In this document: positions 1 to 64,000 of the stretch, piece after piece
Layout: every line of letters begins with the position of its first letter
Numbering within the stretch: the stretch's first letter is position 1
Assembly (NCBI GenBank): GCA_022821145.1
Contig: JAJEEE010000081.1
Coordinates: 1-64,000 of the forward strand
Length of the DNA stretch: 64,000 nucleotides
Source: Acidobacteriota bacterium
GTDB taxonomy: Bacteria > Acidobacteriota > Terriglobia > 20CM-2-55-15
Direction: 5' to 3'
Notes under the pieces: model-generated
Databases searched by the model: none
The model's input: only the letters and a program-made list of their open reading frames with translations
What the model was told of the DNA's origin: nothing
Program-made: the position numbers and the translations under genes

Positions 1-210
1 CTCCACGTGCGCCGTCGCTATCGTGATCCCCCGCTCCCGCTCCTCCGGCGCATTGTCGATCGAATCGAACGACCGGTACGATACGCTCGAATCGTGCTTC
101 GCCAACGTCTTCGTGATCGCCGCCGTCAACGTCGTCTTCCCGTGATCTATGTGCCCTATCGTCCCCACGTTCACGTGCGGCTTCGTCCGATCAAACTTCT
201 CTTTCGCCAT
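1..210 (-). CDS. tuf: Elongation factor Tu, N-terminal part (runs off the window)
   Basis: Delivers aminoacyl-tRNA to the ribosome as a GTP complex. Only the first 70 codons lie in the window. The P-loop GHIDHGKT is visible at residues 19-26, and the switch region with EERERGITI follows near residue 60; both are diagnostic of EF-Tu. The ATG at 210 is preceded by an AAGGAAA ribosome-binding site. The gene is last in a tRNA-tuf transcription unit (Thr-Tyr-Thr-Gly-tuf), a classic arrangement for tuf. The rest of the gene lies to the left of base 1. Confidence 0.95.
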
Positions 211-272
211 GTCCGTTTCCTTTCGACTCCATCCGACGGCTCATCGTCGCCCCTCGACAGCGTCCGGCCAAC

Positions 273-347
273 TGGAGCGGGAGACGGGATTCGAACCCGC
301 GACCAACGGCTTGGAAGGCCGTGACTCTTCCACTGAGTTACTCCCGC
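273..347 (-). tRNA. tRNA-Gly(UCC)
   Basis: A 75-nt cloverleaf on the minus strand with acceptor GCGGGAG/CTCCCGC, anticodon stem ACGGC/GCCGT and loop CTTCCAA giving anticodon UCC. The T arm GCGGG-TTCGAAT-CCCGT is canonical. The 3' CCA is encoded, unlike the other tRNAs in this cluster. It lies only 3 nt downstream of tRNA-Thr(GGU) and about 60 nt before tuf, so it must be processed from the common precursor. Confidence 0.96.
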
Positions 348-350
348 CTG

Positions 351-422
<72 letters not shown>

Positions 423-474
423 GCGGTTTCCGACACGGCCAGCATGCGCCGGCGCCGCAATGCTCGCCCTCGAA

Positions 475-560
475 TGGACAGGGGAGGGTTCGAACCTCCG
501 TAGCCCGCAAGGAGCGCCAGATTTACAGTCTGGTGCGTTTAACCACTCCGCCACCTGTCC
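475..560 (-). tRNA. tRNA-Tyr(GUA)
   Basis: Class II tRNA of 86 nt with a long variable arm, acceptor GGACAGG/CCTGTCC and anticodon stem-loop CAGAC-TGTAAA-TCTG (GUA). The T arm GGAGG-TTCGAAC-CTCCC is canonical and CCA is not encoded. It is the second tRNA of the tuf-linked cluster. Confidence 0.96.
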
Positions 561-618
561 GAAGCGCGTCCCGCCGACTCGGGACTCCGGCGCGTCGGGC
601 CCAACGCCCACGCCCATG

Positions 619-691
619 AGCTGGCGAAGGGAATCGAACCCCCGACCTGCTGATTACAAATCAGCTGCTCTACCATCTGAGCTACGCCAGC
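619..691 (-). tRNA. tRNA-Thr(UGU)
   Basis: 73-nt tRNA on the minus strand with acceptor GCTGGCG/CGCCAGC and anticodon stem-loop GCTGA-TTTGTAA-TCAGC (UGU). The T arm is CGGGG-GTTCGATT-CCC and CCA is not encoded. It is the first RNA of the tRNA-tuf unit and starts about 13 nt after the -10 element of the proposed promoter. Confidence 0.96.
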
Positions 692-703
692 GACAAATAC
701 CCA

Positions 704-732
704 AACTTAACACAGACGTATGGGCGTTTCAA
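704..732 (-). promoter_or_regulatory. Candidate sigma-70 promoter of the tRNA-tuf unit
   Basis: On the minus strand TTGAAA (732-727) is followed by a 17-base spacer and TAAGTT (709-704). A TGT extended -10 triplet sits immediately upstream of the hexamer. The first tRNA base is at 691, about 13 nt beyond the -10. The element overlaps the last codons of the upstream methylase gene. The -10 hexamer is a weak match, so the assignment rests on spacing and position. Confidence 0.5.
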
Positions 733-1508
733 TCCCTTCGAAACGCGCGAAACTCGCTCGGAGACCGCGCCCCGGAGCGCTGGCGCACGACCTCGTAGAG
801 GGCCACGCCGGCTGCGACCGACACGTTCAGCGAGGCCACTCGGCCGCGCACGGGCAGGCGGACGCGAGCGTCGCACTGTGCGCCGATCAGCGGCCGGATT
901 CCCCGGTGCTCCCCTCCGAGCACGAGCGCGACGGGAACCGTGTAGTCGAACCCGGTCCAGGCCTCGGGCGCCGCCGGATCGAGGCCGACGATCCAAAGCC
1001 CCCTGTTCCTCAACGTCTTGAGAGCGTTGACCACGTTGCCGACGCGGGCGACAGGCAGGTGCTCGAGGGCCCCGGCCGACGTCTTGGCCACCGTTGCCGA
1101 AAGCGGGGCGCTGCGTCGCGCCGCAACGACGACCCCGGACGCCCCGGCGGTCTCGGCCGTGCGGATCACGGCGCCCAGGTTGCGCGGATCCTGGACCTCA
1201 TCGAGGACCACGAACAGCGCAGGGTCTCCGGAACGTTCCGCCCGGGCCAGTAGCGCCTCCAGCGACAGGTAGCCTTTGGAAGCCGTGATCGCCACCACGC
1301 CCTGGTGGGCCGCGGACGGGGACAGCCTGTCCAGGACCGCGCGCGCGTCGCGCCGTACGGGAATCTCCCGCGTCCGGGCTTGCTCGAGCACCCGCCGCAG
1401 CACGGCGGACAGCGATCCGCGAGCCAGGTGAATGCGCTCGATCGCCCGATCTCCCGACACCAGCGCCTCGTAGACCGGGCGCGGGCCGGCGATGGTCTCA
1501 CCGGCCAT
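729..1508 (-). CDS. rlmB: TrmH-family 23S rRNA 2'-O-ribose methyltransferase (RlmB-like)
   Basis: SAM-dependent SPOUT methylase of 259 aa, the usual length for RlmB, which methylates a conserved guanosine in 23S rRNA. An N-terminal substrate-binding domain (about 1-75) precedes the catalytic domain. Motif 1 (VLDEVQDPRNLG, about 101-112), motif 2 (LGGEHRGI, near 198-204) and motif 3 (LNVSVAAGVALYE, about 227-239) are all present, with the knot-forming Asn and Glu. The ATG at 1508 overlaps the end of gltX by 11 nt, so translation is probably coupled. TrmH-type tRNA methylation is the alternative; length and the N-terminal domain favour RlmB. Confidence 0.85.
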   Translation of the reverse strand: MAGETIAGPRPVYEALVSGDRAIERIHLARGSLSAVLRRVLEQARTREIPVRRDARAVLDRLSPSAAHQGVVAITASKGYLSLEALLARAERSGDPALFVVLDEVQDPRNLGAVIRTAETAGASGVVVAARRSAPLSATVAKTSAGALEHLPVARVGNVVNALKTLRNRGLWIVGLDPAAPEAWTGFDYTVPVALVLGGEHRGIRPLIGAQCDARVRLPVRGRVASLNVSVAAGVALYEVVRQRSGARSPSEFRAFRRD

Positions 1509-3006
1509 GGTGTTCCAGAAAAGCCGCCACGCGGTCTCGGCAGCGAACGATGCCGCGGATTCCGAGCCGCGAGCCCGTCTCGACCAGGGGAATCAGCTTG
1601 TCCAGCTCCGGACCGGAGTCCCGCGCGGTCAGGGCCACCCGAACCGGATGAAAGAGCCGGCGCCCCTTGCGGCCGGTCGACTGCTTCAGCCGCTGGGCCA
1701 CCGCCCTGAACTCGTCGTTCGTCAGGTGATCGCGGGCCGCGAGTTCGCGACCCAACTCACGAATCAGGTCCAGTACGCCGTCCTCCGCCGCGGCCGCCCG
1801 GCAATCGGCGGAATCCTCGACCGGGAACGCGAGGACGTCCTCCAACAGCGGCGCCACTTCCGATGGAACGTCCACACCGGCGATCAGCGTATCGATGACC
1901 GCCCCCACCCACTCGGCCCTTCGAGCGCCGTTCGGATCCTCGTCCGGATCCGGCAGGTATCCGGCCGGCGCCAGGGCCCGCGCGATCCTGGCCGGCAGGT
2001 CCGGACTCTCCCGCAGAAAGCGGCGATTGATGAAGCGAAGCTTGCCGAAATCGAAGACGGCCGGGCTCCTGTGAACCCGGTCGAGCCGGAACTCGCGCAC
2101 CAGCCGAGCCCGCGGGACGATCTCGCTGCCTTCCGCGCCCGGAGACCAGCCGAGAAGGGCGAGATAGTTCATGAGCGCCTCGGGCAGATATCCGGCCTCG
2201 CGGAGCTCGGCGACGGACGTGGCGCCGTGGCGCTTGCTCAGCCGTGTCCGGTCCGGGCCCAGGACCGTCGACAGATGAGCGAATCGCGGCATCTCGAAGT
2301 CGAGAGCCTCGTAGATCAGAACCTGTTTCGGCGTATTCGAGAGATGGTCGTCGCCGCGAATCACGTCGGAGATCTTCATGAGGGCGTCGTCGACGACGAC
2401 CGCGAAGTTATAGGTCGGCGTGGCGTCGGACCTCAGAAGTATGGGGTCGCTGATGACGTCGGTCGAAAAGCGCGTCCGACCGTGCACGACGTCGTCGAAC
2501 GCGACGGCGCCTCCGCGGACTTGGAGACGAACGACCCAGGCGTCGCCGGCCCCGATCCGCGAATCGACCTCGTCGGACCGCATCGCCCGGCAAGTCCCGG
2601 GATACTTCCACTGAAGACCGCGCGCGCGCGCGGCGGCCGCCTGCCGCTTGAGCACGTCCTCGGAACAGAAGCAGCGATAGGCCTTCCCCTCCGACACCAG
2701 TCGCTCGGCACGGTCACGATAGATCGCGCCGCGCTCGGACTGGCGATACGGACCGTACGGACCGCCCGTGTCGGGGCCCTCGTCCCAGTCCATGCCGAAC
2801 CAACGGAGGTCGCGGTAGATCGGCTGTTCGAAGCGTTCGTCCGAGCGCGCCGCGTCGGTGTCCTCGATCCTGAGAACGAACGCGCCCCCGCGCTGCCGGG
2901 CGAACAGCCAGGCGAACAATCCCGTCCGCAGGTTTCCGACGTGGAGCAGCCCCGTGGGACTCGGACAGTAGCGGACGCGAATCGCGCTCTCGTCCGCCGC
3001 CGTCAT
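1498..3006 (-). CDS. gltX: Glutamate-tRNA ligase
   Basis: Cytosolic class I synthetase of 502 aa charging tRNA-Glu. The HIGH-type signature SPTGLLHVGN is at residues 16-25, followed by FVLRIEDTD. The KMSKS-type loop LSKRHG is at 256-261. A Cys-rich YRCFCSEDVL lies in the insertion near residue 110. The chosen start is the ATG at 3006, which overlaps the ispF stop codon (ATGA); the frame stays open upstream, but the family N-terminus (RVRYCPSPTG) matches this start. It is co-transcribed with ispD and ispF upstream and the rRNA methylase downstream. Whether it is discriminating or also charges tRNA-Gln cannot be told from sequence alone. Confidence 0.95.
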   Translation of the reverse strand: MTAADESAIRVRYCPSPTGLLHVGNLRTGLFAWLFARQRGGAFVLRIEDTDAARSDERFEQPIYRDLRWFGMDWDEGPDTGGPYGPYRQSERGAIYRDRAERLVSEGKAYRCFCSEDVLKRQAAAARARGLQWKYPGTCRAMRSDEVDSRIGAGDAWVVRLQVRGGAVAFDDVVHGRTRFSTDVISDPILLRSDATPTYNFAVVVDDALMKISDVIRGDDHLSNTPKQVLIYEALDFEMPRFAHLSTVLGPDRTRLSKRHGATSVAELREAGYLPEALMNYLALLGWSPGAEGSEIVPRARLVREFRLDRVHRSPAVFDFGKLRFINRRFLRESPDLPARIARALAPAGYLPDPDEDPNGARRAEWVGAVIDTLIAGVDVPSEVAPLLEDVLAFPVEDSADCRAAAAEDGVLDLIRELGRELAARDHLTNDEFRAVAQRLKQSTGRKGRRLFHPVRVALTARDSGPELDKLIPLVETGSRLGIRGIVRCRDRVAAFLEHHGR

Positions 3007-3485
3007 GACTCGGCGAAAACCAGCGCGACGGCCTGCGCTGCGATGGCTTCCCCGGCGCCGACGGCGTCGAGACCCTCCATCGTCTTGGCCTTGACATGGA
3101 CATCGGCGGCGGCGACCTGCAGCGCTTCCGCGATCGAGGCCTTCATGGCCGGCAAGTGGTCCAGGAGCCGGGGGCGTTCGGCAAAGATGTTGGAATCGAC
3201 GTTTCCGATCTTGTAGCCGGCGCTTCGAACCCGGGCCGCAGCGCCCTCCAGCAGCCGCCGGCTGTCCGCTCCGCGGTAACGCGCGTCGGTGTCCGGGTAC
3301 ATCTCGCCGACGTTGCCGAGGCCACACGCTCCGAGCAGGGCGTCGATGATCGCGTGGAGCAGCACGTCGCCGTCGGAATGCCCTTCCAAGCCCCGGTCGA
3401 ACGGAATTGGGACGCCGCCCAGGACGAGACGGGAACCCGGCGCGAGCCGGTGGACGTCGTATCCGATGCCGATCCGCGCTCTCAC
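3003..3485 (-). CDS. ispF: 2-C-methyl-D-erythritol 2,4-cyclodiphosphate synthase
   Basis: Fifth enzyme of the MEP isoprenoid pathway, cyclising CDP-ME 2-phosphate to MEcPP with loss of CMP. The 160-aa product is of normal length. It shows GYDVHR near residues 8-13 (Asp/His metal ligands), GHSDGDVLLHAIIDALLG, and the C-terminal KAKTMEGLDAVGAGE. The start is a GTG at 3485 that overlaps the ispD TGA (GTGA), indicating translational coupling. The gene ends overlapping the gltX start. ispD and ispF are separate genes here rather than a fusion. Confidence 0.95.
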   Translation of the reverse strand: MRARIGIGYDVHRLAPGSRLVLGGVPIPFDRGLEGHSDGDVLLHAIIDALLGACGLGNVGEMYPDTDARYRGADSRRLLEGAAARVRSAGYKIGNVDSNIFAERPRLLDHLPAMKASIAEALQVAAADVHVKAKTMEGLDAVGAGEAIAAQAVALVFAES

Positions 3486-4189
3486 CCGGCCGGCGCCCGC
3501 TCTTCTTCCAGGAGGAAGCGCGCCAGCATCAGATCGGCCGGACGCGTGATCTTGATGTTCCATTCCGACCCGTGAACGAGCGTCACCGAATGCCCCATCC
3601 GCTCCACCAGGCTCGATTCGTCGGTCCCGTAGTAACCGGCGCGCCGGGCGTCGTCGAAGGCGTCGATCAGGAGATCGGTCCGGAACACCTGCGGCGTCTG
3701 AACCAGCACGAGACGTTCGCGCCGGAGCGTCGATTTGACCACGTCGCGCTCGACTTCCTTCACCGTGTCGGTCACGGGATGGGCCAGAATGGCCGCGCCT
3801 GTCCGTTCCGCCGCCGAAACCGCGCGTCCGATGTCGTCCAGGCTCACGAACGGGCGCACGCCGTCGTGAACCGCCACCAGGTCCGTGCCCGGCTCGACGT
3901 TCTCGAGTCCGATCGCCACCGAGTCCTGGCGCCGTTCGCCGCCCTCGACGGCCGTGACGCGTTTCGACAATCGCGCGTCTTCGACCATGCGCCGCACTTC
4001 CTCGACGGAATCCTGCGGCGAAGCGACGACGATATGATCGATCGCCGTCGAGGCGTCGAACTTGCGCAGTGTCAGAATCAGGATCGGCACGCCTTCCAGC
4101 GCCAGAAACTGCTTGGGCCGATCGGCCCGCATTCGACGGCCCGCGCCCGCGGCTGCGATGATCACACCGACCTTGGACTTGTTCCACAT
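3482..4189 (-). CDS. ispD: 2-C-methyl-D-erythritol 4-phosphate cytidylyltransferase
   Basis: Third enzyme of the MEP pathway, forming CDP-ME from MEP and CTP. The 235-aa protein opens with the nucleotide-binding motif IIAAAGAGRRM (10-20) and RPKQFL, typical of IspD. VHDGVRPFV and TDESSLVE are also family signatures. It starts at ATG 4189, about 60 nt after the PIN/TRAM gene ends, and is coupled to ispF by overlapping stop/start codons. Confidence 0.95.
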   Translation of the reverse strand: MWNKSKVGVIIAAAGAGRRMRADRPKQFLALEGVPILILTLRKFDASTAIDHIVVASPQDSVEEVRRMVEDARLSKRVTAVEGGERRQDSVAIGLENVEPGTDLVAVHDGVRPFVSLDDIGRAVSAAERTGAAILAHPVTDTVKEVERDVVKSTLRRERLVLVQTPQVFRTDLLIDAFDDARRAGYYGTDESSLVERMGHSVTLVHGSEWNIKITRPADLMLARFLLEEERAPAG

Positions 4190-4249
4190 GACAGGCGGCA
4201 GGTCAGACGCCGCGCGCGGACACGCGCCATGGACGGGCGGCGCTCGGCT

Positions 4250-5386
4250 TCATTTGGCGTGGGCGCCGGCCGCCGGACGCTTGTCGCCCCGCTCGGCGCG
4301 CTCCGGTCCGCTCCGTTCGTCCCGCGGACCGTCTTCGCGCTTCTCTTCATAGCGCCCGAAGATCATCTTGCCGGCCGTCGTCTGCAGGACGCTGGTCACC
4401 GAGGTTTCCACCGTCTTGCCGATCAACTTGCGCGCGTTGTCGACGACGACCATGGTTCCGTCGTCCAGGTAGGCGACGCCCTGATTGAATTCCTTGCCTC
4501 CCTTCAGGATGAAGACCTTCATGCTCTCGCCGGGAAGATAGATGGGCTTGAGCGCGTTCGCCAACTCGTTGATGTTGAGCACCTGAACGCCCCGGAGTTG
4601 GGCCACCTTGTTGAGGTTGAAGTCGTTCGTGACGATCTTGCCGTCGAGGTCCCGCGCCAGCTCGATGAGCTTCATGTCGACGTCGGCCACGTCCGGGTAG
4701 TCGTTCTCGACGAACTGCGCGGTGACGCCCGACGCGTTCCGAATCTTCTGAAGGATGTCGAGCCCGCGGCGCCCGCGGTTGCGCTTGAGGCTGTCCGGGG
4801 AATCGGCCACCTGCTGCAACTCTCGAAGCACGAAGTGGGGGATGACCAGCACGCCGTCCAGGAACCCGGCGTCGCAGATGTCGGAAATCCGCCCGTCGAT
4901 GATGACGCTCGTATCCAGGATCTTGTATTCCTGTTTCGCGGTGCGCTCCGCGCCGAACACGCCGCCCAAGGCCGACAGGTTGAGCAGTTGCCCCTTGTTG
5001 GCGCCCACGACAAGCCCCACGTAGACCATCAGGGACAACACCAACAGCTTGGCCAGCGACAACGCCCCGGGATCGAACGCCATTCCGCTCAGGATCGCAT
5101 TGATCATGAACGCGCCGAGGATTCCCAGGATCGATCCGACGGCCCCGCCGATCAACCGCTTCAACGAAGCCCGGCGGAGGCGGTGCTCCAGAAAGACGAT
5201 CACCAGGGCGCTGGCGAGCGCGAGCAGGAACGTATACGAGCCGGACAGATTGAACGGTCGCAAGAGGAAGGCGGCAATGATCAGAACGATGACGAAAGCC
5301 GCGCGTACGATGACGATGTCCAGGAAAAAATCGGGCTCCGTCGCCGGGTTGTCGCCGCGCGGCGTGGATTTCCGCCTTGTCTTCAT
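4250..5386 (-). CDS. Membrane-anchored PIN/TRAM-domain protein (YacL-like)
   Basis: 378 aa. Four hydrophobic segments occupy roughly residues 22-145, followed by a PIN nuclease fold from about 165 with acidic residues in [21 protein letters not shown] and [10 protein letters not shown], then a TRAM-like RNA-binding domain ending near 350 and a charged low-complexity tail. PIN-TRAM proteins of this type are common next to ispD and are thought to be RNA-related; the exact substrate is unknown. The start chosen is ATG 5386, preceded by GGGGA; the frame extends upstream but that sequence is not conserved in character. It heads the ispD-ispF-gltX block. Confidence 0.85.
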
Positions 5387-5535
5387 AAGATCCCCATCGG
5401 CGGCGAGGTTCAAGCTCGCCCCACCCGAAATGACAGAATGCAACCTGGACGGATTATAGACGATGGAAACGCGACTGGATAGCGTCGGCCCCGGACGCGC
5501 GGCCGAAAACCGCACCGGGACGCCGACCGGGGAGT

Positions 5536-5679
5536 TCAATCGGCCGGCGGTTCGCGGCGGTCCGCGGACTTCTCGATCCATAGGCCCGTCGCGCCGACGG
5601 CCGCGGCGAAAAGGAACACCACGCCGATCACGATCAGGACGAATCCCCAATCCACCGACCGGATCAACTCACCGATCAT
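5536..5679 (-). CDS. Small single-span membrane protein (47 aa), unknown function
   Basis: A short open frame from ATG 5679 encodes 47 aa with one strongly hydrophobic helix ([20 protein letters not shown]) and a charged C-terminus rich in Arg, Asp and Glu. It begins 28 nt after the end of the multi-pass membrane protein gene in the same direction, which suggests it is the last gene of the cytochrome operon. The reading is plausible because the frame holds a clean N-in transmembrane pattern, but no family is recognised. Confidence 0.5.
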
Positions 5680-5707
5680 CGTGCGCCTCCGCGAGCCGGA
5701 TCACGGA

Positions 5708-6640
5708 TCAGAAGGAATTGCCGAGGAACGGCAGCATGCGGCCGAAGTAGATGACCCCGAACCAGAGGGCCATCGAGGACGCCGCGATCACGCGTCCCCG
5801 CAACGGCGCATCCTGTCCGGCCTTCAGGTTCCACGCATCATCGAAGATGGTGAAGTAGATCGCGTTCACCCCGGCGATCACGATCAGCAGCACCTTGAAG
5901 TAGAAGGACACGTTCTGCGTGTATTGCCCGGGCGTGGCGATGAAGAACAGCATGCCGGTCACGGTGTTCAGGGCGAACCCGAGCACGCCCCACGGAAGCA
6001 GCCGGTGCAGCGCCGGGAACGCGAGGGTCTTGCCGACGCCCAGCATACGGAGGTTCACGACGAGCACGACACCGAACAGCAGGCCCAGGCCGATGAAATG
6101 GAGCGTCTCGCTCACCGTCCAGGCCCATGTGGCCGCGACGAACCAGTCCGCCACGGCCGTGCTCCAGGTGAAGGCGGCGGCCGCCGCCACGGCCTCGCCG
6201 GCGGCGCGGATCTCCACGTGGTTGATCACGCCCCCCAGGCTCGCCGTCCGCGCCATCAACCCGCACGAGATCAACGCCAGCACGAGCACGGCCGAAACGT
6301 TCCGGTTCGTCGTTCGCCCCAACCGCCGGTACTGCCACAACCCGAACCAGGCAACGGCCGCTGTGGCCTGCATGACCATGAAGGCCAGCAGGGCCGCATC
6401 CTGGTGCCTGTGAACCAATGCCTCGTTGTAGTTCGCGTCGCCGGCGATCACTTCGTCGGCCATGTTCCCGGTCACATACGCCGGAATCGTCAGGAACCCG
6501 ATGACGAGAAAGACGCACAGGCCGGCGCGCCGCAACTCGTCGCTGCGCGCGAAGAGCGCGGCGATGAAGAAGCCCAGCCCCAGGATCAGACCGATCGTCG
6601 GAAAATGGTTCAACAGGATATGCGCGTACGCGAGGTTCAT
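5708..6640 (-). CDS. Multi-pass membrane protein, possible b-type haem or redox partner (DUF2231/DUF6644-like)
   Basis: 310 aa with about eight hydrophobic helices. The N-terminal half (HILLNHFPTIGLILGLGFF, then HRHQDAALLAFMVM) resembles DUF2231-type membrane domains; the second half (TVSETLHFIGLGLLFGVVL, then the NAIYF helix) resembles DUF6644. Several His residues lie at helix ends and could bind haem; this is inference. The start ATG 6640 was chosen because the upstream codons are polar and lack membrane character. It follows the diheme cytochrome gene by 75 nt and precedes the 47-aa membrane protein, suggesting an envelope redox operon. Confidence 0.7.
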   Translation of the reverse strand: MNLAYAHILLNHFPTIGLILGLGFFIAALFARSDELRRAGLCVFLVIGFLTIPAYVTGNMADEVIAGDANYNEALVHRHQDAALLAFMVMQATAAVAWFGLWQYRRLGRTTNRNVSAVLVLALISCGLMARTASLGGVINHVEIRAAGEAVAAAAAFTWSTAVADWFVAATWAWTVSETLHFIGLGLLFGVVLVVNLRMLGVGKTLAFPALHRLLPWGVLGFALNTVTGMLFFIATPGQYTQNVSFYFKVLLIVIAGVNAIYFTIFDDAWNLKAGQDAPLRGRVIAASSMALWFGVIYFGRMLPFLGNSF

Positions 6641-6715
6641 GTCCGCAGTCCGAACTCCACGGAGTCTATCAGCCGGTGTTGAAACTGTACATGGCCGCGC
6701 GGGAGCGGCCACCGG

Positions 6716-7663
6716 TTACCGCGGAGGATAGTAGACGCTGTCGACGGGTTGCGGTTCCGTCAGGTAGTCCTGGTCCTTGAACGGATATGACGGGCGGGCC
6801 ATGGAATTGATGAACGCGGACAGGTGCTGCGCTTCCTCGTCCGTGGTGCTCCCGGGATCCATGTACGGCATCATGTAACGGATGATGCCGGCCAGCGTGT
6901 AGATGCGGGACGCGCCGGCCCCGTCGTTCCACGAGTCGGGACCCCAGAGGGGCCCCGCCTTCTTCGTCCCGATCTGGACGCCCTGCCCGTCCTCGCCGTG
7001 ACAGTTCGTGCACCGCTCCATGAATATGGCTTCCCCGAGCTTCGCGTCGAGCTGATCCATCGGCAAGCGGTTCGCCTCGGCGATCGTGTTGCGCCGCCTC
7101 CAGGGCGGATTCTCCCCCGGCTCGAACCCCCGCGACAGCCAACGGAGATAGGCGGCGATGGCCCGGACCTCGGGCGTCTCGGGCGTCGGAAGGACATGAT
7201 CGTCCATGGCCGGAAGCGCCGACGCGATCAGTCCCGTGGAGTTCTGGCTGCGAAAGAAACAGCCGACGATGCGGTCCTCGATCGTGAAATCCCGTCCGGC
7301 GCGCCGGTTGTACTCGGGGAACATGGCGGTCACGCCCACCAGCGGGAGCGCCCGCTCGCGCTGCCCGGCGTTGATGTGGCAGTTGTTGCACGAAACACCG
7401 CCCGGGGTCAGGTGCGGCGCCTCGGCGGGCGTGTCGGTGAAAAGCCGGAAACCCCACCGGACCTGCTCCGCGGTCTCGGAGCGTCCGAGCGTCGGATCCT
7501 CGAGGGGATTGTTGGGCACGTCCCACGCCGTGACCATCGTGGTGGACGAGGAGACGAGGGGCCCCGGGAGCTTTCCCAACGCCGGATCGAGAGGATCGAC
7601 ATCCGCGCAGGCGCCGATTCCGGCGGCGGCCATCAACGTCAGAATCGGGAAGCGGCGGCCCAT
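6716..7663 (-). CDS. Diheme c-type cytochrome lipoprotein
   Basis: 315 aa, exported. The N-terminus is a lipoprotein signal with a lipobox-like Gly-Ala-Cys ending at Cys19. Two haem-binding motifs are visible: CNNCH at 92-96 and CTNCH at 218-222, each in a cytochrome c domain, an architecture resembling SoxA/TsdA-like diheme proteins. ATG 7663 gives the best signal peptide. It is the first gene of a minus-strand operon with a multi-pass membrane protein and a 47-aa membrane protein, and is divergent from the Tat-exported protein at 7719. It probably transfers electrons in the periplasm; the substrate is unknown. Confidence 0.85.
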   Translation of the reverse strand: MGRRFPILTLMAAAGIGACADVDPLDPALGKLPGPLVSSSTTMVTAWDVPNNPLEDPTLGRSETAEQVRWGFRLFTDTPAEAPHLTPGGVSCNNCHINAGQRERALPLVGVTAMFPEYNRRAGRDFTIEDRIVGCFFRSQNSTGLIASALPAMDDHVLPTPETPEVRAIAAYLRWLSRGFEPGENPPWRRRNTIAEANRLPMDQLDAKLGEAIFMERCTNCHGEDGQGVQIGTKKAGPLWGPDSWNDGAGASRIYTLAGIIRYMMPYMDPGSTTDEEAQHLSAFINSMARPSYPFKDQDYLTEPQPVDSVYYPPR

Positions 7664-7718
7664 CAGGTTTGCGAGTATAATCCGGCGCGAAACGTCGGTA
7701 CAAGACACGGAGGGTCTC

Positions 7719-8429
7719 ATGCAGCGGAATCGTACGAGGCCGCGCGTGGCGCGGCGATCCTTCCTCGGCCGGCTGGCCGCAGGGTCCACCGCCTTCGGCG
7801 CCGCGTTCGCGGCGGGCGGCGCCGCCGGCGCGCCGCAGACCGGATCGATCGGGAGCGACTGGAAGCCCGGGCTTCACGCCATCGACGACTGGCTGGACCG
7901 GATGCCCGGCCGCCACCGGTTCGTCGTGGACAACGTCACGGCCGCCGGTTTCGGCGCGGCCATGGCCTATGCGAACAACTTCTTCGAGGTCAACAGGAAC
8001 GCGTACGATCTGGAATACGACGACGTCGCGGTCGTCCTGTTGGCGCGCCACTTCTCGACGCCGTTCGCCTTCAACGACGCCATGTGGCAGAAATACGGCG
8101 CCGCCTGGGCCGGGCCGATCGATTTCAACGACCCGCGAACCGGCGCGCCGCCCACGGCCAACCTCTATAACGCCGGCTCCGTGCCCGGCCTGGGCAACCG
8201 GGGGCTGACGCTGGACGCGATGTTCGAGAAGGGGATGAAGGTGGCCCTGTGCGAAGTCGCCGCGCGCGGCTTCGCCGGCATGGCGGCTCGAGCGGCCGAC
8301 GCCGACTCGGACGCCGTTTTCGAGGAGATCATGGACAACCGGCTGTCCGGAGTCCAACCGGTGCCGGCCGGGATCGTGGCGATCAGCCGGGCTCAGGAAC
8401 GCGGGTACACGTTCAGTTATACGGCCTGA
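7719..8429 (+). CDS. Tat-exported DsrE-like protein
   Basis: 236 aa starting at ATG 7719 behind a GGAGGG ribosome-binding site. A twin-arginine signal (RRSFLGRLAAG, about 12-22) is followed by an Ala-rich hydrophobic stretch. The mature part has the DsrE/DsrF-like pattern: an early alpha/beta unit with AYANNFFEVN, then DVAVVLLARHFSTPFAFND, KVALCEVAARGF, and a terminal VPAGIVAISRAQERGYTF. DsrE-fold proteins often handle sulfur or sit beside redox complexes. Divergence from the diheme cytochrome operon (about 55 nt apart) suggests a shared regulatory region. Exact role not known. Confidence 0.75.
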   Translation: MQRNRTRPRVARRSFLGRLAAGSTAFGAAFAAGGAAGAPQTGSIGSDWKPGLHAIDDWLDRMPGRHRFVVDNVTAAGFGAAMAYANNFFEVNRNAYDLEYDDVAVVLLARHFSTPFAFNDAMWQKYGAAWAGPIDFNDPRTGAPPTANLYNAGSVPGLGNRGLTLDAMFEKGMKVALCEVAARGFAGMAARAADADSDAVFEEIMDNRLSGVQPVPAGIVAISRAQERGYTFSYTA

Positions 8430-9465
8430 CGGCCGGCTGCTGTTGCGTGCAGCAGTGGATGCCGCCGAACCCGTGCACCATGGCGGTGGCGTCCACGCCC
8501 ACGACGCGGCGGGAGGGAAAGCAGGACCGTATGGTCTCCAGCGCCGTCCGGTCCTTCGCCTGGCCGAAGGTCGGCACGAGAATGGACGCGTTGCCGATGT
8601 AGAAGTTGGCATAGCTGGCCGGCAGCCGGCCTCCGCCTCCGAGGACGGGATCGGGCATGGGCAGCTTCAACACCGTGAACGGCCGGCCGGCCGCGTCGAC
8701 GGCGCCCTCCAGACGCCGGTGGTTGTCCTCGAGGACGCGATGATTCTCGTCGGCCGGGTCGTCCTCGAACGCCGCCAGAACCGTCCTCGGCCCGACGAAC
8801 CGTGCCACGTCGTCGACGTGCCCGTCGGTATCGTCCCCAACGATCCCGCCGCCGAGCCAGACGATCCGGGACACTCCCAGGTAGTCGCCGAGCGCGCGCT
8901 CGATTTCGGCGGACGTCAGGTGCGGGTTGCGGTTGGCGTGCAACAGGCACTGTTCGGTCGTCAACAGCGTCCCCCGGCCGTCGACGTCGATCGATCCACC
9001 CTCCAGCACGATTCCGGCCCGGAACCGTTCCAGTGACAGGCGGCGGTTCAGCTCCGAAGACACCGCCCCGTCCGAGGCCAGATCCGCATACTTGTTGCCC
9101 CACGCGTTGAACTCCCACTCCACCGCGGCGACGCTCCCCGTCCCGTCGTCGACGACGAACGTGGGTCCGTAGTCCCGTATCCAGACGTCAACCGTGGGGA
9201 TCACATGGAAGTCCACGCGGTGGAGCACGGCCGGGGGAAGGAGCGCCCGGGCCTCCGCTCTCCCGTCGGGGTCGTCGACGAGCAGGCCCACCGCCTGGTC
9301 CGCCGCCAGCGCCGCGGCGACCCGCGCACAGGTCACGCGGACCGCGTCCAGCAAGGGCCCGGGCCAGGTTTCCGTGTTCGTCGGCCAGACGAGCCAGACG
9401 CGTTGCTGCGGTTCCCATTCCGCCGGCATCCGGTAGCCGCGCGGCCGTGGGGCAGGAGCGCTCAT
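8413..9465 (-). CDS. aguA: Agmatine deiminase
   Basis: Converts agmatine to N-carbamoylputrescine and ammonia in the putrescine pathway. 350 aa, the usual length. Family motifs are PAEWEPQQRVWLVWP at the N-terminus, WIRDYGPTFVV, EGGSIDVDGRGTLLTTEQCLL, DDTDGHVDDVARF, and the C-terminal GGIHCCTQQQP with the catalytic Cys at about 338. ATG 9465 overlaps the TGA of the upstream amidohydrolase gene (ATGA), so the two pathway enzymes are translationally coupled. The last 17 nt overlap the convergent DsrE-like gene. Confidence 0.93.
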   Translation of the reverse strand: MSAPAPRPRGYRMPAEWEPQQRVWLVWPTNTETWPGPLLDAVRVTCARVAAALAADQAVGLLVDDPDGRAEARALLPPAVLHRVDFHVIPTVDVWIRDYGPTFVVDDGTGSVAAVEWEFNAWGNKYADLASDGAVSSELNRRLSLERFRAGIVLEGGSIDVDGRGTLLTTEQCLLHANRNPHLTSAEIERALGDYLGVSRIVWLGGGIVGDDTDGHVDDVARFVGPRTVLAAFEDDPADENHRVLEDNHRRLEGAVDAAGRPFTVLKLPMPDPVLGGGGRLPASYANFYIGNASILVPTFGQAKDRTALETIRSCFPSRRVVGVDATAMVHGFGGIHCCTQQQPAVRPYN

Positions 9466-10337
9466 CGAGTCAGGTCGTGGTAGGTCTCCGGCCGGCGGTT
9501 CGCAAGGAATCCCCAACCGCTCCGCGATCGATCGACCCGGTCGAGGTCGAGGTCGGCCACGAGCACCTGCTCGCGCGTTCGGGAGGCGCGGGCGATGACC
9601 TGCCCGAACGGGTCGGCCACGAAGGAACCGCCCCAGAACTTCAGGTCGCCCTCCCGGCCCACCCGGTTCACCGCGACGACGAACACGCCGTTCATCGACG
9701 CGTGGCTCCGCATCGCCTCCTCCCACCGCCGCGCCGAGAACGGTTCCTCCCGGCGGAACTCCGGAAACCAGCCGATGGCCGTGGGATAGAACAGGATCTC
9801 GGCCCCGCGGAGCGCGTTGACGCGGGCCGCCTCCGGGAACCACTGGTCGTAGCAGATCAACGGGGCGATCGTGGCCCCCCGGGTCCGGACCTGCACGTAA
9901 CCCAGGTCGCCGGGCTCGAAGTAGTACCGCTCGTAGTAGCACGCGTCGTGGGGCACGTGCATCTTGCGGTACTTGCCGACGCGCTTCCCGGACCTGTCGA
10001 AGACCAGCGTCGTGTTGTACCGCTTCCCGTTCCGCGCCCTCTCGTAGATCGAGCCGCCCACCAGGACCACGCCGCATTCTGCGGCGGCGCGCGCCAGGAA
10101 CCGGGAAGTCCGTCCGGGAACCGGTTCCGCGCGGGCGTGGTGTGCGGGATCTTCCGTCCGCGCGAAATAGGGGCCGGCGAAGAGTTCCTGTAGACAGACG
10201 ATGCCCGCACCGAGGTCCGCGGCCTCGCGGATCCGGCGAGCCGTTTCGGCGAGGTTGCGTTCGAAATCGGCCGAGGCGCGCGCCTGAACCAGTCCCACGC
10301 GCACGGCCCCCGGCCGCGACCGTACATGACGCTCCAT
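9462..10337 (-). CDS. aguB: N-carbamoylputrescine amidase
   Basis: Nitrilase-superfamily hydrolase of 291 aa that completes putrescine synthesis from agmatine. The Glu-Lys-Cys triad is visible in CLQELFAGPYF, GKYRKMHVPHD and APLICYDQWFPEAAR. The start at ATG 10337 is chosen because the family N-terminus (RVGLVQARAS) follows closely; the frame is open much further upstream as an artefact of high GC. It is coupled to aguA downstream and divergent from the amidase gene at 10431. Confidence 0.93.
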   Translation of the reverse strand: MERHVRSRPGAVRVGLVQARASADFERNLAETARRIREAADLGAGIVCLQELFAGPYFARTEDPAHHARAEPVPGRTSRFLARAAAECGVVLVGGSIYERARNGKRYNTTLVFDRSGKRVGKYRKMHVPHDACYYERYYFEPGDLGYVQVRTRGATIAPLICYDQWFPEAARVNALRGAEILFYPTAIGWFPEFRREEPFSARRWEEAMRSHASMNGVFVVAVNRVGREGDLKFWGGSFVADPFGQVIARASRTREQVLVADLDLDRVDRSRSGWGFLANRRPETYHDLTR

Positions 10338-10430
10338 GATGTCCGCCTGCGCGCCGCCCATCGTCGCATATTCGGGCCCATCGATGGGTGGCCTTGCTAC
10401 ACTACCGGAAGGGACGCGTCCCGAAACACG

Positions 10431-11897
10431 ATGCGCCGCGCCTTTACGCGTTATCGACATGGACTGCTCGCCGGCTGCGCGTTGGCCGCGTCGCTCGCGG
10501 TCCCGGCGGCGAATCTTCTCTCCTTCCAGGGCGAGGAACCGTCCGGCTCGCTGGTGATCTACCTGGAGGACGGCCCCCTGGTGTCCGAAGCGCGGGACCG
10601 GGCGGGCGCGACCTACGTGTCGATCCTGGAGCTGGCCGACCGGCTCGGGCTTCCCCACGCCCACGACGCCGATTCCGACACGCTGACCATCCGTGGCCCG
10701 CGGGCGGACCTGGAAGTCCTCAACAACAGCAACGCGGTGCGGCTCGGCCCGCGGACCGTTCGCATGCGTGCTCCCGTCGTCCGCGACGGCGACGGGTGGT
10801 GGGCGCCCATCGAGTTCCTGACGCTGCCGCTGGCCGACGCCAGCGGCGTCCGCTTCCGGCACGAGGCCGGGCGCCCCCGGATCTTCGCCGGCAACGTCGC
10901 CGCGACGCTGTTGGACATGGACGCCGCGCCCACCGGCGACGGGACGCGCCTCACCATCCGCGCCGGCCGGACGATCAACGTCCGCGTCCAGCAGGACCGC
11001 GACAACGATCGCGTCGTCCTGTCGGTCGATCGCGCGCCGTTCGACCCGAGGCGGGAATCGCTCGAATACCGGGACGGCGCGGTGCAGTCGGTCCGCTTCG
11101 ACGATTCGGACGGCAGCGCGCGCATCGTCGTCGGCACACGGGGGCGGCTTGCCAACGTGCGCCTCGTCCCCGCCGATGGGAACCGGACGTTCCACGTCGA
11201 TTTCGTTCCGGCCGATCCGGTCGCGCGCAGCACCGTCGCGGCGGCGCCCGTTCCGGACGAACGCCGCACGGCCGGCGCGCTGCGCGTCGTCGCCATCGAC
11301 GCGGGACACGGCGGCCTCGACAGCGGCACGGCCGCCCACGGAACGCTGGAGAAGGACCTGACCTTGGCCCTGGCGCGCCGGCTCCGCGCCGCCATGGAGA
11401 ACCGCCTCGACGCCGCGTTCGTTCTCACGCGCGACGACGACCGGGAAGTCAGCCACGAGGAACGCGCGGCGGTCGCCAACAACAGCGGCGCCGATCTGCT
11501 GATCAGCCTGCACGTCGGATACTCGATGGACCCGACCGAATCCACCGCATCCGTGTTCGTCATGCACGCCGTCGAGGAACACGAGGCCCCGCCGGTCGGG
11601 GACGCGATGTTCCGACCCTGGTACCGCGCGTGGGAAGGCACCCGGGGCGAGACGTTGCGGCTGGCCGAGATCCTTCACCGGAGGTTGGAGGCGGCCATCC
11701 CGCGTTGGGAGTTCGCGGTGCGCCGCGCGCCGGTGGGGCTTCTTGCGAGCACGGTCATGCCGTCGGTGGTCATCGAGCTCGGCAACGCGAACAACGCGTC
11801 GGATCTGGATGTCCTGACGAGCGGCGCCTTCCAGGACCGGTTGGCATCGGCCGTGCTGGAAGCGATCGAGGCCTACGGCCGCGGAGAATGGCTGTGA
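10431..11897 (+). CDS. N-acetylmuramoyl-L-alanine amidase (Amidase_3, AmiC-like), exported
   Basis: 488 aa. A signal peptide (basic MRRAFTRYRHG then a hydrophobic run) is followed by an N-terminal region with copper-amine-oxidase-like and AMIN-like beta repeats (about 45-270) and a C-terminal zinc amidase domain (about 290-480). Catalytic residues are visible in VAIDAGHGGLDSG, TLEKDLTLALARRL (Glu), LLISLHVG (His) and VVIELGN. It cleaves peptide stems from peptidoglycan, probably during cell separation. The start ATG 10431 gives the signal peptide. A GerMN gene follows 31 nt later. Confidence 0.9.
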   Translation: MRRAFTRYRHGLLAGCALAASLAVPAANLLSFQGEEPSGSLVIYLEDGPLVSEARDRAGATYVSILELADRLGLPHAHDADSDTLTIRGPRADLEVLNNSNAVRLGPRTVRMRAPVVRDGDGWWAPIEFLTLPLADASGVRFRHEAGRPRIFAGNVAATLLDMDAAPTGDGTRLTIRAGRTINVRVQQDRDNDRVVLSVDRAPFDPRRESLEYRDGAVQSVRFDDSDGSARIVVGTRGRLANVRLVPADGNRTFHVDFVPADPVARSTVAAAPVPDERRTAGALRVVAIDAGHGGLDSGTAAHGTLEKDLTLALARRLRAAMENRLDAAFVLTRDDDREVSHEERAAVANNSGADLLISLHVGYSMDPTESTASVFVMHAVEEHEAPPVGDAMFRPWYRAWEGTRGETLRLAEILHRRLEAAIPRWEFAVRRAPVGLLASTVMPSVVIELGNANNASDLDVLTSGAFQDRLASAVLEAIEAYGRGEWL

Positions 11898-11928
11898 CGC
11901 GGCCCGGACGGACGCCGGGAGGGGCGGC

Positions 11929-12570
11929 GTGACCCGCCCCGTCGCGATCGGCCTGGCCGTGATGGCCGCGACGACGCTGGCCTCGGTCGTCTATCTGCGC
12001 GACGTGACCGAAGCCGTACGGTCGACGACCGCGGCCGAGGACGAGGAAGCCAGCTTCCCGGGTTTCGACGAACCCCTGTTCGAGCCGACCGATCCCCGCG
12101 TCGAGATCCGGATGTTCTTTCCCGCGGCCAACAACGACGTACTGATCCGCACGCGCCGGACACTCATGTACGCGTCTTCCGAGCGGGTCAACCAGGCCCG
12201 GCAGATCATCGCGCACCTGGTCGACGGTCCGGACAACACCAACCTGTTCTCGCCGCTTCCGGCGGGAACCCAGCTCAACCAGTTGTTCATCACCGACGAC
12301 GGCGTGGCGTACGTCGACTTCAACAGCGCCCTGGCGGACAACCATCCCGGCGGCATCCTCCCCGAGCAGGCGACGGTCTACGCGATCGTCAACTCGCTGG
12401 TGTACAACCTCGACGGCGTCGACAGGGTCAAGATCCTCATCGGCGGCGCCGAACGGGAAACGCTGGCCGGGCATTGCCTGCTGTTGCTCCCCTTGCGGGC
12501 GGACCTGTCCATAACGGACATCGCGTATCAGGCCGCCGCCCCCGGCGCGGCGGCCGGCGGGACGCCCTGA
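11929..12570 (+). CDS. GerMN-domain exported protein
   Basis: 213 aa beginning with GTG 11929, preceded by GGGAGGGG. One N-terminal hydrophobic segment anchors or exports it. The GerMN domain spans about 55-190: RMFFPAANNDVLIR, QIIAHLVDGP, LNQLFITDDGVAYVDFN and EQATVYAIVNSLVYN are typical. GerMN proteins occur in spore germination and in non-sporulating bacteria near cell-wall amidases; position next to an Amidase_3 gene suggests a peptidoglycan role. The end of the gene forms the 5' arm of a terminator hairpin. Confidence 0.88.
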   Translation: MTRPVAIGLAVMAATTLASVVYLRDVTEAVRSTTAAEDEEASFPGFDEPLFEPTDPRVEIRMFFPAANNDVLIRTRRTLMYASSERVNQARQIIAHLVDGPDNTNLFSPLPAGTQLNQLFITDDGVAYVDFNSALADNHPGGILPEQATVYAIVNSLVYNLDGVDRVKILIGGAERETLAGHCLLLLPLRADLSITDIAYQAAAPGAAAGGTP

Positions 12571-12601
12571 CAGGGCGCTGCCGCCCTCGGCCGCCTTTTT
12601 T
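12549..12601 (+). terminator. Intrinsic terminator after the amidase-GerMN operon
   Basis: GGCGGCCG at 12549-12556 pairs perfectly with CGGCCGCC at 12588-12595, and an inner hairpin AGGGCG-ctgc-CGCCCT can also form. The outer stem is followed at once by six Ts (12596-12601). The 5' arm lies inside the last codons of the GerMN gene, and the T run ends 4 nt before the rdgB start. It likely separates the two transcription units or attenuates read-through into rdgB. Confidence 0.7.
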
Positions 12602-12604
12602 GAC

Positions 12605-13210
12605 GTGAAACGGCTCGTCATCGCCACGACCAACGCCGGAAAGGTCCGGGAGATCGTCTCCGTCCTCGACGGTCTGGAGGGCTGGCGAGTCGAGCCGCTG
12701 CCGGGGGGGCTCCCGCTTGCGGACGAGACGGGCTCGACGTTCGTCGACAACGCCGTTCAGAAGGGCGAATTCTACAGCCGGATCCTCGGCCCGGAGCCCT
12801 GGGTCGCGGCCGACGACTCCGGCCTGGTCGTCGACGCCCTGGACGGTCGTCCGGGCGTGTTTTCGTCGCGCTACGCCCCGAACGACGAAGCGCGCAACCG
12901 GAAGCTGCTGGGCGAGTTGCGGAACGTCGCCGAACCGAACCGGTCCGCCCGATTCGTCTGCGCGCTGGCTCTCGCCCGGAACGGCGGTGTTGTCTGGACC
13001 ACGGAAGGCAGCGTCGAAGGTACGATCGCGCTCCGCCGGGAGGGAACGCACGGTTTCGGATACGACCCCGTGTTCCTGCTGCCCGCTCTCGGGCGGACCA
13101 TGGCGGAGTTGCCGCCCGAGGCGAAGAACCGGATCAGCCATCGCGGTCGCGCGCTGGCGATGTTTCGGGCCCACCTGGAATCGTACGGCCAAGAGTCGGG
13201 CCGAGGTTGA
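12605..13210 (+). CDS. rdgB: XTP/dITP diphosphatase (non-canonical purine NTP pyrophosphatase)
   Basis: Ham1/RdgB family, 201 aa, normal length. Hydrolyses ITP, XTP and dITP to monophosphates and keeps deaminated purines out of nucleic acids. Signatures are ATTNAGKVREI (7-17), ADDSGLVVDALDGRPGVFSSRYA, GTHGFGYDPVFLLP and SHRGRAL near the end. The start is GTG 12605, four bases after the T run of the upstream terminator, so the ribosome-binding site is weak and expression may depend on read-through or a promoter inside the preceding gene. Confidence 0.93.
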   Translation: MKRLVIATTNAGKVREIVSVLDGLEGWRVEPLPGGLPLADETGSTFVDNAVQKGEFYSRILGPEPWVAADDSGLVVDALDGRPGVFSSRYAPNDEARNRKLLGELRNVAEPNRSARFVCALALARNGGVVWTTEGSVEGTIALRREGTHGFGYDPVFLLPALGRTMAELPPEAKNRISHRGRALAMFRAHLESYGQESGRG

Positions 13211-13293
13211 AGTTTGGGAACGGCGGCGCCGCATGCAACGATATAGGGAACGGACGGTCTAACATCCCGAATGATGTCGAACCGGAGGCGAAC

Positions 13294-13935
13294 ATGACAT
13301 CGCTACGAATCGCCGCGTTCCTCCTGATCCCGGTCGCCGCGGCGGCCCAGGGGCCGCGAGACCTGCAACCGCCCGACGAGATCCTGCCCCCGCTTGTCGT
13401 GCCCGAGGGAACCGTGATTCCAGTCACGCTGACACACATGATCTCGACCGCGAACGCCCAGGAAGGCGACGGGGTCTACGCCCGGACCCTGTTCCCGATC
13501 ACCGTCGACAACCAGATCGTCATACCCGTCGACAGTTACGTCCAGGGCCGCGTCGTCAACGCCGAACGCGCGGGGCGGATCAGCGGGAAGGCCGCGCTGA
13601 CGCTCAACTTCCATACTATCGTCCTGCCGAGCGGCATCACCCTGGAGATCTTCGGCAGCCTGGGCGGCATCGGCGGCGGCTCGGGCCAGCGGCGGGGAGA
13701 AGCCACGGTCGAGGCGGAGTCCGGGACGGGCGACGACGCGGTGACGATCGCGACGGGCGCGGCCGCTGGAACGGCCATCGGCGTCATCGGCGGCGGTGTC
13801 GGACGCGCCGGAGTCGGCGCGGGCATCGGCGCCGCGGGCGCCGCCGTCGGCGTGCTCTTCGGCCGCGGCGACGACGTGGTTCTCGGGCCCGGCACGACCC
13901 TGGAAATCGTCCTGGACGCGCCGCTGGAACCCTGA
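13294..13935 (+). CDS. Exported VirB10/TrbI-like protein with a glycine zipper
   Basis: 213 aa from ATG 13294 (GGAGGCG ribosome-binding site). A short signal peptide ends near AAAQ. The body (about 50-130) resembles the VirB10/TrbI beta-barrel fold: EGTVIPVTLTHMIST, a run leading to ITVDNQIVIPVDSYVQGRV, and a following NFHTIVLPSG. The C-terminal third is a glycine/alanine zipper (AAAGTAIGVIGGGVG and onward) capable of inserting into a membrane, followed by a final strand. No other type IV secretion gene is nearby, so a conjugation role is unlikely; an outer-membrane or periplasmic stability role is inferred. Confidence 0.65.
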   Translation: MTSLRIAAFLLIPVAAAAQGPRDLQPPDEILPPLVVPEGTVIPVTLTHMISTANAQEGDGVYARTLFPITVDNQIVIPVDSYVQGRVVNAERAGRISGKAALTLNFHTIVLPSGITLEIFGSLGGIGGGSGQRRGEATVEAESGTGDDAVTIATGAAAGTAIGVIGGGVGRAGVGAGIGAAGAAVGVLFGRGDDVVLGPGTTLEIVLDAPLEP

Positions 13936-14011
13936 TTCCGGGACGCCGACGCGTGCCGGGCCGCGCGCCCGGCGTTGCGCCCGTCGGGCGTTTGGACTAA
14001 CGTGGAACGGA

Positions 14012-14085
14012 CGGGGCGTAGCGTAGCCTGGCAGCGCGCCTGCTTTGGGAGCAGGAGGTCCCCGGTTCAAATCCGGGCGCCCCGA
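14012..14085 (+). tRNA. tRNA-Pro(UGG)
   Basis: 74-nt cloverleaf with acceptor CGGGGCG/CGCCCCG, D arm GTAGCCTGGCAGCGC, anticodon stem-loop CTGC-TTTGGGA-GCAG (UGG) and T arm CCCGG-TTCAAAT-CCGGG. CCA is not encoded. It borders a region of gene remnants and a lone ADOP permease, so it may have served as an integration point, although no repeated tRNA end was found. Confidence 0.96.
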
Positions 14086-14183
14086 TTACTCCGGTGGAGG
14101 CGACTCCACTCGCCGCGCACCCGCGATGTCGGCCCCGAACGCGCGGGGCGAACTCCCTCTGTTTGAGTTCCCGTGACTCGAAT

Positions 14184-14549
14184 CTGAACGAATCGCAGAG
14201 GCTCGAAAGGAAATCGTCCGGGCGCGACGGGTACCTTAAGTGGCTCTCCGGATTCGCGAACGCGAAGGACGGCGTGTTGGTGATCGGCAGGAACGATCGC
14301 GGCCGGATCGTCGGCGTCAAGGATCCGTTGCGATGGCTGGAGGAAATCCCCAACAAGTCGCAGTCCCTGTTGGGAATCGCTGTCGACGTGGATCCGGAAT
14401 CGGAGGCCGGCCGGGAATATCTCGCGATCAAGGTCGAACCCCATCCCAATCCGATCAGCTACAAGGGCGAGTATCACTACCGCAGCGGCAGTACCCGGCA
14501 AATACTGCGCGGCGCTGACCGCGTTTCGAATCGACGAAGCCGGATGTAA
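14184..14549 (+). pseudogene. N-terminal remnant of an AlbA_2/Schlafen-type ATP-binding regulator
   Basis: A conceptual translation from 14184 carries the N-terminal signature of the AlbA_2 (AAA_4/Schlafen-like) DNA-binding family: ESQRLERKSS, then YLKWLSGFANAKDGVLVIG, GRIVGVKDPLRWLEEIPNK and SYKGEYHYRSGSTRQILRGA. Family members are near 450-500 aa, but similarity stops at about 14520 and the frame closes at 14549. The expected initiator is replaced by CTG. A matching C-terminal remnant of the same family lies at 17520-17702 in the same orientation, on the far side of the ADOP permease gene. Confidence 0.75.
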
Positions 14550-14639
14550 TCTCTGCGGTAGGACGTTCACTGCGCTCTTTGGTGTTTGTTTATTGTCCTA
14601 GATTCCAGCTGGCCGAATACCGAACCCGTCCGCCGCTGC

Positions 14640-17126
14640 TTATTGTTGTCGTAGTGCTGCTGACGGCTCGAGCTTAGCCGCACGGCGAGCTGGGAGGAGC
14701 GTTGCCATCGTCCCGGCAGCTAGCAGAACTACCGGAGCGACCCAGATCGCTCGTGCGTCGACCGCACCCAATCCGAATAGCAAGCTGCCGAGTAGGCGAT
14801 GCGCGGCTATGCCGAGAAAAAGGCCCGCCGCTATCCCGATACCCGCGACCGTCATCGTTTCGGTGAGGATCAGGCTGACCACATGTTTACGCCGAGCACC
14901 CAGTGCCATGCGCAAGCCCATCTCGCCCTGCCGGTGGGAGACTTTGTAGGACACCATGCCGTAAACGCCGCACGCGGCCAATACCACGGCAAACAAACCC
15001 ATGCCTGTCGTGAGTTGGGTCAGAAAACGTTCTCTAACTAGCGCCTGCTCCACGACTTCGTTCATCGTTTGCGGGTTCTCCAAGCGATAGCGGCTGTCCG
15101 TCTCGGAAAGGACACTCCGAACGAACGGAATCGCGAGATTCGGATCGCTGCGCGTGCGGACGGCGAAACGCGTGTTGACCGTGGCGAACGGAGCAAAGAA
15201 GTCATAGAGCGCCGAACCCGCGGGCTGGCGCAAGCCCACGTGAGTCGCGTCACCGACGACGCCAATGACGCGGACCGGATCGGAATTGACCAAAATTTCG
15301 CGCCCGATCGGACCGGAACTTCCGAAAAGGCCCTGGGCTAGGCTTTCGCTGATGACGACAACAGGAGTTTCGCCCTCCGACTCTTCGTCGATGGAGAGGA
15401 ACCCGCGTCCGGCGATTACGGGAATCCCAAGCGTCTGAAAAAAGCCGGGGCCGACGGAGAGGTGCGCTGAATCCATAGCCGCGCCCGTAGCGTCCGACCG
15501 TACCGAAGATTCGGCGTCGCGTCCTCCGAGAAGCCCGAACCAGTTGTAATACGCGGATGACTCCAGCTCCGGCTGCGCGTTGAGTCGGCGGAGCAACTCG
15601 TTGGCCGTCGCCCGGCCAAAGCCGCCGAACGATTCGCGGTCCGGGACGTCGATCTGAAACTGAATTACGTCCCGGTCGAACCCCGTATCGACGCGTCTCA
15701 GGTTCTCGAGCGTCCGAAAGAACAGGCCTGCCACGACGAGCAGCAGTGTGGCAAATCCGACCTGCGCTGCGATGATTAGCTTGTTCAGCTTGACCCTGGA
15801 CGGGGTTTCTCCGACACGGTTGGCCTTCTCCCTGAAGACATGCGCTGGATCGAGTCGCGCCACACCCAGGGCCGGAGCGCCGGCGAACACGAGCAGGCTG
15901 AACAGCAATGCGCCGGCCGTAAAGCCTAGAACGCGGGCATCAGTGCCGACTTTCGCCGCGAAACCCGAGTCCGGCGGAAGGTAACTGAGCAACGCCTGGC
16001 TGCCCCAGGAGGAAAGCAAAAGTCCAAGAAGCGCCCCCATGACGCCCACGAGCGTGATCTCGGCCAACACTTGGCGAGCGAGAGCGAGGCGCCCGCAACC
16101 CAAGGCCAACCGGACGGCCAGCTCCGACCGCCGACGGCTCCAGCGGGCCAACATCACGGCACCCAGATTCGCGCAAGCGATGGCGAGTACGACGGCCGCG
16201 GCGACGGCAAGAACCGCCAGCGGCTCGACGAATCGGGCTCGAAGCAACGAGTAACCCGATGCGCCCTCTTGCACAAAAGGCACGGCGGAAGCGTTGCCAG
16301 GACTCGCGCCCGCCTCCGTACTGATGACATCCAGCTCGATCTGGGCTTCTTCCAGCGTCATGCCAGTTGGCAAGCGAGTCATCATCAGTACGCCTAGCCG
16401 GTCGGGAGCGAGACTCACACCAAGCCTCAACGCCGTGTTAATCTCCACGGTCTTCTGGAATGGAATCCAGACATCCGGATCTTCGTCGACGTTGACGCCA
16501 CGGAACGTTTCGGGGGCCACTCCAACGATGGTGAACGACGCATCCTCGAATATCGGGGGATTGTTAAGGACGATCTCCTGGCCGACGACAGCCGGATCTT
16601 GCGCGAACACGCTCCGCCAGAATTCGTGGCTGATCACGGCGGCCGGAACCGCCCCGACCCGATCGTCCTCGGCGTTCAAGACGCGTCCCAACGACGCGTC
16701 GATTCCGAGCGTCGAAAAATAGCCACCTGAAACCGACACCGCAAGCGAATCGATTTCCACTCCAAACGCGTCCAACATTCTCATTGAATACCGGCCGCTC
16801 AGCCCGATGATGAAGCTGTCCTCGAACGCGCCGCCGGCGTCCCGAAGGCGTTGGTACAGCGAATACGACACCGAGTCGCTCAAACTGTCCGGCGAGTCCG
16901 GGTCCGTCTGGCGGACAATAGCCAGACGCTCGGGACCGACAACGGAAAGACTGCGGAGTATCAACGGGTCGGCGACGGTGAAAACGGACGTGTTTACCCC
17001 GATCCCAATACCCATCAACAATATTGCGATGACTGTGAAGCCTGGATTGCGGAACAGCATACCCACGGCGTGGGTGCAGTCCCTGACCAAATCTCGGTCC
17101 ACCCATGCGCGCACAAGACAAGACAT
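14640..17126 (-). CDS. ADOP-family ABC transporter permease (MacB/FtsX-like)
   Basis: 828 aa. The N-terminal box MLFRNPGFTVIAILLMGIGIG followed by NTSVFTVADPLILRSL is diagnostic of acidobacterial duplicated orphan permeases. Two tandem units each combine a MacB-type periplasmic domain and an FtsX-like permease domain. The first permease lies near residues 300-430, the second near 705-820, with a TM helix around 450-475 between them. The terminal LLPARRAAKLEPSAALR is the usual FtsX end. No ATPase gene is adjacent, as is typical for this family. The gene is flanked by two plus-strand remnants of an AlbA_2-type gene, suggesting it arrived as an insertion or replacement. Confidence 0.88.
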   Translation of the reverse strand: MSCLVRAWVDRDLVRDCTHAVGMLFRNPGFTVIAILLMGIGIGVNTSVFTVADPLILRSLSVVGPERLAIVRQTDPDSPDSLSDSVSYSLYQRLRDAGGAFEDSFIIGLSGRYSMRMLDAFGVEIDSLAVSVSGGYFSTLGIDASLGRVLNAEDDRVGAVPAAVISHEFWRSVFAQDPAVVGQEIVLNNPPIFEDASFTIVGVAPETFRGVNVDEDPDVWIPFQKTVEINTALRLGVSLAPDRLGVLMMTRLPTGMTLEEAQIELDVISTEAGASPGNASAVPFVQEGASGYSLLRARFVEPLAVLAVAAAVVLAIACANLGAVMLARWSRRRSELAVRLALGCGRLALARQVLAEITLVGVMGALLGLLLSSWGSQALLSYLPPDSGFAAKVGTDARVLGFTAGALLFSLLVFAGAPALGVARLDPAHVFREKANRVGETPSRVKLNKLIIAAQVGFATLLLVVAGLFFRTLENLRRVDTGFDRDVIQFQIDVPDRESFGGFGRATANELLRRLNAQPELESSAYYNWFGLLGGRDAESSVRSDATGAAMDSAHLSVGPGFFQTLGIPVIAGRGFLSIDEESEGETPVVVISESLAQGLFGSSGPIGREILVNSDPVRVIGVVGDATHVGLRQPAGSALYDFFAPFATVNTRFAVRTRSDPNLAIPFVRSVLSETDSRYRLENPQTMNEVVEQALVRERFLTQLTTGMGLFAVVLAACGVYGMVSYKVSHRQGEMGLRMALGARRKHVVSLILTETMTVAGIGIAAGLFLGIAAHRLLGSLLFGLGAVDARAIWVAPVVLLAAGTMATLLPARRAAKLEPSAALRQQ

Positions 17127-17519
17127 TCGTTTACATCGTTTCGCGCCGCCGATTACAAGGGTCCCTTCGCCAGTCGCCAGCGTCCGTGTCCATCAGCTTG
17201 GGCAAGTCGAGTGCCAAAACTCGGGTCAGTGCGTATCCAGCGCACACGTGCAGCCGTTTCAACAACTTGAGAGTGATACAACTATTCGAGTGCCACCGCG
17301 CGTTCAGCAAGCCGTCGAGAGTGGTGTTCGAAACCGGGACGCTGGTTTTCGAAATCGGGCACTGTCGGCAAACGCCAACCCGCCGTCGACGGCCATCTTC
17401 CGCGCGTGCCCGTTCCGGCTCGGCCGGAGCGTAGCCGGCACGCACCAAAACGATGCCGGAACGGCTGAACTTGGTCGTAGCAGTACGAGGGAACTGTATC
17501 GGAAAGCTGATGTCAATGA
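17127..17519. other. Gene-free stretch upstream of the ADOP permease
   Basis: About 390 bases between the ADOP start codon and the C-terminal AlbA_2 remnant. No open frame with family resemblance was found in either direction. It should contain the ADOP promoter, but no convincing -35/-10 pair was identified. It is probably debris from the rearrangement that removed the middle of the AlbA_2-type gene. Confidence 0.4.
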
Positions 17520-17702
17520 CACACGAGCGTTTTCGGGCGGCTCAACACGGTGATCCGCGAACTCCTGGCCGATGGAACGATCCGCCACACCATTCCCGAC
17601 AAGCCCCGAAGCCGGATTCAGAAGTACCGCGTGACCGACACGGGGCGAGTTGTCGGCGAGGCCGCGGCCATCTCCAGTACCGGAAGGAATCGCCCCACGT
17701 AG
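17520..17702 (+). pseudogene. C-terminal remnant of an AlbA_2/Schlafen-type ATP-binding regulator
   Basis: About 60 codons, open from a stop codon at 17517 to TAG at 17700-17702, with no start codon of its own. The segment ELLADGTIRHTIPDKPRSRI, continuing QKYRVTDTGR, is the winged-helix-like C-terminus typical of AlbA_2/AAA_4 proteins. It has the same orientation as the N-terminal remnant at 14184-14549. Together they cover roughly 200 of an expected 450-500 residues, so the middle of the gene is missing. Confidence 0.65.
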
Positions 17703-17839
17703 CCGCGCGCCCGACCTGCCAGTTCGGCGTACACGGACCGTGATCCGAACGGGACCCCCGCACGTATCTCGTCTCGCGAACTCCCGGACGACGCGGAGCG
17801 CGGAAATGGCGGTTTCGTCCTCCGCCCCCGCCAGGCCGC

Positions 17840-19327
17840 CTACCTGTTCGAGCTGTACAGACCCACCTCCGGGCTGCCGGTCCCGCTGCATCCGCTCGCC
17901 CCGTATCGCAGGAACTTCTGGATTCTCTGCCCGCTGTCGACTTCCCCGGTATAGACGTTTCCCTGGGAATCGACAGCCAGGGCGTGCAGCCAATGGAACT
18001 CGCCGACCTGGCGGCCGGACCGTCCGATCCGGTCCAACTCGTGCAGGTTCTCCCGGTTGATCACGTAGAACGCGCCGTTGGCCAGGTCCCCGACGTAGAG
18101 GCAGGTCTGCCCCGGATCGGTCGAGAGCGCGGCCGTGCCGGCGGTGCCGCTGGCGGTCTGGGGAGCGACGGGAATCTCGCCGACGAAGCCGCACACGCCC
18201 GGTTCCCCGTTCGGGTTGCTGCACAGGCCGCCCACCTCGTCGACGTTGAAGATCTGAACGCGGTTGTTGCCGCGGTCGCAGGCGTACAGAAGACCGTCGG
18301 CGGAAACCGTCGCGCAGTGGAGCGGGCTCCGGAAGAACATCGGCGTCAGTTCGCCGGCCTGGTAGTCGGCGGCCCAGGGTCCGGCGTCGTAGGGATCGAT
18401 CTCGGTGCCGTCGGGATCGTCCACCGGGTTCTGTCCGTAAGCGCCGAAGTGACCCTCGTACAGGCCCGTCTCGGCGTCGATGATCAGAATTCGGCGGTTC
18501 CCGTAGCCGTCGGCCACGTAGAGGCGGTTGGTCCCGGGATCGACGGTCATGTCCGCCACCAGGTAGGGCTGCGGCGTCCGGTTCGGACCCTGATCGACGT
18601 TCTCGCTGTCGGGACCCTCCATGCCGGCGTGGCCGATCTGGTAGACGAATTCGCCCTCGGCCGTGAACTTCAGGATGTGGGAATCGTCCCCGTAGGCGGC
18701 GGCCCAAGGAAACTGGCCCGTGAAGTCCTGACCGTTTCCGGAGATGTACACGAAGTTGTTGTGGTCCACGAAGATTCCGTGCTCGCGGGCGGGCCAGAAG
18801 CAGCCGTCCTCTTCCCGGCAGCGCTCTTCCAGGAAACCGGGATCCGAGGGTCCGCCCCAGGCGTCGAGCAGGTTTCCCTCCACGTCGAACTTGAGCACGG
18901 AGGGCGCCGGCACGCAGCAACCGGCGCGCTGCTCGGCGAACGGCCGCGGATTGCCCAGACCATCGACGGGCACGCCGGCGTCGTTCGTTCCGGCCACGCC
19001 CAACCCCGCGCTGGCGCTGGCGTCCAGGGCGCGGGGGCGGTGATACACCCAGATGTTGTCCTCCGCGTCGACGGCGATCCCGCCCACCTGGCTGATCCGC
19101 CAGTTGTTCGGCAGCGGCTTCGGCCAACCGGGATCGACGACGAAGCCCGGAGCGGAAGCATCCCCGGAAGCGCGGGGGGGCCAGCGTTCGGCGAGCCGTT
19201 CGACGGCGCCGGAGCGCGCCAGCAACCCCGCGGCTTCTCCCTGTTCGGCTGCGGGAGCGGGGCCGCTGCACCCGACGACGCCGAGCAGGGCAACCCATCC
19301 GGACAAGGCGATGGCTTTCTGGATCAT
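17840..19327 (-). CDS. NHL-repeat beta-propeller lipoprotein
   Basis: 495 aa, exported. A signal peptide with lipobox LGVVGC (Cys about 20) precedes an NHL/SMP-30-like six-bladed propeller. Repeats are visible as VGGIAVDAEDNIWVYHRP, PYLVADMTVDPGTNRLYVAD, YGNRRILIIDAETG, DGLLYACDRGNNRVQIFN and the final LHALAVDSQGNVYTGEVDSG. There are several Cys pairs. It follows the sugar dehydrogenase gene by 35 nt, so the two are likely one operon. A related lipoprotein is encoded at 62550-63698. The bound ligand is unknown. Confidence 0.85.
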   Translation of the reverse strand: MIQKAIALSGWVALLGVVGCSGPAPAAEQGEAAGLLARSGAVERLAERWPPRASGDASAPGFVVDPGWPKPLPNNWRISQVGGIAVDAEDNIWVYHRPRALDASASAGLGVAGTNDAGVPVDGLGNPRPFAEQRAGCCVPAPSVLKFDVEGNLLDAWGGPSDPGFLEERCREEDGCFWPAREHGIFVDHNNFVYISGNGQDFTGQFPWAAAYGDDSHILKFTAEGEFVYQIGHAGMEGPDSENVDQGPNRTPQPYLVADMTVDPGTNRLYVADGYGNRRILIIDAETGLYEGHFGAYGQNPVDDPDGTEIDPYDAGPWAADYQAGELTPMFFRSPLHCATVSADGLLYACDRGNNRVQIFNVDEVGGLCSNPNGEPGVCGFVGEIPVAPQTASGTAGTAALSTDPGQTCLYVGDLANGAFYVINRENLHELDRIGRSGRQVGEFHWLHALAVDSQGNVYTGEVDSGQRIQKFLRYGASGCSGTGSPEVGLYSSNR

Positions 19328-19362
19328 CGTGAAACCTTCCTTGGAATTGTCCGGCGCGGCGC

Positions 19363-20568
19363 TCACGGGGCCGGCTCGATCCGCAGGAGCGCGCCGTCGT
19401 CTTCGTCCGTGAGCAGGTACAGGAGGCCGTCCGGCCCCTGGCGCACTTCCCGGATGCGTTGTCTCAGCTCCCGCAGCATCGACTCGCGCCGCACCTCCTC
19501 CGTCCTCTCGTTGAACACCACGCGCTGCAAGTGCCCCGTACCCGGGATGCGGCCCTCGGTCATGGCGCCGACGAACACGTTGCCTCTCCATTCCGGGAAC
19601 TGGTCGCCGGTGTAGACGGCCATGCCGGCGGCGGCGATGGCGGGCAGCCACACGACGATGGGCGACTCGTACGCCTCGGCCGTGGGATGCTCGGAAACGC
19701 GCGAGCCCGTGTAGTGGCGCCCGAAGCTCACCGACTGCCACCCGTAGTCGCCGCCGGCCACGATGATGTTGAGTTCGTCGCCGCCGTTGGGGCCGTTCTC
19801 GTGTTGCCAGATCATCCCGGTTTCGGGGTGGACGATCAGGCCCAGCGTGTTGCGATGCCCCAGCGTGTAGATTTCCGGCCGATAACCGTCGCGGCCCACG
19901 AACGGGTTGTCCGCCGGTACGGAACCGTCGTCGTTGAGGCGCAGGACCTTGCCCCGCAAGCTCATGGGATCCTGCGCGACGTTCTCGACGTCGTTCTGGG
20001 ACCGGCCGCCGGTGGACATGTAAACCCTACCGTCGGACCCGAAGACGACGCGCCCGTTGAGACCCGAGTTGCCCTCGTAGTAGTCGGGAACCAGCAGGTC
20101 TCGAACGCCGGTGAGCGCGTGTCCATCGAGCCGGCCGCGCGCGAGCGAGGGCGCGCCCATTCCGTTCCCGACCGGCTTGGTGTAGGTCAGATAGACCAGG
20201 CCATTCTCCGCGAACTCCGGATGGAGCGCGACGTCCATCAGACCGCCGTTGCCGTCGGTCCGGACCTCGGGCACGCCTGCGATGGGCTCCGGGTCGAGCA
20301 CGCCCCCGCTTACGACGCGCAGGCGGCCGTCCCGCTCGGTGATCAGCATGTCGCCGTTGGGAAGGAATGCAATGGCCCATGGATGCGACAGATCCTTGGT
20401 CACGACGCTGACGCGGATCCGGTGTTGCTCCGCCGTGTCGAACACCCACGGCCCGTCGCCCAACGGCGGCGCCGGCACGCCGATCGGCGGCTGCTGGCGA
20501 GCGTGGGCAAGCGCGGCCAAGCCTAGCAGCAGAGCCGCGGCCCATCGGACAGAACGTCGGAATCTCAT
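19363..20568 (-). CDS. PQQ-dependent sugar dehydrogenase (glucose/sorbosone dehydrogenase family), exported
   Basis: 401 aa with a signal peptide (MRFRRSVRWAAALLLGLAA). The soluble aldose dehydrogenase propeller is recognised by LSHPWAIAFLPNGDMLITER, GGLMDVALHPEFAENGLVYL, GRVVFGSDGRVYMSTGGRS, LGHRNTLGL and HENGPNGGDELNI. These enzymes oxidise sugars in the periplasm using PQQ and pass electrons to the respiratory chain. ATG 20568 is preceded by GGGGGG. It leads a two-gene operon with the NHL lipoprotein and is divergent from the M1 peptidase gene across a 200-bp intergenic region. Confidence 0.88.
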   Translation of the reverse strand: MRFRRSVRWAAALLLGLAALAHARQQPPIGVPAPPLGDGPWVFDTAEQHRIRVSVVTKDLSHPWAIAFLPNGDMLITERDGRLRVVSGGVLDPEPIAGVPEVRTDGNGGLMDVALHPEFAENGLVYLTYTKPVGNGMGAPSLARGRLDGHALTGVRDLLVPDYYEGNSGLNGRVVFGSDGRVYMSTGGRSQNDVENVAQDPMSLRGKVLRLNDDGSVPADNPFVGRDGYRPEIYTLGHRNTLGLIVHPETGMIWQHENGPNGGDELNIIVAGGDYGWQSVSFGRHYTGSRVSEHPTAEAYESPIVVWLPAIAAAGMAVYTGDQFPEWRGNVFVGAMTEGRIPGTGHLQRVVFNERTEEVRRESMLRELRQRIREVRQGPDGLLYLLTDEDDGALLRIEPAP

Positions 20569-20743
20569 CGGACCCCCCTGTGAGCTGAACAACACACTGA
20601 AACGACCCCACCGGATGGCCCCATACTCTACCCGGTCGAAACGCGGAGGCCATCGGAAAAACGCGCGCCCTCAACCGGGGTCGACATCCGCGCCGGGTGC
20701 TATCATCGACTTCGGCCGGGTGCCAGAGAGCGATTGACGTTCT

Positions 20744-20759
20744 CGGCGGGCGCCCGCCG
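20744..20759. repeat. Perfect 16-bp palindrome upstream of the M1 peptidase gene
   Basis: CGGCGGGCGCCCGCCG reads identically on both strands and lies 11-23 nt upstream of the two possible peptidase starts, in the divergent intergenic region. It could be an operator or form an mRNA hairpin near the ribosome-binding site. In GC-rich DNA short GC palindromes arise by chance, so function is uncertain. Confidence 0.35.
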
Positions 20760-20782
20760 GGTTCCATCGCATGGGGGCTGAC

Positions 20783-23191
20783 ATGTTCCGATCCGGCGCC
20801 GCTTCTAGAATCTCCCGTTTCGTATTGACGCTCGTATTCTGTCTGGCCATGGCCGCGTCCGGCGTGGCGCAAGACGCCGCCCGGCCGAGCGCGCCCGATA
20901 TCTACACGCGTCTCGAGGCGTTCCAACTGGATGGCGGAAGCCGCACGGTCGAGAACCTGATCATCGACCGCGACCGGGTCGAGCTGACCTTCACCGGGAC
21001 GTTCTATTTCGAGTCGCCGACCGAGGGCGACGTCCGCGGCGCCGTCTTCATCGGCGACGGTTATTTTCGGAGCGAGACGCCCCCGGAAGCGTTCGAACGC
21101 GAGAATATCGCGCGGTTCCTTGACGCCGAGAACGTCGAATCGGATTTCGAGACAGCGGTCCTGAGATTCACCGACGACACGTTCGAACGGATCAACACCG
21201 CCGACGTCGGCGCTGGAGCGCCGGTGAACGGCGACCGTCCCGTGCCGGAGGCCGCCCAGGAGCTCGCCGACGAGTTCGAGGAGCGGTTCCTGGAGGAGAC
21301 CGGCGCCAACGTGTCGTCGCGATTGGCCGTATCGATCCTGAACGGAGAGGAATACGGGGTCTTCGTCGGGGAATTCGACGGTGGAGACCACGACCGTTTC
21401 TCGCTGGTCCTGGACCGGCAAGGCCGGCTGCCGGCCGCCTTCGGAGTCAACGCCGGCGAGAAAGGCTTCATCTTCTCCTTTCGCAGCCGGCGCTACGGCG
21501 TCGAGCTGTGGACCGCCTTCTATTCGGCCGAAGACTACGAACGCGGCGTTTCGGACTACACGGACGCGTTCGACGTGGTCGAAACGCCCCACTACGTCAT
21601 GGAAATCGACGTGCGGTCTCGGAACGACGAGTTGCGTCTCAAGACTGAAATGGACATGGTCGCCCTTGTCGACAATCTCCAGGCGATCCCGATTTCGATC
21701 AACCAGGATCTCCCCGCTTTCGAAAACGTTCGTCGAGACAAGTCCATGTTCATCACGTCCGCCCGGCTCGTCGACGGCACTCCGGTCAACGCGGTTCAGG
21801 CGGAGTGGGAGTCCGGCTTGACGTTGTTCCTGCCCGAGCCGGTGGCGGCGGGAGAAGCGTTCACCGTGGTCCTCGATCTGGAGGGCGAATACCTGAGGGA
21901 TGTTCTGAATTGCTACTATCCCTTGTCGAACAGCGACTGGTATCCACGGCACGGGTACCTGAAGCGTTCCACGTTCGACCTGGTCTTCCTCCACCACCAG
22001 GACGACAGCGTCGCCACCGGCGGCGTCTTCGTCGGGCAGGAGGTGGCCGAGGACGACGAAGACCACAGGATTTCCCGTTACACCATCGCCAATCCCGTCA
22101 GCCTGGCGACGTTCGCGGTCGGGCGTTTCAACGCGTACCGGGACGAGAGCGTCGCGGAAGGTCTTGCCATCGATTTCCTGTCGATCCAGGGACAGCAGAT
22201 CAAGGAAGACTTCATCATGGCCGAGATGGGGAACGCCCTCAACTTCTTCTCCGCGGTGTTCGGACCCTATCCGTATCCGCGGTTCGGGGGCGTGCATCAT
22301 CCGTTCCCGTTCGGCCAGGGTTTCGCGTCCCTGCTCCTGATCCCGGACACGGACCGTGCGGACAGGGAAGTTTTCGCCTTCATTGCCCACGAGACCGCGC
22401 ACCAATGGTGGGGCAACATCGTCGCGTGGCGCTCATACCGCGACCAGTGGCTGAGCGAGGGATTCGCCAATTATTCGGGTGTGCTCTACACGGAATTGCG
22501 CGACAGCCCGTCGGAGGCGATGGAGTTGATCGACCGGATGCGCAGATCGCTGCTGAATCCCCCGGTCACGACGACGGGCATCGGTCCCGGCCGCCTGGCC
22601 GACATCGGCCCCTTGACGATGGGAGTCCGGCTCAACACGCAGCGAACCTACGGCGCCTACCAGAGCCTGATCTACGACAAGGGCGGGCTCGTTCTGCGCA
22701 TGCTGCACTTCCTGCTGTCCGATCCGACGACCGGAAACGACGACGCGTTCTTCGAGATGATGACCGAGTTCGTCGACCGCCACCGCGGCCAGAGCGCGAC
22801 CACGGACTCGTTCCGCGAGATCGCCAACGAGTATTTCGCGCGCACTCCGATCGCCGCCGCCGTCGGCGTGGACCACCTGAACTGGTTCTTCCAGCAGTGG
22901 GTCTACGAGGCCCAGCTCCCGGAGTACCGCATGGAGTACGAGCTCGAGCCCGAGGACGGCGGCTCGGTCATCGTCCGCGGCACGCTGTTCCAAGAAGACG
23001 TCAGTCCGCAGTTCTTCATGCCTCTGCCGGTGGAGGCGCGCTTCGACGGGGACGCGGTCGGCCGCATCGTGCTGTACGCCAACGGCCCCGAGAGCCCGTT
23101 CGCCTTCAGGATGCCCCAGCGCCCGCGGGACATCGAGCTGGATCCGGACAAGTGGATCCTGTCGTCGGACACGGAAACGGACCGGCGTTAG
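20783..23191 (+). CDS. Exported M1-family metallopeptidase (aminopeptidase-like)
   Basis: About 802 aa. A signal peptide (RFVLTLVFCLAMAASGVAQ) precedes a roughly 480-residue N-terminal beta-rich region, then a gluzincin domain with HETAH at about 536-540 and the third zinc ligand Glu in WLSEGFANY (about 559). The aminopeptidase GAMEN motif is not obvious; the matching place reads FGGVHHPFPFGQG. Start at ATG 20783 is preferred because GGGGG sits 6 nt upstream; ATG 20771 in the same frame is an alternative. It probably trims peptides in the periplasm. Confidence 0.85.
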   Translation: MFRSGAASRISRFVLTLVFCLAMAASGVAQDAARPSAPDIYTRLEAFQLDGGSRTVENLIIDRDRVELTFTGTFYFESPTEGDVRGAVFIGDGYFRSETPPEAFERENIARFLDAENVESDFETAVLRFTDDTFERINTADVGAGAPVNGDRPVPEAAQELADEFEERFLEETGANVSSRLAVSILNGEEYGVFVGEFDGGDHDRFSLVLDRQGRLPAAFGVNAGEKGFIFSFRSRRYGVELWTAFYSAEDYERGVSDYTDAFDVVETPHYVMEIDVRSRNDELRLKTEMDMVALVDNLQAIPISINQDLPAFENVRRDKSMFITSARLVDGTPVNAVQAEWESGLTLFLPEPVAAGEAFTVVLDLEGEYLRDVLNCYYPLSNSDWYPRHGYLKRSTFDLVFLHHQDDSVATGGVFVGQEVAEDDEDHRISRYTIANPVSLATFAVGRFNAYRDESVAEGLAIDFLSIQGQQIKEDFIMAEMGNALNFFSAVFGPYPYPRFGGVHHPFPFGQGFASLLLIPDTDRADREVFAFIAHETAHQWWGNIVAWRSYRDQWLSEGFANYSGVLYTELRDSPSEAMELIDRMRRSLLNPPVTTTGIGPGRLADIGPLTMGVRLNTQRTYGAYQSLIYDKGGLVLRMLHFLLSDPTTGNDDAFFEMMTEFVDRHRGQSATTDSFREIANEYFARTPIAAAVGVDHLNWFFQQWVYEAQLPEYRMEYELEPEDGGSVIVRGTLFQEDVSPQFFMPLPVEARFDGDAVGRIVLYANGPESPFAFRMPQRPRDIELDPDKWILSSDTETDRR

Positions 23192-23559
23192 GCGCGGCGC
23201 CCAGCATCGCATCTGCAGCCGCGACCGGGGGGGACGAATGATCGGCCGTCGACGGTTACGCATCTCTCTTGCCGCATGAATCCGAATGCCGTGCAAGGAC
23301 TCGCCGACGTTGTGCCATCGTCGTGGACCGTCCACGCTTCGGATGCGCGGCGCGTTGATTGTCGGCAATCCGCTGAATCGGAAATAGTTACATGACGGAC
23401 CAGATTTGGGTGCGTCATACGGCATGTTGATAATGGACGTGGATGCCGGTCCTTATCAATCGAACGTAACGGAAGCACCGAGTTGGATGCTGCCTCAGGG
23501 AGCATCGCATGATTGGTTGGGAGATCTTCGTGTGACCGCGCGGACGTCGGAAATTGACC
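23192..23559. other. Gene-free left border of the defence-type island
   Basis: About 370 bases between the M1 peptidase and darT. Composition is visibly less GC-rich than the preceding genes from about 23.3 kb on, consistent with the edge of acquired DNA. No tRNA, direct repeat or convincing promoter was identified, although it should contain the darTG promoter. Confidence 0.4.
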
Positions 23560-24213
23560 ATGAATCCGCCAGCAACGCCCAAGATCTACCACATCGTGCA
23601 CGTCGACCGGTTGCGATCTATCGTGACGGACAGGCGGCTCTGGTGCGATGCGGAGGCCGTCCGACGTGCACGGACGAGTTCCGACATGGGTACGACGATC
23701 GGGATGGATGGAATCAAGAAACGTCGCCTGACGGAATTGACTCTGAGCAGTCATCCGGAACTCTATGTGGGACAATGCGTGCCGTTCTATTTTTGCCCGC
23801 GCTCCATCATGCTCTTCGTGATCGAATGCGCCAACCACCCCGAGCTCACGTATCGCGGCGGACAGGAGCCCATCATCCACATCGAGTCCGATCTCCGAGA
23901 GAGCGTGGCGTGGGCCGATCGAAACCAACATCGATGGGCGTTCACGTTGTCGAACGCCGGCAGCAACTATTTCGAAGACCGTGCCGATCTGGCATGCCTG
24001 AGCGAACTTGACTGGGATGCAATCAATTCCCGGATGTGGACCGATTGCAAAGACGGCAAGCAAGCCGAGTTTCTCATCGAGGGGTCGTTTCCATGGGAAC
24101 TGGTCCACCGGATCGGCGTACGATCGCCATCGGTCCAGAGTCAGGTCCGAACGGCCATGCAGGCGTCCAGTCACCAACCGCGTATCGAAATACTGCCGAA
24201 CTGGTACTACTGA
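23560..24213 (+). CDS. darT: DarT toxin: ssDNA thymidine ADP-ribosyltransferase
   Basis: 217 aa. DarT uses NAD+ to ADP-ribosylate thymidines in single-stranded DNA, blocking replication, and several DarTG systems act against phage. Family hallmarks are IYHIVHVDRLRSIVTDRRLW at the N-terminus, IGMDGIKKRRL, GQCVPFYFCPRSIMLFVI and the catalytic Glu in KQAEFLIEG (about 170). No disabling change is seen, so the toxin looks intact. The ATG at 23560 is preferred over an in-frame TTG two codons upstream. The antitoxin gene starts 18 nt downstream with a good ribosome-binding site. Confidence 0.92.
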   Translation: MNPPATPKIYHIVHVDRLRSIVTDRRLWCDAEAVRRARTSSDMGTTIGMDGIKKRRLTELTLSSHPELYVGQCVPFYFCPRSIMLFVIECANHPELTYRGGQEPIIHIESDLRESVAWADRNQHRWAFTLSNAGSNYFEDRADLACLSELDWDAINSRMWTDCKDGKQAEFLIEGSFPWELVHRIGVRSPSVQSQVRTAMQASSHQPRIEILPNWYY

Positions 24214-24231
24214 CCAACAGGAGCGGCCGAC

Positions 24232-25323
24232 ATGATCGAGTTCAAGGTGGGTGAGATTCTCGCCGAGGATGTCGACGCGCTCGTCAATACGGTGAATTGC
24301 GTCGGCGTGATGGGCCGCGGAATCGCGCTGCAGTTCAAGGACGCCTTTCCCGGCAATTATCACGCCTACCGATCGGCGTGCGAGCGCGACCAGGTGCGGC
24401 TTGGCTCTATGTTCGTGTTCGAAACCGGCCGATTGACCAACCCCCGCTACATCATCAATTTCCCGACGAAGCACCATTGGCGCGGCAAGAGCCGTATCGA
24501 GGACATCGAAACGGGGCTGACGGCCCTCCGGAACGTAATCCGCGTCAGGGAGATTCGCTCGATCGCCATCCCGCCCCTCGGAAGCGGGTTGGGGGGGCTG
24601 AATTGGAACGATGTGCGTCCCAGGATCGAGAGCGCGTTGCAGGACCTGGACGCGTTGCGTGTCGTGGTCTTCGAGCCGAGATCCGTACCCGAGCGAATCC
24701 CGAGACCGAAGCGGCCTTCAACGCTGAGAATGACTCCCGGTCGCGCCGCACTCGTGGGTTTGATGGATCGCTACCTGGGAGGTCTCCTGGATCCGTTCGT
24801 CACGCTGCTGGAAGTGCACAAGCTGATGTACTTCATGAAGGTCGGCGGTGAACCGGCGCTCCAGAAGCTCCGGATCGTGCGGGGGGTGTACGGCCCGTAC
24901 GCCGAGAACCTGAAACATGCGCTTCGCGAGGTCGAGGGCCATTTCATCCACGGTTTTCGAAACGGTGGCGATGTTCCGAACATGAGAATTGAGCTAGTCC
25001 CCGGCGCGGTGAAGAACGCGAAGCGGTTCCTTGACGGGCATCCCTACACCCACGCCCGTTTCGACCGGGTGGTGGACCTCATTACGGGATTCGAGTCGCC
25101 GTTCGGTCTGGAGCTTCTGTCGACAGTGCACTGGGTGATGACGCAGGAATCCCTCGACGACCATGACCGCCTCGTATCGTCTGTCTACGACTGGAATGAC
25201 CGAAAGAGGCAGTTCTCCATTCGACAAATCAAACTAGCCGCCCAGATTCTCGAGACCAAGGGATGGACCCAATCGGGCGCCTTCCGCACCGTGGGCGACA
25301 GGGCTCGGACATCTCCATGCTGA
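24232..25323 (+). CDS. darG: DarG antitoxin: macrodomain DNA ADP-ribosylglycohydrolase
   Basis: 363 aa. The N-terminal macrodomain (1-155) carries VNTVNCVGVMGRGIALQFK, INFPTKHHWRGKSRIEDIE and IAIPPLGSGLGGLNW, the set that reverses DNA ADP-ribosylation. The C-terminal domain (about 165-345) is the DarT-binding part, ending near FSIRQIKLAAQILETKGW, where complete DarG proteins also end. The last 15 or so residues are unusual: from about 25287 the DNA also encodes a helicase fragment in another frame, showing that the 3' end was rejoined to foreign sequence. ATG 24232 follows CAGGAGCGG. Confidence 0.9.
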   Translation: MIEFKVGEILAEDVDALVNTVNCVGVMGRGIALQFKDAFPGNYHAYRSACERDQVRLGSMFVFETGRLTNPRYIINFPTKHHWRGKSRIEDIETGLTALRNVIRVREIRSIAIPPLGSGLGGLNWNDVRPRIESALQDLDALRVVVFEPRSVPERIPRPKRPSTLRMTPGRAALVGLMDRYLGGLLDPFVTLLEVHKLMYFMKVGGEPALQKLRIVRGVYGPYAENLKHALREVEGHFIHGFRNGGDVPNMRIELVPGAVKNAKRFLDGHPYTHARFDRVVDLITGFESPFGLELLSTVHWVMTQESLDDHDRLVSSVYDWNDRKRQFSIRQIKLAAQILETKGWTQSGAFRTVGDRARTSPC

Positions 25324-25766
25324 TCCGTCGGATTCATGCACAATGCAAGCAACGACTCTGTTGCATCGGCACATCCGCGACCCTCGTTTCGGTCGGGAGC
25401 AAGGAGTCTCAGCAATCAGAAGTCGCAAGCGTGGCGAGCACCATATTCGGCCGCCCTTTCAAGTCGAACCAAGTCGTGGTTGAGACGTTGGCCCAGTCGC
25501 TCGATGTGGCAGGTACCGGGATGTCCGGGGAGGAGCTGTCCAAGGCCATCGCGAACGGGGTCGATCCCGAGGCCGAAGAAACCGCGATTGTCAGCCATCC
25601 CGTGGCCGTGTGGCTGGAAAACCGAATCGCGCTCGAAGACCGGGAAGGACACGTGGCTCGGCGAAAACCCATGACGTTCAGCAGCGTCGTTGCGGCTTTG
25701 GCCGACGATTCCGGCGCACCCAGAGGACAAACTCAGCAGGTCTTGGAAGCTATTCTTCATCTGTAA
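25287..25766 (+). pseudogene. Internal fragment of a large DEAD/DEAH-box helicase (DUF1998-helicase type)
   Basis: About 160 codons, open from within the darG 3' end (+1 frame relative to darG is not used; this frame differs) to TAA at 25764. The product starts with RGRQGSDISMLIRRI, then RLCCIGTSATL, a VASTIFGRPF segment and HPVAVWLE, which match the region around helicase motif III (SAT) of very large helicases found in defence loci. Such proteins exceed 1000 aa and need motifs I and II upstream and IV-VI downstream; none is present. It is therefore a deletion remnant joined to darG. Confidence 0.7.
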
Positions 25767-25819
25767 CCGATTACGTCCGCAAAAACGGCGTCGCCGGAAA
25801 ACCACACCGCAGCGCAGTA

Positions 25820-26707
25820 TTATCCAGACTGTATGCCGAACAACTCATCCTCAAGCTGATGCGGTGTCGGTACGCTGTTCTCTTCAAGGATCTTCGTGAC
25901 GATGCGTTTCGTTGTCGCGTACGTGTCGAGCAACGGATCAAGGAGGGACTCTGACCGGCCGTGAGCCGCCGCCGAACGACAGTCGTAGAGCTTTGCTAGC
26001 TTCCGTTGTAGGGATCGACGACCCTCTCCCGCTGGTGCCAGAAAGGTCGCGATAAGCGCAGTAACTCGAAAGCGGAGTTCGTTCCGCCCAGGTGAAAAAA
26101 CGGCCTCAAGTGCACCCCACAGCGAGAGCAATGCAAGCTCCACGCTTCGTGCGAATAGACTCTGGTCGAACGCTTGCATGAGAAGATTGAACTCCTCACT
26201 TTCGTGCATGAGGACGCCGCCATCGCGCCAGTGGTCGCGAATCCATACCAGCACGGACTCGGAGATCGTAGTTGCTGGCGACTGTTCCAAGATGAGCCGT
26301 TGTCGCTCAGTCTCGATAGGCCAGAATCGGATATCGTGTTCGATCTCGTGCGCCCTCGCAAAAGGCTCACTGGCGATCACCGGAACCGATATGACTGGCG
26401 TTGCGCGGAGCCGCAAAAGGGCAGCGAACCACCAAGCCGTGTTCACGTGATCGAAACACGGCGGCGGATCGAATTCCTTCGGGATCTTCAGCTGCGCCAA
26501 GACATCGAATCCAACGCCTCCCTGAGCCGACTTCCACGGAGCCGGGTGCGGCTTACCTGACTCCGCTGGAGAAAATGCCATAATGAAGGGCGCCATCAAG
26601 TGGCCGAACGTTTTCGCGAGCACGACTCCCTCCCCTAGCTCGAAGCTCTCCACTTCAACGCCCGCACCTGCAATGCCTGCATAAATGTCGATTTCGTTCG
26701 GATTCAC
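25820..26707 (-). CDS. Uncharacterised protein with HEPN-like C-terminal motif
   Basis: 295 aa beginning with GTG 26707. The N-terminal two thirds match no family I recognise. The C-terminal part is helical and contains RFRVTALIATFLAP followed by KLYDCRSAAAHGR, in which R244-x4-H249 matches the R-x4-6-H signature of HEPN ribonucleases and the Apea-like HEPN group. Such domains occur in abortive-infection and RNA-cleaving toxins. It converges on the helicase fragment and lies about 95 bp from the left end of the IS element. Antiphage function is inference from motif and location. Confidence 0.65.
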   Translation of the reverse strand: MNPNEIDIYAGIAGAGVEVESFELGEGVVLAKTFGHLMAPFIMAFSPAESGKPHPAPWKSAQGGVGFDVLAQLKIPKEFDPPPCFDHVNTAWWFAALLRLRATPVISVPVIASEPFARAHEIEHDIRFWPIETERQRLILEQSPATTISESVLVWIRDHWRDGGVLMHESEEFNLLMQAFDQSLFARSVELALLSLWGALEAVFSPGRNELRFRVTALIATFLAPAGEGRRSLQRKLAKLYDCRSAAAHGRSESLLDPLLDTYATTKRIVTKILEENSVPTPHQLEDELFGIQSG

Positions 26708-26802
26708 AATCCCATCGCGCCACCCATCGCGTCCATGAACCTTCCAACGTCGTTCAACGATTCACCCGACGACGCGCGCAGTCAACTAGCATTTGCCACT
26801 AA

Positions 26803-26817
26803 CAGGCTGCTGAAAAA
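26803..26817. repeat. Left terminal inverted repeat of the IS5-family element
   Basis: CAGGCTGCTGAAAAA on the plus strand; pairs with the right end at 28120-28134 with one mismatch. Confidence 0.8.
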
Positions 26818-26960
26818 TCCGTCATCAGCCTGGATTCCTTTTCGAGCGTGAGTTTTCGTGTGCGGGATCAGCTATTCGGTCCGAGATCCGAGCCGATTCC
26901 GCGATGTTTGGCGGCGCTCTGACAACCGAAACAGGCGCGGCGGCCCCTGGACCGGCCGCA

Positions 26961-28052
26961 TCAGGCCGAGACCGCCATCAGGTTTCGTATCCGGTCCAGG
27001 TTGTAGGCCGCCGCGGCGAAGGTGAACATCCAACCGATCCGGTCTCGGCCCCGGTGCCGCGTCTTGCGCATCGTCCCGACCGTCTTCATCCAGCCGAAGA
27101 CTTCCTCGACACACTTCCGTTTCCGTTGACTGAGCCGGTAGCCTTCATGCCGCGTCGTTCGTCCGTCGATGGCCGAGTGCTTCTTGCGCGCGACGTGCGG
27201 CGTGATGTGGCGGCGCCGCAGGCTGTGGACGAACCCGCGCGTGTCGTAGTTCTTGTCCCCGGCCAAGGTCACTCGACGTCCCCCAGCGTGCGACTGGATC
27301 ATGTCCAGCGCCGCATCGCGCTCGGCGGTCCCATCCGCCACCGTCACCCGCGTGTCGAGGACCAACCCCCACCGGTTGTCCATCAGCACGTGCCCCAGGT
27401 ATCCCAGCTTCGTCTCCGCACCCTGGCTCTTGCGGTACATCCGCGCGTCCGGATCCGTCGTCGACGCGTGCGTCCGGTTGCTCCGCTTCTCCCCACGGAA
27501 GTTCATCGACGGGTTCCGCGATCCCGTCCGACCTTTCTGTCCGTTACCCTTCCGTCGGTTGCGCCGCTTCGGCATGACGCTCTTCTGTCCCGCCCATGCC
27601 TAGATCAACGTCCCGTCCACGGTGAAATGCTCCCGCGACATCAATCCGCCGCGCCGCGCCCGCTCCACCACGCTCCGGAAAAACATCTCCGCCACATCGG
27701 CCGCCAGCAGCCGATCCCGGTTCTTCGTAAACACCGTCGGGTCCCACACCGGATCGTCCATCTCCAGCCCCACGAACCACCGGAACAGCAGGTTGTAGTC
27801 CAACTGCTCCATCAGCATCCGCTCGCTCCGCACCGTGTAGAGCACCTGCAGTAGCAGCGCCCTCAGCAACTGCTCCGCCGGTATCGACGGCCGGCCCCGC
27901 TCCGAGTACATCCGGTCGAACGCCGCCGTCAGGTCCGTGAACACCGCATCCACCATCGCCTTCATCGGCCGCAGCGGATGACTCTTCGGAACTCGTTCCT
28001 CGACTGATATGTAGCTCAACAACGATTCCTGTTCGACCTCGATTCCACGCAT
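26961..28052 (-). pseudogene. IS5-family transposase interrupted by one amber codon
   Basis: A 363-codon DDE transposase frame, ATG 28052 to a stop at 26961, with good ribosome-binding site GGAGG. The first part has VPKSHPLRPMKAMVDAVF, RGRPSIPAEQLLRALLLQVL, LLFRWFVGLEMDDPVWDPT and REHFTVDGTLI. The second continues in the same frame with AWAGQKSV, HVLMDNRWGLVLD, VTLAGDKNYDTRGF and EEVFGWMKTVGTMRKTRHRG, which carry the later catalytic Asp and Glu. A TAG at 27602-27600 stands where the family usually has Gln or Glu (DGTL-I-Q-AWA), consistent with a single CAG-to-TAG change. No other damage is seen. Confidence 0.85.
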
Positions 28053-28119
28053 GACGGGCCTCCTGGGCTGCTCCCCCCAGTCTCCCCCTCATTCCCCCAT
28101 CTCTGGTCCATTCGCCGAC

Positions 28120-28134
28120 TTTTTCAGCATCCTG
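28120..28134. repeat. Right terminal inverted repeat of the IS5-family element
   Basis: TTTTTCAGCATCCTG on the plus strand, the inverse of the left end with one mismatch. Confidence 0.8.
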
Positions 28135-28206
28135 CCAAGAAAGTTGTACGCCGCTCGTTAATCATCGGCACACCAGTATGGATGACACGGGGCAGTTCGT
28201 GCACAA

Positions 28207-29331
28207 TCAACTTGACCGACGGCGCAACGTGAGAGATCGACGGTGTTTCGCCTCTAAGCGTTCGAGTTCAACCTCCCCGGGTAATTTTGGGATCTCCATC
28301 CAATGAGTTGGGCTAATTCCTGTCGTGCGCGACGCAAAGGGATCCAAAAGAGCGTGATCAGCAAGGTCAAGATTCAACAACGGTAGCGGGAGTCCCGAAA
28401 CAGCAACACGCAGAAGCTCAGTGACGGCCTTATACGCGTTTTGTGCCGCTACAGCAGTCGGATGTCTCCCTGTATGAGTGAGTGCGTTACGCGCCTTGCG
28501 CGCGTCAAACAGCTTGGTCAGGGTTTCACGGGGTAACACCCCGACTTGGTGCAGGATTTCGTGTCGCACGGCCGCACTAAAAGTTCTTGTGTCGGCGAGT
28601 TGGTCGACACGTCCACGGATCGGATCGGCAGCCATGGCTGGCTTCACTATCCGGTGTTCCCATAGACTGGAAGTGATTTGTTCGATGACAATCCAGAGAT
28701 GCCCTAACGCACCACCCCAGTCGCGCCGCGCGACCCCGGTAACACCCTTCAAAAAAAACTCGCCACTGAGTTCCGGTACTGCCTCGAGTATCGCGCGACC
28801 CGTAGTCACTGCCGCACGCAAATCCGCCAATTCAGTCGTCCGAGGATCCAGTAGTGCGATGGCTTCAAGTGGTGAAGCTTGACGCAATCGTACCGATCGG
28901 TGAAAACGGTTCGCTGAGGCCGGAGCATCTGTGTTCACTCGGATGTACTTCCAGTCGATGATGGAACCGAAATCAAGTCCATCGAGGCTAATCGCTTCGC
29001 AATAGACACCCCCCAGCAACATGGCGGCGAAGCAGCGATTGAAGAACTCGACGGCCTCCAGGTCGTTGCGTAATCGAGGCAATTGCGGCAACGCTACACA
29101 TCCGTCGCGTGAGAAAACCATGTTATAGGGTTCGGGGAGTCCTACATCGACGCCGCCTACCAGTTCGTGCAACGCGGTGTAGTCCCACGAGTGGCTATTC
29201 ACGTCCTCAATCGTGACAGTCCAAGGTTGCAATTCCGAACCGTTCAGGAGCCGGAACGGATTGAGAAACGAGACCATACACGGAACACGGCGTTTAGCTA
29301 GAGACTCTGGATCTGTCGGTGGGGTACTCAA
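28207..29331 (-). CDS. Uncharacterised protein with HEPN-like C-terminal motif
   Basis: 374 aa if read from TTG 29331; ATG 29277 (MVSFLNPFRLLNGSE) is an alternative start giving 356 aa and neither has a clear ribosome-binding site. A mixed N-terminal region is followed by a helical domain with LGHLWIVIEQITSSLWEH and LFDARKARNALTHTG, where R281-x4-H286 fits the HEPN R-x4-6-H signature. It is not similar to the HEPN-motif protein at 25820-26707. A run of eight T residues at codons for Glu-Phe-Phe-Leu (near 28750) is a slippage-prone site. Role unknown; its setting suggests defence. Confidence 0.6.
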   Translation of the reverse strand: MSTPPTDPESLAKRRVPCMVSFLNPFRLLNGSELQPWTVTIEDVNSHSWDYTALHELVGGVDVGLPEPYNMVFSRDGCVALPQLPRLRNDLEAVEFFNRCFAAMLLGGVYCEAISLDGLDFGSIIDWKYIRVNTDAPASANRFHRSVRLRQASPLEAIALLDPRTTELADLRAAVTTGRAILEAVPELSGEFFLKGVTGVARRDWGGALGHLWIVIEQITSSLWEHRIVKPAMAADPIRGRVDQLADTRTFSAAVRHEILHQVGVLPRETLTKLFDARKARNALTHTGRHPTAVAAQNAYKAVTELLRVAVSGLPLPLLNLDLADHALLDPFASRTTGISPTHWMEIPKLPGEVELERLEAKHRRSLTLRRRSS

Positions 29332-29661
29332 TTAAGACATCTCCGCAAGTCGACCGTGATTTCTTCGGTGCGGCCGCAAGAGCTTTGCCCAACGCGGACG
29401 TCGCCGCTTTGCGTAGGCGAGCGGATCGGTAGCAGCCTGTTGTCTGCCAAAGATAATGGCAACATCTTTGTCGGGAACTGAGATCCCCGCGGTGGAGGAG
29501 GGGCGCTAAGCGGCTCGTTGCTCCTGTGCGGCGGCGACGTGGGGCCCGTCCGGCAACACAACCGTCGTTCGAGCAAGACCGCTGCGTTCGAGCGGCGGTG
29601 GCGCTCTTGTCCGCGACAGCGCCACATGTTGATTTCAGTCCTTGTCATCTCAATCGCCTCC
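29332..29661. other. Gene-free stretch between HEPN-motif gene and Uma2 gene
   Basis: About 330 bases. Short frames exist but none shows family resemblance or a good ribosome-binding site. The region may hold the promoter of the HEPN-motif gene; no clear -35/-10 pair was found. Confidence 0.4.
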
Positions 29662-30273
29662 CTACCACACTCGGTCGAGGTCCAGGACGAATCCCGGCAA
29701 CACGGGATCCGCCTCGACGCGGGAAGGCGCATCGATCCGGACCACATCGCGTCCCGGACGGACGACGTCGACGTGACGATCCAAGGGATCGATCAACCAC
29801 GCCAGACGGACGCCCGACTCCAGGTACTCCGAGATTTTCTCCTGCAGCTCGCCGATCGCGTCGCTTCTGGAACGAAGCTCGACCACGAAGTCCGGAAAAA
29901 CCGCGGCGAAAGAATCCTGCTCCTCCGGCGCGAGTGACCGCCATCGCTCCATGGGCATCCAACTGGCGTCGGGAGCTCGGATGGCGCCGTTGGGCAGCGT
30001 GAATCCGGTGTTCGGTCCGAACGCGATACCCGTCCCGTCGGTTGCGGCCCAACTGGCCAGTTGACGGCAGATTTCACCCTCCTGCCACCCCGTCCGCGTA
30101 CGCACGGGCGTCATGATCACGATCTCCTTCCGGGCCGTCAGTTCCAGGCGAAGATCGCGATTGTCGTGACACAGGCGACCGAATTGTTCGCGCGTCAGGC
30201 CGACATTTCTAGCGTTGATGACCATCTTCGCGGTCGTTTCGTTGGATGAAGCGACCTGTGGAATGCGTGCCAT
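29662..30273 (-). CDS. Uma2-family (DUF820) restriction-endonuclease-like protein
   Basis: 203 aa, the normal size. ATG 30273 lies behind GGAGGCG. The PD-(D/E)XK-type core is suggested by RLELTARKEIVIMTPV, a Gly-rich turn leading to IRAPDASWMPMERW, and FPDFVVELRSRSD, followed by KISEYLESGVRLAWLIDP. In this family the Asp of PDAS and the Glu of VELRS are the proposed catalytic residues. The biological role of Uma2 proteins is unsettled; many are expanded in mobile or filamentous genomes. It sits at the right edge of the accessory island. Confidence 0.88.
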   Translation of the reverse strand: MARIPQVASSNETTAKMVINARNVGLTREQFGRLCHDNRDLRLELTARKEIVIMTPVRTRTGWQEGEICRQLASWAATDGTGIAFGPNTGFTLPNGAIRAPDASWMPMERWRSLAPEEQDSFAAVFPDFVVELRSRSDAIGELQEKISEYLESGVRLAWLIDPLDRHVDVVRPGRDVVRIDAPSRVEADPVLPGFVLDLDRVW

Positions 30274-30336
30274 AACGCCTCCGTTGCAATTCTATATCCA
30301 CACCGCGAACGGGCGTAATCGAGGCGAAGGAGAGAA

Positions 30337-33300
30337 CTAGAACTGCAACCGCACGCCGAGTTGCATCTCCCGCGCGTTCTTGGCGCTGAAGATGCGGCCG
30401 AAGTTCGGCGTGAAGGCGATGCGGCCGGGGACGTCGAAGTTGGCGCGGTTGAAGACGTTGAACGTCTCCCAGCGGAGCTCCAGCGTGGCCGTCTCGGACA
30501 AGGGAACGAACTTCTTCACGGCGACGTCGACGGCCGCATAGCCCGGAGCGAACACCGTGTTGCGGCCCGAGTTGCCGTACGTGAAGGGATCGGGCATCGA
30601 GAACACGCTCGTGTCGAACCAGCGTTCCGGCGTGCGGCCCGAGGAGAGATTCGGGTCGCCCGAGACGTTCGGCCGCTGCGCGGGTCCCGACCCGACGTTG
30701 GCGCGGTCAACGCCGAGGTTGACCGTGAACGGGGCGCCCGACTCGAGGCGCGCGATCGTGCTCAACGTCCAGTTGCCGGCCACCGCCCCGGCCCATCCGC
30801 TACCCCCGTCGAGAAATCCCAGCCGGTAGGTCGCGCTGCCGGTCCACAGGTGGCGGTGATCGTAGCTCGACAGCGCCCGCTCGCTCTCGAACACGTTACG
30901 GACATCCTGCGGGACGTTGGATTCGAAGGCGGTCGGCCCGGGACTCGACGCGTCGTCGATCGAGCGGGACAACGTGTAGTTGACCGAGAACGACAGGTCC
31001 TCGGCCACGCGGCGGTCGGCCTTCAGCGTCAGGGCGTGGTAGATGGAGTTGCCGTCCCAGCGGATGGCCCGGATGCCGGCCAGCTCGGGCACCGGCCGGC
31101 GCGCGTCGATGGGGCCCGGACCCGGCTCCGGAACGTTGCGGATCGTCGTGTTGTCGGCCCCCACGGTCCGGGAACCCATGTAGAACGCTTCCACGACCGT
31201 ATCGGGCGTCAGCTCGCGCTGCAGGCCCAGACTCCAGGTCTGCGTGTACTCGGTCCGGTAGCCGTGGTCCATGATCGTGCCGCCCAGGCTGCCCGTGGCG
31301 TTCGTGGTCAGGATGTCCCGGGTGGCGTGGACCGGCCGGGCCTGGTCGACCGGCACGTCGATGCGCTTCAGGAGGAAGAACGGGAGGTTGCGCGCGAACG
31401 CGGTCTGCACGCTGTACGCCCACTGGTTGAGGAAGATGCCGTAGCCGGCCCGGATCACCGTCCGTTGCCGGCCTCCGAGCGTCCAGGCCAAACCGACGCG
31501 CGGGGCCCACCGCCGGTAACTGGGCCGCAACAGGCTCGGTTCCCAACCGATCTCGCTGGAAGTCACCCATGGAATCGGGATCAGCGGCAGTAACGCGTTG
31601 GCCGCGGAGGAAATCCGTCCGTCGTCGTCGCTGGCCACCACGAACCGGCCTCCCGGCGCCGACAGGTCGATCGTCGACAGCCGGTTGTCGACGTCCGTCA
31701 TGTGCCCGTTGATCTCGTAGCGAAGCCCGATGTTCAGCACCAGGTCGGGCCGGATGTCCCAATCGTCCTGGACATACAGGTGCAGCCAGTTCGTACGCGC
31801 GTCCTCGGAGCCGGTGCCGATCCCGACTTCGGCCGACGTCGGATAACCCAACAGGAAATCGCCGAAGGCGTTCCCCGTGAACTGCCCGGTATAGGCGAAC
31901 GACCCGCGCGCCGCCTGGGGAAACCGGGGTCGAAGCTTCAGGTGGAACAGGTAGGCTCCGAACTTGATCCGATGCGCGCCCCGGTCGATGAAGACGTTCT
32001 CGAAGACCTCGAAACTCTCGTTGTCTCGCGAGACGAACGTGGTCGGATCGCCCATGGTGCTGAACAAACCCGAGGTGGAGATCTGGGGGAAGCCCACTTC
32101 GGCCGGATCGCGCGTCACCCCGGCCAGCCCCGCCTCGGCGGCGAAGTCCACACCCCGGTTGCGGCTCTCCTGGCCGCCCTCGATCGAAAGCCAGCCGAAG
32201 CGCAGCTCGTTCAGCACGGCCGGAGTGAAGGTGTGGGTGTAGCTGACGGCCAGGTTGCGCGTCGTGGTGGACAGCAATCGGCCGAACCCGGGCACCAGGT
32301 GCTCGTTCTGCACCCCGGTTCCGAAAGGCTGCACCTCGTCGGCGTCGAACGTGCTGAATCGGACGAACAGGCTGTCGCGGTCGGAAAACTGCTGGTCCCA
32401 TCGCGCCGTCCATTGATGCGTATCCTTGACCTGGGTTTCCACCGCGGTCAGGTTCTGGACCGAGCCCGGCCGGTTGGGCAACGGCACGTGCCGGAGGAAA
32501 CGCCCGGCCACCGGATCCAGCCGTTCCTGCGGAATTCGATTGCCGGGAAAAGGCGCGCATTCGCCGGGGACGCCGGCCAACGGATCGCATATGGTCTCCG
32601 CGCCGAATGCGCCCGACCGCATCTCGGGAGTCGGCACCGAGAACGTCCGGGTCAGCGACCGACGCGTGCGTTGACCCTCGTAGCTGCCGAAAAAGAACGA
32701 CCGGTCGGAACGGATCGGCCCGCCCAGCGAAAAACCGTAGAGGCTCTCGCTGAGCGGCGGAACCGGGGCGTCCGGATCGTCGAAATAGTCGCGCGTGTCG
32801 AACAGATCGTCGCGGAAGAAACCGAAACCGCTTCCATGAAACTGGTTCGTGCCCGCTCGGGTCGCGACGTTGATCAACGCGGACGCCTTGCCTCCGAATT
32901 CCGCCGGGTACATCGACTTCTGGATCTTGAACTCTGAGATCGAATCCACCGACGGATTGATCGCCAGGTTGTTGTACAGCTCATCGGTCACCTTGACGCC
33001 GTCGAGCAGGTAGATGTTGTGTCCCGCGCGCTGGCCGCCAACGTTCGGCAACGGCCCCGCCTGCTGGAGCGCCGCGCCGCGCGTTCCGCCGGGCGGTATG
33101 ACGACGGCGTCGCTCAATTGCGCCAACTGCAGGAGCTGCCGGCCGTTGAGCGGCATTTCGACCACGCTGGCGTTCTCGATCACGTCGCTGATCTCGGCGC
33201 TCGTGCTCTGGATGAGCGGCGCCGACACGGCCGTCACCACGACTTCGTCGGTCACGATGCCGACCTCGAGCTCCATGGCGAGCGCAAGCGTCTGTCCGAT

Positions 33301-33603
33301 CGAGAGCGAAACCGACGACGTGGACCGGCGGAATCCCGGCAACTCGGCGGTGACGGTATACGCGCCCGCCGGGAGCGCTGGAAGGAAGAAACGCCCCGAG
33401 CCGTCGGAAACGCGTTCGATGGCGAAACCGGTTTCCGAATTGCGGGCACGGATCTCGACGCCCGGCAGCACGGCGCCGGTCGCGTCGGTGACCACGCCGT
33501 CGATCTCGGCCGTGTTGAACTGCGCGATTCCGCCCGCGGCGACGGGCATCGCCGCCAGAATCAGGAAAGCTGTGCGAACGATATTCAAAACGGCGCCCCC
33601 CAC
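30337..33603 (-). CDS. TonB-dependent receptor, Oar/OmpA-like with carboxypeptidase-regulatory domain
   Basis: 1088 aa outer-membrane protein. Signal peptide, then a carboxypeptidase-regulatory beta-sandwich (about 28-115: EIDGVVTDATGAVLPGVEI, SDGSGRFFLPALPAGAYTV), a plug domain (about 130-245: VVEMPLNGRQLLQL, LLDGVKVTDELYNN) and a long beta-barrel ending in a terminal Phe (MQLGVRLQF), as needed for barrel insertion. This architecture is greatly expanded in Acidobacteriota, probably for uptake of sugars or peptides. The GTG at 33603 has GAGGA upstream. No TonB or specific hydrolase gene is adjacent, so the ligand is unknown. Confidence 0.9.
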   Translation of the reverse strand: MGGAVLNIVRTAFLILAAMPVAAGGIAQFNTAEIDGVVTDATGAVLPGVEIRARNSETGFAIERVSDGSGRFFLPALPAGAYTVTAELPGFRRSTSSVSLSIGQTLALAMELEVGIVTDEVVVTAVSAPLIQSTSAEISDVIENASVVEMPLNGRQLLQLAQLSDAVVIPPGGTRGAALQQAGPLPNVGGQRAGHNIYLLDGVKVTDELYNNLAINPSVDSISEFKIQKSMYPAEFGGKASALINVATRAGTNQFHGSGFGFFRDDLFDTRDYFDDPDAPVPPLSESLYGFSLGGPIRSDRSFFFGSYEGQRTRRSLTRTFSVPTPEMRSGAFGAETICDPLAGVPGECAPFPGNRIPQERLDPVAGRFLRHVPLPNRPGSVQNLTAVETQVKDTHQWTARWDQQFSDRDSLFVRFSTFDADEVQPFGTGVQNEHLVPGFGRLLSTTTRNLAVSYTHTFTPAVLNELRFGWLSIEGGQESRNRGVDFAAEAGLAGVTRDPAEVGFPQISTSGLFSTMGDPTTFVSRDNESFEVFENVFIDRGAHRIKFGAYLFHLKLRPRFPQAARGSFAYTGQFTGNAFGDFLLGYPTSAEVGIGTGSEDARTNWLHLYVQDDWDIRPDLVLNIGLRYEINGHMTDVDNRLSTIDLSAPGGRFVVASDDDGRISSAANALLPLIPIPWVTSSEIGWEPSLLRPSYRRWAPRVGLAWTLGGRQRTVIRAGYGIFLNQWAYSVQTAFARNLPFFLLKRIDVPVDQARPVHATRDILTTNATGSLGGTIMDHGYRTEYTQTWSLGLQRELTPDTVVEAFYMGSRTVGADNTTIRNVPEPGPGPIDARRPVPELAGIRAIRWDGNSIYHALTLKADRRVAEDLSFSVNYTLSRSIDDASSPGPTAFESNVPQDVRNVFESERALSSYDHRHLWTGSATYRLGFLDGGSGWAGAVAGNWTLSTIARLESGAPFTVNLGVDRANVGSGPAQRPNVSGDPNLSSGRTPERWFDTSVFSMPDPFTYGNSGRNTVFAPGYAAVDVAVKKFVPLSETATLELRWETFNVFNRANFDVPGRIAFTPNFGRIFSAKNAREMQLGVRLQF

Positions 33604-33665
33604 GCGTCCTCGTGCGCCGCGACCGGTCCCGCAGGGACCGTTGCGGCCCGTCTGATGACAAACGA

Positions 33666-35027
33666 TTATTGTACCGCTTCGGAGAGCTGCTGCGGGGCCG
33701 GGGCGGCGATGTCGAAGGGATCCAGGACGTGGTCTTCAATCCAGCGCGGATCCCACCATTCGATCGGGTTGACGGGCACGCCGTGCAGAAAGAGCCCGAA
33801 ATGGAGGTGGTCCCCGCCGGCCAGGCCCGTCTCGCCGCTGCGTCCGAGGATCTGGCCTCTCTCCACGTTCTGGTCCGGCCCGACGTCGATGGAGCTCATG
33901 TGCCCGTACAGGGACATCAGCCCGGCGCCGTGGTCGATGATGACCGCGTTGCCGTAGATGCCGAAGTACTCGGCAAGGACCACGCGGCCCGAATTCGCCG
34001 CCTCGATCGGGTAGCGGGCCACGACGGAGAGGTCGAACCCCACGTGGTCCTGCCGATCGATCGGCTCGCCGTCGTAGTAGTAGGTCCGTCGGTCGGCGAA
34101 AAGCGCTTCCACCTGCGAGTTGCTGAGTTGCAGAAAACCGCCTTCCCAGAGGAATTCTCCGCCGGAGGCCGCGGACAGCTCGCGGATGCGCGCGTGGTTC
34201 AACTCGCGCAGGCGGCTGTTGATCTCGACGTAGGTATCGACCAGGCTGCCCTGATCCCGGATCTCGCGGGTTCGGGACATGATTTCCGGAACGACCTTCC
34301 GCAGGAAGTCGTCGTCCACGTGGATGTCGCGTTCGCGGATCGCACGGGGCGATACCCGGTTCGACACGCGCGTCAACGACTCGTTGCCGACCACGTCGCG
34401 GGCCACGAGCATGACCGGCGTGTCCGCCGGAAGGTCGTAGGCGACGGCGAAGAGAGCGAAACGCGCGTCCTCGTCGCCGGGGACCTCGGCCGGAAAGCCG
34501 GGAAAGAAATGGGGGCCGACCTGAACGCCCGACACGTCGGCGTCGTCGGACACCCGGTACAGAACGTTGGCGGATCCCCCCTGGTTGATGTAGAGCAGCG
34601 GCGACAGCAGTTGCAGCTCCGGAGGATACAGGTCGAAGCGGAAGTCGCGGGACGCGGCGCCCTCGTTGTTCCCCGCGCTGTCGTCCGAGGCCGTCACCGT
34701 CAATCGGGCCGGCCCCTCCTGGGGTTGAAAGGTGTCGGCAATCAGGCCGCCCAGGTCATAGCTCACGGTTTGCAACGCCGGGTCGTCGAACGCGTCGTCG
34801 ACGAGAACGACTTCCTGTTCGTCCTGCGTCAGGACCACGCGCACGCCCTGCAGCGGGCTGTCCGCGTCCGACACGGTGAGCTCCATGGCCGGGGACCGGC
34901 CGACGGCGTCGAAGTCCCGGTCGAAGGCGATGACGGGGGGCTCGCTATCGAAAGCGCCGCAACCCGCGGCCAACAACACGGCCGGCGCCGCGCCTCGAGC
35001 TGCAATGCGACTGAGAGTGAACTGCAT
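33666..35027 (-). CDS. M23-family peptidoglycan endopeptidase-like lipoprotein
   Basis: 453 aa. A lipoprotein signal with LLAAGC (Cys about 23) precedes two Ig-like regions (about 30-220), a helical linker (about 220-300) and a C-terminal LytM/M23 domain. Zinc ligands are visible: His and Asp in DHVGFDLSV, and the last His in HLHFGLF, with GHMSSI between. These enzymes cut peptide cross-links in peptidoglycan, and all four key residues appear present. It is transcribed in the same direction as the TonB receptor gene downstream. Confidence 0.87.
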   Translation of the reverse strand: MQFTLSRIAARGAAPAVLLAAGCGAFDSEPPVIAFDRDFDAVGRSPAMELTVSDADSPLQGVRVVLTQDEQEVVLVDDAFDDPALQTVSYDLGGLIADTFQPQEGPARLTVTASDDSAGNNEGAASRDFRFDLYPPELQLLSPLLYINQGGSANVLYRVSDDADVSGVQVGPHFFPGFPAEVPGDEDARFALFAVAYDLPADTPVMLVARDVVGNESLTRVSNRVSPRAIRERDIHVDDDFLRKVVPEIMSRTREIRDQGSLVDTYVEINSRLRELNHARIRELSAASGGEFLWEGGFLQLSNSQVEALFADRRTYYYDGEPIDRQDHVGFDLSVVARYPIEAANSGRVVLAEYFGIYGNAVIIDHGAGLMSLYGHMSSIDVGPDQNVERGQILGRSGETGLAGGDHLHFGLFLHGVPVNPIEWWDPRWIEDHVLDPFDIAAPAPQQLSEAVQ

Positions 35028-35076
35028 GCCCGCGACGATAGCCGACGCCGCGGACAGATTCGGACCTTCGGCCGGC

Positions 35077-38016
35077 CTACCGTGGGACCCGTGCGGAGAG
35101 CTCGTCGAACCAGTTGTAAATGTAGTTGACCTGACGCAGGGGCCCCGCCGCCGTTTCGGCGTAGTCCTCGGAATACACCATCAGGAAGCGCTCGCCGTCG
35201 CGCGTGATGTCGTAGTCCCGATACGTGGTGAAGACCGAAAAGCCGCGGATCGGAAGTTCCCGCTCGGGGCCGAGGACGTAGGTGGAGGCGTCTTCGATGT
35301 CGACGGCGATCAGATGCGTCCCGTCGAGCGCCGCCGTGCCGGGCCGGCGGTAGAACAGCTCGCTTCCGTCGGGCGACCACAGCGGGAACACGCCGCCGTC
35401 GTGGGTGATGAGATGCCTGACGCCGGATGGGGGAACCGTCTGCACCCAGATCTGGTTGTCGTTCGTCGATTCGGCCGATTCGTTCGAGTAGTACGCGAGC
35501 CAGTCGCCGTTGGCGGAGAACACGGCGCCGTTCTCGTGGAACCCGTCCACGTCGTAGTACTCGCGGTCGGCGCGCACCTGCCCGGCGCCGTCCACCTGGA
35601 GCATGCGGATGCCCCGGTCCTCCCCGTCGACGACGACGTAGGCCAGCGTGCTCCCGTCCGGGGACCAGGATTCGGCCCAATGCTCCCGGCCCGGCTCGGC
35701 CGTGGTCAGCCGGCCGGCCGGCCGGCTGCCGTCCGCCGGTTGCCAGTAGATGCCCCAGGAACCGCTCCGGTCCGAGGCGAAGGTCACCCGTTCGCCGTCC
35801 GGCGTCCATTCCGGGCGCACGTTGTCGCCTTCGGTCGTCAACTCGCGGCCCTGAACGTTGTCTTCCAGGTCGTATACCCAGATCGAGCTGCGCCGGTCCC
35901 CGTCCACCTCGACCGCGACGCGGGTCCCGTCCGGCGACAGCCGGGGGCTGCGGTACGGCATGGCCGGCAGCCCGAGCGGCGTGCGGTTCCCGTCCCTGTC
36001 GACGAAGACCAGAATGCGGTTGTCCGCCAGCGGCGCGCCGCTGACATACGCCAGGGAACCGCTATCGGAGACGGCGAACATCGCCGCCCCGGAATCGCTG
36101 GGGACGACGCCCTCCAGGACCGGGACGGGTTCGCCGACCAGCGCCAGCGCCCGCGGGTCGAAACGCGCCGCGACGAGCCGGTCGCCGACGCCGTAGACGA
36201 GATGACCCGTCGCGGCGTAACGGGCCTGGCTTCCGGAAACGAGCGCCCGATGGGTTCCGTTATCCCGGTCGAGCACGGCCACCTGGAAGTTCCCGGGCCC
36301 GCTGCGAACCGTGAACAGAAGGGCGCGGCCCCCGGGCAGGAACTCGGGCCACAAATGGTCTTCTCCGTCCCCGGGAACGGTCAACACCGTGGCCTCCCCG
36401 CCGCGGGCGGTGACTTCGAGCAGCCCGGTCGAGGCGTCGTTCGTGGCAAAGACGATCGTGTCGTCGGGACCCCAGGTCACGCCGCGCGCCGCCCCCTCCA
36501 ACTCGACGATGGTGTCGGCCGGCCCGCCGGCGACGGGCATCCGCTTCAAGGAACCTTCGGCCATGGAATAGAAGCCGATCGACGCGCCGTCGGGAGAGAA
36601 GAACGGCGTGTCGAGAGCTTCCGTCGAAAGCGGCGCGCCCTGGAACCGATCCACGGGACGGAGGTAGAGTCCACGGCGGCCTTCGTTATCGACGGCGTAA
36701 GCGATGGTGTCTCCATCGGGAGAGACAGCGAGATCTGTCGCGAAACCCGAAAGGCGGATCGGCGCACTCGGGGCCGCGGAGGCCACGAACCGCCCGGACC
36801 GCGCCGGCGTCGGCGTTTTCGAGATCCAGCCGGCCGCGACCCCGGCGACGCCGATGGCGACCGCCGCCGCGACCGCTGCAGCGGTCCCGCGTCTGGATCG
36901 GGGCCGTCGGGCCGCGCCGCTCGTCAGCGATCCCGGAGGCCCCGACAACAGGCGCGCGAGCTCGATCCGAACGTCGCCCACGTCGCGACAACGCTGGGCG
37001 GCGTCCTTCTCGAGGCACCGGACGACGAGACGCCGGAGCTCGGGATGATAACCGTCGAGAAGCGTGGCGTCCGGTTCACGGGCCAGGACCGAGGCGATCA
37101 CGTCCGACAGCATCTCGCCGTGGAAGGCGCGCCGTCCCGTCAGCAACTCGTACAACACGCAGCCCAGCGCCCAGATGTCGGTCCGCTTGTCGATGGCCGC
37201 GCCCCGGGCCTGTTCGGGTGACATGTAGGCCGCCGTTCCCAGAACGAGGCCGTCCACCGAAACGCCCGCCGCGCGCCCGGGAGATCCCGCGGACCCGGAC
37301 CGGCCCGATGCGCCGCCGGAGCTTTCCAGCGCCTTGGCCAACCCGAAGTCCAGGAGCTTGGTCTTCCCGTCCCCCGTCACGACGATGTTCGCGGGCTTCA
37401 GATCCCGGTGGATGACGCCTTTCTCGTGCGCCGCCTCCAGGGCTTCGGTCATGTGGACCGACAGGCGAAGCGACTCCTCGGCGGGTATCGGGCCGCGCGC
37501 GATGCGCTCGGCCAGCGTCTCGCCGTCGACGAACTCCATCACCAGGCAATGGACGCCATCGAATTCCTCGAATCCGTAGATGGCCGCAATGCCCGGATGA
37601 TTCAACGAGGCCAGCACACGCGCCTCGCGTTCGAATCGGGCCCTGCGCTCGCCATCGGCGGAGAACTCGTCCGGCAGGGTCTTGATCGCCACCTCCCGGC
37701 CGAGCCGCGTGTCCCGGGCTCGCCACACGCGGCCCATCCCGCCCCGGCCGATCAGGGACCGGACATCGTAATGGCCGATCCGGCGGCCCGCCAGGGACGG
37801 CCCGTCGGCGGTGATCGCTCCCGCCAGGACCTCGATCGCGGACACCTCCAGAAAATCCGGGGCCTGCTCCTGGTGATCCAGCAGCGACTCGATTTCCCGG
37901 CGCAGATCCGTGTCGCCGGCGCATTCCGAGTCCAGGAATCGGGCGCGCTCGGACGCCTCCAGCCGCAGCGCCTTTTCGTACAGGGACTCGATCCGATCGA
38001 TCTTCTCGCGGTCCAT
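35077..38016 (-). CDS. Ser/Thr protein kinase with C-terminal TolB/WD40-like beta-propeller
   Basis: 979 aa, single-pass membrane protein. Kinase domain about 82-345: Gly-rich loop LIGRGGMGRVWRARD, VAIK lysine, catalytic HRDLKPANIVV, DFGLAKA and GTAAYMSPEQARG. A transmembrane helix at about 385-405 is followed by a propeller with repeats such as LAVSPDGDTIAYAVD, FFSPDGASIGFYS, RLSPDGTRVAVEVDGD and FPLWSPDGSELFYR. The propeller probably senses an envelope signal. It starts 4 nt after the end of the ECF sigma gene, a pairing common in Acidobacteriota, so the two form one regulatory unit. Confidence 0.92.
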   Translation of the reverse strand: MDREKIDRIESLYEKALRLEASERARFLDSECAGDTDLRREIESLLDHQEQAPDFLEVSAIEVLAGAITADGPSLAGRRIGHYDVRSLIGRGGMGRVWRARDTRLGREVAIKTLPDEFSADGERRARFEREARVLASLNHPGIAAIYGFEEFDGVHCLVMEFVDGETLAERIARGPIPAEESLRLSVHMTEALEAAHEKGVIHRDLKPANIVVTGDGKTKLLDFGLAKALESSGGASGRSGSAGSPGRAAGVSVDGLVLGTAAYMSPEQARGAAIDKRTDIWALGCVLYELLTGRRAFHGEMLSDVIASVLAREPDATLLDGYHPELRRLVVRCLEKDAAQRCRDVGDVRIELARLLSGPPGSLTSGAARRPRSRRGTAAAVAAAVAIGVAGVAAGWISKTPTPARSGRFVASAAPSAPIRLSGFATDLAVSPDGDTIAYAVDNEGRRGLYLRPVDRFQGAPLSTEALDTPFFSPDGASIGFYSMAEGSLKRMPVAGGPADTIVELEGAARGVTWGPDDTIVFATNDASTGLLEVTARGGEATVLTVPGDGEDHLWPEFLPGGRALLFTVRSGPGNFQVAVLDRDNGTHRALVSGSQARYAATGHLVYGVGDRLVAARFDPRALALVGEPVPVLEGVVPSDSGAAMFAVSDSGSLAYVSGAPLADNRILVFVDRDGNRTPLGLPAMPYRSPRLSPDGTRVAVEVDGDRRSSIWVYDLEDNVQGRELTTEGDNVRPEWTPDGERVTFASDRSGSWGIYWQPADGSRPAGRLTTAEPGREHWAESWSPDGSTLAYVVVDGEDRGIRMLQVDGAGQVRADREYYDVDGFHENGAVFSANGDWLAYYSNESAESTNDNQIWVQTVPPSGVRHLITHDGGVFPLWSPDGSELFYRRPGTAALDGTHLIAVDIEDASTYVLGPERELPIRGFSVFTTYRDYDITRDGERFLMVYSEDYAETAAGPLRQVNYIYNWFDELSARVPR

Positions 38017-38020
38017 GCCG

Positions 38021-38584
38021 TTACCCGGAGATCGCGCGGTGCAGCCACGCCTTGGCCAGGTTCCAGTCGCGGATGACAGTGAAGGGGGACACGCCCAACA
38101 CGTCGGCGGTTTCCTCGACGGTGAGGCCCCCGAAGTAGCGGAGCTCGACGATGCGGCTCTTCCTTGGATGGTCGACCCGGAGTTGGTCCAGCGCCTCGTT
38201 GACGGCCACGACCTCGGCGCTGGCCGCGTCCGCGGCGGCCATGCCCTCGTCCAGCGTCGCGGCCACCTGGCCGCCTCCGCGCTTGTCCCGCGTCCGGGCT
38301 CGCGCGAAGTCGACCAGGACCTGCCGCATCAGGCGGGCGCATATGCCGCGGAAGTGCGCACGGTCCTTCCACTCGACATGACACCGGTCGATCAACCGCA
38401 CGTAGACCTCGTTGACCAGCGCCGTCGGTCCCAGCGTATGCCCGGCGCGCTCACCGGCCATCTGCCGCCGCGCAATCCGGTGAAGCTCGCCGTAGACCTG
38501 CGGCGTCAGCTTCTCCAACGCCTCCGGGTCGCCGTCGTTCCATGCCAGCAGCAAGCCGGTCAGATCCGATTCCTCGTGCGGCAT
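38021..38584 (-). CDS. ECF RNA polymerase sigma factor, TIGR02999-like
   Basis: 187 aa with region 2 (VYGELHRIARRQMAGERAGH, then TALVNEVYVRLID) and region 4 (ELRYFGGLTVEETADVLGVS, then the TVIRDWNLAKAWLHRAI helix-turn-helix). The double Arg-rich region 2 and the terminal AKAWLHR motif are typical of the TIGR02999 group, which partners with Ser/Thr kinases rather than with anti-sigma factors. ATG 38584 is preferred over the TTG two codons upstream because GAGAG lies at suitable distance. The kinase gene begins 4 nt downstream. Confidence 0.92.
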   Translation of the reverse strand: MPHEESDLTGLLLAWNDGDPEALEKLTPQVYGELHRIARRQMAGERAGHTLGPTALVNEVYVRLIDRCHVEWKDRAHFRGICARLMRQVLVDFARARTRDKRGGGQVAATLDEGMAAADAASAEVVAVNEALDQLRVDHPRKSRIVELRYFGGLTVEETADVLGVSPFTVIRDWNLAKAWLHRAISG

Positions 38585-38678
38585 TTGCAACTCTCGACGC
38601 CCTTAGCTTCTTTGGAACGAATAACTTAACACAACCCCGACCTTGCGGCCACGCACGAGGGCATGACGGACTCCAGGA

Positions 38679-41261
38679 TCACAGCGCTTCGAACAGCTCG
38701 ACGTATCGCGCCGCCAGCGTATTCCAGTCGAGCGGCTCGACGAACGCGCGCGCCGCCGTGGCCATGGCCCGACGCCGGCCCGGGTCGGCGGCGAGCTCTT
38801 CGACCCGGTCGCAGAAGGCGCCCCACTCGTCCTCGACGAAGGCCTCGCGCCCGGCCTCGACGGGAATGCCTTCGACGCCCTTGCGGGTGCTGACGACCGG
38901 AACGCCGCAGGCGAAGTAGTCGATGATCTTCATGCGCGTCCCACCGCCCTGCAACAGGGGAACGACCGCAACGTCGGCGGCCTTGACCCACTCGAATATC
39001 GACGCGGCGCTCCCGGAAAAGTGAACGCGGGGATGGGGGAACTCGGCGGGAGGATGGTTGCCGATCGCGAGCAACCGGACGTCGAGCCCCCGCCGGTCCA
39101 GCTCGGGCAGGACTTCCTCCGCGCACGCCTTCACGGCTTCCAGGTTGGGCGGGTAGTCGTACGTCCCGTGATAGACGAGGATGAGGGTCGCCGGGTCCCA
39201 ACCCAGCTCCGTCCGGATGTCGCGCGGCGCCACCGCATCCGAACCCGCCAGGTCCACTCCGTGGGGGATGCGATGGAGCCGGTGTTCGCCGACGCCGTCG
39301 GCCGCGAGGCGCCGGCGGTCGTCCTCCGAAACGCAGACCACGGCGTCTGACAGGTTGCACAGACCGATCTCGAATTCCTTGAGCAGCCAGTACTGTTCGT
39401 CGGTCAGGTCCGGGTTCTGTTCCCGGATCCGTTCGTACTCCACGTTGTGCTCCACCAGGACCACGCGTCCGCCGCGCACGGAGCGGACACGCAGGCACGG
39501 CTGGGCGAAGGCGGGAAACTCCGCCTGATAGACGTTGGCGTCCAGCTTTCGCGCAACGTACAACGCCCGCCACGTGTAGCCTGCATCGACGAGAGGCTGA
39601 TAGAGGAAGGCGTTCGGAACGTCCAGACCGCCGCCGGGATGGATTCGGGCGCGGATGGCCGACGGCCATCCGATGAGGCTCAACCAGCGCGGGTACCGCC
39701 GCGTCCGGATGGCGCCTCCCCGGCCATGCCACCACACGTCGCGGCGGTCCGTGACGATGCCGACGTCGCGCCCGTTCCGGGACAACCCGCGGGCCGTTTC
39801 GACGATCTTGACCGCGGCGCCGTGATCGGTCGGAAAGAGATCCGAGCGGGTCACCACCAGGACGTTTCCCGGCGGGCGCGCGTCCGCCGGCTTGGGCAGC
39901 CGTCGAACCGCCCCGCGGCGCGCCTCCCGAAACACGGCCGCGGCGGAGAGCCGCCGAGGTTTCCGGATCCGTCCCGAAAGCTGTCGGTTCCGTTCCCAGA
40001 GTTCCTGGACCTGCCGCCGCAGATCGTCCATGGCCCGTTGCTGGGCCACGCGCGCCTCCGCCATTCGAGCGTTTTCGCCGCGCAAGCGTTCCAACTCGGC
40101 CCGGCCGTGTTCCGGCAGGGACGTGAACGCGCCGCCCGCGGGCGGCGAGCGATCGGCGGTTTCCACCAGCGCGTCGAGCAGATCGACGAGCGGCCGAACG
40201 GCGTCGCCGGCGGCCATTTCCCCGTCCACGAGCTTCAGGACGTTGGCGTGCTTGGCGCGCCAACACCCGGGCGCCGACACGATCTCGTCCATGGCCTTCC
40301 GCAACTCGGCGGTGTCGGAAACCGTCCAACCGGCGTCGTACGCATCGATCGACTCCGCCACGGCCAGGTAACGATTGCAGACGACGGGGAGTCCGTGACT
40401 CAAGTAGTCCACCACCCGGAACGATTGGCTGAAGTACCGTTCGACGTTCTCGTCCGCCAGCTCGAGCCCCACGTGGGCCGCCTGGGACAGGAATCGCGAA
40501 TAGTCCCGGTAGGAGGCCAGCGCGAGGCGCGACCGGGACGTGTCCCGGGGCGCGTCCAGAACGGCGTCCGGACGCTGTACGATCCGCGGATAGCCGCCGC
40601 CGAACTCGATGAGCCGCGCAGCGCCGGCATGCCCATCGAGCGCGTCGGCGGCCGCGTCCAGCCAACGCCGATGCCCGCGCCACGGCCACTCGACGCCGCC
40701 CGCGACGAACGTGATCCGGTCTCCGGGTGCCTCGGCCGGGCCGGGAAGCGGCCGAAGGGGCATGAGGGGCACTCTCGCCACGGCCGCGCGCGGCCTCGGG
40801 TCGTGACCGGCCATCAACAGGTACGGGATCAGGAAGTGCTCCTGGCGGGCGTTCGCCACGATGAAGCCCCGCGCGCGCCCGAGCGCTTCGAGCAGGGCCG
40901 GAGTCTCGGTGTCGCGCGTCCCAGTGTCCTCGTACAGCGCCTCGAGGGGGCGCGGCGCGATGAAGTCCACGATGACGGGCGCCTCCAGACCGGGCGGCAG
41001 GTCCGGCACCAGGTTCCAGTACGCTGCGATCACGGCGTCCGGGGCCGCCGCCTCGACGAGGGCCGCCAACTCGCTGGCGTTCTCGTACATCCATGCGCTC
41101 GCGGGAACGCGCGAACCGTCGTCGGGCGCGCGCCACGCCTGAACCACGTCGAGGCCCGTGGCGCGCAGCGCCGCGATCAGACCGCTCGCGCGGATGGCGT
41201 TGCCGCGAACGACCAGCGCCGGATCCATGGGCGGCTCCAGCGTAAGATAGAGAACCTTCAT
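38679..41261 (-). CDS. Double-domain glycosyltransferase (two GT4/GT-B-type units fused through a coiled coil)
   Basis: 860 aa cytosolic protein from ATG 41261. The N-terminal unit (about 1-390) has a GT-B fold with FVAGGVEWPWRGHRRW, ELADENVERYFSQSFRV and DYLSHGLPVVCNRY. A predicted coiled coil (about 400-445, AELERLRGENARM and DDLRRQVQELWERN) links it to a second GT4-type unit (about 470-860) with LFPTDHGAAVKIVET, LVYHGTYDYPPNLEAV, VVPLLQGGGTRMKIIDYFAC and GVPVVSTRKGVEG, the last a strong GT4 signature. Each half may add a different sugar to one acceptor, as in polysaccharide or O-antigen assembly; the substrate is unknown. Confidence 0.85.
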   Translation of the reverse strand: MKVLYLTLEPPMDPALVVRGNAIRASGLIAALRATGLDVVQAWRAPDDGSRVPASAWMYENASELAALVEAAAPDAVIAAYWNLVPDLPPGLEAPVIVDFIAPRPLEALYEDTGTRDTETPALLEALGRARGFIVANARQEHFLIPYLLMAGHDPRPRAAVARVPLMPLRPLPGPAEAPGDRITFVAGGVEWPWRGHRRWLDAAADALDGHAGAARLIEFGGGYPRIVQRPDAVLDAPRDTSRSRLALASYRDYSRFLSQAAHVGLELADENVERYFSQSFRVVDYLSHGLPVVCNRYLAVAESIDAYDAGWTVSDTAELRKAMDEIVSAPGCWRAKHANVLKLVDGEMAAGDAVRPLVDLLDALVETADRSPPAGGAFTSLPEHGRAELERLRGENARMAEARVAQQRAMDDLRRQVQELWERNRQLSGRIRKPRRLSAAAVFREARRGAVRRLPKPADARPPGNVLVVTRSDLFPTDHGAAVKIVETARGLSRNGRDVGIVTDRRDVWWHGRGGAIRTRRYPRWLSLIGWPSAIRARIHPGGGLDVPNAFLYQPLVDAGYTWRALYVARKLDANVYQAEFPAFAQPCLRVRSVRGGRVVLVEHNVEYERIREQNPDLTDEQYWLLKEFEIGLCNLSDAVVCVSEDDRRRLAADGVGEHRLHRIPHGVDLAGSDAVAPRDIRTELGWDPATLILVYHGTYDYPPNLEAVKACAEEVLPELDRRGLDVRLLAIGNHPPAEFPHPRVHFSGSAASIFEWVKAADVAVVPLLQGGGTRMKIIDYFACGVPVVSTRKGVEGIPVEAGREAFVEDEWGAFCDRVEELAADPGRRRAMATAARAFVEPLDWNTLAARYVELFEAL

Positions 41262-41331
41262 CGCCTGACGGGGACGAAGCCTACCATAGCGTCCGTGGGC
41301 GGGCAGGCAGGGTGTAACATGCGGCAGGCTC

Positions 41332-43023
41332 ATGCATCGGATCGCAGTCATGGCGGCGGCCGCGCCGTTGGCCGTCTTCCCGGCGCCCGCGCAGGATGAC
41401 GCCTTTCCCGGCTTCGTCGACGTCGCCGCTTCCCTCGGCGTCACGGCCATGAACGTCCACGGCGACGCCGACAAGGATTACATCATCGAGGTGAACGGCA
41501 ACGGCGCCGGCTTCTTCGACTACGACAACGACGGCGACGCCGACCTTCTGATCGCCAACGGCTCCACGATCGACAGCTTTCGGACAGGCGGCGATCCGAT
41601 GGCCGTGCTTTACCGAAATGACGGCGTACGATTCGTCGACGTGACCGAAGAAGCCGGCCTGACGAAGAACGGCTGGGGCGTGGGCGTGTGCATCGCGGAT
41701 TACGACAACGACGGGCGCTCCGACGTCTATGTCACCGCCTACGGCCCGAACAGCCTGTTCCGGAACACCGGCGACGGGACGTTCGTGGACGTCACCGCGG
41801 ACTCCGGCACGGGTGACGACCGCTGGGGCACCAATTGCGCGTTCGCCGACTACGACCGCGACGGCGACGTCGACCTGTACGTCGCCAACTACGTGGCGTT
41901 CGACGAGGAACGCATTCCCCGGCGCGGCGAAAGCGAGAACTGCACGTTCATGGGCGCCGACGTGATGTGCGGCCCACGGGGGCTTCCCGGCGAACCCGAC
42001 ACGCTCTACCGCAACGAAGGGGACGGGACGTTCACCGACGTGACCGCCGAGGCCGGCATCGACGACCCCGACTATTACGGTTTCGGCGTGGCGTTCACGG
42101 ACTTCGACCTGGACGGCTGGCCCGACATCTACGTGGCGAACGACTCCCTCCCCAACCTGATGTTCCGGAACAACGGCGACGGCACGTTCACGGAAATCGG
42201 CCTGGTGTCGGGAACGGCGCTGAACGAGCAGGGCGCGCAACAGGCCGGCATGGGCGTGGCCGTCGGCGACTACGACGCCAACGGGCTGCCCGACGTGTTC
42301 GTGACCCACTTCTCCCACGACACCAACACGCTCTACCAGAACCTGGGCGGCATGCTCTTCATCGACTCCACGCTCCAGGCCGGCCTGGGCGAGGTCTCGC
42401 TGTCATACCTCGGATGGGGGACCGCCTTCGGCGACCTGGACAACGACGGTCTCGCGGACCTGTTCGTCGCCAACGGCCACGTCTATCCGGAGATCGACGA
42501 CCTGGACGTGGGGACGCGGTTCTTCCAGCGCAAGGAGATCTACCGCAACCTCGGCAACGGCGCCTTCGAGGAGATCGGACTGACGATCGGCGGCGATATC
42601 GCGGTCGGCAAGTCCGCGAGAGGATTGGCGATGGCCGATTACGACAACGACGGGGACCTGGACGCCGTCGCCGTCAACATCAACGACCGGCCCAGCCTGT
42701 ACCGGAACGACGCGTCCGACGGCAACCTTTGGATAGCGTTCCGGCTGGAAGGGGTCCGAAGCAACCGGGACGCCATCGGCGCCCGGATCCGGATCGAGGC
42801 GGACGGCCGCGTCCAGATCCGCGAGGTGGCGAGCGGCGGCAGCTACCTGTCGCACAACGACCTGCGCGTTCACTTCGGACTCGGGGAGGCCGCGGGCGCG
42901 GACAGCGTGCGCATCGACTGGCCCAGCGGCGAAACGGAGGAACTCGGCGGCATCCCGGCCGGTCAGTTCGTCACGATACGCGAGGGCGACGGCGTCGTCG
43001 ACGCCCGCCCCGTTGACCGCTGA
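41332..43023 (+). CDS. Exported CRTAC1-like FG-GAP/VCBS protein with ASPIC/UnbV domain
   Basis: 563 aa. A short signal peptide (APLAVFPAPAQ) precedes a seven-bladed propeller of FG-GAP/VCBS repeats, each with a calcium-binding loop such as DYDNDGDADLLI, DYDRDGDVDLYVANY, DFDLDGWPDIYVAND and DLDNDGLADLFVANG. The C-terminal ASPIC/UnbV domain (about 480-545) shows LEGVRSNRDAIGARIRIEA, GGSYLSHNDLRVHFGLG and DSVRIDWPSGETEE. It is the first of three related proteins in this cluster. They are secreted calcium-binding proteins whose physiological ligand is unknown. Confidence 0.9.
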   Translation: MHRIAVMAAAAPLAVFPAPAQDDAFPGFVDVAASLGVTAMNVHGDADKDYIIEVNGNGAGFFDYDNDGDADLLIANGSTIDSFRTGGDPMAVLYRNDGVRFVDVTEEAGLTKNGWGVGVCIADYDNDGRSDVYVTAYGPNSLFRNTGDGTFVDVTADSGTGDDRWGTNCAFADYDRDGDVDLYVANYVAFDEERIPRRGESENCTFMGADVMCGPRGLPGEPDTLYRNEGDGTFTDVTAEAGIDDPDYYGFGVAFTDFDLDGWPDIYVANDSLPNLMFRNNGDGTFTEIGLVSGTALNEQGAQQAGMGVAVGDYDANGLPDVFVTHFSHDTNTLYQNLGGMLFIDSTLQAGLGEVSLSYLGWGTAFGDLDNDGLADLFVANGHVYPEIDDLDVGTRFFQRKEIYRNLGNGAFEEIGLTIGGDIAVGKSARGLAMADYDNDGDLDAVAVNINDRPSLYRNDASDGNLWIAFRLEGVRSNRDAIGARIRIEADGRVQIREVASGGSYLSHNDLRVHFGLGEAAGADSVRIDWPSGETEELGGIPAGQFVTIREGDGVVDARPVDR

Positions 43024-43036
43024 ACGGAAACGCCGG

Positions 43037-43507
43037 CTACCGCCGGCGGCTCCGCAGCCAATCCCGGAACGCGCGCAATCGGGGGAGCGACTCCCGGTCT
43101 TTCACGCGATTCGCGGCGTCCTTGCTCCCGATGATGTCGTCGATATGGCACACCGGGAATCCGTCGATCTCGACGCGCCGCGTCCACGCATCCTCGAACC
43201 GCTCGATCCCGTCCGGCGCGAACACGATGTCGACGTCGAACGGACCGTCCTTCAACTGGACGAAGTCTTTTCCGCGTTCCAGGTCCCGTCGATGCTCCTC
43301 GGTCAGGACGAACCCGATGTCCACGAGCGCGCTCGCCAGCGCCTGCCCGTTCCGGCGTTCCTTCTCGACAAAGAGGTCCGCGTCCTGGGTGGTGTCGGGG
43401 AATCCGAGCAGAATGGCGCCTGATTTCCCGATGAACAGGTACCGGACGGCATATCGAGAGAGCGCGTCGCGCAACTCCGTGGCCTGTCGATAGTCAAACG
43501 CGGGCAT
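43037..43507 (-). CDS. Nucleotidyltransferase-fold protein (AbiEii/DUF6036-like)
   Basis: 156 aa from ATG 43507. The fold is suggested by RYLFIGKSGAILLGFPDTTQ followed by DADLFVEKE, in which G-S and T-x-D-x-D resemble the minimal nucleotidyltransferase motif, and by GPFDVDIVFAPDG with a third acidic site. It overlaps the upstream 75-aa gene by 14 nt. This two-gene layout is like type II/IV toxin-antitoxin pairs (AbiE, MNT families); the function here is inferred. It lies on the opposite strand inside the CRTAC1-cytochrome cluster. Confidence 0.75.
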   Translation of the reverse strand: MPAFDYRQATELRDALSRYAVRYLFIGKSGAILLGFPDTTQDADLFVEKERRNGQALASALVDIGFVLTEEHRRDLERGKDFVQLKDGPFDVDIVFAPDGIERFEDAWTRRVEIDGFPVCHIDDIIGSKDAANRVKDRESLPRLRAFRDWLRSRRR

Positions 43508-43721
43508 ATCCCAGCCACGACGGCAGGTTGCGGAGACACCAGTTCCGATACTCCTCCATCGTGTCGAACGAGCGGTAGGGAGCGTCGTCGAGGACCGGCT
43601 TGTAGGTGTGGATGAAGGCGTATCGGAACCGGGTTTCGAGTGACCGCCGCGCGGCCGCTTCGAACTCCTCTCGCCACTCGGCCGGAATGTCGATGGATTC
43701 TCCGCGCCCCGTCCTGTCCAC
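43494..43721 (-). CDS. Small partner protein of the nucleotidyltransferase (possible antitoxin or toxin)
   Basis: 75 aa from GTG 43721. It is rich in charged residues and contains FEAAARRSLETRFRYAFIHT and the end FDTMEEYRNWCLRNLPSWLG, a signature recurrent in small genes paired with nucleotidyltransferases. No catalytic motif is seen. The stop codon overlaps the start region of the downstream nucleotidyltransferase gene by 14 nt, so the pair is translationally coupled. Which partner, if either, is toxic cannot be told from sequence. Confidence 0.65.
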   Translation of the reverse strand: MDRTGRGESIDIPAEWREEFEAAARRSLETRFRYAFIHTYKPVLDDAPYRSFDTMEEYRNWCLRNLPSWLGYARV

Positions 43722-43865
43722 GGCTGCAGATTAACACGCCCCGCGCGGCGCGGCGCGCCCGCGTTGACCCCCTTCCGAGGCGCGGGATAAGATCTATCGA
43801 ACCCGGACGGAAATTGACATGGCGTCTCGAACGCAAACCAACCGGGCGCATGGCGTGCTCGGGCG

Positions 43866-46613
43866 ATGACTCTACTTATCATTCTGTTGGTCACCGGCGC
43901 GTACCTCTACGCGTTCCCCGGCGCGACGGTCGTTTTCGTGGCGGCCGTTCTGGTCCATGCCGGCGCCGGGTGCCTGGCCGTAGCGCGGTTCGGACCCGGC
44001 ATGGCGCGGCGATGGCGGGAGTCGACGTTCCAGGGGCGGGCCGGCTGGCTTCTCCTGTCGGCGGGCGCCGCCACCGGCGTGGCGCTGATCGTCACGGGAA
44101 CGGCGCGGCCGTACCAATCGCTGCTGCTGACTCACATCGTGCTGAGCGTGGCGGGATCGGCCCTGCTCGCCGCACGGGTCGTCGCCGCCGGAAACGCGAG
44201 CCGGAGGACGGCTTTGGGACGCCTGGCGGCGATCGGCGCCGCCGTCGTCCTGGTCTCCACGGGCGCCAACGCGGTCCGGCACAACTGGCGAGGCTTCGTC
44301 ATCGGCAACCCCGAGCTGCCGCCGCGGAGCATGTTGGAGGAAGGCGGCGGCGCGGGCGGACCTTTCTTCCCCAGCTCTTCCCGAACCAGCACGGACGGGC
44401 TCGTGCCGGTCGATTTCTTCACCGAGTCGGAAAAGTGCGGGCGATGTCACGAAGACGCGTACGCCGAGTGGTCGTCCTCGGCGCATCGCTTTTCGTCGTT
44501 CAACAACCAGTGGTACCGCAAGAGCATCGAGTACATGCAGGATGTCGTCGGGCCGGAGCCGTCCAAGTGGTGCGGCGGATGCCACGATCCCGCGCTGCTG
44601 TTCACGGGAATGATGGATCGGCCGATTCGGGAAGTGATCGACGAGCCCGAGGCCCACGTCGGATTGGGATGCGTGATGTGCCATTCCATCGCCGTTGCGG
44701 ACAGCATGGGCCAGGGCGGGTACACGATCGAATACCCGCCGCTTTATGAGTGGGCCACCAGCGACAATCGACTCGTCGAGGCCGTGCATGACTTCGTCGT
44801 TCATCTGAACCCCGAGGCCCACCGCCGGGCGTTCCTCAAACCCGCGCTCCGGGATCAGGCGGGCGAGTTCTGCTCGACCTGCCACAAGGTCCACCTGGAC
44901 GAACCGGTCAACGGCTACCGCTGGATCCGGGGTTTCAACGACTACGACAACTGGCAGGCCAGCGGCGTGTCCGGACAGGGCGCACGGTCGTTCTATTATC
45001 CTCCCGCCCCCCAGACGTGCACCGATTGCCACATGCCGGAAGTGGAGTCGGACGATCCCGGAAGCCGGGACGGATTCGCACACAGCCATCGCTTCCCCGC
45101 CGCCAACACGGCGTTGCCGATCGCGAACGACGATCCGGCCCAACTGGAGGCGACGATCGACTTTCTTCGGAACGACATCGTCAGCGTCGACATCTTCGCG
45201 ATATCGTCGGCCGGCCCCCTCGACGCATCCGATACCGGACTGCTGACGGGAGAGCTCTCCACCACGTTCGCCGTCGGGGAGGAAGCCGACACAGGAGGCC
45301 CCGTCGTCATACGCGAAACCGCGCCGGTGTCGGCGCCGATCGATCGCGTGACCCCGACCGTCCGCCGCGGCGACTCGGCCCGCGTGGACGTGGTGGTGCG
45401 GACGCGCCGGGTGGGTCACTTCTTTCCGGCGGGAACCGTCGACGCCTTCGACGTCTGGGTGGAGCTGGTCGCGACCGACGATACGGGCCGAACCCTGTTC
45501 TGGAGCGGCCGGGTCGGCGACGACGGCCGGGGACCGGTCGACGCGGGGGCCCACTTCTACCGGTCCCTGCTGATCGACGCGCACGGCAATCCCATCGACA
45601 AACGCAACGCGTGGGCGGCGCGCGCCGTCGTCTACACGCGCCTGATCCCGCCCGGCGCCGCCGACACCGTGCACTACCGGTTGGAGATTCCGGAAGATGC
45701 CGGCGACGCCATCCACATCGAGGCGCGTCTGCACTACCGCAAGTTCGCGTGGTTCAACACGCAGTTCTCCTACGCCGGCGTCTGGGAGGGGGAACCGGGC
45801 GACCGGGCCCCGGGATACGACGACGGCGCGTGGCGGCTGGACGGCGACACGAGCGGCGTTTCGGGCGCGCTCAAGGAGATTCCGGATCTACCGATCGTGA
45901 CGCTGGCCGAGGACCGGGTCACGATCCGCGTCGACGACGACGGCGCCACGGAACCCGCGGTCCGGATCGCGACCGCGCCCGAGGACTGGGAGCGATGGAA
46001 CGACTACGGGATCGGGTTCCTGCTCAAGGGGGACCTGCGGGGAGCCGAAGCCGCGTTCACGCGGGCCACCGAGGCCGATCCCGACAACGTCGACGGCTGG
46101 GTCAACATCGGGCGCGCGCGCGTCGCGGAGGGCAATCTGGACGGCGCCCGCGAAGTGCTCGAACGGGCGCTGTCCATGGACCCGGACCTGGCCCGGGCCA
46201 ATTACTTCTACGCCCGGGTCCTGAGGGAAGAGGGGGATTTCACAGCCGCTTTGGAACGCTTCGAGACTGTCGTTCGACAGTATCCGCGCGACCGCGTCGT
46301 CTGGAACGACATCGGCCGCATTCACTTTCTCGAACGCCGCTACGCGGACGCCGTCGAAGCCTTCGGCCGCGTCCTGGCGATCGACCCGGAAGATCTCGAC
46401 GCCCACTACAACCTGATGCTTTCCTACAACGGCCTCGACAACGACGAACGCGCGCGCGAGCACGAGGCGCTGTACCTCCGATTCAAGGCCGACGAATCGG
46501 CCCAGGCCCTCACCGGACCGTATCGCCGGGAACACCCGGAAGACAACAACGAACGGCAGGCCATCCACGAGCACCGGTCGATCGATCTCACTTCGGTCGA
46601 GGGCCCGCGGTGA
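43866..46613 (+). CDS. Pentaheme c-type cytochrome with N-terminal membrane helices and C-terminal TPR repeats
   Basis: 915 aa. Three or four hydrophobic helices (about 1-140) anchor it. Five CxxCH motifs follow: CGRCH 191-195, CGGCH 236-240, CVMCH 269-273, CSTCH 336-340 and CTDCH 385-389, together like a cytochrome c554-type multiheme domain. A beta-rich region (about 410-690) follows, with the start of a TPR array at about 710: WNDYGIGFLLKGDLRGAEAA, VNIGRARVAEGNLDGAREVL, FYARVLREEGDFTAALERFE and NDIGRIHFLERRYADAVEAF. It likely moves electrons across the envelope while binding partners through its TPRs. The next gene overlaps by 4 nt (GTGA). Confidence 0.9.
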   Translation: MTLLIILLVTGAYLYAFPGATVVFVAAVLVHAGAGCLAVARFGPGMARRWRESTFQGRAGWLLLSAGAATGVALIVTGTARPYQSLLLTHIVLSVAGSALLAARVVAAGNASRRTALGRLAAIGAAVVLVSTGANAVRHNWRGFVIGNPELPPRSMLEEGGGAGGPFFPSSSRTSTDGLVPVDFFTESEKCGRCHEDAYAEWSSSAHRFSSFNNQWYRKSIEYMQDVVGPEPSKWCGGCHDPALLFTGMMDRPIREVIDEPEAHVGLGCVMCHSIAVADSMGQGGYTIEYPPLYEWATSDNRLVEAVHDFVVHLNPEAHRRAFLKPALRDQAGEFCSTCHKVHLDEPVNGYRWIRGFNDYDNWQASGVSGQGARSFYYPPAPQTCTDCHMPEVESDDPGSRDGFAHSHRFPAANTALPIANDDPAQLEATIDFLRNDIVSVDIFAISSAGPLDASDTGLLTGELSTTFAVGEEADTGGPVVIRETAPVSAPIDRVTPTVRRGDSARVDVVVRTRRVGHFFPAGTVDAFDVWVELVATDDTGRTLFWSGRVGDDGRGPVDAGAHFYRSLLIDAHGNPIDKRNAWAARAVVYTRLIPPGAADTVHYRLEIPEDAGDAIHIEARLHYRKFAWFNTQFSYAGVWEGEPGDRAPGYDDGAWRLDGDTSGVSGALKEIPDLPIVTLAEDRVTIRVDDDGATEPAVRIATAPEDWERWNDYGIGFLLKGDLRGAEAAFTRATEADPDNVDGWVNIGRARVAEGNLDGAREVLERALSMDPDLARANYFYARVLREEGDFTAALERFETVVRQYPRDRVVWNDIGRIHFLERRYADAVEAFGRVLAIDPEDLDAHYNLMLSYNGLDNDERAREHEALYLRFKADESAQALTGPYRREHPEDNNERQAIHEHRSIDLTSVEGPR

Positions 46614-48292
46614 GGCGCGCGTTGGCGAACGCGTCGGTGCTGGGAATGCTCGCATGGCCGCATGCGGCGACCGCGCAGGCCATATCGTTCACGGACGTCA
46701 CCGGCGCGGCCGGGATCGACTTCATCCACGAAAACGGCGCGACGGGCGACAAGTACCTCCCGGAGACCGTCGGCTCCGGCGCCGCGTTCATCGATTACGA
46801 CGCCGATCGATTTCCCGACGTGTTCTTCGCGAACGGCGCCCACTGGCCAGGCGACCCGGACGGCGGCGCGACGTCCCGGCTCTACCGGAACAACCGCGAC
46901 GGGACGTTCACCGACGTCTCGGCGGAAACCGGGCTCGACCTGAGGATGTACGCCCTGGGCACGGCCGTCGCCGACTACGACAACGACGGCGACGACGATC
47001 TCTTCGTCACCGCGCTGGGGCAGAACCGCCTGTTCGCGAACGACGTGGTGGACGGGCGCCGCGTTTTCCGCGATCGAACCGAAGCGGCGGGCCTGGCCGG
47101 CCCGGAAGAGTTCTCGACGAGCGCGGCCTGGGCCGACTACGACAACGACGGCGATGTCGACCTGTTCGAGGCCAACTACGTCGATTGGTCAATCGACGAC
47201 GACATTCTCTGCTCGATCGAAGACATCAAGATCTACTGCACGCCCGAGTCCTACCCGGGGGCCTCGCTGCGGCTCTGGATGAACAACGGCGACGGGACGT
47301 TCACGGACCGCACCGAGCCCGCCGGGCTCCTGGATTCCACGTCGAAGGGCCTGGGCATCGCCGCCTTCGACTACAACCGGGACGGCTGGTCCGACGTCCT
47401 GGTGGTCAACGACACGGAGCCCAACAAGTTGTACGAGAACAGGGGCGACGGCACGTTCGTCGAGGTCGGGCTGCTGGCCGGTATCGGCCTCAGCGAAGAC
47501 GGCATCGCGCGGGCCGGCATGGGCGTGGACACGGCCGACTACGATCGTTCCGGCCACCCCAGCGTCGTTATCGGAAACTTCTCCAACGAGATGCTGGCCC
47601 TCTTTCACAACGAGGGCAACGGGTTGTTCGTGGACGAGGCGCCGCGGTCCGAGGTCGGGCGGCGAAGCCTCCCGACGCTGGCCTTCGCCTGCCTGTTCAT
47701 CGACTACGACCTGGACGGCTGGCTGGACATCCTCGTCGCGAACGGCCACGTCGTCGAGGTGATTCAACAGATCCAGCCGCGCATCACCTACGCGCAGCGG
47801 CCGCACATGTTCCGCAACCTGGGCGGCGGCGGCTTCGAAGAGGTGACCGACCGCCTGGGCGCCGATTTCGCCTCGGAACGCGTCGCGCGGGGCGCCTCGG
47901 TGGCCGACATCGACAACGACGGCGACCTGGACATCCTGATGACCACCAGCGGCGGACCCGCCGTCCTGTTCCGCAACGACGGCGGGTCGCGCCAGGGCCT
48001 GCGAATCCGCCTGGAAGGCGTCGACTCGAACCGCAACGGGTTGGGGGCGCGCGTCACGGTGACGGCCGGCGGCGACGCGCAGACCCAGACCCTGCGCAGC
48101 GGCTCGGGCTACCTGTCGCAGAACGAACTCGTGCTGACGTTCGGCCTCGATGACCGGACAACGGCGGACCGGGTCGAGGTCCTCTGGCCCGGCGGAACCG
48201 TCGACCGCCTGGAAAACGTGCCCGCGGGACGCATGATCACGGTGCGGGAAGGCCGCGCGAGGACCGCCGAAGTCGTGCCTTTCCGGAACTGA
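46610..48292 (+). CDS. Exported CRTAC1-like FG-GAP/VCBS protein with ASPIC/UnbV domain
   Basis: 560 aa from GTG 46610, overlapping the cytochrome stop codon (GTGA), so translation is coupled. A weak signal sequence (VLGMLAWPHAATAQA) is followed by FG-GAP/VCBS blades with calcium loops DYDNDGDDDLFVTA, DYDNDGDVDLFEANY, DYNRDGWSDVLVVND and DYDLDGWLDILVANG. The C-terminal ASPIC/UnbV domain (about 470-540) shows GVDSNRNGLGARVTVTAGG, GSGYLSQNELVLTFGLD and DRVEVLWPGGTVDRLE. Close coupling to a multiheme cytochrome suggests the two products meet at the cell surface. Confidence 0.9.
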   Translation: MRRALANASVLGMLAWPHAATAQAISFTDVTGAAGIDFIHENGATGDKYLPETVGSGAAFIDYDADRFPDVFFANGAHWPGDPDGGATSRLYRNNRDGTFTDVSAETGLDLRMYALGTAVADYDNDGDDDLFVTALGQNRLFANDVVDGRRVFRDRTEAAGLAGPEEFSTSAAWADYDNDGDVDLFEANYVDWSIDDDILCSIEDIKIYCTPESYPGASLRLWMNNGDGTFTDRTEPAGLLDSTSKGLGIAAFDYNRDGWSDVLVVNDTEPNKLYENRGDGTFVEVGLLAGIGLSEDGIARAGMGVDTADYDRSGHPSVVIGNFSNEMLALFHNEGNGLFVDEAPRSEVGRRSLPTLAFACLFIDYDLDGWLDILVANGHVVEVIQQIQPRITYAQRPHMFRNLGGGGFEEVTDRLGADFASERVARGASVADIDNDGDLDILMTTSGGPAVLFRNDGGSRQGLRIRLEGVDSNRNGLGARVTVTAGGDAQTQTLRSGSGYLSQNELVLTFGLDDRTTADRVEVLWPGGTVDRLENVPAGRMITVREGRARTAEVVPFRN

Positions 48293-48309
48293 CAGGAGTC
48301 GCCCGATCC

Positions 48310-51300
48310 ATGACGCGCATTCTTCGATCCTTCATCCGTTTCCGTGCCCCGCTGGCCGGCGCCCTGCTGGCGGCGGCGCTTGCGGCGGGCTGCTCGACGC
48401 CGCGCGGAAACCCGGAACCCGCGGGCGCGAGCCCGGCGCGAATCGAGGCCGTTCGACAAAACACGCTGGGCGTGGCCTACATGACGCGCCAGTCGACCGA
48501 GCAGGCGCTCGGCCTGTTCCAGGCGGCGTACGAGGCGGACCCGACGTTCCGGACGGCTCGGTTGAACCAGGCCATCGCCCTGTTTCACCTGCAGCGGCTC
48601 GAGGAAGCCTCCGAGATCCTGTCCGAGTTGACGGCCGCATGGCCCGACTACACGCGCGCCTGGTACAACCTCGGCCTCACGTACCGCAACCTCGGCCGTC
48701 CGGTGGACGCCGCGGGCGCGTTCCAGCGGGCCGTCGATCTGGATCCGGGCGACGCCGACTCGCACTACATGCTCGGCTTGATGCAGTTCCAGGCCGGAAA
48801 CTACACCGAATCGCTCGACGCTTTCGACCGAGCCATGGCCATTCGCCCCAACCACGCGTCCGCGGCCTACGGCACGGCGCGCGCCCACCGCATGGCAGGC
48901 AACATCGAGCAGGCGATTTCGGAAACCACGCGCTACCAGGAAATCGTCGCGCAGCAACTCGACGCTCCGCTGGGTTCCAGTTACGGGGACCAGGGCCCGT
49001 ATGCGCTGGCCGAAGACGCCGCCGGCCGGGTCGCGCGTCCCGACACGGCCATCGACGTCCGCTTCGAGCCGGCGAACGCCGGTTTCGACGCGGCGCACCG
49101 GCCATCGGGCGACGGTTCTTCCGGTCTTCTGGAAGGCGGCGCCTGCGTCCTCGACTTCGACGCCGACGGGGCGGCCGACATTTTCCTCCCCGGCGCCGAC
49201 AACTCGGGCCGACTTTACCGCAATGACGGCGCGGGCCTTTTCCGCGGCACGGACGTGACGGTCTCGGCAACCGCGTGCGCGGCCGGGGATTTCGACAACG
49301 ACGAGAGCGTCGACCTGGCCGTCAGCGGCCCGGATGGCGTGACGCTGCTTCGCAACGCCGGCGGCGGCGCGTTCGAGGACGTCTCGGAGGCCGCGGGCGT
49401 GACGGCGGCGCCCTCCCCGGGCGAGTTCGCCATGGGACTGGGCTTCGTCGATTACGACCACGATGGGGATCTGGATCTCTATGTCGTCCGCGCGGCCGCT
49501 TCCGAAGACGCGCCCCCCGGCGCGGACGCCGGGAACACGCTGTGGCGCAACAACGGCGACGGGACATTCACCGACGTTACCGCCGAGACCGCGCTCGGCC
49601 TGGGCGCCGACTCGAACGCGGCGGCCGTCGTCACCGACATCGACAACGACCGCGCGATCGACTTCGTCGCGACCGGCCCGACGGGCCCCGTCATCCGGCT
49701 CAATGCGCGTATCGGAGAGTTCGACACGCTCGAGTGGACGGAACCGTTTCCCGGGGCCGCCGCGGGCGTTGCGGTTCTCGATTTCGACAAGGACTCGTGG
49801 ATGGACCTCGCCTTCACGCATGGGGACGCACCCGGCCTGACGCTGTGGAGGAACGTCGACGGAACGGCATTCGAACGCGTCGCGTTGCCGGAGACCGGCT
49901 GGTCGCGCGGTTGGGGCCTGACCGGGATGGACTATGACAACGACGGCTGGGTCGACCTGGCGGCGGTGGGCGACGGTCCGGACGGCGGCGAGGTCCGGGT
50001 CTTCCGGAACCGGGGCGTCGACGGCTTCGAAGACACGTCCGGCGCCGTCGGCTTGTCCGAGGTCCCGGTGACCCGGCCGCGCGCCCTGGTCACGGCGGAC
50101 TTCGACTCGGACGGCGACCGCGACCTGCTGGTCGCGTTGAACGGCGGCTCCCCGCTCGTGCTCCGCAACGACGGCGGCAACGCCAACGCGTCGCTGGAAA
50201 TCCGCCTCGTGGGACTGGCCGACAACACGAGCGGCATCGGGACCAAGGTCGAGGTGTTCGCGGGCGTCCTGCGCCAGAAGGTCGAGGTCCACGGGGCGAC
50301 CGGCTACATGGGACAGAACGCGCCGACGGCGCACTTCGGACTGGGCAACAACGCCGAGGCCGACGCCGTCCGCATGCTCTGGCCCACGGGCGTCCCCCAG
50401 GACGAAGTCGAGCTGGCCGCGCGCCAAACGCATGTCATCGGCGAGAGCGACCGCCGCGGCAGTTCCTGTCCGGTCCTGTTCTGCTGGAACGGCGAGACCT
50501 ACGGGTTCGTCACAGACGCCATCGGCGCCGGCATCCTCGGTCACTGGGTCGCGCCGGGACAGCGCAACGTCTCCGATCCCACCGAGTACGTCCGGGTCCC
50601 CGGCGCGATGGTCGCGCCGCGTGACGGGATGTTGAGCTTCCGGTTGGCCGAGCCGATGGAGGAGATCGTCTACCTGGACCAGGTCCGTTTGCTGGCCGTC
50701 GACCACCCGGCGAGCGTCGAGGTCTACCCCCACGAGTACTTCGCCGTCGCCCCGCCATTCCCCGAGTTCGGGGTGATCGCGGCGCGGGACGCCCGCCCGC
50801 CCCGGGGCGCCTGGGACGAGCAAGGGCGAGACGTCCTCGATCGCCTGACCGCCATCGACCGGCGTTACGTCGACGGTTTCGAAGAGGCGCCGTTCCGCGG
50901 ATTCGCCGACATGCACTCGCTGGAACTCGACCTGGGCGACATCGATACCGGCGGGCCGGTCCGTCTCCTGATGCACGGCTTCATCGACTACTTCACGGCG
51001 ACGTCGGCCTTCGCGGCGCACCAGGCCGGGCTCGTCCCCGTGCCGCCCTACATCGAAGCATTGAACGACGCGGGCGAGTGGGTTCGCGTCATCGAAGACG
51101 TGGGATTCCCGGCCGGTTTGACCCGCACTCTGGCGAGGGACATCACCGGACGGCTCCCCGAAGGCACGCGGCGCATCCGCATGACCACGAACCTCCAGAT
51201 CTACTGGGACCGGATCCTCATCGACGCGACGCCGGAACCGCAACCGTTCGAAATCCAGGAAGTGCCGCTGGCTTCGGCCACGCTCGAATGGCTGGGTTTT

Positions 51301-51750
51301 CCGCGCATGGTCACCGGCGACATTCCGGCCGATGTCCGCTACGTCTACGACGAGATCAGCCGCACGGGGCCCTACGTCCGGCACGCGGGCGCCTACACCC
51401 GGTTCGGCGACGTGCTGGAGTTGTCCTTGGAGTCCGACAACCGCATGGTCATCTTCGGCGCAGGAGAGCAGGTGGCTCTGGAGTTCGATCCATCCGGCCT
51501 GGAGGCGCTCCCGGACGACTGGGTCCGCGACTATTTCTTCTACGCGGACGGATTCGCCAAGGACATGGACTTCTACGCGGCGCATGCCACGACCGTGGAA
51601 CCGCTGCCGCACCACGGCGACGAGCCGTACCCCTACCCTTCCGGCCGGACGTTCCCGGTGTCGGGCGACGGCCTGGAGTACCTGTTGGAGATGAACACGC
51701 GGCACGAGTCCGGATCCGGCGCCTCGAGCTTCCGGTACGAGTACGACTGA
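48310..51750 (+). CDS. Giant TPR + FG-GAP/VCBS + ASPIC/UnbV lipoprotein
   Basis: 1146 aa. The signal peptide ends with a lipobox (LAAGC, Cys about 28). TPRs occupy about 45-210 (AYMTRQSTEQALGLFQAAYE, AWYNLGLTYRNLGRPVDAAG, HYMLGLMQFQAGNYTESLDA). FG-GAP/VCBS blades with calcium loops follow (about 275-620, e.g. DYDHDGDLDLYVVR, DYDNDGWVDLAAVGD), then ASPIC/UnbV (about 630-700: NTSGIGTKVEVFAG, TGYMGQNAPTAHFGLG). A further 430-residue domain with no family I recognise (from CWNGETYGFVTDAIGAGILG) ends the protein. It follows the CRTAC1 gene by 17 nt and precedes the amidase by 4 nt. Confidence 0.88.
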   Translation: MTRILRSFIRFRAPLAGALLAAALAAGCSTPRGNPEPAGASPARIEAVRQNTLGVAYMTRQSTEQALGLFQAAYEADPTFRTARLNQAIALFHLQRLEEASEILSELTAAWPDYTRAWYNLGLTYRNLGRPVDAAGAFQRAVDLDPGDADSHYMLGLMQFQAGNYTESLDAFDRAMAIRPNHASAAYGTARAHRMAGNIEQAISETTRYQEIVAQQLDAPLGSSYGDQGPYALAEDAAGRVARPDTAIDVRFEPANAGFDAAHRPSGDGSSGLLEGGACVLDFDADGAADIFLPGADNSGRLYRNDGAGLFRGTDVTVSATACAAGDFDNDESVDLAVSGPDGVTLLRNAGGGAFEDVSEAAGVTAAPSPGEFAMGLGFVDYDHDGDLDLYVVRAAASEDAPPGADAGNTLWRNNGDGTFTDVTAETALGLGADSNAAAVVTDIDNDRAIDFVATGPTGPVIRLNARIGEFDTLEWTEPFPGAAAGVAVLDFDKDSWMDLAFTHGDAPGLTLWRNVDGTAFERVALPETGWSRGWGLTGMDYDNDGWVDLAAVGDGPDGGEVRVFRNRGVDGFEDTSGAVGLSEVPVTRPRALVTADFDSDGDRDLLVALNGGSPLVLRNDGGNANASLEIRLVGLADNTSGIGTKVEVFAGVLRQKVEVHGATGYMGQNAPTAHFGLGNNAEADAVRMLWPTGVPQDEVELAARQTHVIGESDRRGSSCPVLFCWNGETYGFVTDAIGAGILGHWVAPGQRNVSDPTEYVRVPGAMVAPRDGMLSFRLAEPMEEIVYLDQVRLLAVDHPASVEVYPHEYFAVAPPFPEFGVIAARDARPPRGAWDEQGRDVLDRLTAIDRRYVDGFEEAPFRGFADMHSLELDLGDIDTGGPVRLLMHGFIDYFTATSAFAAHQAGLVPVPPYIEALNDAGEWVRVIEDVGFPAGLTRTLARDITGRLPEGTRRIRMTTNLQIYWDRILIDATPEPQPFEIQEVPLASATLEWLGFPRMVTGDIPADVRYVYDEISRTGPYVRHAGAYTRFGDVLELSLESDNRMVIFGAGEQVALEFDPSGLEALPDDWVRDYFFYADGFAKDMDFYAAHATTVEPLPHHGDEPYPYPSGRTFPVSGDGLEYLLEMNTRHESGSGASSFRYEYD

Positions 51751-51754
51751 AGCG

Positions 51755-53221
51755 ATGAACGATCTCGTCCAGTTGTCGGCATCCGACATGGCCGCCCGCG
51801 TCGCCGGCGGGAAGCTCTCGCCCGTGGAGCTGGTGGAGGCGCACCTGGAACGCATCCGCGCGCTGAACCCGAGACTCAACGCGTTCGCCCACGTCGACGC
51901 GAAAGGCGCGCGGCGCGCGGCCCGGGCCTCGGAAGCGCGGCTGGGCGGCCGGGGGCCGAGGGGGCCGCTGGAAGGCGTGCCCCTCAGCGTCAAGAGCTCG
52001 ATCGCCGTCCGCGGTTTCCCCTGGGAATGCGGTTCCGAGTTGCGGCGGGGCGTCCGCGCCGACGGCGACGCGCCCCTGGTGGCGCGCCTCAGGGCCGCGG
52101 GCGCGATCATCCTGGGCAATACCAACGTCCCGGAGTTCCTGATGGCGTGGGAAACCAACAACAGGCTCTACGGACACACCGACAATCCGTGGGACCTGGA
52201 ACGGACCGCCGGCGGATCGAGCGGCGGGGAGTCGGCTGCGATCGCCGCGCGTCTCTCGGCGGGCGGCATCGGCACGGACGGGGGCGGATCGATCCGCGTC
52301 CCGGCGCACTTCACGGGCATCTGCGGACTGAAGCCCACGCCCGGACGCGTCCCCGCGACCGGGCACTTCCCGGGCGCCGCCGGACCGTTCTCGGCGCTGG
52401 GCGTCATCGGCCCGATGGCGCGGACGGTCGAGGACACGCGCCTGCTGTTCAGCGTCGTCGCCGGCCCCGACGACGGCGACCCGTATTCGGCCCCGGTGCC
52501 CGTCGAGGAGCCGGCCGCCGACCCCCGCAAGCTGAAGATCGGGTTCTTCGAGGACGACCAGCGCACGCCGGTCACGACCGAGACCCGGATCGCCGTTCGC
52601 CGCGCGGCCGCGGCGCTCGAAGAACAGGGTTTCGTCGTCGAGGAGTTCCGGCCCGACAACCTTCTCGAGATGCGGCGGCTGTGGTGGAACCTGTTCGTCC
52701 GGGCCGGCCGGCTCCTGCTGCAGCCCATGATCGAGGGACGCACGGCGGAACTGTCCCCCATATTTCACGAGTACCTGGAATTCGCGCGGGACGAGGACCC
52801 GCTCACGTTGGACGAGCTCCTGAAGACGCTCGTGGCGCGCGACCGCGTGCGAGAACACCTGTTGGCCCAGATGCGCGAACACCCGATCCTGGTTTGCCCC
52901 ATCGGCGCCGCGCAGGCGTTCCGGCACGGCGAACGGGAATGGAGCATCGACGGACAGGAAGTCGCCTACTCCGACGCATGGAGCCACACCCAGTGGTTCA
53001 ACCTGACGGGAAACCCGGCCATGGCCGTGCCCATCGACGTGGCCGGGGGGCTGCCCATCGGCGTTCAGATCGTCGGACGTTGCTGGGAAGAAGCCAGCGT
53101 CCTGGCGGTGGCGGCCCGGCTCGAAGAAGCCGTCGGTCCCCTCGGCCCCCCGCCGATCGACGCGATCACCGGGCCGAGCACGGAGTCGGATTCCAGCCCT
53201 CGCCCTCGGGGATCTTCTTGA
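51755..53221 (+). CDS. Amidase-signature family hydrolase
   Basis: 488 aa cytosolic enzyme. The Ser-cisSer-Lys triad is visible: Lys in PLSVKSSIAVRG, cis-Ser and nucleophile within TAGGSSGGESAAIAARLSAG and GTDGGGSIRVPAHF. WSHTQWFNLTGNPAMAVPI near the C-terminus is also typical. The family hydrolyses amides or acts as Glu-tRNA(Gln) amidotransferase A; the absence of gatB/gatC here and the variable linker argue for a catabolic amidase. It is the last gene of the cytochrome operon (start 4 nt after the lipoprotein). Its 3' end overlaps the convergent secreted-protein gene by 56 nt. Confidence 0.88.
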   Translation: MNDLVQLSASDMAARVAGGKLSPVELVEAHLERIRALNPRLNAFAHVDAKGARRAARASEARLGGRGPRGPLEGVPLSVKSSIAVRGFPWECGSELRRGVRADGDAPLVARLRAAGAIILGNTNVPEFLMAWETNNRLYGHTDNPWDLERTAGGSSGGESAAIAARLSAGGIGTDGGGSIRVPAHFTGICGLKPTPGRVPATGHFPGAAGPFSALGVIGPMARTVEDTRLLFSVVAGPDDGDPYSAPVPVEEPAADPRKLKIGFFEDDQRTPVTTETRIAVRRAAAALEEQGFVVEEFRPDNLLEMRRLWWNLFVRAGRLLLQPMIEGRTAELSPIFHEYLEFARDEDPLTLDELLKTLVARDRVREHLLAQMREHPILVCPIGAAQAFRHGEREWSIDGQEVAYSDAWSHTQWFNLTGNPAMAVPIDVAGGLPIGVQIVGRCWEEASVLAVAARLEEAVGPLGPPPIDAITGPSTESDSSPRPRGSS

Positions 53222-53954
53222 AGTCGGTGCTCGTGACGAACGGTTCGGACAGGTAGGTCGGATCCTCGACTACGGTCGTCACCACGAACCACACGTCGCC
53301 GTTGGGCTGCGTCGACCGGCTGAAGAACTCGCGGACGACGGCGCCGTCGCTGTAGGGCGCGCCGTTCCGGCGCAGGTAGCCCGCGCGCAGGCCCCGCGTC
53401 ACCACCTCGAGCGCGCGCCCGCCCCTGCCCGACCGCACGGCGCCCAATCCGGCCCGGGGCGTCAGCGCGCCGCGAACGGGGCCTTCCCATTGCGCCGAGG
53501 AGTACCCCTGGTAGGTCGGGACCCAATCCTCGGGCGTCTCGCCGCCGAAGTGGAACAGGCGCGTCTGCTCGCCGGCGTCGGTTTCGAGCCGGAGTGTCCG
53601 GTCGTCGTCCCAGGTGATGCGCACGCGCGTGGGCAGGCGCATGATGCCGCCGGCCCCGTAGGCGCGGCACTCCTCGCCGGCCACCTCGAGCGCGTCGGGG
53701 TCCCAGGCCTCGCCCACGCGCCGGCCTTCGGCGTTGAGCGGAACGCCGGCGAAGTCGCCGCGCGCCGGCGTGACCATCCGCCACCGCCAGTCCTCGGTCA
53801 CCACCGAGACCCAGTCGCCCGTGAAGTCCACGGGCGCGGCTTCCCGCGGAGAGGGCGGCGGTCCGCCGCCGCGTCCGCGTTGGGCCGCCGCCGCGCAGGG
53901 AACCGCCAGGAGGCACACCGAAACCCACAGAACCCGTCGAGACGATCTATTCAC
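53166..53954 (-). CDS. Secreted protein, paralogous to the product of 54858-55766
   Basis: 262 aa from GTG 53954, overlapping the end of the MBL-fold gene by 8 nt. Signal peptide LWVSVCLLAVPCAAAAQ. The mature part shares a pattern with the 54858-55766 product: DFTGDWVSVVTEDWRWRM, GVPLNAEGRRVGEAWDPD, EECRAYGAGGIMRLPTRVRI, YQGYSSAQWEG, LRAGYLRRNGAPYSDGAVVR and TVVEDPTYLSEPFVTSTDF. No catalytic motif is evident. It is probably a small beta-rich exported protein of unknown function, recurrent in Vicinamibacteria-type genomes. Confidence 0.7.
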   Translation of the reverse strand: MNRSSRRVLWVSVCLLAVPCAAAAQRGRGGGPPPSPREAAPVDFTGDWVSVVTEDWRWRMVTPARGDFAGVPLNAEGRRVGEAWDPDALEVAGEECRAYGAGGIMRLPTRVRITWDDDRTLRLETDAGEQTRLFHFGGETPEDWVPTYQGYSSAQWEGPVRGALTPRAGLGAVRSGRGGRALEVVTRGLRAGYLRRNGAPYSDGAVVREFFSRSTQPNGDVWFVVTTVVEDPTYLSEPFVTSTDFKKIPEGEGWNPTPCSAR

Positions 53955-54861
53955 CGCTCAAGCTCCTGTAGACCGCCTCGACGAACATGTCCGTCGTCCA
54001 GTCCTCTCGGTCGCCGTGGTATTCCGCGTGGTAGTCCCGCGCCGGGCGCGCCGCGACAACTTCGCCCAGCGACAGCCCGTCGTCGATCAGGGCCTGGACG
54101 CGGTCCCGGACGATGGTCAGCATGTTGCGGTACTCGACCACCTCGATCTCCTCGGACAGGCGTCCATGCCCGGGCACCACGCGCGTACCGCCTTCCTGCA
54201 TGCGGGCCGGCACGGTCAACCGCAGGATGAAGTTCAACGCGTCGATGTACCCCTCGACGCTGCCGCCGTTCTCGATGTCGATCATCGGAAACCGGTCGGG
54301 CGTGAACACGTCCCCGGTTCCGATGACATCGGACTTCCGGAAGAACACGATGCTGTCCCCGTCCGTGTGCGCCGCGGGCACGTGGTAGAGAATGACCGCT
54401 TCCCCGTTCATGTAGAAGTCGCGCTGCCGGCCGAAGTACGTGTTTTCCGGCCAGACCTCGACCGGCGGCGGCGAATCCATGGCGGCCAGGCGCAGCAGGA
54501 CGTTCTCGTGGGCCATGATCGACGGGATGGCCGGCACGCGTCCGGAGCCCGACTCGATCAGCGCGGCGCTCCCCAAGAGATGGTCCGGATGGAGGTGCGT
54601 GACGACGACGTTGCGGACGGGGCGATCCGTCAGCGTCCGGATGGCGCCGATCAGCGCCGGCGCGTTGTATTCGAACTGGGGGTCCACGGCGACGAAGCCA
54701 TCGTCGCCGATCTGGACCAGCGTGTTGCCTCCGTCGCCGATCAGCATGTAGACGTTGCCCTGCACCGGCAGGATCTGGATGGCGTCGGACGGCTCCTGGG
54801 CGCCGACGACCCCGGCGGCCAGGAGCGAGCCGGCCATTGCGGCCGTGAGCATCCGCCTCAT
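53947..54861 (-). CDS. Exported metallo-beta-lactamase-fold hydrolase
   Basis: 304 aa. Signal peptide ends near GVVGAQ. The zinc site is complete: HLHPDHLLGS, the third His in VPAAHTDGDSIVF, Asp in GTGDVF and the last His in VVPGHGRLS. Such periplasmic MBL proteins (SoxH-like and quinoprotein-relay types) hydrolyse thioesters, lactones or sulfur esters; the substrate cannot be set. ATG 54861 overlaps the TGA of the preceding gene (ATGA), and its own stop overlaps the next start. It is the middle gene of a coupled trio. Confidence 0.85.
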   Translation of the reverse strand: MRRMLTAAMAGSLLAAGVVGAQEPSDAIQILPVQGNVYMLIGDGGNTLVQIGDDGFVAVDPQFEYNAPALIGAIRTLTDRPVRNVVVTHLHPDHLLGSAALIESGSGRVPAIPSIMAHENVLLRLAAMDSPPPVEVWPENTYFGRQRDFYMNGEAVILYHVPAAHTDGDSIVFFRKSDVIGTGDVFTPDRFPMIDIENGGSVEGYIDALNFILRLTVPARMQEGGTRVVPGHGRLSEEIEVVEYRNMLTIVRDRVQALIDDGLSLGEVVAARPARDYHAEYHGDREDWTTDMFVEAVYRSLSGE

Positions 54862-55766
54862 CGGAAGTTGAGCGAGCAGTTGAACAGCCCCTGGCACGCG
54901 CAGTAGTGCTCGCAGATCTCGGGCGGATTATACGGGCCCATTCGGAGCCGGTACTCGGGATAGAGCGTTTCGGCGCCGCCGCGGGTGGCCTCGAACGGGA
55001 GTCCGAACCGTTCGGCGAACTCCCTCAGGTTCGGGTTCTCCCCGGGAAGATAGTGCGGCACCGTGCCCTCCGGCAACGGCACCTCCTCCCGGGTCTCGCA
55101 GCCGAAAACGCCGATCTGCTGTCCTGGATCCAGGAACCAGTTGGTGCTTCGCACCAGGGGCTCGGTCAGGAACACGGGGTCGTCGATCACGGCCACGATC
55201 GTCAGGTAGTCGCCGTGGCGCGTCCAGTGCTCGGTCACCGTCGCCTGGTCGCTGCGCGGAATGCCGTTGCGCTGAAGGTAGTTCGTCTTCAGGTGCGTCG
55301 TCGTCACCGTCAGCATGTTGCCGTTCCACACGCCGGTCGAGAAGCCGGGGAACGTATGAAGAGCGTTCTCCGGGGGGTGCGGCCGGCCGTCCAGGAAGAT
55401 CATGCGCTCGTTGTCGTAGGCCAACATGTGTGACTGGAACGCGACGACGTCCTGCGTGGCGGGATCGATGACGCGGCTGATGCGCAGGTTGCCCAGGCCG
55501 CGGATGCCGTAATCGGAGGCGTGCGGCCGGCACTGGTACTCGCTGACGACCGATATGCGGCCCGCGTCCCAACTGTCGGCCTGCAGCCGCCCCGCCTCGG
55601 ACAGCGGAAACCCCAGGTAGTCCCCCAACTCCGGCCCGGGTCCACGCTCGGGAGCGTCTTCGTGGTAGATCGGCGCCCACTCCCCGGTAAAGTCGATCTG
55701 TGCCCGGGACGGCGCGCCCGTCAGCGCGATGCCGAGGATGAACACTTCAATGAGGGCGTTCCGCAT
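54858..55766 (-). CDS. Secreted protein, paralogous to the product of 53166-53954
   Basis: 302 aa from ATG 55766. Signal peptide (ALIEVFILGIALTGAPSRAQ). The mature region shares with the other paralogue IDFTGEWAPIYHEDAPERGP, GDYLGFPLSEAGRLQADSWD, EYQCRPHASDYGIRGLGNLR, FPGFSTGVWNGNMLTVTTTH, LKTNYLQRNGIPRSDQATVT and AVIDDPVFLTEPLVRSTNW. It is longer at the C-terminus, with a CEHYCACQG Cys cluster near the end. First gene of the trio that ends with 53166-53954. No enzymatic motif recognised. Confidence 0.7.
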   Translation of the reverse strand: MRNALIEVFILGIALTGAPSRAQIDFTGEWAPIYHEDAPERGPGPELGDYLGFPLSEAGRLQADSWDAGRISVVSEYQCRPHASDYGIRGLGNLRISRVIDPATQDVVAFQSHMLAYDNERMIFLDGRPHPPENALHTFPGFSTGVWNGNMLTVTTTHLKTNYLQRNGIPRSDQATVTEHWTRHGDYLTIVAVIDDPVFLTEPLVRSTNWFLDPGQQIGVFGCETREEVPLPEGTVPHYLPGENPNLREFAERFGLPFEATRGGAETLYPEYRLRMGPYNPPEICEHYCACQGLFNCSLNFR

Positions 55767-55844
55767 GCCGGCTCTCCGATCGAGTGGGATTGCCGGGGAT
55801 TATAACCCCAATCGACGCGGCGCGGTCGAGCGCGGACGTCGCGG

Positions 55845-56567
55845 TCAATACGCGTCGAGCGGGACGGCCGGAACGGTCGTGAAGACGCCGCCCTCGTACA
55901 GCATGCCCGTGGCGTGGAAGTCCGATCCGCTGATCTCCAGGGATCCCGTGAAACCGTTCGGCGCGCTCAACAACTCGTCGATGAAGCGAGAGATGAATCC
56001 GCCGGGAGGCAGGTCCAGGATCCGGATGTCGCGGATCCAGCCCGAGCTGTCGAACAGCGTCAGGCGGTAACGCCGCCAGCTCCAGGACGAGGCGTTGACG
56101 ACGGCGATCGCCGTCCTGCGGCCTTCCGACCGATCGACGAACTGCCGAATCCGGCCCGTCGCCGGGGAGGGGGGCGCCAGGGCCATCCCGAGCGCCGACC
56201 CGTCTCCGCCGCCGCGCCGGTACGTGGCCTGCGCGGCCACGCGGCCGGTGCACTCCAGGATCGCGTAACCGTTACGAAATTCGCGGACGCCTCGTGTGCG
56301 GACGCTGTGGGCGCCGTGGCCGTAGACCCAGAAGGACGGCTCCAAGAGCCGGCCGCGGCCCAACCCGTCCAACCAGACGGTGCAATGGGTCCACCCTTCG
56401 GACAGGCCCGTGACGTCGAACGACGTGGAGTAACCCGTGCCGTCGTCGAAGACGCCGTCCACGACGAGCGGGAACACGTGCCGGCTTCCGGAATGGCCGT
56501 CGGCCCGAACGAGCGCGCTTCCTTGAACCGCGAGCGCGAGAAACACGAATTTGAGAATGCGCCTCAC
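55845..56567 (-). CDS. Secreted hypothetical protein
   Basis: 240 aa from ATG 56567 with signal peptide ILKFVFLALAVQGSALVRA. The mature protein is beta-rich and aromatic-rich (HVFPLVVDGVFDDGTGYSTS, HCTVWLDGLGRGRLLEP, SWSWRRYRLTLFDSSG, NGFTGSLEISGSDFHATGML). No family is recognised; the last segment resembles adhesin-like or carbohydrate-binding sandwich folds, but this is not firm. It stands alone, between the GDSL hydrolase and the secreted-MBL trio on the same strand. Confidence 0.6.
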   Translation of the reverse strand: MRRILKFVFLALAVQGSALVRADGHSGSRHVFPLVVDGVFDDGTGYSTSFDVTGLSEGWTHCTVWLDGLGRGRLLEPSFWVYGHGAHSVRTRGVREFRNGYAILECTGRVAAQATYRRGGGDGSALGMALAPPSPATGRIRQFVDRSEGRRTAIAVVNASSWSWRRYRLTLFDSSGWIRDIRILDLPPGGFISRFIDELLSAPNGFTGSLEISGSDFHATGMLYEGGVFTTVPAVPLDAY

Positions 56568-56668
56568 CGTCGTCGGTCCCCATTCTGGTATGCGGCATGG
56601 ACCCCGGCGAGTTGCAACGTTGCCGCGGCGTGAGGCGGCGCGGCCCGTTCAAGCGCCCGCGGACGCCG

Positions 56669-57895
56669 TCAGCGGAAGATCGCGAGGTCGATGGCCTCGG
56701 CCATCGCCCGGTAACCGGCGTCGTTGGGATGCAGGTTGTCGCCGTTGTGGTAGTCGGGCCGTATGCGCGATGGATTGTCGGGATCCCGGACCACGGCGTC
56801 GAAATCCACGACCGCGTCGAAGTCCCCGCTCGTCCGGATATATTCGTTGACGGCCTGGCGCATGACCTCGCCGCTCTCGCTGAAATAGCCCGCGCCCTCG
56901 TAGGGCGTCAGCGTACAGCCGATGACCTGGATGCCGCGCGCCCGCGCCCGGGCCGTCATCTGCCGGAGCGCGCCGATCAGCGTCCCGGCCGACACATCGG
57001 GCGCCGGTCCGCGCGCGGTGGAGCCGATGTCGTTGATGCCCTCCATGATCATCACCCACTCCACACCCGGGCGGCTCAACACGTCGCGGTCGAACCGCGC
57101 CAACGCGCTGACGCCCGCGCCGTCGGCCAGCAGCCGGTTGCCGGAGATGCCCAGGTTGATGATGCCGCGGTCGGCGGGAAGGCGCTCGGCCAGGACGCTC
57201 GGCCAGCTTCCGTTGGCGCCGGGAGTGGACGTCGCGCCGTCGGTGATGGAATCGCCCAGGGCCGCGATTACGCCGGCGCGGGCGGGCGCCAGGACGTCCA
57301 GGGCCGACAACCAGTACCACGAGGTCATCGTGGCGCCGCCGTCGATCTCCGGCGCGGCGGTGTGGTCGCCGGGCCCGGACACGTACGCCGTTCGGAGCCC
57401 CATCGCGTGCACGGTCGGCGAGCCGGTGTTATCGGGCAGGTACAGGCTGACGGCGACATCCGCCAGCGCGGGCACTTCCAGGTCCACGGGATCGCTGACC
57501 ATGGGCGCGCCGGGCGGAATCGTCACCGACGTCATGCCGCCGAACGACAACTCCCGGTCCGTATCCGCGACGATCCTGGAATCCGCGTCGTGAAGGGCGA
57601 TGCGGGCGGCGCCGACCCGGAGCGGCGCCGCGCCGTGGGCGTTCGACAGCCACACGCGCGCCTGGCGGCCGCCGATGCTGCTGCGGACCATCATCCGCAC
57701 GGTCTGGTTCTCGAGCGAGCCGTCGCCGTCGGCCTGCCCGCGCCCGCCGCGTCCGAACACGCGCCGTTCCTGCTGGGCGGATGCCCAGGTGGACACCCAG
57801 CGCGGGTCATCTTGTTGCGCCGGCGCCGGGGGCGCGGCCCCGAACGCCACGCACGCGGCCAGCACCCATGAACGGGACAGGTTGCGGATTGTCAT
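56669..57895 (-). CDS. Exported SGNH/GDSL hydrolase
   Basis: 408 aa with signal peptide SWVLAACVAFGAAPPAPAQ. An N-terminal beta-rich domain (about 30-200) precedes the SGNH domain with block I IAALGDSITDG (Ser nucleophile), block II Gly in NLGISGNRL, block III EGINDIG (Asn) and block V DNLHPNDAGY (Asp/His). Such enzymes deacylate sugars, lipids or esters in the periplasm or outside. ATG 57895 follows GAGAGGAG and lies 12 nt after the oxidoreductase gene, so the two form an operon. Confidence 0.88.
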   Translation of the reverse strand: MTIRNLSRSWVLAACVAFGAAPPAPAQQDDPRWVSTWASAQQERRVFGRGGRGQADGDGSLENQTVRMMVRSSIGGRQARVWLSNAHGAAPLRVGAARIALHDADSRIVADTDRELSFGGMTSVTIPPGAPMVSDPVDLEVPALADVAVSLYLPDNTGSPTVHAMGLRTAYVSGPGDHTAAPEIDGGATMTSWYWLSALDVLAPARAGVIAALGDSITDGATSTPGANGSWPSVLAERLPADRGIINLGISGNRLLADGAGVSALARFDRDVLSRPGVEWVMIMEGINDIGSTARGPAPDVSAGTLIGALRQMTARARARGIQVIGCTLTPYEGAGYFSESGEVMRQAVNEYIRTSGDFDAVVDFDAVVRDPDNPSRIRPDYHNGDNLHPNDAGYRAMAEAIDLAIFR

Positions 57896-57907
57896 ATGCG
57901 ACTCCTC

Positions 57908-59059
57908 TCAGCGGCCGGCCGTGGAGACCCAGGCCCGCGTCCGGTGACTTTCCAGCGCCGCTTCGATCAGATCCATCTGCCGCAGCCCGTCGGCGAACCG
58001 CGGATACTCCGGCTCGGCGTCCGGATCCGCGATCGAACGATAGAAACGGCGGAACACCTGCTTGAACGTGTCATTGTAGCCTTCGACGTGTCCGCCGGGC
58101 AGCTCCGCCCAGGGCCGGGCGTTCGCGTTCATCAACGAGGGATCCTTCACCAGGACTTCGTTGTTGGCATCGCGCCGCCCGATCCACAATTGGTCCGGCC
58201 GCTCCTGGTTCCACGCGACGGATCCCCTCGTCCCGTAGATCTCGATGGAGAGCCGGTTCTTGCAGCCGGCCGAAACCTGGCTGACCGTGAAGCTGCCGCG
58301 CGCGTCCGAACCCATACGGAACATGACGGCGCCGAAGTCCTCGGTGCCGATCTCCACCTCGGTGTAGTCCCCGGGCGCGAGCGTCTTTCCGGCGAACGTC
58401 TCGATGGAGCCCTTCGGCCGCTTGCGTTTCCGGTGGAACGTCTGAAGATCGGCCGCCAGCTCGGTGATGCGCAAACCGGTGACGTGCTCGGCCATGTCGC
58501 ACCAGTGCGATCCGATGTCGGCCAGGGCGCGCGAGGGCCCGTTCTCTTCGGGATCGATCCTCCAGTTCCAGTCCGTATCGTAGAGGAGCCAGTCCTGGGA
58601 GTACGCGCCCTGCGCGACGAGGATCTCGCCCAGCTCGCCGGCTTCGCGCATGGCCCGCATCTGCTGCACCATCGGGTAGTAGCGCAGGTTGTGGCAGGTG
58701 CAGTTCCGAAGTCCGCGCTCCTCGGCCGCGCGGACCAGCGCCGCGGCCTCGGCGGCCGAGACGGCCAGCGGTTTCTCGCACAGGACATGCTTGCCCGCAC
58801 CGATCGCGGCCTGGGCCATCGGGGCATGGCGCGCGTTCGGGGTGCAGATGTGTACGGCGTCCAGAGACGGGTCGGCCAGCACGGCGGCCAGGTCGGTCTC
58901 GGCGCGCGGAACGCCGAAGGCGGACGCCAGGGCTTCGGCGGCCTCGCGCCGGCGCGCGCACACCGCGGCGACGTCGACCGTGCCCAGGCGCCGGACCCCT
59001 TCCAGGTGCACGCGCCCCATGAAACCCGATCCCACGATTGCGGTCTTCAGGCGAGCCAT
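57908..59059 (-). CDS. Gfo/Idh/MocA-family NAD(P)-dependent oxidoreductase
   Basis: 383 aa, no signal peptide. Rossmann fold from residue 7 (AIVGSGFMGRVHLEGVRRLG), followed by the HICTPNARHAPMAQ segment and the family lysine in CEKPLAV. The C-terminal domain has NWRIDPEENGPSRALADIGS and HWCDM with a conserved His. Members act on sugars, inositol or their derivatives. ATG 59059 follows GGAGGG. The adjacent secreted esterase suggests degradation of acylated sugars. Confidence 0.88.
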   Translation of the reverse strand: MARLKTAIVGSGFMGRVHLEGVRRLGTVDVAAVCARRREAAEALASAFGVPRAETDLAAVLADPSLDAVHICTPNARHAPMAQAAIGAGKHVLCEKPLAVSAAEAAALVRAAEERGLRNCTCHNLRYYPMVQQMRAMREAGELGEILVAQGAYSQDWLLYDTDWNWRIDPEENGPSRALADIGSHWCDMAEHVTGLRITELAADLQTFHRKRKRPKGSIETFAGKTLAPGDYTEVEIGTEDFGAVMFRMGSDARGSFTVSQVSAGCKNRLSIEIYGTRGSVAWNQERPDQLWIGRRDANNEVLVKDPSLMNANARPWAELPGGHVEGYNDTFKQVFRRFYRSIADPDAEPEYPRFADGLRQMDLIEAALESHRTRAWVSTAGR

Positions 59060-59165
59060 TCCAAGAACCCTCCGGAAAGCGCGCCAAGGCTACCAACTTT
59101 CGATTCCCGAGGGCAAGGCGCGACGCGCGGGGCCGTCGGCCGCACACTGCGGCGTCGCATACTGC

Positions 59166-59194
59166 TTGACAATTCCACGCGGCGGGTAGATAAA
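59166..59194 (+). promoter_or_regulatory. Candidate sigma-70 promoter on the plus strand with no known gene downstream
   Basis: TTGACA (59166-59171) is followed by a 17-base spacer and GATAAA (59189-59194), a good match to the consensus. It lies in the intergenic region upstream of the oxidoreductase gene but points the other way, toward the 3' end of the HpaI-type aldolase gene at 59312. Any product would be a small RNA or antisense RNA. Confidence 0.4.
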
Positions 59195-59311
59195 AGGCGC
59201 CGTGGGGAGCGGCGCACACAAGATTCGATCCGTATCCTCCACCGGACACTGATCATCACGCGCCGCTCACCCACGCCAAACCCTCGTCGGCGCGCGGCGC
59301 CCGTATCCGCT

Positions 59312-60175
59312 CTACTCGTTCTCCTCGCCCTCGATGGGCGCCACGCCCCGCGGCAAGCCCGCTTCGGGCGCGCCGCCGAGGGACTCTCGGGCGCCGAGCC
59401 GGATCAGCCCGGCCGAGGACGGTCCCTGGAAGAAGGAATACCCCTCGCGCGTGTCCCTCCACGCCGACGGCCCGCCGAGGTGCTTGCCGGCGGCCAGCGT
59501 GGCGTCGCGGATGCGCGAGACCAGGGCCTCGTAGTCCGCGTCGCCCTGGCGCAACCCGGTGAAGCTCCCCAGATCGGAGCTGGCGGCGAACACCACGTCG
59601 ACATGCTCGAGGTTGGCGATCTCCTCGACGATCTCCACACCCATCGGGTTCTCGATCATCGCCACGATCATGATGTTGTCGTTGGCCGCCTGCCGGTACC
59701 CGCGTCCCCAGATCGCTCCGTACTGTCCCCCGCCCTGGCTGCGCCGGCCCAGTGGCGGATACTTGGCGAAGGTGATCGCGTTCTCGACCTTCTCGACCCG
59801 GTCGACCATGGGGACGATGATCCCCAGCGCGCCGATGTCGGTCGCTTTCTGAATGTCGCCCTCGGTGGCGTCGGGAACACGTATGAACGGAACCGCTGGA
59901 CCGGGGCACGCGCGGATCATCTGCGCCGCCTCGGCGTAGGTCAGCGGGCTGTGCTGCATCTCGATCCAGATGAAGTCGAACCCGGCCCCGGCCATCGCGC
60001 AGTAGATGCTCACGTCGGCCGTGGCGACAGTCCCGCCGACGACCGGCTGCCCGCTGGCCAGCTTCGTCTTCACCGTGTTGAACGCGTCGGCCGCCGGACC
60101 TCCGCGCTGCGGCGCGGCCGAGGCGGCGGACACCGCCGCCATCGCGACGAACGCCATCGTGCTTGCTCGACTCAT
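59312..60175 (-). CDS. HpcH/HpaI-family aldolase-like protein with a signal peptide
   Basis: 287 aa. N-terminal signal MAFVAMAAVSAASAAPQRGG is unusual for this family, whose members cleave 2-keto-4-hydroxy acids in the cytosol. The TIM barrel carries the expected residues: DFIWIEMQHSPLTYAEAA, VPFIRVPDATEGD (Arg), IMIVAMIENPMGVE (Glu), VVFAASSDLGSFTG (Asp) and GLIRLGARESLGGA. Metal-binding Glu and Asp therefore look intact. The catalytic role may be in the periplasm or the signal may be a misread start; no internal Met gives a complete barrel. Confidence 0.8.
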   Translation of the reverse strand: MSRASTMAFVAMAAVSAASAAPQRGGPAADAFNTVKTKLASGQPVVGGTVATADVSIYCAMAGAGFDFIWIEMQHSPLTYAEAAQMIRACPGPAVPFIRVPDATEGDIQKATDIGALGIIVPMVDRVEKVENAITFAKYPPLGRRSQGGGQYGAIWGRGYRQAANDNIMIVAMIENPMGVEIVEEIANLEHVDVVFAASSDLGSFTGLRQGDADYEALVSRIRDATLAAGKHLGGPSAWRDTREGYSFFQGPSSAGLIRLGARESLGGAPEAGLPRGVAPIEGEENE

Positions 60176-60215
60176 GGCTGTATGCCCCTTGGAAGTGCGT
60201 TGTCGCGGCATCATA

Positions 60216-61649
60216 TCAGACCTCCCCCATGGCCTCCTCGCCGAACTGCGCGACGGCGTCGAGCGTCCGGCGCACGTCCTCCCACGTCGTCGTGTGGTTG
60301 ACGATGCAGATCCGCAGCGCGAACACGCCATTCAGCGAGATGGAGGACAGGAACGCCAACTCGTCCCAGAACACCCGCGCCAGGACCTTGCGATTGATCC
60401 GCTCCAGCCGTTCCGGGTCGCAGTTCCCCTCGGCGGGATGGACCCGGAAGCACAGGATGCCGAGCGACACCGGCGCCATCACTTCCAGGATGGGACTGTC
60501 TTCGACGTAGCTTTCGGCGCGCCGCGCGAAGTCCAACCCGTTCTGCACCGCCGCCCGGAACGCGGCCATTCCGAACGTCTGGACCGATACCCAGATCTTC
60601 AGCGCGCGCGCCGCCCGGCTCAACTGCTGCCCGCGGTCGGAAAAGTTGGGATGGTTCGCGCCCCAGATCGTGTCCTGCAACACATCGTGCCCGATAGCGA
60701 ACGCTTTCTCAAGCCGCGCGATGTCCTTGACCATCAGGGCGCCCGCCTCGTAGGGCTGAAAGAACCACTTGTGCGCGTCGAGCCCGATGGAGTCCGCGCG
60801 CTCCATGTCCCGGAGCCGGGCGCGGCCATCGTCGGTCACCACGGCGAATCCCCCGTAGGCGGCGTCGACGTGCAGCCAGACGCCCTCGTTCCCGCAGAAA
60901 TCCGCCATGGCCCCCAATGGGTCGATGGCGCCCGTGCCGGCCGTGCCCGCGTTGGCGCAAACCGAAATCGGCCGGAGCCCCATGTCGCGATCCGCGGCCA
61001 TCCGGCCGGCCAGCGCGTCCATGTCCAGGCGGAACCGGTCGTCGGTGGGGATCAGGCGAATGTGCTCACGGCCGACGCCCGCGATCCACGCCGCCCGTTT
61101 CAAGGCGCTGTGGCTCTGGTCGCTCATGTACACGGAAGGGCGTTCCGGATTTCCGGCGGCTTCTCGCGCCGCCACCATGGCTTCCACGCTCGCCGCCGAG
61201 CCGCCGGTCGTCAACAACCCCCCGGCGCCGTCCGGGTAGCCGATCCAGCGCCGCATCCAGTCCACGACCACCAGTTCCAGTTGGCTGGCGCCGCTCGCCA
61301 CCAGCCAGGTGCATGCGTTGACGTTGAAACCGGCGGCCAGGAAGTCGGCCAATACGCCGGGCCACGTGGGAGACGATGGAACGAACCCGAAGAAGCGGGG
61401 ATGGTCGAGCCGGGCCGCGTAGGGCAGCACGTCTCGCGCGACCTGCTCGAGCACCTCCTCCGCGGGCCGGCTCGTCTCGGGCGGCGCCTCGAGCAATCGC
61501 TTTTCCAGCACCTGCCGGAACTCGCCGTCCCACGCCTTTCCCGTCCCCAGGCGGCTGATGCGTTCCACGAGGATCTCGGTCGCCCGGCGGCCCAACCGGA
61601 GCATCGCCTCCGGGGTCATCTCCAAGCCGCCCACTGGTTCTGTGCTCAT
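60216..61649 (-). CDS. PLP-dependent aromatic-amino-acid-decarboxylase-family enzyme
   Basis: 477 aa from ATG 61649; a GTG three codons upstream is an alternative. Group II decarboxylase features: the HPRFFGFVPSSPTWPGVLA segment, TTGGSAASVEAMVAA, the PLP-Asp region WLHVDAAYGGF and the Schiff-base lysine in SIGLDAHKWFFQPYEAG. These enzymes decarboxylate L-DOPA, tryptophan, phenylalanine or tyrosine, or act as aldehyde synthases; the substrate cannot be fixed. It is divergent from the DNA glycosylase gene over about 160 bp. Confidence 0.88.
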   Translation of the reverse strand: MSTEPVGGLEMTPEAMLRLGRRATEILVERISRLGTGKAWDGEFRQVLEKRLLEAPPETSRPAEEVLEQVARDVLPYAARLDHPRFFGFVPSSPTWPGVLADFLAAGFNVNACTWLVASGASQLELVVVDWMRRWIGYPDGAGGLLTTGGSAASVEAMVAAREAAGNPERPSVYMSDQSHSALKRAAWIAGVGREHIRLIPTDDRFRLDMDALAGRMAADRDMGLRPISVCANAGTAGTGAIDPLGAMADFCGNEGVWLHVDAAYGGFAVVTDDGRARLRDMERADSIGLDAHKWFFQPYEAGALMVKDIARLEKAFAIGHDVLQDTIWGANHPNFSDRGQQLSRAARALKIWVSVQTFGMAAFRAAVQNGLDFARRAESYVEDSPILEVMAPVSLGILCFRVHPAEGNCDPERLERINRKVLARVFWDELAFLSSISLNGVFALRICIVNHTTTWEDVRRTLDAVAQFGEEAMGEV

Positions 61650-61809
61650 GGAAGACACGCCGTGTGCCGCCCCGCGGCCGCGGTCGCGGACTCGATCGGG
61701 CTGCGCGTGATGGGCGCATCATACCACTGAGGTTCGACGGCCGGTTACGGCGTTCGAAGAAACCGATCCACTATAATCGGGCGCTGCCGCCGAAAAGGGG
61801 AGGGGCTGG

Positions 61810-62451
61810 ATGAAGCGCAAGGCGGAACAGGTCCGGGCGGGCAACGGACACCTCGCAAGGAACGATCCCGTCATGAAGCGCCTGATCCGCCGGTGCCCGC
61901 CGATCACCGAGTTGAAGCTCGAGACCGACCGCTTCGCCATGCTGGTCCGCTCCATCCTGTCCCAGCAGGTGTCGATCCACGCGGCGCGGGCCATCCGACA
62001 GCGGCTCGAGGCGCGGCTCCGGCCGCAGGGTTTGACCCCGGCGGGCGTCGGCGCTATCGACGCGGAGGCGTTTCGCGCGATCGGCGTGTCGCGCCCGAAG
62101 GCGGCGTATCTCAGGGATCTCGCCGAGCACGTCGAGTCCGGCCGGCTTCGGCTGGATCGGATCGGGCGGCTGTCCGATGCGGCCGTCGTCGATTCGCTGA
62201 CCGAGGTCAAGGGGATCGGCGTGTGGACCGCGCAGATGTTCCTGATCTTCTCGCTCGGACGTCTCGACGTGTTTCCCCACGCCGACCACGGCGTCCGGTC
62301 GGCGATCCGGAGGCTCTACGGGCTGGACGGACTCCCAGGCAAGGCGGCATCCGACGAAATCGCCGCTCCGTGGCGCCCTTATGCCACCATCGCCACATGG
62401 TACCTGTGGCGAAGCCATGAGCTCGAGCGATCGGCGTCGGGCGGCGTGTAG
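61810..62451 (+). CDS. AlkA-like DNA-3-methyladenine glycosylase
   Basis: 213 aa, HhH-GPD superfamily. Removes alkylated bases such as 3-methyladenine. The region FAMLVRSILSQQVSIHAARA precedes the helix-hairpin-helix LTEVKGIGVWTAQMFLIFSL, and the catalytic Asp is in VFPHADHGVRSAI. Start at ATG 61810 follows GGGAGGGG. The size is typical of the short bacterial AlkA type without an N-terminal beta domain. No adjacent repair gene. Confidence 0.9.
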   Translation: MKRKAEQVRAGNGHLARNDPVMKRLIRRCPPITELKLETDRFAMLVRSILSQQVSIHAARAIRQRLEARLRPQGLTPAGVGAIDAEAFRAIGVSRPKAAYLRDLAEHVESGRLRLDRIGRLSDAAVVDSLTEVKGIGVWTAQMFLIFSLGRLDVFPHADHGVRSAIRRLYGLDGLPGKAASDEIAAPWRPYATIATWYLWRSHELERSASGGV

Positions 62452-62549
62452 AGCCCTGTGCGACTCGATTCCGAAACGCCGCGCCGGTCGAAAAAGGAAG
62501 AGTTCCGCCGCCGGGCGGTCTAGAATCGCACACCAGCAAGGAGGCGACG

Positions 62550-63698
62550 ATGACTGAGACTGGATGGTTCGGCCCCGGGCAATTCCGCGCCGCGCTGGCC
62601 GCCGCAGCGGCCGTGGCGCTGGCGGCGTGCGCCGGCGACGCACCGTCCGGTCCGGAGACCGACACGGACGCCGGGTCGTCCGAAACCTCGAGCGACTTCG
62701 TCGACCGGCAGCTTCCGAACCCGACGGGCGAGGTGATCCTGAACTGGGCGCCGCTCCCGGACGGCCGGGAGTGGGGATCGACGGCCGGCATCGACGTCGG
62801 TCCCGACGGTCACATCTGGGCCTACGACCGGTGCGGCGGAATCGCGCTCGCCGGCGGCTGCGACGAGAACCCCGAACGCGATCCGATATTCAAGTTCGAC
62901 CGGGACACCGGCGAAGTGATGGCGAGCTTCGGGGCCGGCCTGTTCGTCCTGCCGCACGGTCTCCACGTGGACGCGGACGGCAACGTCTGGGTCACCGACT
63001 CGCAGGGCAACGCCGAGGGGACCAAGGGGCACCAGGTCATCAAGTTCAGCCCGGAGGGCGAGGTGCTGTTGACGTTGGGCACGGCCGGACAGCCGGGCAG
63101 CGGTCCGGGTCAGCTCAGCGAGCCGTGCGACGTGATCACGGCGCCGAACGGGGACATCTTCGTCGCGGACGGCCACAGCGGCCAGAACGCGAATCCGCCC
63201 GACGGCGCCACCGGGCGCATCCTGAAGTTCGACAGCGAAGGCAACTTCATCGCGTCCTGGGGCGAGATCGGCTTTCGGCCGGGCCAGTTCCGGACGCCCC
63301 ACGCCCTGGAGATGGACTCCGAGGGCCGCCTCTACGTCGCCGATCGTGGCAATCACCGCATTCAGATCTTCAGCCAGGACGGCGAGCTGTTGGACACCTA
63401 CGTGCAGCACGGACGCGTCAGCGGGCTCTTCATCACCGGCGACGACACGCTGTACGCGATCGATTCGGAATCCGACGTCGGACGGCATCCGGGATGGCGG
63501 ACCGGAGTGCGCATCGGTCCGGCGGGCGAGGACCGACTGACGGGGTTCGTGCCGCCCCACGCCGACGACAACCGCGCGTTGCAGGGCGTGGCCGGCGAAG
63601 GCGTGGCGGTCGACGCGGACGGCAACGTCTACGCCGCGGAGGGGCCCGGATCGCGGCAAGCCGCCGGCGGCGGCATCACGAAATACATGGCGCGGTAA
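62550..63698 (+). CDS. NHL-repeat beta-propeller lipoprotein
   Basis: 382 aa from ATG 62550 (AGGAGG upstream). Lipobox VALAAC (Cys about 27) is followed by a low-complexity acidic linker and an NHL/SMP-30-type propeller: STAGIDVGPDGHIWAYDRCG, LPHGLHVDADGNVWVTDSQG, EPCDVITAPNGDIFVADGHS, TPHALEMDSEGRLYVADRGN and VAGEGVAVDADGNVYAAEGP. It resembles the 17840-19327 lipoprotein in architecture. Ligand unknown. Confidence 0.85.
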   Translation: MTETGWFGPGQFRAALAAAAAVALAACAGDAPSGPETDTDAGSSETSSDFVDRQLPNPTGEVILNWAPLPDGREWGSTAGIDVGPDGHIWAYDRCGGIALAGGCDENPERDPIFKFDRDTGEVMASFGAGLFVLPHGLHVDADGNVWVTDSQGNAEGTKGHQVIKFSPEGEVLLTLGTAGQPGSGPGQLSEPCDVITAPNGDIFVADGHSGQNANPPDGATGRILKFDSEGNFIASWGEIGFRPGQFRTPHALEMDSEGRLYVADRGNHRIQIFSQDGELLDTYVQHGRVSGLFITGDDTLYAIDSESDVGRHPGWRTGVRIGPAGEDRLTGFVPPHADDNRALQGVAGEGVAVDADGNVYAAEGPGSRQAAGGGITKYMAR

Positions 63699-63775
63699 CA
63701 GCGTGGCCGAGAAGACGTTCGTCATTCATTGGCATCTCGTTCATATGGTTCCCTTTTTTGTCCCCCGGTTGAGTC

Positions 63776-63800
63776 TGTCCCATGTTCTTGTAATGGGACA
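63776..63800. repeat. Inverted repeat with 8-bp arms (possible insertion-element end)
   Basis: TGTCCCAT (63776-63783) and ATGGGACA (63793-63800) are perfect inverted repeats around a 9-base loop. There is no T run beside it, so it is not an intrinsic terminator. The area from about 63.7 kb onward is richer in A/T than the rest of the window, which would fit the border of acquired DNA. Confidence 0.35.
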
Positions 63801-63869
63801 CGCGGAGCACACGCGGACATAACGATAGGAGCGGAAAGAAACAATGAACCAACGTCGGAAGAACCCCAG

Positions 63870-64000
63870 GTGAGTGAAGCACAGGGATACTCTGCACTGG
63901 GCGGATATACCTGGCTTGACATCGACCGACCTGCGGACTATGAAGAGCTAGTCAACATACTGGGTGGCGAATATGAACCCACAAAGATAGCGGTCGAATT
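63870..64000 (+). CDS. Unidentified partial gene running off the right end
   Basis: An open frame beginning at GTG 63870 encodes at least 43 residues, among them GYSALGGYTWLDIDRP and ADYEELVNILGGEYEPTKIA, with codon-like composition. A nine-codon frame from ATG 63844 with a good ribosome-binding site (AGGAGCGG) ends in a TGA that overlaps this GTG (GTGA). No family is recognised from the visible part. The window ends inside it. Confidence 0.35.
   Translation, partial: MSEAQGYSALGGYTWLDIDRPADYEELVNILGGEYEPTKIAVE

Follow-up and report, generated by a model that had tools for sequence, protein, structure and literature searches.

An acidobacterial operon joining a fused multihaem cytochrome to CRTAC1 partners looks like an uncharacterised cell-envelope electron-transfer machine

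The Acidobacteriota form an abundant and little-understood phylum, and we know of no established bacterial role for CRTAC1-type proteins. In the window analysed here, a stretch of 64,000 nucleotides from an acidobacterial contig (JAJEEE010000081.1), two CRTAC1-type genes lie between the genes for a multihaem cytochrome and an amidase, which raises the question of whether these genes form a unit and, if so, what that unit does. The literature searched held no description of such an operon, and the gene set recurs across hundreds of Acidobacteriota from soil and sediment. As we discuss below, it looks like an uncharacterised cell-envelope electron-transfer machine.

An earlier note, made from the DNA letters, described four tightly packed plus-strand genes, and re-derivation returned the same open reading frames, lengths and spacings (−4, 17 and 4 nt). 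First, P0001 (43866–46613, plus strand; 915 aa) is a fused membrane cytochrome, for which the reading frame, Pfam matches, an AF2 model and alignments give five predicted transmembrane helices, a pentahaem c554-like region with exactly five CXXCH motifs, a beta region and C-terminal TPRs; Pfam matches to Cytochrome_C554 and TPR agree with the five-haem, membrane-anchored, TPR-bearing protein that had been proposed. Second, P0002 (46610–48292, plus strand) starts with GTG, overlaps the cytochrome gene by 4 nt, has a signal-peptide-like N-terminus and matches Pfam FG-GAP and UnbV_ASPIC, as expected of a CRTAC1-like propeller; synteny and its own clade in a tree also define it. Third, P0003 (48310–51750, plus strand; 1146 aa), a TPR-CRTAC1 protein recognised from Pfam, linkage and co-occurrence, begins 17 nt after P0002. 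Finally, P0004 (51755–53221, plus strand; 488 aa), an amidase of the amidase-signature family placed by PF01425 and synteny, follows after 4 nt. FG-GAP and UnbV_ASPIC scored above cut-off in P0002, P0003 and P0005 alike, NCBIfam gave no name for either CRTAC1 protein, and matches to ExtKL and similar families fell far under cut-off.

Gene order recurred in a synteny search, which indicates that the grouping is not one of chance. A CRTAC1 gene lay directly downstream of the cytochrome gene in 92 of 97 loci by tblastn; a count based on open reading frames gave 82/97, which is too low because of start-codon choice. The CRTAC1 genes that adjoin the cytochrome sit in one clade (42 rows, support 100/100), which marks P0002 as its specific partner. 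Among the distant cytochromes, about one in two is likewise flanked directly by CRTAC1, and two Poribacteria MAGs have the cytochrome with no adjacent CRTAC1. The P0003 gene was linked to the cytochrome gene in 37 of 55 assessable loci. Across 61 relatives in the class, the cytochrome was present as a single copy in 39; it occurred together with TPR-CRTAC1 in 35 genomes and by itself in 4, TPR-CRTAC1 by itself in 2, and neither in 20, a pattern matched by 2 of 200,000 within-family shuffles. In 11 genomes both were present and linkage was not found. The cytochrome is thus co-inherited with its CRTAC1 propeller and the TPR-CRTAC1 protein, and this shared inheritance, along with the recurrent gene order, suggests that the three form an assembly in the envelope. 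The earlier proposal of such an assembly survives for them and loses its third CRTAC1 gene: the gene at 41332 is real, but the CRTAC1 tree places it in a different clade and rules it out as a member of the operon, from which it is separated by an 842-nt gap with a minus-strand reading frame. CRTAC1-type proteins are numerous, with 17 UnbV_ASPIC domains encoded in the window's genome.

The cytochrome is bound to the membrane by more than the simple anchor of the earlier account, as P0001 is predicted to span the inner membrane with five helices. Two histidines, H31 in TM2 (codon 43956–43958, plus strand; H in 109/109 sequences aligned there) and H90 in TM4 (codon 44133–44135, plus strand; H in 110/110), are candidate ligands of a b-type haem and the only invariant transmembrane histidines in the window's subfamily. 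The initial account had made no mention of this candidate site or of a link to di-haem cytochromes b. In anchored distant relatives (25–36% identity), TM2 contains H-x17-H and TM4 contains H-x13-H in 10/10 sequences, compared with at most 2/10 in shuffles; these relatives have the complete histidine pattern of a di-haem cytochrome b. H31 and H90 correspond to the first histidines of the two pairs, and positions +18 and +14 in the window's subfamily are mostly residues other than histidine. DUF4405 (PF14358) scored above cut-off only in two distant relatives (L170 and L171); profile searches of the window's N-terminal domain gave no match to PF14358 or a cytochrome b profile, and the b-haem assignment therefore rests on the two residues and the distant relatives. 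The probable haem content of the cytochrome is therefore one haem of b type and five of c type. Three cytochromes (L176, L178 and L182) have no membrane domain and are followed by a small gene with one haem motif.

The c-type haem motifs are CGRCH (residues 191–195; 44436–44450), CGGCH (236–240; 44571–44585), CVMCH (269–273; 44670–44684), CSTCH (336–340; 44871–44885) and CTDCH (385–389; 45018–45032), all on the plus strand. In an alignment of 111 sequences the first three were invariant, directly after the fourth stood K341, also invariant, with H343 close behind, and in the fifth C385 and C388 were invariant and H389 was present in 110/111. PF13435 (Cytochrome_C554) matched residues 190–274 at E=2.4e-8, and its score of 35.2 bits exceeded the cut-off of 20.8. 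Sequence profiles related the haem region to pentahaem c552 5ze8 (E=2.2e-6, in an alignment spanning hmm positions 37–138 of 356, and so mainly the first part of the region) and to MccSep (E=3e-4); profile matches to MccA (0.35) and c554 (0.42) were not significant. The AF2 model, built with no haems, had a pLDDT of 72.5 and showed helices with high pLDDT in the Pfam TPR region (residues about 705–878; 45978–46499, plus strand), and a fold search with the whole model gave TPR matches only among the 50 matches listed.

We favour, at a probability of about 0.5, an inner-membrane, quinol-linked electron-transfer module in which electrons would pass between the b-haem and the five c-haems and be exchanged with a periplasmic CRTAC1/TPR assembly. 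H31 and H90 would bind a single b-haem near the periplasmic face, a remnant of a di-haem cytochrome b, and this site would exchange electrons with the quinone pool and pass them along the periplasmic c-haems, most likely in the direction from quinol to a periplasmic acceptor. The TPRs and the TPR-CRTAC1 protein would keep the CRTAC1 subunit in contact with the haem domain, and this contact may be the docking place of a substrate or the next carrier.

The haem domain might instead do the chemistry itself: like NrfA or MccA, it would be a periplasmic enzyme with an open haem that reduces a small nitrogen or sulfur compound. The b-haem would feed it from quinol, and CRTAC1 would either give the pocket its shape or bring in the substrate; we regard this as rather unlikely. 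Its closest solved relatives fall within the c552/c554/MccA group, some members of which are reductases, and two long, strictly conserved stretches close to the haems, FNNQWYR and RGFNDYDNWQ (31-sequence alignment), suggest more than an electron wire. In favour of the quinol-linked module, the soluble part has five invariant or nearly invariant histidines outside the CXXCH motifs, one per c-haem (111-sequence alignment). The fifth of these, H343, occurs in 110 of 111 sequences of the window's own subfamily, enough for five bis-histidine haems, but is not kept in distant relatives, where four distal candidates persist and one haem may thus be open and catalytic; certainty that all five c-haems are bis-histidine is weakened to that extent. 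ScdA-type repair proteins are encoded close to two loci of distant relatives, and at one of these Rrf2, NnrS-like and molybdopterin oxidoreductase genes are nearby as well; CRTAC1 genes flank hydrazine-synthase-like genes elsewhere (PMC12758564). Against a reductase, no nitrogen-oxide genes recur beside close relatives, and all five motifs are CXXCH, with no CXXCK.

The amidase bears on another alternative, in which the cytochrome would oxidise a nitrogenous compound in the periplasm and deliver the electrons to quinone. The product would be processed by the cytosolic amidase, in some lineages together with an uptake permease. That P0004 is an amidase, as had been claimed, is plain from its match to PF01425 (E=1.3e-110, profile positions 1–445 of 445) and its GGSSGG and GGGSIR motifs. 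An amidase gene lies downstream of the cytochrome in the window. Elsewhere, 26 of 102 loci have one directly upstream of the cytochrome, on the same strand in 18 of them, and in L163 one adjoins an unlinked TPR-CRTAC1 gene; a family that resembles permeases, judged by its sequence only, is found downstream in 17 loci. Most loci have neither gene, however, and the amidase is an optional, non-core neighbour. This alternative is improbable.

P0003 was described as a TPR and CRTAC1 lipoprotein with a further domain that could not be assigned. Its TPR, FG-GAP and UnbV domains are matched in Pfam, but lipoprotein character finds no support as a defining feature: the window's protein has a lipobox-like motif (AAGC), such a motif turns up in 7 of 55 homologues by a rough count in which the start positions are uncertain, and the trait seems specific to some lineages. 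The further domain (residues about 717–1136; 50458–51717, plus strand) matched nothing in Pfam or, by sequence, in the PDB; its AF2 model is all-beta (pLDDT 79.4, pTM 0.84), and a fold search gave nothing below E=8e-3, with structural matches under threshold. In the original suggestion, which is the least probable reading, the cytochrome and a CRTAC1/TPR assembly at the surface would carry electrons out of the cell to minerals or an external polymer. Against it, the cytochrome is predicted to be a five-helix inner-membrane protein, the lipobox-like motif is rare among P0003 homologues and no porin-like or outer-membrane cytochrome family recurs among clustered neighbours within about 10 kb (families mostly judged from sequence), which leaves a surface location unsupported, despite the beta-rich domain and lipobox-like motif of P0003 in the window's genus and the role of CbcL, the best functional analogue, in feeding such transfer (PMC9129911).

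A widely conserved operon in which one CRTAC1 clade accompanies a membrane cytochrome suggests an unrecognised branch of the acidobacterial electron-transport chain and offers a testable function for the CRTAC1 family. The two-histidine and four-histidine membrane domains provide a natural comparison between a one-haem site on the periplasmic side and a di-haem cytochrome b. Tentatively, and at somewhat short of even odds, the operon may encode an envelope redox enzyme of a class of its own: a quinone oxidoreductase that unites b- and c-type haems in one multihaem chain, depends on the CRTAC1 propeller as a subunit of its active assembly and has diversified across the Acidobacteriota from a form with a di-haem cytochrome b domain.

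Among known systems, CbcL of Geobacter sulfurreducens also combines a b-type membrane domain and a periplasmic multihaem c domain in one chain, a fusion that can inject electrons from the quinone pool into the periplasm (PMC9129911). By analogy, our best reading is that the cytochrome would work like CbcL but with a c554/c552-type haem domain. CbcL has two b-haems, six helices and nine c-haems, whereas P0001 has two conserved transmembrane histidines (H31 and H90, in place of four, allowing one b-haem at most), five helices, five c554/c552-type haem motifs, TPRs and CRTAC1 partners. DUF4405, a cytochrome b family grouped here with b561-like prokaryotic membrane domains (PMC5898192), matches the distant relatives' membrane domain, which has four histidines in two helices; the window's protein, in contrast, retains one histidine of each pair and has no profile match. 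The c552 (5ze8) and MccSep/MccA/c554 group is related to the haem region by sequence profile but, as far as the alignment shows, does not have the fused membrane domain and TPRs. NrfA likewise has five periplasmic c-haems, and the four bis-histidine haems plus one other that are possible in distant relatives of P0001 would resemble it (PMC8840924). Unlike NrfA, P0001 has a fused membrane domain and a CRTAC1 partner and gives no NrfA match; instead of the CXXCK active-site haem of canonical NrfA clades, CXXCH was found throughout in the window and 111 homologues, except for one H389R, and some NrfA clades also have CXXCH (PMC8840924). Finally, CRTAC1 (ASPIC/UnbV) genes that adjoin hydrazine-synthase-like genes share with this operon the placement of a CRTAC1 gene beside haem-protein genes (PMC12758564), but the haem proteins and lineages there are different, and here genes of one CRTAC1 clade stand downstream of a fused cytochrome across the Acidobacteriota.

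The four plus-strand genes that the earlier note had placed at 43866-53221, separated by -4, 17, and 4 nt, were all found at those positions, and domain scans of their products matched its assignments: Cytochrome_C554 and TPR domains in the fused membrane cytochrome P0001 (915 aa, 43866-46613, plus strand); FG-GAP and UnbV_ASPIC in the CRTAC1 propeller protein P0002; TPR, FG-GAP, and UnbV domains plus an unassigned C-terminal part in the 1146-aa TPR-CRTAC1 protein P0003; and an amidase, P0004. The genome (4.18 Mb, 99% complete) contains 17 UnbV_ASPIC domains and a single copy of the cytochrome.

This grouping of genes is more than chance. First, the recurrent synteny sought in the earlier note was found: a CRTAC1 gene (median 57% identity to P0002) lay directly 3' of the cytochrome on the same strand in 92 of 97 judgeable loci, in a sample in which close relatives are over-represented, ORFs were called by simple rules, and contig breaks can hide neighbors. 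A TPR-CRTAC1 gene was linked in 37 of the 55 loci with enough flank (33 downstream, 4 upstream). Second, the cytochrome and TPR-CRTAC1 genes co-occurred across whole genomes (35 with both, 4 with the cytochrome only, 2 with TPR-CRTAC1 only, and 20 with neither; Fisher p = 3e-10); contigs ended early in two of the four cytochrome-only genomes (G007 and G016). Because genes that share descent are not independent, we place weight on within-family shuffles, which equaled the observed co-occurrence in 2 of 200,000 cases, and on 11 genomes with both genes and no linkage found, among them all eight sampled from family f3. Several of these TPR-CRTAC1 genes were deep within contigs and surrounded by other neighbors, and thus linkage alone is not enough to explain co-occurrence; other unlinked cases were on fragmented contigs.

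The cytochrome was present in 39 of 61 class genomes (E ≤ 1e-60), with 47-86% identity in most of them. When the phylum was sampled evenly, a haem-region profile matched 39 of 149 genomes at E ≤ 1e-40, scoring >500 bits in 15 of them and detecting divergent relatives only in the others. Public genomes contain at least 465 relatives, and nearly all of the top 80 carry an Acidobacteriota label. Two loci labelled Poribacteria (L144 and L146) encode relatives with 51% identity and no adjoining CRTAC1 gene, which may reflect transfer or mislabelled bins; in L144, a large ORF of FG-GAP type lies at a distance of 7 kb. In G001, a genome of the same genus, the orthologous gene (L034:10816-13560) is broken near residue 334 by an in-frame TAG that may be an assembly error, a pseudogene mutation, or a read-through site.

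In a 76-protein tree, CRTAC1 proteins adjoining close cytochromes all fell in one 42-row clade (support 100/100), together with the neighbors of three distant cytochromes, four extra copies near the same cytochromes, two neighbors of cytochromes interrupted by a stop or frame break, and one protein from a genome without the cytochrome. Neighbors of the remaining distant cytochromes fell in other clades. P0005, the CRTAC1-like gene at 41332 that had been proposed as part of the system, clustered with paralogues from its own genome, some of which adjoin TonB-receptor-like and TPR genes, and was left out of the operon because of this placement and an intervening minus-strand ORF. That small ORF (43037-43501) appears nucleotidyltransferase-like by eye and had no Pfam match at 1e-5. 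A distinct role at the outer membrane for other CRTAC1 clades is hinted at by further CRTAC1 genes of this genome (L150, L151, L153, and L154), which occur near very large proteins (a scan of one showed CarboxypepD_reg and a barrel of the outer membrane, as in TonB receptors) and near TPR proteins (a scan of one showed an additional PPIC-type PPIase domain). This genome also has a second cytochrome/TPR/CRTAC1 neighborhood (L152, C51:206000-223000, ~851-10762), which encodes, one after another, a DUF1592/DUF1588/DUF1587-type protein with a cytochrome domain, a DUF1552 protein, a one-haem cytochrome c, a TPR protein, and a CRTAC1 protein.

Structure prediction of the C-terminal part of P0003, as the earlier note had suggested, gave a fair all-beta model (pLDDT 79, pTM 0.84). 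A PDB sequence search with this domain gave no match and a fold search none below E = 8e-3; partial resemblance to jelly-roll proteins was too weak for use. The amidase is a linked but optional neighbor: of 102 loci, 26 had it directly 5' of the cytochrome, on either strand. The window and its sister genome have it downstream, and in L163 it adjoins an unlinked TPR-CRTAC1 gene. Genes named by reading their sequences included a kinase/response-regulator-like pair before the operon in ~17 loci and a permease-like gene after it in 17. Just 5' of the cytochrome in five loci (L042, L068, L131, L133, and L137) was a very-large-protein family; a scan of one member (L133, 1579 aa) identified it as a leucine-rich-repeat protein.

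The AF2 model of P0001 (mean pLDDT 72.5) contained five N-terminal helices, the haem-motif region, a beta region, and TPRs. His31 (TM2) and His90 (TM4) were histidine in every sequence aligned at the site (109 and 110 of 111), and the positive-inside rule places both toward the periplasmic side. All ten anchored distant relatives had H-x17-H and H-x13-H on the corresponding helices, compared with both pairs in an average of 0.14 per ten shuffled sequences (maximum two); in the window's subfamily, the second histidine of each pair is mostly substituted. DUF4405, which is assigned to the cytochrome b family and has two conserved histidines (PMC5898192), scored over the Pfam cut-off in L170 and L171 and weakly in L168, L169, and L184. 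These features suggest one candidate b-haem near the periplasmic face of P0001, although P0001 itself matched no cytochrome b profile.

Outside CXXCH motifs in the soluble part, His207, His319, His408, and His518 were invariant and His343 was present in 110 of 111 sequences, making them candidate distal ligands for the five haems. Just four are kept in distant relatives, and thus one haem may be open there. In six of these relatives (L168-L171, L173, and L184), the first haem motif is CX4CH (CGASGCH, CGTSGCH, or CGDLSCH) instead of CXXCH. The haem-region profile matched pentahaem c552 (5ze8; 2e-6) and MccSep (3e-4); matches to MccA and c554 were not significant.

A CRTAC1 gene directly flanked the cytochrome in nine of 17 distant loci (L168-L171, L173, L175, L177, L178, and L184) and was separated from it by one opposite-strand gene in L181; in L176, a TPR-CRTAC1 gene was one gene off. 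Cytochromes in L176, L178, and L182 lack the multi-helix domain. Each is followed by a small one-CXXCH gene, and in both loci that were scanned Pfam identified its product as a class I cytochrome c. A division in which anchored forms would use quinone as the membrane-side partner and soluble forms cytochrome c fits these loci. ScdA-type repair proteins in L169 and L184, with Rrf2, NnrS-like, and molybdopterin oxidoreductase genes also in L169, are a hint of nitrogen oxides that is confined to that branch.

The best reading is that P0001 would act as a quinone-linked electron relay, with one b-haem and five c-haems, whose client would be a periplasmic CRTAC1/TPR assembly; the direction of electrons, the substrate, and the protein contacts in this relay are those we infer. 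In the main rival reading, the pentahaem domain would be a reductase in its own right. Extracellular electron transfer, raised in the earlier note, is possible but gained no specific support. In its mode of working, the proposed relay resembles CbcL (two b-haems, six helices, and nine c-haems; PMC9129911); with one candidate b-haem, five c-haem motifs, and five predicted helices, however, P0001 is not a CbcL.
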